A stretch of DNA of 25,126 nt, from the IMG/VR virus record IMGVR_UViG_3300023109_000127, positions 1-25,126 of that record; one strand, written 5' to 3'. Position numbers and translations under genes: made by a program. This stretch comes from a virus. This document shows, piece by piece, positions 1 to 25,126 of this stretch. Each line of letters begins with the position of its first letter. Within the stretch, counting starts at the first letter, position 1. The notes under the pieces were generated by a model. That model searched no databases. It worked only from the letters and a program-made list of their open reading frames with translations, and had not been told where the DNA came from.

Positions 1-3000
1 TCTTCAGACCCTAATATTACTTTCCTAAAGGGTGATGTATTAGACATGTCAACAGGCGATGTTCTGATTGACATTCCGTCTTCAAACAATGGTGGCGACT
101 TGCGTGTAAGATTTGATGGTACTGTAAGTTCAGGCTTCACCATCAACATCAATACAACACTCAACTTTGATAATGGACTTGAGAAACCAAAAACTCTTGT
201 TCAAAGATATATCAATTTTGTGGATGCGCCAAATACAGACATACTAAATCTATACACCTCTGACTGTTATAAAGTTATCGGTGTTTGGGATAGTGGCGAT
301 GCCAATAATCCTATTGACCCTGTAGATATTGGAACGTATACTGTAAACGATGATGGTGACTTGATTGACACCGATGGTGTTACTGTTGCTTATACAAATA
401 TCGCACAAAGATACACATTCAATACTGGTCAGACAGACAACTTATATAAGTATGGTTCACTGAAACTTGGTACTGGTGCAACTAAGCCAACTGGTCAAGT
501 TACAGTTCTATTTGAATACTTTCAACACTCGAATGTCGCAGGTAACATCTCAGGTATGTTTACGGTTAACTCGTATGATGACATCGATTATGTTGACGTT
601 CCTACTTATACAACAACTCGTGGTGCTAAAGTTGACTTGCGGGATTCGCTCGACTTCCGCCCACGACTAAGAGACGCAACAATTCCTGTGACTGCAGGAA
701 CTGCTCCTACACCTGACGTTTATACTGTTACTGCTAACGGTGCCAACGTCACAACATTTGATGAAGTTCAACAAGCACTTCTATCAATCCCAACTGGAAC
801 TGTTGAAACAGACTTCTCATATTTCTTGTCTCGTATCGACAGAATTTGCATTACACCAGATTTGGAACTAACAGTAATTAAAGGTAAGTCTGCACTTGAC
901 CCAGAAACTCCGGGTGACGTTGATGGTGCAATGACTATTTACTTCTTGTATGTTCCTGCATATACATTCTCATGTTCTGATATTGACCCTAAGTTCATTG
1001 AGAATAAAAGATTTACCATGAAGGACTTGGGCAACCTTGAGAAGCGTGTGTCAAAAGTCGAATTCTATACTGCACTATCACTACTTGAGAAGCAGGCTAA
1101 GGATTTGTCACTATTTGACGAAAATGGAAATATTATTCTCAAAACTGGTATTCTGATTGACCCATTTGAGGGTCACTCTATCGGTGACGTAGCCAACCCA
1201 GATTATGACTGTTCTATTGACTTTGCGAAATCTATCCTCAGACCTCCTTTCACAAGTCAACAAATCAGAATGGAATTTGATGCGTTAAATTCTACAGGTG
1301 TTATTAAAACTGGCGATGTGATTACGCTTCCTTATGAAAGTCGTAGACTTGTCAATCAACCTTTGACATCTAAGTCTATCAATGTTAACCCATATAACGT
1401 GGTTAACTTCTTGGGTAGTATTGACCTCAATCCACCAAGTGACAACTGGATTGACACTGAAACTCGTCCTGCACTAAACGTCAACCTTCAAGGTGAGAAC
1501 GATGCATGGCGTGCTTTGATTGATGTTGCTAACGAAGGTATTCGTAGAAGTCCTCGTATTGCTAGACAGTACGGCTTTGGTACTCAGTGGAATGACTGGG
1601 AAACTACATGGACTGGTACTAAGAAAGTATCTTCTGAAACAACAACTGAAAATCGTTGGTATGAAACATCATTCCAATATTTCGTTCCTGGCAAGGGTCG
1701 CCCTATTCGTGGTAACGATGTTACCCGTGAGACTTTTGAAATCTCTAACACAGAGGTTCGTACAGGTATCAAATCAGAGTTTGTTCCAGAGACTATTACT
1801 AAAGATTTAGGTAACAGAATTCTAAGTGTTTCAATCGTGCCATACATTCGCCCAAGTGGTGTATTGTTTAAGGCAAGAGGATTGAAACCTAACACTAACG
1901 TATATCCATACTTTGATAAACAAGACGTATCACAATATGTTATCCCTTCACAAGAAGTGACTGTGGGTGCATTCGTTGGAGACTTGTTTGAAGACTACGA
2001 AACTATTGAAGCGTATCTAGTAGACGGTAACAATCAGCAAGTTGGTGATACACTAGCAAGCGCAGTTATCGTATCTGGTTTCTTTGCAAACCCAGACCAA
2101 CTTAGATATGTAAATGTTCAAAAGATTTCTTCAACATTCACAGGTACTGGTTTAGAAGCATTTGACCCAACACAACATCCACTTGTTGTGAACGGCACTT
2201 ACTTGCTAAAAATCAGAGGCACAAACGCAACCAAGTTTGATGCGATTACAGGTGTAACTTCAGCAAGAACACAACCTACTGTAACAGTTATCTCTGCTTC
2301 TAATAAAGCATTCGGAGATAGTCTAATTACAGATAGTCGTGGTCGTGTAGATGGTGTATTCAGTATCCCTAACAACGACACAATCAAGTTTAGAACTGGT
2401 GAACGTCAATTCAGATTGAGTGATGTTTCTGGTACTGCAAAACTTGATAATTCACAGACTAACGCAGACGCAGTATATACTGCTTCAGGTGTTAAACAAG
2501 TACAGCAAGGTCTGACAGTATCAACTCGTGTACCTAGTATTTCGAGAACTTCTGTTAGAGAAGAAAGAACAACTACAGATGTTGTGACCCGTGAAACTCG
2601 TGGTCCATCTCGTATCGTTGGTTGGTATGACCCACTTGCAGAAACATTCTTGGTTGACCCAGTTAGATACCCAGACGGCATTATGCTATCTGCATGTGAT
2701 TTGTTCTTTAAGACAAAAGATGAAAATCTACCTGTCTCTGTTCAAATTAGACCTACATCAAACGGTTATCCATCGTCTAACACAGTGGTACCATTTGGTC
2801 AAGTTGATATTGACCCAGAGAATGTTGTTCTGCCAACTAACGTAACAGATAACGCAAGCATTATTAATGCACCAACTCGTGCGACATTCCCATCACCAGT
2901 GTTCCTAGAGCCTGGCGAATATGCTATCGTTGTTCTTACAAACTCATTGAACTATGAGACATACATCTCAGAAATGGGACAGAACATTCTTGGTTCTTCA

Positions 3001-4158
3001 CAGAGAATTACAAAACAGCCATATAACGGTTCGTTGTTCAAATCACAGAACTCTTCAACATGGTCTGCATATCAGTATGAAGACTTGATGTTTAGATTGT
3101 ATCGTTGTGAGTTTGACACTTCGGCAACAGGTTACGCAACATTTAAGTCAGAAGCGGCTTCAGAGACAACTGGATTTAACTTATTCCAGTCACAGGTTTC
3201 TGTACTGAATGAAACATCTAAGACAGATGTTGAGTTTGGTTATAAAGCAACTGATAGTGTAACTGGACAGCAAGATGGCACATGGATTGGTCACGTTGAA
3301 AACCAGAACATCTATCTACCGAGAGAAAAATTTGTAGATACGACTGCTGGACGTTTCCAACTACAAGGTGCAATGCGCTCCACATCATCAACAATTTCAC
3401 CACTCATTGATACGAATGGTATGGCGATGATTGCAGTTGGTAACTACATTAACAATGCAGACTTGACAAACGAAGACTTCTTGGTAGTATCACCAGGTTC
3501 TGGATTTGACCCTGCGGCTCCGCCTTCAACAACAAACGGTAACATCACTATCTCTGGTGGCGGTGGTGCTGGTGTAGTTGCTCAGGCAGTTGTAGAGAGT
3601 GACGGTACTATCTCTGGAATCAACGTACTATCGGGTGGTGCTGGTTATGTTGAGACAGCGACAATTAGTGTAACTGCTGGAGCAGGTCAGACTGCACCAG
3701 ATATTAGAATGGGTGGCGAAACAAATGCTCGTGGCGGTAACGCACTTGCTCGTTATATTACTCGCCGTGTAACTCTAGCATCTGATACAGAGTCCGACCA
3801 AGTTCAAGTATTCTTGAATGCATATCGTCCTCGTGACACTCGCATCGAAGTTTACTACAAAGTATTGAATTCTTCAGACCAGACAGATTTTGACGATAGA
3901 CCATATGTTCGCATGGAGCAAGATACAACTTCTGCAAGTGTATTCTCAGTCACAGAAAAAGATATCAGAGAGTTGAGATATATTCCTGCACCAAATGTAC
4001 TTGATGCTGACAATATGAGAACTACTGCATACGCAGATAGTAATGGTACTCTATATACAACTTACAACACATTTGCGATTAAGATTTGTTTCTTCTCAAC
4101 TACAACTCAGAAAGTTCCATTCGCTTCTGACTTGCGCATTATGACAGGTAAGAAATAA
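1..4158 (+). CDS. Giant virion/baseplate structural protein, 3' part (DUF4815-like)
   Basis: The reading frame is open from the first base of the window, so the true start lies upstream; the ATG at 46 is internal to an already open frame. At least 1385 residues are visible. Around nt 1015-1200 is a segment with TMKDLGNLEKRV, YTALSLLEKQA and DPFEGHSIGDVANPDYDCS, which I recognise from large DUF4815-type structural proteins of marine T4-like phages. Around nt 2615-3115 a second conserved block reads GWYDPLAETFLVDP, then FFKTKDENLPVSVQIRP, EPGEYAIVVLTNS and LFKSQNSSTW. Near nt 3490-3720 there is a Gly-rich ISGGGGAGVVA...VLSGGAGY repeat unit like one in the next fibre gene. The role is probably a baseplate or fibre-attachment component, judged from family and position before the fibres. 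It ends TAATG, overlapping the next gene by one base. Confidence 0.75.
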   Translation, partial: SSDPNITFLKGDVLDMSTGDVLIDIPSSNNGGDLRVRFDGTVSSGFTININTTLNFDNGLEKPKTLVQRYINFVDAPNTDILNLYTSDCYKVIGVWDSGDANNPIDPVDIGTYTVNDDGDLIDTDGVTVAYTNIAQRYTFNTGQTDNLYKYGSLKLGTGATKPTGQVTVLFEYFQHSNVAGNISGMFTVNSYDDIDYVDVPTYTTTRGAKVDLRDSLDFRPRLRDATIPVTAGTAPTPDVYTVTANGANVTTFDEVQQALLSIPTGTVETDFSYFLSRIDRICITPDLELTVIKGKSALDPETPGDVDGAMTIYFLYVPAYTFSCSDIDPKFIENKRFTMKDLGNLEKRVSKVEFYTALSLLEKQAKDLSLFDENGNIILKTGILIDPFEGHSIGDVANPDYDCSIDFAKSILRPPFTSQQIRMEFDALNSTGVIKTGDVITLPYESRRLVNQPLTSKSINVNPYNVVNFLGSIDLNPPSDNWIDTETRPALNVNLQGENDAWRALIDVANEGIRRSPRIARQYGFGTQWNDWETTWTGTKKVSSETTTENRWYETSFQYFVPGKGRPIRGNDVTRETFEISNTEVRTGIKSEFVPETITKDLGNRILSVSIVPYIRPSGVLFKARGLKPNTNVYPYFDKQDVSQYVIPSQEVTVGAFVGDLFEDYETIEAYLVDGNNQQVGDTLASAVIVSGFFANPDQLRYVNVQKISSTFTGTGLEAFDPTQHPLVVNGTYLLKIRGTNATKFDAITGVTSARTQPTVTVISASNKAFGDSLITDSRGRVDGVFSIPNNDTIKFRTGERQFRLSDVSGTAKLDNSQTNADAVYTASGVKQVQQGLTVSTRVPSISRTSVREERTTTDVVTRETRGPSRIVGWYDPLAETFLVDPVRYPDGIMLSACDLFFKTKDENLPVSVQIRPTSNGYPSSNTVVPFGQVDIDPENVVLPTNVTDNASIINAPTRATFPSPVFLEPGEYAIVVLTNSLNYETYISEMGQNILGSSQRITKQPYNGSLFKSQNSSTWSAYQYEDLMFRLYRCEFDTSATGYATFKSEAASETTGFNLFQSQVSVLNETSKTDVEFGYKATDSVTGQQDGTWIGHVENQNIYLPREKFVDTTAGRFQLQGAMRSTSSTISPLIDTNGMAMIAVGNYINNADLTNEDFLVVSPGSGFDPAAPPSTTNGNITISGGGGAGVVAQAVVESDGTISGINVLSGGAGYVETATISVTAGAGQTAPDIRMGGETNARGGNALARYITRRVTLASDTESDQVQVFLNAYRPRDTRIEVYYKVLNSSDQTDFDDRPYVRMEQDTTSASVFSVTEKDIRELRYIPAPNVLDADNMRTTAYADSNGTLYTTYNTFAIKICFFSTTTQKVPFASDLRIMTGKK

Positions 4159-4433
4159 TGTCTATCGCACCGCTTAGAAGGGATGACTACAATGGAAATA
4201 AAAGAGAAATTGTTCCAGTTAATGGAGAAAGTAAAATCGTGCGTGATAAATATAGTAAAGCACTTTTACTCAATGACATTGCTCTTGTGCATGAGCATCA
4301 AAGACGCAGTAAAGAACGCATTGAACAAAATCAAGCGAAAGAAAAACTAGAAGAACTAGAAAATTCGGTCGTTAGTTTGAAAGAAGATGTTTTAGAAATT
4401 AAGCAAATGTTAAAAGCATTTGTCAACAAATAA
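4158..4433 (+). CDS. Small charged coiled-coil protein, possible virion or assembly factor
   Basis: This 91-residue protein starts at an ATG that shares its A with the TAA of the giant structural gene, so it is probably translated by termination-reinitiation. The N-terminal 35 residues are basic and polar (PLRRDDYNGNKREI). From about residue 45 to 88 it is rich in Glu, Lys and Leu with heptad-like spacing (EKLEELENSVVSLKEDVLEIKQML), predicting a coiled coil. There are no membrane segments or cysteines. Its place between a baseplate protein and fibres suggests a small virion or assembly protein. I do not recognise a named family. Confidence 0.7.
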   Translation: MSIAPLRRDDYNGNKREIVPVNGESKIVRDKYSKALLLNDIALVHEHQRRSKERIEQNQAKEKLEELENSVVSLKEDVLEIKQMLKAFVNK

Positions 4434-4450
4434 ACGGGAAGTAGAAAGAG

Positions 4451-6388
4451 ATGCCAATCCAAACAATTACTACAAACGACCAGTTTAGCGACTGGTTTAA
4501 TGTGACAAACGAACTTGTCACAACCGTTAATGCACTTGACACTGCTGTTGGTGATAGAGGACTACTAACAACCAACGCAAGCGTAATCGTAAGTGCGATT
4601 AACGAAATTGCCGGTCAAACAATCGACCAAGTTCAGAACCCAACACTCGCAGGTTCACAATATGTGAAAATTCCTTCGGGTCCAACTTCTGCCCGACCAG
4701 CCGATGCTAAACAGGGTATGATTAGATACAACACCGATTTGGATAGATATGAATCCTGGAACGGTGCTGACGATTATGGTCAACTAACATCAATCGCAGT
4801 GAATGCGGTTGTTGCATCTGGTACATCTTTCCCAACTATCGTTCTCGGTCCTGGCGGTGAAGAAACTGCGGCGACTACTGTTGTACATGCTAAAGTAGAC
4901 ACTGCAACTCCAAACGCAGTTGGTACTGGCTACACAGTCAACGATATCTTGACCCTCGACCTTGGAACTGGTACAGAAGCAACTGTAACTGTTACAGCAA
5001 TTGGTGCTTCTGGTGAAGTATCTACAGTAAGTATCAACTCAGCAGGCGATTATACCGCATTTACAAGTGGCGTTACTGGCATCTCAGTCACTGGTGGAAC
5101 AGGTACAGGCGCTACATTCGATGTTGATGTTTCTGTTCTTAGCGTAACAATTTCTACTCCAGGTGAAGGATATAACTCTGCTCCCACAGTAACACTTGAT
5201 GGCACAGGTCTAACACAGACTGGTGTTGCCACGATTGGTGGAACTGGTTCATGGGGCGCACTTGGTGGAACCGATAACCTTGACCAGTTTAATATTTCAT
5301 CCGATGGTGCTATCACAGTAGATAACTCTGGCACTGCAAACGGAATTCGAATTAACCAGACAGGCAATAGTTCTGCATCAACATCTACTGGTGGTGCTTT
5401 GCTTATCAATAACTCTTCAAATACTGGTGCGGGTATCACAGTATACTCAAACGCTGGTTCAGAAGCAAATGGTCACTTGTTACAAGTTCGTGCAAATAAT
5501 AGCACATTCGATAAACACGGCATCTTCCTAGATTATGCTGGTACTACTTCTGCACTAAACATTATTGCTCGTAGAGGTCAATCAAACACTGTATACAGTG
5601 GTGGTAATGCTAACGTAGCAATGAACGTGACTTCATACAACAAAGACATCTCTGCACTATGGATTCGTGGTAATGAAGAGGATTCAGGTACAATTAAGAT
5701 TACTCACACAGGACAAGGTTCTGGTGGTGTAGCGTCAGATGCCGTTGCGGCAGGTCTTTCTATTGCAATGAACATGTCAGACGACACATTGCTCGGTACC
5801 TCAGGTCTTTCTGGAGTAACTAAATCTGCGGCTAAAGGCTTCTTTATTGACTATGGTTTGTCAACTGGTAAGCCATTCCAGATTGTTGGTTACACTGATA
5901 TTACTGGAACTCCTGTTAAGCGTGAACTATATAATCTTGATAATCAAGGTCGCTTGACACTACCGCTACAACCATTTGCTCGTACATATGCAACTAATAC
6001 TTCAATCACTGCTGGTTCAGGTTCACTAATAAATTGGGGATTCATTGACAACAACGGTGATACACCATTCACACACAGCAACGGTCAGATTTTCTTACCT
6101 ACTGATGGATGGTATAATATTAACATCAATGTTATTTCAGCATCATCTACGGCGGGTGATTACCTAGATGTTCGTCTACTAAGAAACACATTAAACTCAA
6201 GTGGTGGATTTATTGGAACAGGTCGTGGCTCAACTGGTGGCGGAACACAAGCAGGTGCAAATTTCTCAACTACAGCATTCTTTGCTGGTGGGCAATTCCT
6301 TGCTGTTGAATTGTTTGATGGTACTATGAATACCACAAGCACATCAACTCAGCCTTATGTAAACATGTCAATCAACTTGATGGCGTAA
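4451..6388 (+). CDS. Tail fibre/adhesin with anchor module and C1q-like tip
   Basis: This 645-residue protein has a modular fibre layout. Residues 1-53 (DWFNVTNELVTTVN...VGDRGLL...IVSAINEI) match the N-terminal module of the genes at 6435 and 11360 and are probably the virion anchor. Residues 73-101 carry KIPSGPTSARP...GMIRYNTDLDRYE, a motif common in marine phage fibres. Residues 155-262 are Gly/Thr-rich with two GxGY units (VGTGYTVNDILTLDLGTGT and GEGYNSAPTVTLDGTG). The C-terminal ~130 residues resemble a C1q/TNF-like jelly roll (NGQIFLPTDGWYNININV, then LRNTLNSSGG and FFAGGQFLAVELFDGT), a fold often found as a trimeric receptor-binding tip. The ribosome site is GGAAG followed by AGAAAGAG. 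The domain calls are by eye. Confidence 0.8.
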   Translation: MPIQTITTNDQFSDWFNVTNELVTTVNALDTAVGDRGLLTTNASVIVSAINEIAGQTIDQVQNPTLAGSQYVKIPSGPTSARPADAKQGMIRYNTDLDRYESWNGADDYGQLTSIAVNAVVASGTSFPTIVLGPGGEETAATTVVHAKVDTATPNAVGTGYTVNDILTLDLGTGTEATVTVTAIGASGEVSTVSINSAGDYTAFTSGVTGISVTGGTGTGATFDVDVSVLSVTISTPGEGYNSAPTVTLDGTGLTQTGVATIGGTGSWGALGGTDNLDQFNISSDGAITVDNSGTANGIRINQTGNSSASTSTGGALLINNSSNTGAGITVYSNAGSEANGHLLQVRANNSTFDKHGIFLDYAGTTSALNIIARRGQSNTVYSGGNANVAMNVTSYNKDISALWIRGNEEDSGTIKITHTGQGSGGVASDAVAAGLSIAMNMSDDTLLGTSGLSGVTKSAAKGFFIDYGLSTGKPFQIVGYTDITGTPVKRELYNLDNQGRLTLPLQPFARTYATNTSITAGSGSLINWGFIDNNGDTPFTHSNGQIFLPTDGWYNININVISASSTAGDYLDVRLLRNTLNSSGGFIGTGRGSTGGGTQAGANFSTTAFFAGGQFLAVELFDGTMNTTSTSTQPYVNMSINLMA

Positions 6389-6396
6389 TATAAATA
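6389..6396 (+). promoter_or_regulatory. T4-type late promoter box
   Basis: TATAAATA follows directly after the stop codon of the previous fibre gene and lies 38 bases before the ATG at 6435. It exactly matches the T4 late promoter consensus recognised by the gp55-containing polymerase. Flanking AATA/TATT gives only a trivial 4-bp palindrome. Confidence 0.75.
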
Positions 6397-6434
6397 GTAT
6401 TGAGAAAAGCAAATAAACAGAATGGAAGATTTCT

Positions 6435-8594
6435 ATGCCAATAGCAAAATTAAGAGTTGATGATAGGATATCTGACTGGTATAATTCGACCAATGATATT
6501 ATTGACGAAATTAACAACGGTATTGGCGACAGAACACAGTTAGTAACCCAGTCTAAAGTTATTGTATCTGCAATCAACACACTTGGTGGTCCAGACTTTT
6601 GGACCGAGCCAAGACTTGCAGATGGTGCAGTTACTACTGAAAAGTTTGGTAACGGTGCAGTAAACACTTATAAGATTGAAAACAATCCTGAATTCAACGG
6701 AACATATTCTCGTCTACCTTCTGGTCTAACTTCGGAGAGACCTTATCAAGGTAGCGCAGTATCTTCTGTATTCTATAACGGAGATGCTGGCGAAGAATTT
6801 GTTATCACAGGCAACGGCTTTGACCCTGCAGGTGTACAAATTACTCTTGTCGGCACCGATAATTCAGAAGTTTCAGTTAGCAATGTTACTGTTGTCAGTT
6901 CTCATATTGTTAAGTTTCTCGTACCACAAACACTAGACCCAACACTAAAACCATACAGCGTAAAACTTGTAAACAACAATATTTCGGGTCAACCCGAAGT
7001 TGTTTCTACTGGCGTATTGAACTTTGGTGGTGGTCCTGTTTGGACTTCAAGGGCAGTCATTGGTGATTTTGAAGATTACCAATCACACTTGAAGGGTAAT
7101 GTTCAGTTCTTCTTAGATGCTCGTGACCCAGACCATAAGCCACTAAATTATTCTCTAGTATCAGGTTCACTACCATCAAATGCTACTATCTTTAATAGTG
7201 GTACTGTAAACATTCCAGAGTGTCCTCCACAGTATGTCGCATATAACTCACCAACAGCATTTTCGTTTATTGCAGATGCAGACGATGGTGTTAACCCACC
7301 TGTAAACTCTGGCACTTTGCAAATCAATGTTAGACCATCTTCACCTGCATCATTGTTGACTAACAACACAGTGAGAGCATGGTTTAGTGGTGCAAGTTGG
7401 AATGCTGGTGTCTGGCAAGACATGACAGGAAATGGATACGATACAATTTCACAAAGAGGTACAGTCTCTTCAGCAACTTGGTCGGGTACAGACACTTGGG
7501 GTGTATCAGATTATGATGCGAATAGAAATTTCAAATACATTCAAGGTTCGACTGCCGATGGATTATTTTTTCCACCAGAGATGACACCGAGCGTTGACCA
7601 AACTTATTTCATTGTTGCAAGATACACAGACCCAAATGATAATCAAGGTCGTATCTTTCTCACAAAGGGCGCAAATCTAACATTGTCACATTGGGGTGAT
7701 GCTGGTGGTTCTGGTCGATACCCAGGAAATGCCGGTGCTACTCACTGGAATCATTGGGTGGCTTCAAATGAAGACCGAAATGATTACCTGTATAACCATG
7801 AAGAAAACTGGATTATTTGGGCAGGTAATATTAATCACATTTTAACAAACGGTAGAAAAATAAACACAAGAGGCGGTGCCGCAGGTGCAGTTACCCAAAT
7901 GGGCATTAACGTCAATGATAGTTCATTCGCAGGTGGAACCGAGTTGTCTTCATGGGCTTGTGCAGAATTTATCGTAGTTGATGGTAATCTTTCTGAAGCA
8001 GAAATGAGAAACATTTCACATATGCTTGGTTGGAGATATGGTATTCCAATGTCTTCTAAAGTCGGCAATGTCCCTCGTGTAGGTCTAGTACATGCTCCTG
8101 CAAACAGAGCATTGGGTGTATGGGAAGATGACTTACCACTCACTATCAACTGGGGGGCAACGACTTGGAGCGTTGCAGGTAATGCAACATACCCTCTACC
8201 AGATTGGGCAGATGGAGCGTTGGGCACACTAAATATTAATACAAACCAAGGCGCTCCATCAAATGATGTTGGTATTACTAACCAGTATCTTGTAACTGAC
8301 AGACCGACTATTATTCGCCTATATAGGCAGAGTGGTTGGAACACAGTGGATGACTTTGGTCATTCTCTGTCTACATATACAAGAAGAACTGACTTAGAAG
8401 CAATTTGGACAGGCGCACCATTTGCATCGACAGACCTTGAGATTTATGAAAAATATGTTGAGGCGGGCGTTTATTCATTAGACTGCGATAGTGCGATGTA
8501 CCAATTCTTTGCTCCTGACCCAGACACCGATGTTGCTTCTAATCAACCAACACTACTAGAGAGTGCAGTAATTTGGTCTAAGCAACCACAATAG
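6435..8594 (+). CDS. Tail fibre/adhesin with IPT-like, cadherin-like and LamG/ConA-like domains
   Basis: This 719-residue protein begins with the shared anchor module (residues 10-50, DRISDWYNSTNDIIDEINN), followed by LADGAVTTEKFGNGAVNTYKI and the RLPSGLTSERP motif at 93-103. Residues about 112-195 look like an IPT/TIG beta-sandwich (GEEFVITGNGFDPAGVQITLVG). Residues about 205-300 resemble a cadherin-like repeat (ARDPDHKPLNYSLVSGSLP). Residues about 308-560 resemble a concanavalin/LamG-type lectin domain (VRAWFSGASWNAGVWQDMTG at the start and LSEAEMRNISHMLGWRYGI at the end). The last 160 residues are not recognised. It starts after AATGGAAG and has its own late promoter upstream. A sugar-binding or receptor-binding role is inferred from the domains. 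Confidence 0.8.
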   Translation: MPIAKLRVDDRISDWYNSTNDIIDEINNGIGDRTQLVTQSKVIVSAINTLGGPDFWTEPRLADGAVTTEKFGNGAVNTYKIENNPEFNGTYSRLPSGLTSERPYQGSAVSSVFYNGDAGEEFVITGNGFDPAGVQITLVGTDNSEVSVSNVTVVSSHIVKFLVPQTLDPTLKPYSVKLVNNNISGQPEVVSTGVLNFGGGPVWTSRAVIGDFEDYQSHLKGNVQFFLDARDPDHKPLNYSLVSGSLPSNATIFNSGTVNIPECPPQYVAYNSPTAFSFIADADDGVNPPVNSGTLQINVRPSSPASLLTNNTVRAWFSGASWNAGVWQDMTGNGYDTISQRGTVSSATWSGTDTWGVSDYDANRNFKYIQGSTADGLFFPPEMTPSVDQTYFIVARYTDPNDNQGRIFLTKGANLTLSHWGDAGGSGRYPGNAGATHWNHWVASNEDRNDYLYNHEENWIIWAGNINHILTNGRKINTRGGAAGAVTQMGINVNDSSFAGGTELSSWACAEFIVVDGNLSEAEMRNISHMLGWRYGIPMSSKVGNVPRVGLVHAPANRALGVWEDDLPLTINWGATTWSVAGNATYPLPDWADGALGTLNINTNQGAPSNDVGITNQYLVTDRPTIIRLYRQSGWNTVDDFGHSLSTYTRRTDLEAIWTGAPFASTDLEIYEKYVEAGVYSLDCDSAMYQFFAPDPDTDVASNQPTLLESAVIWSKQPQ

Positions 8595-8610
8595 GAAAAT
8601 GGAAGAATAA

Positions 8611-11319
8611 ATGGCAACAGTTAATTACATTGTAACTACACAACAAGGTTTTCTCCACCCAGATGGTCCATCTGGTCCTGGAGTATTGGGTGGCATTTAC
8701 TTCCTAGATGGTCAAGAGTATGACACGATTAACGCAAACAGAGGTGATACCCTTGTTTTCGATATGTCTGATGCATCTAACGCAGGACATGAATTTAGAT
8801 TTACAACAGATTCCACTGACGCATATACAGAAAAATATACCCCAGGCGTAAATATTGTAGGGTTTGCAGGTACTCCAGGTTCGAGTGTAAGTATCACTAT
8901 TCCAAGCGATGCTCCAGATGAACTTTCAGTGTATTGTGTGTCTCACGGTATTCGTATGGGATTCGATATTAATGTATCGGGTACTGGTGGTATTCAAGGC
9001 ACATACAATTATGCAGTTACAGTAGTTCCTGGCAATCTATATGGTGGCGGGTCTGGTAACGTGTACTTACTTAACGGTGGTAGAGTTTTAGACTTAGATA
9101 TCACTCGTGGTAATCGTTATGTTTTCGACCAAACAGACGCTTCTAATATTGGACACACACTTCTATTCAGATACGAATCCAATGAGGGAAGCGGACTATT
9201 CAACCTAGAATGGACTGCTGGTGTTCGCACAAATGGTGGCTCCGCTGGTGTTGATAGAATTGTCACATTCCAAGTTCCGAAGAATGCTCCAGATGATATG
9301 CTATATGTCTGTGATGCTCACGGACAAGGTATGGGTGGTGAACTATCACTCACAGGAATATTCGGTGATACTATTGAAAACCCTGCTGACTTAGTTGAAA
9401 TTGGTCAGTATAGTAATCCAACAATTACAGATGTAACATTCTCACAACAGTTTTATGATGGTGCGTTGCGCTTTAACCAAACTCTTCACAGATATGAATT
9501 TTTCTCAGAAGAAGATGGCTGGGTTCAGACAACATATGCACCTACAGTTACAAGTGTAACGGGTAGCGTTTTTGATGGTGTTATAAACTCTATCGTTATT
9601 AACGGTGGCGGTTTTGATGAGAACATGACTGTTCAGATTGTTAGCATTAACGACTTATACACACCACTTACAAATCCTATAACATTTACATATGTAGATG
9701 AATACCAACTTAATGCGACTATCGATGCAAGGGCACCATACTCACTACAAGATGGTGTTGGTAATGTATTGGAAGCAATCGCATTTAGATTGACATCAGG
9801 AATTACAAACGCAAGAGCCGTTTCTGGTGAAGTTGAAATTGACCGTGACCCAGAGTTTGGACTTGCAACTCTTACAGTTCTTGGACGCTTTAATGTAAAT
9901 ACTCTGAATAATGGCGGTACAACCGATGTTGAAAACCCAGTAATTGTTTCTGCATCTGACCCAGATGATGTGGATGCAGTAGTAACATTTGAAGTTGCTC
10001 CAAACACAATGGGTTTTGGTACCAATAGAAACTTAGCATCTGACGGAACGACTGTTGGCGGAAGACCTCTAGGTTCTACTAGTTTAGACCCCAACCCACA
10101 GAATTCAAATTTCTCTGTTTTCTTTGAATACCAAGAACCAAATCAAGGTATTTTGAAAGGTGCAGTAAACCCGTGGTCAAATGGTGGTCCGGGTCATCCA
10201 GACTACGGGCAAAACTTTGGAACAAGCGTAAGATATCCAGGTGCATTAGAAGCAGACCACGATTTAACTGTTCGTGCAACGTCTTCAACTCCAGATGGTC
10301 GTCAAACAACTAAAGATGAAACTTTCAGAATGAAGGTTGTCACAGGTTGGAAGTACATCTCCAATATCTCACATCATTATGTGATGGGGGGTTATATCGG
10401 AGCAGAGAGTTGGCGTGTTGTTCATCGCTGTGACGCAAGCACAGATACAACAGTTTCTTTAGGCGTACAACTATCAGCAAATAGTGTAACAACACCAAAC
10501 GCAAACCGTTCGGGTGCAAGATATTCTTCAGAAGCCGTCAACAGATGGTCAGGTCAGGTTATCATTCTAGGTTCAAACCGTTTTGGTGGAGTTGCAGGTG
10601 ATGCACAAGACCAAGCAACTGAGAACTACAACATGATAACTGAAACTGCATATGGACTAACAACAAATGTTATGTCAGGAAAGCGTTACGATTGTCAAGG
10701 GTTCTCGTATGACCATGCACAAAAGGGTTATGCTCAAGGTGGTTATCACCCAGATGTTGGACTGTTGAATTCAACTGATAAGATAAACTTGGCTACTGCT
10801 ACAAGAGAAACTGTTATCACAAATCCAGGTGGTTATACCTCAAGTTATGGTGGTGCATCTGTATTTGGTCCAGTATTTGGAACTATGAACCAGGCGGGAA
10901 GAAGTACCCAAACACCAGATGGTGGATTCTACTTTGCATTCTCAACAGATACTCCATATGGGGGTAACTTCCAAGACTTGATTAACGAAGGCTTGACGGG
11001 TGCTGTTGGTAAAGCACTAACAACATGGCAAGACAGAAACTACTGGTTGGGTTACAATACTGTTGACACAGTTTGGTACGGTGACCAAAGTACAACAACA
11101 TACGGCATTGCACCTTTTGTTCAGACACTAAATAATGGTGAAGGTAACTGTTCTGGTGGACTTGCTCACGGATATTCTCTAGGTGCATATAATGGTGTAC
11201 AGAACAACCACGCAGATAGAATTAACTACTCTACAGAAACTTGTGTTCGTGTTTCCTCCGCTGACACGACAGGTAACACAGGAACTTCTTCAGCCGCAGT
11301 TGGTTGGGTTGAAAGATAA
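8611..11319 (+). CDS. Fibre/virion adhesin with two cupredoxin-like domains and repeat-rich C-terminus
   Basis: This 902-residue protein lacks the anchor module of its neighbours. It opens with two tandem domains of about 120 residues, each with RG(D/N)xxxFDxxDASNxGH near the middle and C-x2-H-x3-M near the end. The candidate type-1 copper ligands are H60/C109/H112/M116 and H182/C234/H237/M241. Residues 280-300 carry YDGALRFNQTLHRYEFF, the fibre IRYNT-like motif. Residues 310-400 look IPT/TIG-like, and residues 410-465 cadherin-like (VIVSASDPDDVDAVVTFEV). From about 580 to the end is the distal domain shared with the genes at 12130 and 13858 (ISNISHHYVMGGYIGAESWR, then NNGEGNC and YNGVQNNHADRIN), possibly a beta-propeller-like repeat fold. 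Copper binding is inferred from ligand spacing only. Confidence 0.8.
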   Translation: MATVNYIVTTQQGFLHPDGPSGPGVLGGIYFLDGQEYDTINANRGDTLVFDMSDASNAGHEFRFTTDSTDAYTEKYTPGVNIVGFAGTPGSSVSITIPSDAPDELSVYCVSHGIRMGFDINVSGTGGIQGTYNYAVTVVPGNLYGGGSGNVYLLNGGRVLDLDITRGNRYVFDQTDASNIGHTLLFRYESNEGSGLFNLEWTAGVRTNGGSAGVDRIVTFQVPKNAPDDMLYVCDAHGQGMGGELSLTGIFGDTIENPADLVEIGQYSNPTITDVTFSQQFYDGALRFNQTLHRYEFFSEEDGWVQTTYAPTVTSVTGSVFDGVINSIVINGGGFDENMTVQIVSINDLYTPLTNPITFTYVDEYQLNATIDARAPYSLQDGVGNVLEAIAFRLTSGITNARAVSGEVEIDRDPEFGLATLTVLGRFNVNTLNNGGTTDVENPVIVSASDPDDVDAVVTFEVAPNTMGFGTNRNLASDGTTVGGRPLGSTSLDPNPQNSNFSVFFEYQEPNQGILKGAVNPWSNGGPGHPDYGQNFGTSVRYPGALEADHDLTVRATSSTPDGRQTTKDETFRMKVVTGWKYISNISHHYVMGGYIGAESWRVVHRCDASTDTTVSLGVQLSANSVTTPNANRSGARYSSEAVNRWSGQVIILGSNRFGGVAGDAQDQATENYNMITETAYGLTTNVMSGKRYDCQGFSYDHAQKGYAQGGYHPDVGLLNSTDKINLATATRETVITNPGGYTSSYGGASVFGPVFGTMNQAGRSTQTPDGGFYFAFSTDTPYGGNFQDLINEGLTGAVGKALTTWQDRNYWLGYNTVDTVWYGDQSTTTYGIAPFVQTLNNGEGNCSGGLAHGYSLGAYNGVQNNHADRINYSTETCVRVSSADTTGNTGTSSAAVGWVER
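10484..10511 (+). repeat. 28-nt tract identical to 13058-13085 within paralogous fibre genes
   Basis: These 28 bases, encoding most of the TTPNANRS motif, are identical to 13058-13085; 19 of the bases recur at 14801-14819. The surrounding coding sequence is clearly diverged, so the tract may reflect exchange between the paralogues as well as protein constraint. Confidence 0.7.
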
Positions 11320-11321
11320 CT

Positions 11322-11329
11322 TATAAATA
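11322..11329 (+). promoter_or_regulatory. T4-type late promoter box
   Basis: TATAAATA begins three bases after the stop codon of the cupredoxin-type fibre gene and lies 30 bases before the ATG at 11360. The extended context TTATAAATAGATG is identical to that of the late promoter at 22202. It should drive the anchor gene and the two distal fibre genes after it. Confidence 0.8.
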
Positions 11330-11359
11330 GATGAAAGAACACACAAAGGATAGATAAAG

Positions 11360-12118
11360 ATGCCAATCACAAATTTAACAAGCACTGACAGGGTTGCCGA
11401 TTGGCTTGCACGAACCAATGAGATTATTGACGAACTCAATAATGGTGTTGGTAATCGACAGGCTCTATCTACAACAGATAAGACCATTGTTGGTGCGCTT
11501 AATGAAATCGCAGGACCAGGAGCAATCGATACATTAAATCTTGCCGATGGTTCTGTAACAACCCCTAAGATTGCTGACGGCGCAGTAACTACTGCTAAGA
11601 TTGTAGACGATATCGTTCTACCAGGAACTGGATGGACTAAACTACCATCGGGCACAACTGCACAAAGACCAGCAGGTGCGCAAGAGGGTTATATTCGATA
11701 CAACACAGACTTCAATCACTACGAACAATATACAGATATTGGATGGGTACTCATTGTCGGTGCGCCAATCGCACTATCTGGCACAGGTACTATTACAGAA
11801 AGTATTAACTCACAGGTTACATTAACTGGTAGTGGATTTACAGAAGACATGAGAATTTTTGCTGTTAATCCAGACAACAACAATGTAGAAATTGTTGAGA
11901 TGGTTAACGTAAACTTTATTTCATTTACTACTGTTCAGTTTACATATCCTGCGACCGCTAACCCGATTCCCGCAAGTATTGAAAACATAGCATTCAAAGT
12001 TTTATCTGGTGCATCCAATTTGAGTAGTATCTCAGACTTTTCAATCTCAGTTGGGCGTGGTCCTACATTTGCAACCCAATCGGGTGCGGTGATTGCTGAA
12101 TTTCAACTGAACGGATAA
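11360..12118 (+). CDS. Short fibre anchor/proximal protein (split fibre, N-terminal half)
   Basis: This 252-residue protein carries the shared anchor module (residues 10-50, DRVADWLARTNEIIDELNN), two LADGxVTTxKI repeats (61-81), LPSGTTAQRP (95-104), YIRYNTDFNHYEQY (111-124) and an IPT/TIG-like domain (about 135-235). It then stops at GRGPTFATQSGAVIAEFQLNG. In the 719- and 902-residue fibres the equivalent point runs straight into a cadherin-like domain. Here that domain begins the next gene, 11 bases downstream in another frame. It therefore looks like the proximal half of a fibre whose distal half is separately encoded. The ribosome site AAGGAT lies upstream of the ATG. Confidence 0.8.
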   Translation: MPITNLTSTDRVADWLARTNEIIDELNNGVGNRQALSTTDKTIVGALNEIAGPGAIDTLNLADGSVTTPKIADGAVTTAKIVDDIVLPGTGWTKLPSGTTAQRPAGAQEGYIRYNTDFNHYEQYTDIGWVLIVGAPIALSGTGTITESINSQVTLTGSGFTEDMRIFAVNPDNNNVEIVEMVNVNFISFTTVQFTYPATANPIPASIENIAFKVLSGASNLSSISDFSISVGRGPTFATQSGAVIAEFQLNG

Positions 12119-12129
12119 GGGCTTAAATA

Positions 12130-13854
12130 ATGGCTGTCACATTTATTACAGGTAAGAATAAACCAATCAATGCGTATGATGTTGACAATACGCAGATTAC
12201 TTATTCTATTGTAAGTCAGCCTGGTTCTGACATCACTGATTTTAATAACTCTGCCACTTCAGTTTCACTGGATACTAGCACTGCAATTACTGGTGTTTCG
12301 AAAGCAATCTCAGTTTGGGCGCTACAGTCTGCCAGTGCATCTCCAATTGTCATAAGTAATATTTCACTTGTAGAAGATGGTGTTGGTACAGAACTATTGA
12401 CCGATTCCGCATTAGAAGATATTACGAATTGGACTACTGCTGGTAGTGTAACTGACAATAACGATGGTACTTTCACTTCAGATGGTACTTCTGTTAATTC
12501 ACAGATTGCTCAGGATATTGCATTAACTGCAAACAGAAAATACAAACTAAGTGTAACTGCAAGTATTCCTGTTAATACAACAATGAGACTTGAGACATAC
12601 CATTTTGATGCTACAAATGTCGGTGCAGATGGTGTATACTCACAACAAACTTTTGTAGATTTTTCAGGTTCAGGTTCTGGTGAACTAACATACGATTTTG
12701 AATTCTTTCCTATGGAATCAACTCGTGTTAGTTCTGGTTCTACTGTAGCAAGAGCATTAAACGGTGGACCAGGTTCAGCGGACTATGGCACAAACAATAG
12801 TGCAAGTAAAACATATCGTCACATTAATACTTTCGAAAATACATATCCAATAACAATTCGTGCAACTGACCAGGCAGGTGAGATTGCAGAAAGAACTTTT
12901 ACTGTTAAGGCAACTCTCCCTTGGAGACACATTAGTAACATATCACATGCATTTGTTGCTGGTGGATACTATAATGCCGAAAGTTGGAGAACAGTGAACA
13001 GATGTGATGTTAATACTGATACAACTATTGACCTAGGTGGTCTAATGGCTAACAACGGTGTAACAACACCAAACGCAAACCGTTCAGGTATGAGATATTC
13101 GGATTCATCTAATGATAGATGGACAGGTAACGCAATTTGTTACTCAACATACGCATACGATGCAAACAATCACTGTGAAAACTTTAACATGATTACTAGC
13201 ACAATGTATGGTAATGGTGCAAGACTAAACAATTCAACAAACGCTAACCAAGCATGGGCTGATGATACACGAAGAACTGGATTCTATGGTGGTAACCCTG
13301 GTGTTTGGGAAAAATTCAGTCATGTTACTATGAACAGAATTACAGAATTTTCTGGATATCAAAGTTATTCGTATCATGCCGCTTTCATTAACGAAACTGG
13401 TGGATATACATATTCTGCAACTGGTGGCAATCAGACAGTAAATGAGCGACATGCTTTCGCTACTGATACAAGAACTACAGGTGCATTTGTGACAAATGCT
13501 ACATTCCAAGGTGGTACTGGTAACCACACTAAAGCAATCTCTACATATGGATATGGACAAGATGAGGCATGGATTGTTGGTTGGAATATTGTTGCAGACA
13601 CATGTATTGTAAGACTTTCGACTGGTACCGCAGTCACTGGACCTAATCAAACAATCAATAATGGTGAAGGTAACTGTGCATCAGGACCTGTGGATTCACA
13701 CGGTTATTCTCTTGGTGGCTATAATGGTTCACCTCAAAACAATCACGCAGATAGGATGAACTATGCGGCATCTACAATCACCCGTGTATCTGCCGCGGAT
13801 TTAAGACCACACTCAGGCGCATCGTCTGGTGGTAGAATGTGGGCGGAGTTATAA
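12130..13854 (+). CDS. Distal fibre/receptor-binding protein, paralogue 1
   Basis: This 574-residue protein begins MAVTFITGKNKPINAYDVDN, a cadherin-like start equivalent to residues about 440-460 of the 902-residue fibre. Residues about 85-195 resemble a CBM4/9-like carbohydrate-binding jelly roll (ELLTDSALEDITNWTTAG, then IAQDIALTANRKYKLSVTAS). After NGGPGSADYG (211-220) and a short beta domain, residues about 265-574 form the repeat-rich distal domain (ISHAFVAGGYYNAESWR, TTPNANRSGMRYS, NNGEGNC, YNGSPQNNHADRMN, SGGRMWAEL). AAGGG precedes the ATG by nine bases. An in-frame TAA lies just before the start, so it is not made by simple readthrough from the anchor gene. A sugar-receptor role is inferred. 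Confidence 0.8.
   Translation: MAVTFITGKNKPINAYDVDNTQITYSIVSQPGSDITDFNNSATSVSLDTSTAITGVSKAISVWALQSASASPIVISNISLVEDGVGTELLTDSALEDITNWTTAGSVTDNNDGTFTSDGTSVNSQIAQDIALTANRKYKLSVTASIPVNTTMRLETYHFDATNVGADGVYSQQTFVDFSGSGSGELTYDFEFFPMESTRVSSGSTVARALNGGPGSADYGTNNSASKTYRHINTFENTYPITIRATDQAGEIAERTFTVKATLPWRHISNISHAFVAGGYYNAESWRTVNRCDVNTDTTIDLGGLMANNGVTTPNANRSGMRYSDSSNDRWTGNAICYSTYAYDANNHCENFNMITSTMYGNGARLNNSTNANQAWADDTRRTGFYGGNPGVWEKFSHVTMNRITEFSGYQSYSYHAAFINETGGYTYSATGGNQTVNERHAFATDTRTTGAFVTNATFQGGTGNHTKAISTYGYGQDEAWIVGWNIVADTCIVRLSTGTAVTGPNQTINNGEGNCASGPVDSHGYSLGGYNGSPQNNHADRMNYAASTITRVSAADLRPHSGASSGGRMWAEL
13058..13085 (+). repeat. 28-nt tract identical to 10484-10511 within paralogous fibre genes
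   Basis: This is the second copy of the identical tract encoding part of TTPNANRS. A second shared tract of 21 bases encoding the NNGEGNC motif is identical at 11131-11151 and 13657-13677. Confidence 0.7.
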
Positions 13855-13857
13855 GAC

Positions 13858-15585
13858 ATGGCTGTTACTTTCATCACAGGTACTAACAAGGCAATTAACG
13901 CATTCGATAAGGATGCGCAATCCGTTACATATACACTAAAAGACCAACCAGGAACTCAGTTTGTTACTGGTAATGCAACCTCGAATGTATCACTCTTAAA
14001 TTCAACTGTTACAGGTGTGTCTAAACTTGCAGGTGTATTTGCGGTTAATTCTTCAGGTACAATTAACGTCTATAGTGCAAGTTTAACTGATGTTACAAAT
14101 TCAACAGAATATTACACAAACACCTCTTTTGATAATGGTGTCACAGACTGGATAGCCTCAGGTGACACTGGAACACAAATCACATCGACTTTCGTTGATG
14201 GTCAAGGTGACAACTATGTTCAAATGTCTGCAAGTGGTGGACAATACCAAGGTCTTTATCAAGCACCTGCACTTACAGCAAATAGAAAATATCGCTTTAC
14301 AGTAGATGCTCAAATTCCAATCGGTGCAACTTTAAGACTTGACAGTAGACACTTTGGTGTTAATAATACTGGTGCGCCTCAAGAAGGTTTCTTTAAGGAC
14401 TTTCAAGGTGATGGTATTCGTAAGACATTAACATTTGATTTTTATCCAACAGATACAGTAACGATTGACCCTGCGGGTTTACCAAATCGTTCTATCAATG
14501 GTGGATATGGTTCTGTTGACTATGGTGTAAACAGAACTTCAAGTAATACAGACACAGCACCCAACAGAAGATACCACGACCACCCAGTTAAAGTTGAAGC
14601 GGTTGATACAGAAGGTAACACGACAGAAGCAACATTTGTAATTCGTGCAGAACTTCCATGGACACACATTGCAAATCTAACACACGGTTATGTGGCTGGT
14701 GGTTATATTGGTACCGAAAGTTGGCGTCACGTTTGTAAAATGGATTATTCAACAGATGCTTCTGTTTCACTAGGTGATAAACTAGCAGGTAATGGGGTAG
14801 CAACACCAAACGCAAACCGCTCAGGCGCTCGTTATACAGATGGTTCTACTGATATTTGGACTGGTAACGGTATCTGTTATTCTTCATATGCATATGCAGA
14901 AAGTTCTTATACAGAGAACTTCAACATGATTACTGAAACTGCATATGGTGTGAATAACCAACATAATGGTAATCACTATGGGCAACAAGGTGCGTCTGAT
15001 TATGAAAGACGTATGGGATATTCTCATGCGGGTTCATTGAACGATACATCAACTGGTACTTCTCAATGTGAAAAGTTCAATATGTCTACAACAACTCGTG
15101 TTGGTGATATTGGACAAGCAACTGCATGGGTTTATCATGGTGGTGGTTTCACACAGACCCATATGTATTTTGCACAAGCAGGTTCTGGTACAACAGACTA
15201 CTATGATTTTGCAACTGAAAGTAGGCGAGGTAATGGTTGGACAAACAATACTGAGTTTACTGGTGGTACTTCACACACGAAAGCAATTTCTATGTGGGAC
15301 AACAGAGGCTGGTTCATTGGTTGGAACACTGTTGTGAACACATATATAATCAACTTCACCACTGGTGTTATGACCCGTGCTGGTGACCAAACAACAAACA
15401 ACGGCGAAGCAAACTGTCTGACTGCTATGAACCATGGTTATACTTGTGGAGCCTACAATGGCACACAGAACAACCACTCAGATAGGTTTAACTTTTCTAA
15501 CGGAACAGTAGCGAGAAATGCCGCTGGAGATAACAAAGGCTCACCAGGCGCATCATCGGGTGTTGCAATGTGGGCTGAATTATAG
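13858..15585 (+). CDS. Distal fibre/receptor-binding protein, paralogue 2
   Basis: This 575-residue tandem paralogue starts three bases after the previous stop, with GGAG inside the end of the preceding gene as ribosome site. The order of parts is the same: a MAVTFITGTNKAINAFDKDA cadherin-like start, a CBM4/9-like domain (YYTNTSFDNGVTDWIASG, then ALTANRKYRFTVDAQIP), a GGYGSVDYG linker, and the distal domain (THGYVAGGYIGTESWR, TPNANRSGARYT, NNGEANC, YNGTQNNHSDRFN, SGVAMWAEL). The ends and the TPNANRS core are well kept, while the central surface between them is strongly diverged, as expected if receptor binding differs. Whether the two paralogues sit on one fibre or are alternatives cannot be told. 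Confidence 0.8.
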   Translation: MAVTFITGTNKAINAFDKDAQSVTYTLKDQPGTQFVTGNATSNVSLLNSTVTGVSKLAGVFAVNSSGTINVYSASLTDVTNSTEYYTNTSFDNGVTDWIASGDTGTQITSTFVDGQGDNYVQMSASGGQYQGLYQAPALTANRKYRFTVDAQIPIGATLRLDSRHFGVNNTGAPQEGFFKDFQGDGIRKTLTFDFYPTDTVTIDPAGLPNRSINGGYGSVDYGVNRTSSNTDTAPNRRYHDHPVKVEAVDTEGNTTEATFVIRAELPWTHIANLTHGYVAGGYIGTESWRHVCKMDYSTDASVSLGDKLAGNGVATPNANRSGARYTDGSTDIWTGNGICYSSYAYAESSYTENFNMITETAYGVNNQHNGNHYGQQGASDYERRMGYSHAGSLNDTSTGTSQCEKFNMSTTTRVGDIGQATAWVYHGGGFTQTHMYFAQAGSGTTDYYDFATESRRGNGWTNNTEFTGGTSHTKAISMWDNRGWFIGWNTVVNTYIINFTTGVMTRAGDQTTNNGEANCLTAMNHGYTCGAYNGTQNNHSDRFNFSNGTVARNAAGDNKGSPGASSGVAMWAEL

Positions 15586-15604
15586 TATATAAATAATTAT
15601 ACTA
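15583..15604 (+). repeat. 7-bp inverted repeat around a late promoter
   Basis: TAGTATA at 15583-15589 and TATACTA at 15598-15604 are perfect inverted repeats with an 8-nt loop TAAATAAT. The late promoter box at 15588-15595 spans the end of the left arm and most of the loop. The stem is all A/T but for one pair and no T-tract follows, so I do not call it a terminator. Confidence 0.5.
15588..15595 (+). promoter_or_regulatory. T4-type late promoter box
   Basis: TATAAATA lies three bases after the stop of the last fibre gene and 41 bases before the ATG at 15637. It is an exact match to the T4-type late consensus, embedded in a small inverted repeat. Confidence 0.75.
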
Positions 15605-15636
15605 CTTGAATTACTTTATGAGGAGCGAACTAAAAT

Positions 15637-16476
15637 ATGCCTGACTTTAACAAACAATATGATGTAACTATTCACGACCTGTACTTAGAAGATAATCAGG
15701 GTGAAAATAGATACAACAAACGTGACTTGTTTATGAAAACAAATGATTCCATGCCAATGGATAGACTACAGGTACGGTCATTTGTTGTTCAACAAGCACT
15801 TACACCATACAAGCAAATTCAGCAATGTATGATGGAAATTGATGGTCGTAAGGCTGGACTTAAAGAACACGAATTTGTAATGCGTGAACTTGATGCAGAT
15901 ATGGCAATCTACAAAGAGAAGATTGAGAAAGCACCAGAGGGTCCTCAGAGAGAGAAGTACCAAGTTAAACTTGAGCGTGTGCAGTACAACTATGAACGTA
16001 AGAAGTTGTCTCGTAAACGCATGGAAGTTGAAATTGGTTATCTACTTGAGATGTATCAAGAACTGACAAACGTGTTGAGTTTCGAAGAAATGGATTCTCG
16101 CCGTGATGAACTTGAACTTGAGTATTGGGAAACTCGTATGTCTAAACAGGCAGGTGTTGACCTTCTTTCACATGGCGTAATTGGCGTAGGCAATATGCTT
16201 TCTATTATGGATATGCCTAAAGAGACTATGGAAAGAACATTAGCATTGACTGTTAATGTTGCTGAGAAAATGAAAAACGAACTACCAGATGGAGTTGGTA
16301 AGAAACTATTCTCGCTTGGTCAAACAGAAATGAAACGGGAACTTGAACTAGAACTCAGTAAAGAAGACTTTCTGAAACTAGCACAAGAAAAAAATGACAC
16401 TTTCTTAGATACTCCTATTATAAATAGTGAGAAAGAGAAGGTGCCTGAGGGTGCCAAAGACACCGAAAAGGAATAA
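15637..16476 (+). CDS. Helical coiled-coil protein of unknown function next to fibres
   Basis: This 279-residue protein is highly charged and almost wholly helical in composition. Residues about 70-165 are likely coiled coil (KEHEFVMRELDADMAIYKEK, RVQYNYERKKLSRKRMEVEI). Residues 178-200 carry a less polar GVIGVGNMLSIMDMPKET segment that is too short and polar to be a confident membrane helix. The tail is acidic and Lys/Glu-rich. It has GAGGAG upstream of the ATG and its own late promoter. I recognise it only as a type of protein found beside fibre genes in marine T4-like phages. A fibre assembly or minor virion role is possible but unproven. Confidence 0.7.
   Translation: MPDFNKQYDVTIHDLYLEDNQGENRYNKRDLFMKTNDSMPMDRLQVRSFVVQQALTPYKQIQQCMMEIDGRKAGLKEHEFVMRELDADMAIYKEKIEKAPEGPQREKYQVKLERVQYNYERKKLSRKRMEVEIGYLLEMYQELTNVLSFEEMDSRRDELELEYWETRMSKQAGVDLLSHGVIGVGNMLSIMDMPKETMERTLALTVNVAEKMKNELPDGVGKKLFSLGQTEMKRELELELSKEDFLKLAQEKNDTFLDTPIINSEKEKVPEGAKDTEKE
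16419..16426 (+). promoter_or_regulatory. T4-type late promoter box inside upstream coding sequence
   Basis: TATAAATA lies 50 bases before the end of the preceding gene and 56 bases before the ATG at 16483. The box sits in a short palindrome CTATT-ata-AATAG. Position and perfect match suggest a dedicated late promoter for the gene at 16483. Confidence 0.6.
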
Positions 16477-16482
16477 ACTTAA

Positions 16483-17307
16483 ATGGCTACAAGATACATT
16501 TTCTATCGTAAACCGAGTTTCACTCATCTCCCAGATTTATGGGCGGTGACTGAATTTGGTGGTACGGACGGCTGGTTCACTGGTAAGATTGATGACGAAT
16601 GGTTCGTCAAAATGGAAGTCAGTGTTTTTGATAAATATCAAATTCAGGAAATCCCAAAGGGCGTTGCTCACGCAGTACCGTTCTCGCAGATTATTCCCTA
16701 CCCAGAATTGGTAGAAAGTGGCAATTGGCGTAAGTCAATCTACGAAGGTGAAGTCGTTCACAACTATGATGATGACGGAAACTATGTGGATTCATACTGG
16801 AAAGCCGCAGACAAAACTCTTATTTGGTCAACAGACGACAACGGAAACTTCACACCAAAATACGAAGGTAAATATACACTAGACGCTGAAGATATTCAAA
16901 ACGCTATTGCTTGTATGAAGTTGTTTAAGAAAGCAAGACTAAAAGAAAGAATGGAAAAAGAATGGTTGCTACTATGGCAGTCTAAGTCTCCACTTGAAAA
17001 AGAGACATGGGCTGAACAAGCAAGACAAGCAACACTCTATCGTCAGACTGAAAACTCTGGTGATGCTCCTCTAATCTACTCTATTGCAGAAGCAAGAGGT
17101 AGAACTTTCGCACAACAAATCGATAAAGTAGAAGAAAAGATTGAAGAGTGGAATCAGAAGATTGTAGACGTTCTAGGTCCATTCCAAAGAAGAATTGATT
17201 ACATTGATGCCGCAACAACATTTGAAGAAGTTTACAACTTTGAGAATGAAGGTGCAAGCGCATTCAACGGAGCCGCAGTGATTGCTACTCCACCGAGTGA
17301 CTACTAA
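16483..17307 (+). CDS. Probable tail-fibre assembly chaperone-like protein
   Basis: This is a 274-residue protein. The N-terminal half is aromatic-rich and beta-like (YIFYRKPSFTHLPDLWAVTE, KTLIWSTDDNGNFTPKYEGKYTL). The C-terminal part, residues about 165-250, reads SPLEKETWAEQARQA, then DAPLIYSIAEARGRTFAQQI, then VLGPFQRRIDYIDAATTFEE. That order (a TWxxQ segment, a small-residue 'P-L-...-A-ARG' segment, a helix, then I-x-AAxT) resembles the C-terminal domain of many phage tail-fibre assembly proteins. Its position right after the fibre genes agrees. AAGGAAT precedes the ATG. It is the last gene before a terminator. Confidence in the chaperone role is moderate. Confidence 0.65.
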   Translation: MATRYIFYRKPSFTHLPDLWAVTEFGGTDGWFTGKIDDEWFVKMEVSVFDKYQIQEIPKGVAHAVPFSQIIPYPELVESGNWRKSIYEGEVVHNYDDDGNYVDSYWKAADKTLIWSTDDNGNFTPKYEGKYTLDAEDIQNAIACMKLFKKARLKERMEKEWLLLWQSKSPLEKETWAEQARQATLYRQTENSGDAPLIYSIAEARGRTFAQQIDKVEEKIEEWNQKIVDVLGPFQRRIDYIDAATTFEEVYNFENEGASAFNGAAVIATPPSDY

Positions 17308-17320
17308 GACTAAGTAAAAT

Positions 17321-17346
17321 CTAATAGATACTAATATACATTAATA
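17321..17346 (+). repeat. Three CTAATA-type hexamers phased at exactly 10 bp
   Basis: CTAATA, CTAATA and TTAATA begin at 17321, 17331 and 17341. They lie in the 153-bp gap upstream of the sigma70 promoter, about 90-115 bases before its predicted start site. Exact 10-bp phasing could mark bent DNA or a protein-binding array. AT-richness makes chance possible. Confidence 0.45.
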
Positions 17347-17357
17347 TCAACACCTAG

Positions 17358-17386
17358 ATAATAACACACTTGTCAAGGGATGTCAA
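17358..17386 (-). promoter_or_regulatory. Candidate divergent sigma70 promoter
   Basis: On the minus strand, TTGACA (plus positions 17386 to 17381) is followed after exactly 17 bases by TATTAT (17363 to 17358), with TG at the extended -10 position. The match is 11 of 12 consensus bases. Transcription would run leftwards, antisense to the chaperone-like gene and the fibres. No convincing minus-strand gene follows. Confidence 0.45.
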
Positions 17387-17389
17387 GGG
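17371..17389 (+). repeat. Direct repeat TGTCAAGGG x2, 10-bp period
   Basis: TGTCAAGGG occurs at 17371-17379 and 17381-17389. Each copy contains the complement of a -35 box and each can pair with CTTGACA at 17400-17406, so there are two alternative left arms for one right arm. Confidence 0.7.
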
Positions 17390-17419
17390 CTTTTTTGGAC
17401 TTGACATCCTTTTTCTTTT
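17378..17419 (+). terminator. Intrinsic terminator after the fibre-assembly genes
   Basis: GGATGTCAAG (17378-17387) and CTTGACATCC (17400-17409) form a perfect 10-bp stem with a 12-nt loop. It extends to 13 bp with one G-T pair, and is followed by TTTTTCTTTT. It lies 70 bases after the stop of the gene at 16483. The right arm contains the TTGACA of the following promoter. Confidence 0.7.
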
Positions 17420-17429
17420 GTGGTATAAT
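17401..17429 (+). promoter_or_regulatory. Consensus sigma70 promoter for the oxygenase cassette
   Basis: TTGACA (17401-17406), a 17-base spacer and TATAAT (17424-17429) match the consensus at all 12 positions, with TGG giving an extended -10. The predicted start is near 17436, leaving about 25 bases of leader before the TTG start. It contrasts with the late boxes elsewhere, so early or host-polymerase expression is expected. Confidence 0.85.
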
Positions 17430-17450
17430 GATATAAAATTGAAACCATGT

Positions 17451-17456
17451 GAGGTG
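17451..17456 (+). promoter_or_regulatory. Ribosome-binding site deciding a TTG start
   Basis: GAGGTG ends four bases before the TTG at 17461. A TGA lies in frame just upstream (17455-17457), and the next in-frame ATG is 21 codons in with no better site, so TTG is the likely start. Confidence 0.55.
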
Positions 17457-17460
17457 AACT

Positions 17461-18153
17461 TTGTATTTCCTAGAATACACGCACGAACTTGTCAAGTATC
17501 AGTCTAATGAGCCTTTGAATCCAATGGCTCCAAATTGGACGCTACCTTTGATGCAGTCTCAAGTACACGATACTGAAGATTGGCACAGAGACTTGAGAGA
17601 GTACGCAGAAAACATCCCAAATCCCGATTACTTCAAAAAAGACACTATCAACTTAGAGTTTGATGGCTGGTCGACTGAAGAAACTAATCGCATTCCCGAA
17701 TACAACTTTTTGAGTACAGACAACTTTGCTGTCGCAGAGTTTCGTAACTTCATTCGTTCTTCACATGACATTTACTGCAAAGCACTAGGTATTGTTTTGA
17801 CAGATGAGATGAGAGAACATCTAAGAATTCAGTGTTGGGTGAACATACTTCCACCAGGTGAGAGTATCAAACCTCACAACCACTATTGTGGCGCAAACTC
17901 ATGGATTTCAGGCAACTATAGTCTTACAGCAAACAAAGACACATATACTGCATACTATGCACCGAGCCATGAAGTCAGAGTACAGAACAACCCAGGAATG
18001 CTTATTCAGTTTCCATCACACGTTGCTCACTACACCAATACATATAAGGGCAATGATAAAAGAATTACTATTGCGTATGATATATTCTTTGACAAACTCA
18101 GTCAGTGGTCAGGAGAATATGAAGCCTTGAAGGAGATGAAACTTTATGCATAA
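17461..18153 (+). CDS. Putative 2-oxoglutarate/Fe(II) oxygenase, divergent (oxygenase 1)
   Basis: This 230-residue protein opens the cassette from a TTG start behind GAGGTG. The C-terminal core shows the double-stranded beta-helix pattern: QCWVNILPPGESIKPHNHYCG (H139, H141), SWISGNYSLTA, a middle strand pair, then GMLIQFPSHVAHYTNTY (H187 or H190) and RITIAYDI with R201 as candidate 2OG-binding Arg. It resembles the phage oxygenases at 18146 and 19757 but is the most diverged of them. Like them it has HxH where classic enzymes have HxD/E, so the acidic iron ligand is not obvious. It overlaps the next gene by eight bases. The substrate is unknown; such enzymes hydroxylate proteins, nucleic acids or small molecules using 2-oxoglutarate and O2. 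Confidence 0.65.
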   Translation: MYFLEYTHELVKYQSNEPLNPMAPNWTLPLMQSQVHDTEDWHRDLREYAENIPNPDYFKKDTINLEFDGWSTEETNRIPEYNFLSTDNFAVAEFRNFIRSSHDIYCKALGIVLTDEMREHLRIQCWVNILPPGESIKPHNHYCGANSWISGNYSLTANKDTYTAYYAPSHEVRVQNNPGMLIQFPSHVAHYTNTYKGNDKRITIAYDIFFDKLSQWSGEYEALKEMKLYA

Positions 18154-18829
18154 AGTGAGTGATAATGTTTATTCAATTTTCCCATGCACATTACTACACA
18201 AGAAAATTGGAAATCAAAACTTAAATGAAGACTTGATGAATGTTGTTGATAGAATTGCAGACGCTGGTGACAACGTAGCAAACAAAGAAGGTGACTGGGT
18301 AGGTGGAAACTCTTCATATGGTTCTACGCAATCATCACACAATGTATTCTTATCTCAACCTGACGAATGTGTTCAAGAACTCAAAAGTAGAATTGACAAC
18401 AGTATAGAAGAGTTTCTTAGTGCAGAACTGAAGTCAGTTGAGAATATGCAACAGAGAGCCGCTAACAAAAACAACATTGAAATTTCAGATGTTAAATATG
18501 AATGGTACGGTTGGACAGTTCGAATGGAAGGACCAGATTGGAACGGTCTGCACATTCATCCCCAAACAAATTATTCTGGCGTTTACTATATAAATGTACC
18601 AGAACTACCTTACCCAGAGGGGTGTATTCAGTTTGTAAATCCTCATCCGATTGCAACTGCATATGGTAATGGGCAACCAGCGGGTGACTTCTACCCGACA
18701 AAAAGTGGAGACTTAATTATCTTTCCGTCATGGATGTCGCATTTAGTGATGCCTTATAGAGGGACCGATGAGAAGCGATATTGTTTAGCATTCAATGTCG
18801 TTGTTGAAAAATATTGGAGTGAAAAATGA
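18146..18829 (+). CDS. 2-oxoglutarate/Fe(II) oxygenase (oxygenase 2)
   Basis: This 227-residue protein resembles the TIGR02466 / 2OG-FeII_Oxy_5 type common in marine T4-like phages. Key signs are NGLHIHPQTNYSGVYYINVP (H136, H138), CIQFVNPHP, then SGDLIIFPSWMSHLVMPYRG with H199, and R211 in EKRYCLAF as the probable 2OG-binding Arg. AAGGAG lies 10 bases before the ATG inside the previous gene, and the two genes overlap by eight bases. It ends ATGA with the methyltransferase start. The substrate is not known. No signal peptide or membrane segment is seen, so it acts in the cytoplasm. Confidence 0.85.
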   Translation: MHKVSDNVYSIFPCTLLHKKIGNQNLNEDLMNVVDRIADAGDNVANKEGDWVGGNSSYGSTQSSHNVFLSQPDECVQELKSRIDNSIEEFLSAELKSVENMQQRAANKNNIEISDVKYEWYGWTVRMEGPDWNGLHIHPQTNYSGVYYINVPELPYPEGCIQFVNPHPIATAYGNGQPAGDFYPTKSGDLIIFPSWMSHLVMPYRGTDEKRYCLAFNVVVEKYWSEK

Positions 18830-19764
18830 AATTTGAAAAAGCAAGTAACGACCTGACTAGAACTAAAAATCTGGATGTCTCAAACTTAGAAACTATTACA
18901 GACTGGATTCGATTTGCGACTACTGCACTTTCGAATTACAATGTCTCATATCATCATATTGCTGATGGTGCGCATGAAGAAGCGGTTCAACTGTGTCTAA
19001 TGTGTATTGGATTGTCCAATGTTCCTGAGCAATGGGTGAATGCCCGACTTACACAAACAGAGATGAACAATCTGAAAGCCGCTATTGAAAGACGTTGCTT
19101 TGAACATGTTCCTGCATCATATATCACAAATAAAACTATTTTTGCTGATATCCCATTTTATGTTGATGAGCGAGTTATTATTCCACGTTCACCAATTCAA
19201 CAACTTATCCGAGACAATTTCAGCAATGTACTGAAAAACAAACCGAAGCGTGTACTAGATTTGTGTGCGGGTTCTGGTTGTATTGGTATTGCTATGGCAT
19301 TGAGAATGGAATCTATCGAAGAGGTTGTTCTCGGCGAATTGTCAGATGATGCTATCGAAGTTGCAAAGAGAAATATTGAGTTATTCGGGTTGCAAGATAA
19401 AGTTAAAATTGTCAAAACAGATATGTTTGAAAACATTGAAGGTGAGTTTGACTTGATTGTTACAAATCCTCCTTATGTCACTGACGAAGAGTGGGAAAAA
19501 CAGCCCGCAGAGACGCAATGTGAGCCACACATGGCACTTGTATCTAAAGATGAGGGAATGTATCATATTCGTGAAATTATGAACAACTCAGCCAATCATC
19601 TAACTGAAAGCGGTGTACTTCTATGCGAAGTTATGGATAGAAAGCCACAAGTTATTGCAGAATTTGGTGATAGAGTTAAGTTGAAATGGCTTGACTTGAC
19701 AGGACATCCTGCATTCCAGTTTAATATTTTTGGTACAAACAAAGGTGAATTGAAGAATGTCTGA
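18826..19764 (+). CDS. prmB: PrmB-type protein-glutamine N5-methyltransferase (uL3 modifier family)
   Basis: At 312 residues it matches the length of bacterial PrmB (about 310), and it is recognisable along its whole length. The N-terminal helical domain has DGAHEEAVQLCL and VNARLTQTE, like E. coli PrmB. A signature stretch reads ITNKTIFADIPFYVDERV followed by IIPRSPIQQLI (100-128), which separates PrmB from PrmC. SAM motif I is VLDLCAGSGCIGIA (143-156), the catalytic NPPY is at 214-217, followed by CEPHMALVSKDEG and GVLLCEV. Bacterial PrmB uses SAM to methylate a glutamine of ribosomal protein uL3 (Gln150 in E. coli). All motifs are intact, so it is probably active. It overlaps both neighbours (ATGA, then eight bases), so it is co-translated with the oxygenases. 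The target in infected cells is not known. Confidence 0.9.
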   Translation: MKFEKASNDLTRTKNLDVSNLETITDWIRFATTALSNYNVSYHHIADGAHEEAVQLCLMCIGLSNVPEQWVNARLTQTEMNNLKAAIERRCFEHVPASYITNKTIFADIPFYVDERVIIPRSPIQQLIRDNFSNVLKNKPKRVLDLCAGSGCIGIAMALRMESIEEVVLGELSDDAIEVAKRNIELFGLQDKVKIVKTDMFENIEGEFDLIVTNPPYVTDEEWEKQPAETQCEPHMALVSKDEGMYHIREIMNNSANHLTESGVLLCEVMDRKPQVIAEFGDRVKLKWLDLTGHPAFQFNIFGTNKGELKNV

Positions 19765-20446
19765 AAAGTTTGTTGATGCGATTGAGCCTAAACTTTTTTT
19801 CCCTACAGTAATCAGAGAGTTTCAACTCAATGGTTATGAAAAGGAGAATGATGAACTTCTCAGTGTTATACTTGAGAAAGAGGCTCGTTCACGCCCAACA
19901 TACGATACGAATAGTAGCAACTGGCAGACAGATGACTTTCTTCATAGAGAGCCAGAGTTTGCTTGGTTGTGTGAAGCCGCAGTGAAGTTAGGGAAAGAGT
20001 ATGTAGAATTCATGCAATATGTGTATGATGATATTGTACTACATGAGATGTGGGCTAACGTCTATCGCAGAGAAGAAGACTTACACCTACACTCGCACCC
20101 AAACAGTTTTTTGTCTGGTGTGTATTATATGACTGATGAAAATTCAGAGATTGAATTTCAAGACCCAAGAACTGACACTCGTTCAGTGATAATGCCAGCA
20201 CAATTCAATAGTTACTTCAATGCATTTACTATGCCAATCAAGCCTAAGAAGGGTATGTTTATTTTCTTCCCATCTTGGTTGAAACATTCTGTTGTTCCTC
20301 AGCCCGCAGGGTTTCGTGTATCTATCGCTTTCAATCTAATGTTAGAAGGGAAGATTGGTAGTAGAATGGACAAGACGGGTTCTGAATTACCCAAGAATGA
20401 AAATGCTTATCGACCAGAAAGAGACTTTGATAATGACTTACTCTGA
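19757..20446 (+). CDS. 2-oxoglutarate/Fe(II) oxygenase (oxygenase 3)
   Basis: This 229-residue protein is the best match in the cassette to the TIGR02466-like phage oxygenases. It shows EMWANVYRREEDLHLHSHPN (H110, H112, H114), SFLSGVYYMTDENSEIEFQDP, then KPKKGMFIFFPSWLKHSVVP with H177, and R187 in GFRVSIAFN as candidate 2OG-binding Arg. The N-terminal half is helical and acidic. The ATG follows AAAGGTG by nine bases and lies within the end of prmB. Sequence resemblance to oxygenase 2 is clear but distant, so they are not a recent duplication. The substrate is unknown. Confidence 0.87.
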   Translation: MSEKFVDAIEPKLFFPTVIREFQLNGYEKENDELLSVILEKEARSRPTYDTNSSNWQTDDFLHREPEFAWLCEAAVKLGKEYVEFMQYVYDDIVLHEMWANVYRREEDLHLHSHPNSFLSGVYYMTDENSEIEFQDPRTDTRSVIMPAQFNSYFNAFTMPIKPKKGMFIFFPSWLKHSVVPQPAGFRVSIAFNLMLEGKIGSRMDKTGSELPKNENAYRPERDFDNDLL

Positions 20447-21098
20447 TGATTATGTAACTGTCGTTGATGATGTGTGCGACCCTAATGTTATTCAAGCAAT
20501 TAAGGTACAGTACAACAATAATCTAAATGCATTTTATGCTGACGATAAAGATTGGGGTAACTCTAAATTACAGAAGCACCCAGGTCTTAGAGGGCGACAG
20601 ATTATTGCAGGTAAACATAAAGAAGCAGATTATCCTTCTGGTCACATAATCGATAAACTAATTCATGCAGTTTTAGAACAGATAGATTTTGAATGGGGTT
20701 GGGTTCGTGTTGATGAACGCTTGTATACCCCAGGTTCAGAAATGTCTTGGCATTGTGATGGCGCACACTTAGCAGGTGCGGCGACACTTTACTTAAACGA
20801 CTACTGGCACACAGATTGGGGTGGAGAATTCATATATGCTAAAAAGAATTTAGAAGTACACCCACAATGGCAACCTTTCATGCTGGAGACAGATGACTAT
20901 GCAAACGAGGTTGCAATCAATAATGAACTGGGTTGTGTTTATCCCAAGTTCAACCGTCTTGTCATTACGAACGGCGATGTAATGCACAAGATTAACAGAA
21001 TTGATGAACGTGCAAAGGCGAGATATGCTTTGCAGTTCCATTTTCATTATGAAACGGAGATGATTGCTACTAAAGCATCATCATTTTTAGACGATTAA
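20433..21098 (+). CDS. 2-oxoglutarate/Fe(II) oxygenase, prolyl-hydroxylase-like (oxygenase 4)
   Basis: I choose the ATG at 20433 (221 residues), not an upstream ATG at 20355 that would overlap the previous gene by 92 bases and add 26 residues resembling nothing. This protein has a canonical facial triad: H107-C-D109 in GSEMSWHCDGAH and H185 in NGDVMHKINRID, with R193 or R197 as 2OG-binding Arg. Other signs are VRVDERLYTPG before the triad and TDWGGEFIYAKKN between the ligands, as in prolyl 4-hydroxylase-type enzymes. It belongs to a different subfamily from oxygenases 1-3. It overlaps oxygenase 3 by 14 bases. The substrate is unknown. Confidence 0.85.
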   Translation: MTYSDDYVTVVDDVCDPNVIQAIKVQYNNNLNAFYADDKDWGNSKLQKHPGLRGRQIIAGKHKEADYPSGHIIDKLIHAVLEQIDFEWGWVRVDERLYTPGSEMSWHCDGAHLAGAATLYLNDYWHTDWGGEFIYAKKNLEVHPQWQPFMLETDDYANEVAINNELGCVYPKFNRLVITNGDVMHKINRIDERAKARYALQFHFHYETEMIATKASSFLDD

Positions 21099-21105
21099 GA
21101 AGGAG
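21099..21105 (+). promoter_or_regulatory. Strong Shine-Dalgarno deciding a TTG start
   Basis: GAAGGAG immediately follows the stop codon of oxygenase 4 and sits eight bases before the TTG at 21114. Such a strong site supports use of the rare TTG. Confidence 0.65.
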
Positions 21106-21113
21106 TATAAACC

Positions 21114-22154
21114 TTGGAAAATATAGACTTGCTGTACAAGGGGCAAGAATACCTTCTGTTTATTGTATTCATTATGATGACCGCCGGGTTGATTAAAGAA
21201 AACAATTTGTTTGCAAGCGCATATGCTTACATTCAAAAAGTGTTCAAATCGAAACGTGTCATTGTCGCACTAATGTCTGCATTTACAGGTATTCTCCCCA
21301 TTTCGGGTCGAGTAACAGTTTCGGCTGGTATGCTTGATACACTTGCACCACCAAAAGGTGAAAAGGGAAGAGAGAAATTCGGTATCATCGATTATCTTTC
21401 AACTCATCACTATTATGTCTGGTCACCGCTAGAGAAGACAATTCTTGTCCCTATGGCGGCACTGGGAATTGGGTATGGTGCTGTTCTGTTTCATCTTCTA
21501 CCTCTACTGGTAGTTTCTCTTGCACTTGTAATTGCATACATTGCTTTTGCAGTCAGTGAAGATGATATCGAACTGAATGTTTCAAATGAACACTTCAAAG
21601 TATCAAATATCATTCGTAACGTAATACCTTTTCTGATTGCGATTGCTGTGGCTATTGCTGGAATCAATCCAGTTATCGTATTTGGTATGCTGACACTTTA
21701 CTATATGATTTTGACTTTGACATGGGACTGGAACAAGTTGCTCGGTTTCGTTGACTTCAAACTTTTAGCGTGGGTTGCATTGATTATCATTGTAGCAAAC
21801 GTAACAAGAGAAAACACAGACGCTATTAAAGCATATCTGGAGAATAGTCCATTTGATATCACCACTACATGGGGTTTTATTTCAATTAGTGCTATATCTT
21901 TAGGTTCTGCATTTTTGTTTGGCTCAAGTGGTCGCTTTGCGGCAATCACCACAATTCTCACACTTGTTTATGGTGTTGAGTATTTTGTTTGGTTCTTTGC
22001 ACTTGATTTTATCGGGTATCTTATCTCTCCTATGCACAAATGCATGGCGATTGGTAAATTATATTTCGATACGCCGTGGTCTAAATACTTTAGCGCACTG
22101 GGTGTTTGGTCACTGCTACTGCTTATTGCAGGTGGAGCAACCTTACTAATTTAA
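21114..22154 (+). CDS. Polytopic membrane protein, DUF401/ion-transporter-like permease
   Basis: This 346-residue protein has about eight to ten hydrophobic helices (near residues 11-27, 48-64, 105-125, 127-148, 166-200, 216-230, 252-270, 275-300 and 325-346). Two related blocks point to an internally repeated transporter fold: TGILPISGRVTVSAGML (58-74) with a following HHYYVWSPLEKTIL (98-111), and AFLFGSSGRFAAITT (266-280) with YFVWFFALDFIGYLISPMHK (290-309). The STHHYYVWSPLE and ISPMHKCM patterns recall DUF401 integral membrane proteins, which are distant members of the ion transporter superfamily. Translation starts at TTG behind GAAGGAG. It follows oxygenase 4 by 15 bases and precedes a terminator, so it is the last gene of the cassette. 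The substrate is unknown; an organic acid is only a guess. Confidence 0.75.
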   Translation: MENIDLLYKGQEYLLFIVFIMMTAGLIKENNLFASAYAYIQKVFKSKRVIVALMSAFTGILPISGRVTVSAGMLDTLAPPKGEKGREKFGIIDYLSTHHYYVWSPLEKTILVPMAALGIGYGAVLFHLLPLLVVSLALVIAYIAFAVSEDDIELNVSNEHFKVSNIIRNVIPFLIAIAVAIAGINPVIVFGMLTLYYMILTLTWDWNKLLGFVDFKLLAWVALIIIVANVTRENTDAIKAYLENSPFDITTTWGFISISAISLGSAFLFGSSGRFAAITTILTLVYGVEYFVWFFALDFIGYLISPMHKCMAIGKLYFDTPWSKYFSALGVWSLLLLIAGGATLLI

Positions 22155-22186
22155 CATGTTGTGTTAATTTTGTAAGGATAAAATCT

Positions 22187-22228
22187 AAGCCCTCAGCGCA
22201 TTATAAATAGATGTGTTGGGGGCTTTTT
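22187..22228 (+). terminator. Intrinsic terminator with a late promoter in its loop
   Basis: Bases 22187-22200 pair with 22212-22225 in a continuous 14-bp stem (AAGCCCTCAGCGCA against TGTGTTGGGGGCTT, with three G-T pairs), followed by a short T-tract ending at 22228. The 11-nt loop is TTATAAATAGA. It lies 32 bases after the permease stop codon and should end readthrough from the sigma70 promoter. Confidence 0.75.
22202..22209 (+). promoter_or_regulatory. T4-type late promoter box in a terminator loop
   Basis: TATAAATA is an exact late consensus. By T4 geometry the start site would be near 22215, inside the right arm of the terminator stem. The late RNA would therefore lack the left arm and could not be terminated here. 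It should drive the small Cys-rich gene and gp13 to gp16. Confidence 0.75.
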
Positions 22229-22230
22229 AT

Positions 22231-22392
22231 ATGGCTGTTGTAGCAAAACATAGTGAAACTAAAAGACGTATAGATATTTGTGAGAAATGTGAAAAACTGT
22301 GGGCAACTTTCAAAGTATGCTCTGTTTGCAAATGCCCGATTAAAACTAAGACGCAACTTCAGGCGTCAACATGTCCTATAGGAAAATGGTAA
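22231..22392 (+). CDS. Small cysteine-rich putative zinc-binding protein
   Basis: This 53-residue protein is encoded by an ATG 16 bases after the predicted late start site. It is basic and carries CEKC (17-20), then C-x2-C-x-C in VCSVCKCPI (30, 33, 35), and ends with CPIGKW (C48). Two CxxC pairs suggest a zinc ribbon or knuckle. Its stop is one base before the gp13 start. The ribosome site is weak (GGGGG at 22218-22222). Similar tiny 'CxxC...CPxGKW' proteins occur beside neck genes in marine T4-like phages, from memory. Function is unknown. Confidence 0.75.
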   Translation: MAVVAKHSETKRRIDICEKCEKLWATFKVCSVCKCPIKTKTQLQASTCPIGKW

Positions 22393-22393
22393 A

Positions 22394-23140
22394 ATGGCTG
22401 GACCTACTACAAGAACAGAATTAAAGGATTATTGTTTACGCCGTCTAGGAAACCCTGTTATTCAAATCAATGTTGATGCAACTCAACTTGAAGACAGATT
22501 AGACGATGCGCTACAATACTTCCAAGAATATCACAGTGATGCCGTGAAGCGACACTACGTCAAACACGAAGTCACTCAAACTGATATCAATAACAAGTAT
22601 ATTACACTAACAGATGATTTGACCAGTGTTATTCGTGTTTTCAATATGACGAATAACTCAAACGGTGCAGACATGTTTGATGTAAGTTATCAATTACACT
22701 TGAACGACTTCTTTGATTTTAGAAGGGCGCAAGATGTTTCTACATTCGCAACATACCAACAACATCTTTCGATGATTGATGATATGTTCAATAATACCCA
22801 TCAAATCAGATACGCAAGACATGAAGATAGATTGTATATCGATATGGATTGGGATGAGAAAACAACAGTGGGTGATTACATAATTGTTGAAGCATATGCT
22901 ATTATCGACCCACAACAACATTCTCAAGTATACAATGACCGCTTCTTAAAAGAATATGCAACTGCATTGTTCAAAGAGCAATGGGGTATGAACATTTCCA
23001 AGTATGATGGAATTCAACTACCTGGTGGTGTCACAATGAACGGTCAGCAAATTCTACAGTCTGCACAAGAAGAAATTCAAAGACTAGAAGAAGAGATGCA
23101 ATTAAGGCATGAGTTGCCAGTCGATTTTTACACAGGATAA
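22394..23140 (+). CDS. 13: Neck protein gp13
   Basis: This 248-residue protein resembles gp13 of marine T4-like phages, shorter than the 309 residues of T4 gp13. Typical parts are RTELKDYCLRRLGNPVIQIN at the N-terminus, LEDRLDDALQYFQEYH, and the C-terminal FKEQWGMNISKYDGIQLPGG then GQQILQSAQEEIQRLEEEMQ and ELPVDFYTG. In T4, gp13 and gp14 form the neck that closes the filled head and accepts the tail. The order gp13-gp14-gp15-gp16 that follows is the T4 order, which supports the call strongly. AGGAAAATGG serves as ribosome site. Confidence 0.9.
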   Translation: MAGPTTRTELKDYCLRRLGNPVIQINVDATQLEDRLDDALQYFQEYHSDAVKRHYVKHEVTQTDINNKYITLTDDLTSVIRVFNMTNNSNGADMFDVSYQLHLNDFFDFRRAQDVSTFATYQQHLSMIDDMFNNTHQIRYARHEDRLYIDMDWDEKTTVGDYIIVEAYAIIDPQQHSQVYNDRFLKEYATALFKEQWGMNISKYDGIQLPGGVTMNGQQILQSAQEEIQRLEEEMQLRHELPVDFYTG

Positions 23141-23146
23141 GAGTAG

Positions 23147-24007
23147 ATGGCAACTAATCAATACTTCAATTTTTACAATCAAGCGGCAGAACAAAGTCTA
23201 ACGAATGACCTTGTTGTGGAAAGTATTCAAATATACGGACATGATGTTAGATACATTCCAAGAAACTCTGGTCGCATTGATGATATCTTCAACGAAACCC
23301 GTAACAACACATACGATGATGCATATGAAGTAGAAATGTATCTTCAAAATGTTGAGGGCTTCGAAGGTGATGGTGACTTGTTGTCAAAATTTGGAGTTGA
23401 AGTTAGAGACACCATGAACTTGATTTGTTCAGTAACACGTTGGCAAACTGAAGTTGGAACTCCTGAAGGAATGACCCAACCAGAAGAAGGTGATTTGATT
23501 TACCTGCCAATGACTGACCATCTTTTAGAGATTAAGTTTGTTGAAGACGAAGAAGTTTTCTATCAACTAGGTAAAACATACATCTACACGTTCCGTTGCG
23601 AATTCTTTGAATATGGACAAGAAGAATTCAACACAGGTATTGCAGATATTGATGACGTACAGACGCTAAACGAATACACTATCGACTTGACACTAAACTC
23701 AGGCACAGGCGACTTCATTGTTGGAGAAAGCATCTGGCAAGGTGTATCTCAAGGTTCTGCAACTGCAACTGCCGAAGTCCGTTCTTGGAACAATGCAACA
23801 CAATTACTCAGAGTAGCAAATATTTCTGGTTCATTCAATACGACTTTAGATGTTAACGGTGTTACATCTGGCGCAGTATGGCCTGTTGGTACAAAGAACG
23901 AACTCGTAATGGTCAACAATGCCGAAGCAGATAACCAAGAAATTCAGACTGAAGCAGGTGGCTTTATTGACTTCTCAGAGAACAACCCATTCAGTGAGAA
24001 CTTCTAA
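23147..24007 (+). CDS. 14: Neck protein gp14
   Basis: This 286-residue protein begins MATNQYFNFYNQAAEQSLTN, then VVESIQIYGHDVRYIPR and a MTDHLLEIKFVEDEEVFYQLG block, all typical of gp14 in T4-like phages (T4 gp14 is 256 residues). Residues about 186-250 form a Gly/Ser/Ala-rich beta module (GTGDFIVGESIWQGVSQGSA, VRSWNNATQLLRVANISG, GVTSGAVWPVG) that reads like an inserted surface domain seen in other marine phage structural proteins. The C-terminus is acidic. It starts six bases after gp13 and ends TAATG with gp15. Confidence 0.9.
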   Translation: MATNQYFNFYNQAAEQSLTNDLVVESIQIYGHDVRYIPRNSGRIDDIFNETRNNTYDDAYEVEMYLQNVEGFEGDGDLLSKFGVEVRDTMNLICSVTRWQTEVGTPEGMTQPEEGDLIYLPMTDHLLEIKFVEDEEVFYQLGKTYIYTFRCEFFEYGQEEFNTGIADIDDVQTLNEYTIDLTLNSGTGDFIVGESIWQGVSQGSATATAEVRSWNNATQLLRVANISGSFNTTLDVNGVTSGAVWPVGTKNELVMVNNAEADNQEIQTEAGGFIDFSENNPFSENF

Positions 24008-24789
24008 TGCTAGGACATACTTTTTATCATAAGACAATTAGAAAAATGGTTGTGCTATTCGGCACAATGTTTAATGACATTAACGTAAGACGTTTTGATG
24101 CTCAAGGTGTCGAAATAAAAAGGTTTAAGGTTCCAATCTCATACGCACCAAAAGAGAAAACTCTTGCTCGTGTAGAAGCGGGTGGTATTCGTGGAACTCA
24201 ACAAGCAATTTCTCTACCAGTAATGTCTTTTGAGATGACTGGTCTGGGTTATGACGCAGAGAGAAAAGTATCTAATAATCAGAAGATTGTTGCGCCGATT
24301 AATGGCTCTACAAAACAATCGATGTATGCACCGACACCGTACATCTTTAATTTTTCTTTGTACATATATACTCAGAACGCAGAAGATGCTACACAAATTT
24401 TAGAGCAGATTTTACCATACTTTAGACCACACTTCAATGTGACTATTCAGGAACTCGAAGATGTTCCAGACTTGAAGAGAGATATTCCAATCAAGTTGGA
24501 GAGCATTCAAACTGAAGATACATATGAAGGAAGTTTCGAAGAAAGACGGGCGCTAATATACTCACTCGATTTTTCTTTGGAAGGTAATATTTACGGGAAA
24601 GTTTCTGAGGGAGGTATTATTACCTCTGCATTTATCGATATCAACAACACACCAGACTTTGATATTGATGGTAATTTAGTTTATGTTGATGCTGTTGTCA
24701 CGCCCACTGGCGCACAACCTAGCGATGCTAACTATGAAGAAGAGGTGAAAATAAGTGAGGCACCATTTGATGGAACAGAAAGACCATAA
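24007..24789 (+). CDS. 15: Proximal tail sheath stabilisation protein gp15
   Basis: This 260-residue protein is close to the 272 of T4 gp15. It begins LGHTFYHKTIRKMVVLFGTM and then FNDINVRRFDAQG, followed by KVPISYAPKEKTLARVEAGG, hallmark stretches of this family; later comes ALIYSLDFSLEGNIYGKVSE. In T4, gp15 forms a hexameric ring that caps the contracted tail and binds the neck. Its ATG shares its A with the gp14 stop, and its end overlaps gp16 by 20 bases, suggesting coupled translation. The last ~25 residues are acidic and probably disordered. Confidence 0.92.
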   Translation: MLGHTFYHKTIRKMVVLFGTMFNDINVRRFDAQGVEIKRFKVPISYAPKEKTLARVEAGGIRGTQQAISLPVMSFEMTGLGYDAERKVSNNQKIVAPINGSTKQSMYAPTPYIFNFSLYIYTQNAEDATQILEQILPYFRPHFNVTIQELEDVPDLKRDIPIKLESIQTEDTYEGSFEERRALIYSLDFSLEGNIYGKVSEGGIITSAFIDINNTPDFDIDGNLVYVDAVVTPTGAQPSDANYEEEVKISEAPFDGTERP

Positions 24790-25126
24790 GACTGATATCT
24801 TATCTGAAGTTCTCAATACAGAGTATATCGAAGCGGAAACATATGAAGTAGTTGAGGCTGAAGCAGAAAAAAATCTTGCTGTCCTTGCGTCTGACGATGC
24901 AACAGACGAAGACTTTGAATATGCTCGTACAAATTTAATGTCAATGATTGAAAAGGGTAATCTTGCAATCGATGGCATCTTGCAACTTGCAAGAGAGAGC
25001 GAAAGCCCACGAACATACGAAGTAGCGGCTGGTCTGATTAAGACGATGACTGAAGCCAATAAAGACTTGCTGAATTTACGCAAGCAGAAAAAAGAATTAC
25101 AAAAAGACGATGCTCCAAAGCAGAAC
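24770..25126 (+). CDS. 16: Terminase small subunit gp16 (3' end outside window)
   Basis: The frame opens at the ATG at 24770 and remains open to the window end (119 codons). After an acidic N-terminus comes DFEYARTNLMSMIEKGNLAI, then DGILQLARESESPRTYEVAA and GLIKTMTEANKDLLNLRKQK. The SPR..EV......M...N..LL pattern matches T4 gp16, which recognises DNA and stimulates the large terminase gp17 during packaging. The start overlaps the end of gp15. An in-frame stop lies a few codons upstream, which limits alternative starts to GTG at 24755 or TTG at 24767. Confidence 0.88.
   Translation, partial: MEQKDHKTDILSEVLNTEYIEAETYEVVEAEAEKNLAVLASDDATDEDFEYARTNLMSMIEKGNLAIDGILQLARESESPRTYEVAAGLIKTMTEANKDLLNLRKQKKELQKDDAPKQN

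Follow-up and report, generated by a model that had tools for sequence, protein, structure and literature searches.

A cupredoxin-like domain with a putative type-1-like metal site in virion proteins of marine phages

Type-1 copper proteins (plastocyanin, amicyanin, pseudoazurin, rusticyanin, and AcoP) bind their metal through a common ligand set with the order His...Cys-x2-His-xn-Met. The spacing of the loop that carries the last three ligands differs among them, being CxxHx4M in plastocyanin and CxxHxxM in amicyanin. A transition metal has also been described in phage tails: iron-binding HxH tail fibres are reported for phage T4 gp37 and Alteromonas phage R22Y and belong to the "Ferrojan/Trojan horse" hypothesis (PMC11705849), which is the nearest idea published in the open literature to the one developed here. 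In the open-access papers searched, we found no report linking a cupredoxin to a tail fiber, a baseplate, or cyanophage virions. Here, we describe a stretch of viral DNA of 25,126 nucleotides (the window), a 25-kb fragment of a T4-like marine myovirus that is a distant relative of the cyanophages and whose neck protein is ~45% identical to that of Synechococcus phages.

Two predicted cupredoxin-like domains in a putative fibre protein

An open reading frame on the + strand (8611-11319, ATG start) encodes a protein of 902 aa, in which a preliminary description had proposed two tandem cupredoxin-like domains, each with a complete type-1 copper ligand set. All eight residues that it named (H60/C109/H112/M116 and H182/C234/H237/M241) were present at those positions. 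The features are as follows, the domain limits (aa 3-124 and 130-250) being approximate:

8611..11319, + strand: putative tail fibre or virion structural protein, 902 aa, with both domains N-terminal (PHROG 30742, PHROG 1417)
8617..8982, + strand: cupredoxin-like domain 1, aa 3-124 (AlphaFold, Foldseek, family HMM)
8788..8790, + strand: putative copper ligand His60, which falls in the His column of the family alignment (His in 99% of 446 copies)
8935..8958, + strand: putative ligand loop Cys109-x2-His112-x3-Met116 of domain 1 (family Cys, His, and Met columns ~99% conserved)
8998..9360, + strand: cupredoxin-like domain 2, aa 130-250 (AlphaFold, Foldseek)
9154..9156, + strand: putative copper ligand His182 (family alignment, residue position)
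9310..9333, + strand: putative ligand loop Cys234-x2-His237-x3-Met241 of domain 2 (family alignment, loop spacing)
10306..11319, + strand: C-terminal region of the 902-aa protein (PHROG 1417)

PHROG 30742 ("tail fiber protein") covered aa 29-117, which is the cupredoxin-like domain itself, and PHROG 1417, to which no function is assigned, covered aa 566-896; no Pfam family, including PF00127 (Copper-bind), matched the 902-aa protein. Nearby genes encode a HylP-like fibre, two other proteins with PHROG 1417, and T4-type head-completion proteins. From the PHROG 30742 match and the fit of this neighbourhood, we infer that the product is a fibre protein. The PHROG 1417 region is also found at the C-terminus of the window proteins encoded at 12130-13854 and 13858-15585, and in the 902-aa protein it is presumably the distal, possibly receptor-facing part; a search for its relatives among named phages returned none. 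The three fibre-like genes that start at 8611, 12130, and 13858 (8611-15585 in all) combine this common C-terminus with differing N-terminal parts, as if the fibres had been assembled through the exchange of N-terminal modules. Elsewhere in the window, a hyaluronidase (HylP, PF07212) domain is found in a fibre-like protein (4451-6388) of this marine T4-like phage. Between 17461 and 20446, three 2OG-Fe(II) oxygenase genes (17461, 18146, and 19757) flank a methyltransferase-like gene (18826), and an endonuclease V-like ORF at 20355 comes next, overlapping the third oxygenase ORF.

Both domains were modelled with AlphaFold2, using only alignments of the window sequences and of relatives found by profile search, which gave a pLDDT of 89.5 and pTM of 0.83 for domain 1 and a pLDDT of 85.8 and pTM of 0.82 for domain 2. 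In the domain 1 model, His60 follows strand 47-51, Cys109 ends strand 104-109, His112 lies in a loop, and Met116 is in the last strand, matching the cupredoxin arrangement. The best Foldseek matches in the PDB were all or nearly all type-1 copper proteins, headed by rusticyanin, plastocyanin, AcoP, and pseudoazurin for domain 1 (E 2.7e-4) and by rusticyanin, pseudoazurin, and AcoP for domain 2 (E 1.3e-3). VIA-align matched the models to copper-protein domains, including those of nitrite reductase and small laccases, with Z up to 8.7 for domain 1 (rmsd 3.0, 102 aligned residues) and 8.8 for domain 2 (rmsd 3.0, 107 aligned residues), values that barely exceed the range VIA-align calls common, so that the consistency of the matches counts for more than the values themselves. 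The top laccase and nitrite-reductase matches are in many cases one domain of a multidomain enzyme, and these support the fold, not the copper of that domain. Both window domains are thereby predicted to have the Greek-key beta-sandwich cupredoxin fold, with His, Cys, His, and Met in order at the canonical cupredoxin positions; the fold proposed in the preliminary description is borne out by these predicted structures.

Among predicted viral structures, the best named matches were structural proteins of S-TIM5 and P-SSM2, followed by cyanophage gp9 connectors and by pithovirus and marseillevirus "beta-sandwich proteins"; none of these named matches is annotated as a copper protein. Three such beta-sandwich proteins with a matching fold (BFVD A0A481Z6J5, A0A481Z7Q7, and A0A481YWX9) come from deep-sea pithovirus-/marseillevirus-like giant viruses.

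Distribution of the family and conservation of its ligand site

A profile built from both window domains placed each of them clearly within a large family, which is abundant in marine phages and has no separate entry in Pfam, NCBIfam, or PHROG. The preliminary description had proposed looking for the ligand pattern in further phage fibres, and on a large scale this gave a positive result. Relatives in named phages, found by tblastn, came from cyanophages, Prochlorococcus/Synechococcus phages, Pelagibacter and Methylophilales phages, and marine viruses, where the genes are labelled as tail fibre, virion structural protein, gp7 or baseplate wedge, and neck protein. Three profile scans of viral_contigs each returned at least ~500-600 confirmed relatives, and a gp9 query of the same collection returned 301. 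Two sub-types were seen, with the patterns "..DQSDSSNxGHPLRFST..YYYCxxHSxMGG" and "..GHPFRIQT..LYYQCxxHxxM.G", and queries for the sub-types against 50,697 phage records gave 71 and 332 matches, every one of which is a cyanophage or another marine phage. In most of the 332, the matching protein is gp9, the baseplate wedge-tail fibre connector, which carries the domain at its C-terminus, and the protein encoded beside gp9 often carries further copies. For comparison, 2,355 records matched the T4-type neck gene of the window, 620 of them Escherichia and 314 of them Klebsiella phages, whereas the domain was found in marine records only, so that it is a marine feature and not a T4-like one. The carriers are as unrelated as gp7, gp9, neck-annotated proteins, and T7-type fibres. 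The best reading is that the module is mobile among virion proteins.

The domain was also present in 26 marine genome contigs. In one SAR11 case (L195), the domain lies close to the C-terminus of a T7-type tail fibre (PF03906), which probably derives from a virus or prophage. Within the set of SAR11 single-cell and MAG contigs L194-L206, L206 likewise looks like a T7-type tail fibre, the PF03906 test having been made on L195, and the two are probably prophage or co-sorted virus DNA. The view that the SAR11 "genome" matches are cellular genes is therefore unsupported. A SAR86 lipoprotein gene (L209) lies between ordinary bacterial enzyme genes, for a short-chain dehydrogenase and an enoyl-CoA hydratase, and seems to be cellular. 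A Rhodospirillaceae MAG contig (L207) carries a domain-bearing phage-like protein, followed by a protein whose start resembles an SU10 adaptor and whose C-terminus is of the trigger-factor type, and then by clpP and clpX; phage and host DNA seem to have been joined here during assembly.

The four ligands (HCHM) are intact in 441 of the 446 full-length copies found with a profile over all collected loci, and the remaining five read DSAY (two, the same protein at L002 and L003), DCHL, HCHL, and HCHS (one each). Among 16 representatives less than 50% pairwise identical, 15 have HCHM and one, with DSAY, has lost all four, and the most conserved columns of the domain are the four ligand columns and one Tyr. 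As the first alignment had been drawn from ligand-bearing matches, the scan was redone with a query containing no ligand residue, and the full ligand set was present in 81 of the 82 copies found, a result that excludes selection bias as the source of the conservation. The ligand Cys makes up 378 of all 383 cysteines in the domains; being alone in its domain, its invariance is not explained by a conserved disulphide. Three other copies have lost three or four ligands together: the second copy of L020, with KATV in the ligand positions, S-CREM2 gp130, which has none of the four, and S-SZBM1 gp053, which retains the first His only. A lone Cys, two His, and a Met that are mostly kept or lost together would be expected of a metal site, and not of a disulphide or of packing. 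The intact sites in the family, their persistence below 50% identity, the lone ligand Cys, and the agreement of the ligand-free query all argue that selection acts on the site as a whole. For the complete ligand set, these counts and the concerted losses make a stronger case than its being kept twice, on which the preliminary description had relied.

The two cluster C cyanophages S-B68 (a Synechococcus phage, L017) and S-CREM2 encode giant structural proteins of similar size, of 1600 aa in S-B68 and gp130 in S-CREM2, with one copy of the domain each. The site is intact in the former and lost in the latter, and the pair might serve as a natural comparison of what the site does.

The window copies differ from the rest of the family in several respects. 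A chance origin of their motif is excluded by the conservation in the family and by composition shuffles of aa 1-250, in which CxxHx2-4M occurred once in 0.2% and twice in none of 200,000. The ligand order had been likened to that of plastocyanin-type proteins, and this held (H...C-H-M); the spacing CxxHxxxM, however, is neither that of plastocyanin nor the CxxHxxM of the family. Of 244 scored copies, 242 have CxxHxxM, and CxxHxxxM is found only in the two of the window, whose Cys-Met loops are one residue longer than in all other scored copies. The Pro that usually follows the first His is absent from both (GHE and GHT). Both match the final family HMM with HCHM, as variants in loop spacing. 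In a tree of 58 rows, built on few columns, the window domains sit on long branches and do not group together, so that a tandem duplication within the gene is unsupported. The window copies are thus divergent members of the family, and their site could differ from that of the family. Because of the longer loop, the missing Pro, and the long branches, copper binding is less certain for them than for gp9.

Presence in virions and the possible role of the site

The LC-MS proteome of CsCl-purified virions of Synechococcus phage S-SZBM1 lists "S-SZBM1_206, baseplate wedge protein" (498 aa, 51.38 kDa) with 9 peptides and 24.9% coverage (PMC9146016). S-SZBM1 gp070 (498 aa, 51.35 kDa) has a C-terminal domain with an intact HPF...C-TI-H-SG-M, and its sole Cys is the ligand. 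We equated gp070 with S-SZBM1_206 by length, mass, and neighbours that match in the same way (gp053, gp054, and gp071-073); the particle therefore contains one or more proteins whose site is intact. Site-less copies are also found in virion proteomes, namely, S-SZBM1 gp053 and S-CREM2 gp130, the latter being the only domain copy found in the part of S-CREM2 that the analysis covered. The fold can therefore serve without metal.

On balance, we consider it fairly probable that the domain is a marine virion cupredoxin module that is metallated after release, with the window domains as divergent members. Modules of ~100 residues with a beta-sandwich fold would be inserted in or appended to tail fibres, gp9, and other baseplate and neck-annotated proteins, each retaining a mononuclear type-1-like metal site in which the His lies on a loop past the third strand and the Cys ends the next-to-last strand, followed by His and Met. 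The protein would be made in the apo form in the host cytoplasm, and the metal would be copper. The host cytoplasm is reducing and copper-poor; for this reason, we place copper loading after release, with the ion taken up after lysis or assembly. The bound metal would pin the ligand loops together and so stabilise the exposed face of the fibre or baseplate module, which in turn would mediate docking or adsorption. That this role is structural or adhesive, rather than one in electron transfer, is the least certain step, and we give it an even chance.

Other explanations were weighed against this one. One alternative, which we consider unlikely, is a redox-active type-1 copper, passing electrons to or from partners on the host surface or oxidants in seawater and acting as a sensor or as a trigger on adsorption. 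It would account for the full type-1 ligand set with its axial Met, the top structural matches are electron-transfer proteins, and many of the hosts are cyanobacteria, which have a rich surface and periplasmic redox system; however, no redox partner or redox domain was found in the carrier proteins, and the many unrelated structural contexts fit a general module better than an electron path. It is also improbable that the site is a static structural one for another metal or state (Zn(II), Ni(II), or Cu(I) only). The virion setting would favour a static role and apo-cupredoxins readily bind Zn and other ions, but the axial Met kept in nearly every copy would be unusual for a zinc site. Capture of copper from seawater or the host, either for display to copper-uptake receptors (a copper "Ferrojan horse") or as a copper ligand, seems quite improbable: the restriction of the domain to marine phages among named records and the published proposal for iron in phage tail fibres (PMC11705849) speak for it, but the module extends beyond fibre tips to baseplate and neck-annotated proteins. 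Least probable, by a clear measure, is a beta-sandwich spacer with ligands that are vestigial, as the preliminary description had considered, or structural without metal: site-less copies exist, two of them in virion proteins, and the window copies are divergent, but the ligand columns outconserve almost all core columns in the <50% identical representatives, the free Cys is invariant, and the mostly concerted losses point to an abandoned metal site and not to drift, so that this reading is close to excluded for the family and less firmly so for the two long-branch, longer-loop copies of the window.

Returning to copper loaded after release, the family, as read from sequence, suggests that many marine virus particles may carry copper. 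Should the sites bind copper, a type-1 copper centre would be present where the tail fibres join the baseplate in hundreds of sequenced ocean phages, the T4-like cyanophages that kill Synechococcus and Prochlorococcus among them, and copper would both influence marine phage infection and be a virion component open to measurement. More speculatively, and as a proposal that we hold only tentatively, a large share of marine tailed phages, and through gp9 most of the T4-like cyanophages among them, may have virions that are copper metalloparticles, in which type-1 centres at the baseplate-fibre junction and in the fibres act in adsorption or fibre deployment; infectivity would then depend on copper, and phages would be part of the colloidal copper pool. 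The copper reading is directly testable in cultured phages, and a domain so far labelled only "tail fiber" or "virion structural protein" would gain a function-bearing name.

Comparison with described metal-binding proteins

The predicted fold and the ligand set and order are common to the phage domain and the type-1 copper proteins, and the CxxHxxM spacing of amicyanin is also the norm of the phage family. The settings differ: type-1 copper proteins are exported electron carriers, whereas the phage domains are parts of virion structural proteins made in the cytoplasm. No significant membership of a known copper sequence family was found; PF00127 (plastocyanin/azurin) was hit by 3 of 17 family members (best E 0.019) and the NCBIfam amicyanin model TIGR02657 by 2 of 17 (best E 0.009), both below significance, and capture of a host plastocyanin is not supported by any significant plastocyanin sequence match. 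Pfam PF25489 (At5g54830-like domain) showed a weak similarity (5 of 17 members, best E 0.0037) that gives no confident assignment.

Among phage proteins, the C-terminal domain of gp9 of T4-like cyanophages (PHROG 677) belongs to the same family with its ligands intact, and the gp9 annotations checked mention neither copper nor cupredoxin. The two proteins differ in layout, gp9 having one copy at its C-terminus and the window protein two at its N-terminus, followed by an unrelated C-terminus. Marine bacterial genomes also encode the domain with its ligands intact, in the SAR86 lipoprotein and in a secreted-type protein of SAR116 (L191); unlike the window protein, these are predicted cell-surface or secreted proteins and not phage genes. 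The HxH fibres hold octahedral Fe in a trimeric HxH ladder, whereas the window protein is predicted to hold its metal in a monomeric beta-sandwich with a His-Cys-His-Met site, and the 902-aa protein contains no HxH motif (no two His two residues apart). What the two have in common is the idea of a phage fibre that binds a transition metal at sea (PMC11705849), and the copper reading, if true, would parallel the debated hypothesis of iron in phage tails.

Follow-up and report, generated by a model that had tools for sequence, protein, structure and literature searches.

A PrmB-type glutamine methyltransferase gene within a 2OG oxygenase cassette of a T4-like phage

Background

Few unexplained accessory genes of marine phages are as frequent as those for 2-oxoglutarate (2OG)/Fe(II) oxygenases, which are enriched in seasonal viruses (PMC11561400), and a literature search found no tested substrate for the marine phage enzymes. 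The viral contig analyzed here (25,126 bases; hereafter, the window), which comes from the part of a T4-like phage genome that codes for structural proteins, carries four such genes in one run with a gene of the PrmB family of ribosomal protein methyltransferases, raising the question of which proteins a gene set of this composition might modify.

Organization and conservation of the cassette

In the window, long fibre genes and two conserved genes, p1 and p2, are followed by the cassette and then by homologues of gp13, gp14, and gp15. The five-gene coupled operon of the original prediction was borne out in coordinates, strand and overlaps: the genes occupy positions 17461–21098 on the plus strand, with successive overlaps of 8, 4, 8, and 14 bases. 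They comprise the oxygenase genes oxA (17461..18153, with a TTG start) and oxB (18146..18829), the gene prmB (18826..19764) coding for a PrmB-type (uL3-Gln) N5-glutamine methyltransferase, and the oxygenase genes oxC (19757..20446) and oxD (20433..21098, counted from its ATG). The predicted end of the unit, however, has to be moved, since a gene for a polytopic membrane protein (mem, 21114..22154, plus strand, TTG start; phrog_14035) starts 15 bases past oxD with a strong ribosome-binding site and belongs to it as well. The cassette thus is a six-gene transcription unit, oxA-oxB-prmB-oxC-oxD-mem. The mem product showed no Pfam match, and no relatives were found in 200 Pseudomonadota genomes searched. 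Within the run of long, diverse fibre genes of the window, f4 (8611–11319), f6 (12130–13854), and f7 (13858–15585) appear to be paralogs whose C-terminal domains are alike; PHROG 1417 is matched by the C-terminal parts of f6 and f7.

Recurrence of the gene order in another phage genome, which had been proposed as a check, was found in a sister contig (IMG/VR 3300017913_000273), in which the complete gene set recurs in unchanged order, the proteins being 72–86% identical; the TTG start of oxA is conserved there, and mem is 86% identical. The end of the cassette is also present on a third contig, whose sequence is almost that of the window. A scan for relatives with p2 retrieved the sister alone, the pattern scans being non-exhaustive. 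Between window and sister, all six cassette genes showed dN/dS values of 0.06–0.13, as compared to 0.05–0.09 for gp13–gp15 and 0.17–0.18 for the fibre genes; these values are rough, because synonymous sites are nearly saturated. The purifying selection acting on the cassette genes parallels that on the structural genes, indicating that these open frames are not there by chance.

Control sequences

A consensus sigma-70 promoter (TTGACA-N17-TATAAT with an extended –10, TG; 17401..17429, plus strand) is located directly upstream of oxA. Matching 12 of 12 positions, it is the sole zero-mismatch sigma-70 site in the window, as compared to about 0.003 perfect matches expected, both strands counted, in a sequence as long as the window with equal base frequencies; the orthologous place in the sister matches 11 of the 12 positions. 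The upstream structural transcription unit is closed by a terminator-like hairpin with a T run after the stem (17375..17412, plus strand; RNA fold –19.9 kcal/mol, z –5.1). The stem at this place in the sister (–17.7, z –5.1) differs by a compensatory pair change, GGATGTCAAG/CTTGACATCC in the window versus GGTTGTCAAG/CTTGACAACC in the sister. Another terminator-like hairpin, also conserved in the sister, closes the cassette (22187..22225, plus strand; –24.7 kcal/mol, z –6.6), and its loop contains the late-promoter box TATAAATA of the gp13 unit (22202–22209, plus strand). Five copies of TATAAATA, which we take to be the T4 late promoter box, were observed in the window versus 1.3 expected. They are located ahead of fibre genes, of p1 and p2, and of the gp13 unit, mostly at orthologous places in the sister; a scan of the window revealed none before the cassette. 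In both sister phages, the gene that follows the box-containing terminator loop codes for a small zinc-ribbon-like protein (22231–22392; PHROG 13558).

Transcription of the cassette probably starts at the consensus promoter by means of the host sigma-70 RNA polymerase. From the presence of this promoter and the absence of a TATAAATA box before the cassette we infer early or continuous expression, perhaps early. T4 early promoters are of the –35/TGn/–10 kind (PMC2988021).

The methyltransferase

The assignment of the third gene to PrmB in the original prediction was supported. Its product scored 289.4 bits against the PrmB model TIGR03533 (curated cut-off 229.7) and 181.9 bits against the PrmC model, which is below the cut-off of 199.1; the sister protein reached 285.5 bits with TIGR03533. 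Since E. coli alone among 14 control genomes passed the TIGR03533 cut-off, the model discriminates well. The phage protein is about 35–43% identical to cellular PrmB proteins and has the catalytic NPPY and the PrmB-type core motifs in common with them: NPPYV (214–218), VDERV..PRSPI, and the SAM-binding loop LDLCAGSGC (C.GSGC) are kept, as are 24 of the 37 PrmB-diagnostic residues, which cellular PrmB proteins conserve but PrmC proteins do not. Unlike the cellular enzymes, however, it is encoded in an oxygenase operon and has lost conserved N-terminal and C-terminal residues; G45, G241, G270, P282, G294, and G297, which are near-invariant in bacterial PrmB, are missing. Given these losses and the long branch of the phage protein in the tree, a change of substrate is conceivable.

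The E. coli enzyme methylates L3 at Gln150 and accepts only particles whose assembly is incomplete; without it, assembly becomes cold-sensitive (PMC3347575). With core and most diagnostic residues kept and several near-invariant residues lost, uL3 appears to be the likeliest, albeit not certain, substrate of the phage enzyme. Scanning the phage proteins for GGQ- or uL3-like glutamine motifs yielded no clear candidate substrate.

The oxygenases

As predicted, three of the oxygenases share an HxH...H...R pattern and the fourth carries an HCD...H motif, which is kept in the sister. The three belong to PF13759 (44.1, 62.9, and 71.3 bits for OxA, OxB, and OxC, respectively; cut-off 27), and OxD belongs to PF13640 (34.2 bits; cut-off 27). 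With TIGR02466, OxC (80 bits) alone exceeded the curated cut-off of 62.5, OxB and OxA scoring 51.3 and 27.1. The HxH...H...R residues, invariant across OxA (H139-x-H141...H190...R201), OxB, and OxC, correspond in OxC to H112, H114, H177, and R187, which are also invariant in 69 aligned sequences.

An AlphaFold2 model of OxC built with 68 homologues (pLDDT 88, pTM 0.85) confirmed the 2OG fold for this protein, the sole oxygenase so modelled; the fold evidence covers OxC alone, as the OxD model reached a pLDDT of only 29. According to the model, OxC has a fold of the prolyl hydroxylase type with a double-stranded beta-helix. The nearest solved structures, 3bvc (Z 20.1) and 2rg4 (Z 19.0), are uncharacterized roseobacter proteins of PF13759, which have the HxH motif in common with OxC but show only 19–21% sequence identity to it. 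The next fold relatives are HIF and Pseudomonas prolyl hydroxylases, namely PHD2 and the P. putida P4H, which acts on EF-Tu and was solved with this substrate (Z about 14–15, at 12–14% identity). These prolyl hydroxylases carry an HxD triad, which is also present in OxD, in contrast to the HxH of OxA, OxB, and OxC. As all 69 sequences keep HxH and the solved relatives carry it too, the metal site may have three histidines.

The original prediction had drawn a parallel to RoxA/YcfD, MINA53, and NO66, which modify ribosomal proteins (PMC4682802). The 2OG chemistry is common to these enzymes and the cassette oxygenases; however, the former are members of the JmjC/cupin-4 subfamily, whereas the latter belong to a different one, and no JmjC or cupin-4 Pfam match was detected in OxA–OxD at E values up to 1. 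As the fold relatives of OxC are prolyl hydroxylases and two marine bacterial proteins, this parallel is weaker than that to the prolyl hydroxylases.

Homologues of oxD in cyanophages are annotated as ‘DNA endonuclease V’, and relatives of oxD are found among the phage proteins so named (2696–3208 of locus L013 and 7034–7633 of locus L114; PHROG 274, 19810). The name is doubtful, because the L114 protein, the one scanned, matches PF13640; the label probably is a misannotation.

Oxygenase arrays and PrmB in other phages

The original prediction described single 2OG oxygenases as frequent in T4-like cyanophages; a mostly single occurrence was not supported, arrays being common. Abutting 2OG genes were present in 53 of 83 viral loci (80 fetched with the OxC profile, the window, the sister, and the contig L112 described below), and cyanophage S-SCSM1 contains 24 2OG oxygenase genes (PMC9602691). 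Pelagibacter phage Mosig EXVC030M, like the window, harbors an overlapping run of 2OG oxygenase genes between fibre genes and gp13, together with genes for ferrochelatase, heme oxygenase, and PcyA, and has a late TATAAATA box ahead of the gene that immediately precedes this run. In Synechococcus phage S-ShM2, four overlapping or abutting 2OG-like genes (three PF13759 and one weak DUF6445, which is 2OG-type or related) directly follow a p1 homologue; this array abuts its upstream gene without a promoter gap, whereas the window cassette has its sigma-70 promoter and two hairpins. In S-CAM4, an oxD homologue abuts a PF13759 gene beside fibre genes, and another PF13759 gene is located just before gp13. 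The window and sister cassettes, with their abutting 2OG genes near fibre and neck genes (gp13/14/15), thus resemble the arrays of marine T4-like phages, for which four oxygenases in a row are ordinary, and the oxygenase array as such is already on record. In contrast to the window, however, PrmB is absent from the arrays of Mosig, S-ShM2, S-CAM4, and S-SCSM1, and no PrmB match was found at any of the 80 viral loci with an oxC relative.

Bacterial-type prmB genes occur in the phage-labelled records OR845722, OR850995, CAKLQH020000018, and CAKLQF020000010, probably due to bacterial contamination; the Acinetobacter record examined has bacterial neighbours. Unannotated fecal contigs aside, the examined PrmB hits in phage records, prmB genes of E. 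coli and Acinetobacter, were rejected as bacterial DNA. The prmB gene of Leptolyngbya phage Lsp-JY19 is N-terminally truncated and located near the end of a transposable-phage record, and probably is host flank. Likewise, the prmB genes of loci L109–L111, which lie beside prophage or phage-like DNA, were judged bacterial.

A PrmB-like gene was, however, identified on an unrelated T4-like contig, L112 (IMG/VR 3300031804_000227), which codes for a T4-type RNase H. It is located directly behind three abutting PF13640 oxygenase genes, which are preceded by a ClpP gene and a PF13759-like gene. Its product is 30% identical to the PrmB of the window, contains NPPW in place of NPPY, and scored 218 bits against TIGR03533, just below the cut-off of 229.7. 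Both methyltransferases form long branches in the tree and may or may not share an origin. The ClpP protease gene (2387–3007) lies inside the run of 2OG and PrmB-like genes. Downstream of the methyltransferase gene, two sigma-70 promoters matching 12 of 12 positions (6709–6737 and 10640–10667) and several matching 11 of 12 suggest an early-gene region.

A literature search found, with the terms used, no paper linking PrmB or glutamine methyltransferase to phages or to accessory genes of viruses. If the ribosome is its target, the phage enzyme would to our knowledge be the first ribosomal-protein methyltransferase described from an oxygenase operon of a phage. The novelty lies in the PrmB gene, the control region of the cassette, and the second occurrence of a PrmB-like gene beside oxygenase genes in L112.

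Possible roles of the cassette

Our preferred explanation, held tentatively and rated somewhat short of an even chance, is that the cassette makes a set of protein-modifying enzymes together, early or throughout infection, with PrmB acting on uL3 and the oxygenases on other proteins. The host sigma-70 RNA polymerase would start its transcription, whereas the structural genes on either side would await the late sigma factor. PrmB would methylate the glutamine equivalent to uL3 Gln150 in 50S particles assembling during infection, and the targets hydroxylated by the oxygenases would be other proteins, belonging either to the translation apparatus or to the virion. The overlapping genes with their ribosome-binding sites, the sigma-70 promoter, the hairpins, and the conservation in the sister argue for this explanation. 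The score with the PrmB model and the motifs kept, the PrmB-like gene behind 2OG oxygenases in L112, the fold relatives of OxC including the Pseudomonas enzyme acting on EF-Tu, and the restriction of PrmB action to assembly intermediates also support it, as does the precedent of the early T4 protein ModB, which modifies host translation factors (PMC2988021). The long branch of the phage PrmB and its lost residues count against this explanation, as do the arrays of Mosig and S-ShM2, whose position in or directly behind late structural genes fits virion substrates.

The main rival, given that arrays in other phages are part of late units next to fibre genes, is modification of the virion: the oxygenases would hydroxylate, and the methyltransferase would methylate, tail-fibre or other structural proteins, altering stability or receptor binding. 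The position of the cassette beside fibre genes weighs for such a role. The 2OG arrays of the window lineage, Mosig, and S-CAM4 lie between fibre genes and gp13, that of S-ShM2 directly behind fibre genes and the p1 homologue, and the late TATAAATA box of Mosig and the long, diverse fibre gene run of the window fit as well. However, the sigma-70 promoter of the cassette, with the hairpins insulating it from the late units, counts somewhat against a purely late, virion-directed role, PrmB belongs to a family of uL3 enzymes rather than fibre enzymes, and 2OG genes elsewhere are also found among uvsW, gp46/gp47, and other replication genes, away from fibres. On balance we regard virion modification as possible but doubtful. 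A metabolic role, with 2-oxoglutarate turnover by the oxygenases, a change in nitrogen signalling, Mem as a transporter and PrmB as an unrelated passenger, would agree with a published proposal for cyanophage 2OG oxygenases (PMC3037559) and with the co-transcribed membrane protein. It would require neither four different oxygenases nor PrmB, though, and prmB is constrained to the degree of the other cassette genes and has its counterpart beside 2OG genes in L112; Mem, in addition, has no Pfam match. We consider this role very unlikely.

PrmB and all four oxygenases might also form a single remodelling system whose targets are ribosomal proteins or translation factors. The identity of PrmB, the EF-Tu-hydroxylating fold relatives of OxC, the L112 gene pairing, and the hydroxylation of uS12 reported for the PHD-related OGFOD1 (PMC4396695) point in this direction. 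Most 2OG arrays of phages, however, come without a partner that modifies ribosomes, a PrmB match being missing from all 80 loci with oxC relatives, and a ribosome-only module seems quite unlikely. The ribosome hypothesis in itself is plausible. Its fuller version, that early phage PrmB methylates uL3 in new 50S particles and the oxygenases hydroxylate ribosomal proteins or translation factors so as to favour phage messages, is in our estimation unlikely; if true, it would supply the large 2OG arrays of phages, which are still unexplained, with a first class of substrates. The prmB gene, fixed within such an array and under purifying selection, and the PrmB-like gene next to 2OG genes in L112 offer a concrete, testable hint at one substrate class, the translation apparatus. 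PrmB is rare in marine phage oxygenase arrays, and its presence here suggests that some 2OG oxygenases may act on host proteins, for example of the ribosome.

Peptide deformylase genes were noticed at or next to 2OG oxygenase genes in Mosig and three viral contigs (loci L009, L162, L165, and L214); as a translation link for 2OG genes this was dismissed, 3 of 15 loci being too few to count. A 167-kb virus record (locus L222, 6376–10625) contains about seven consecutive, mostly overlapping 2OG-like genes, not all of those scanned matching Pfam families.
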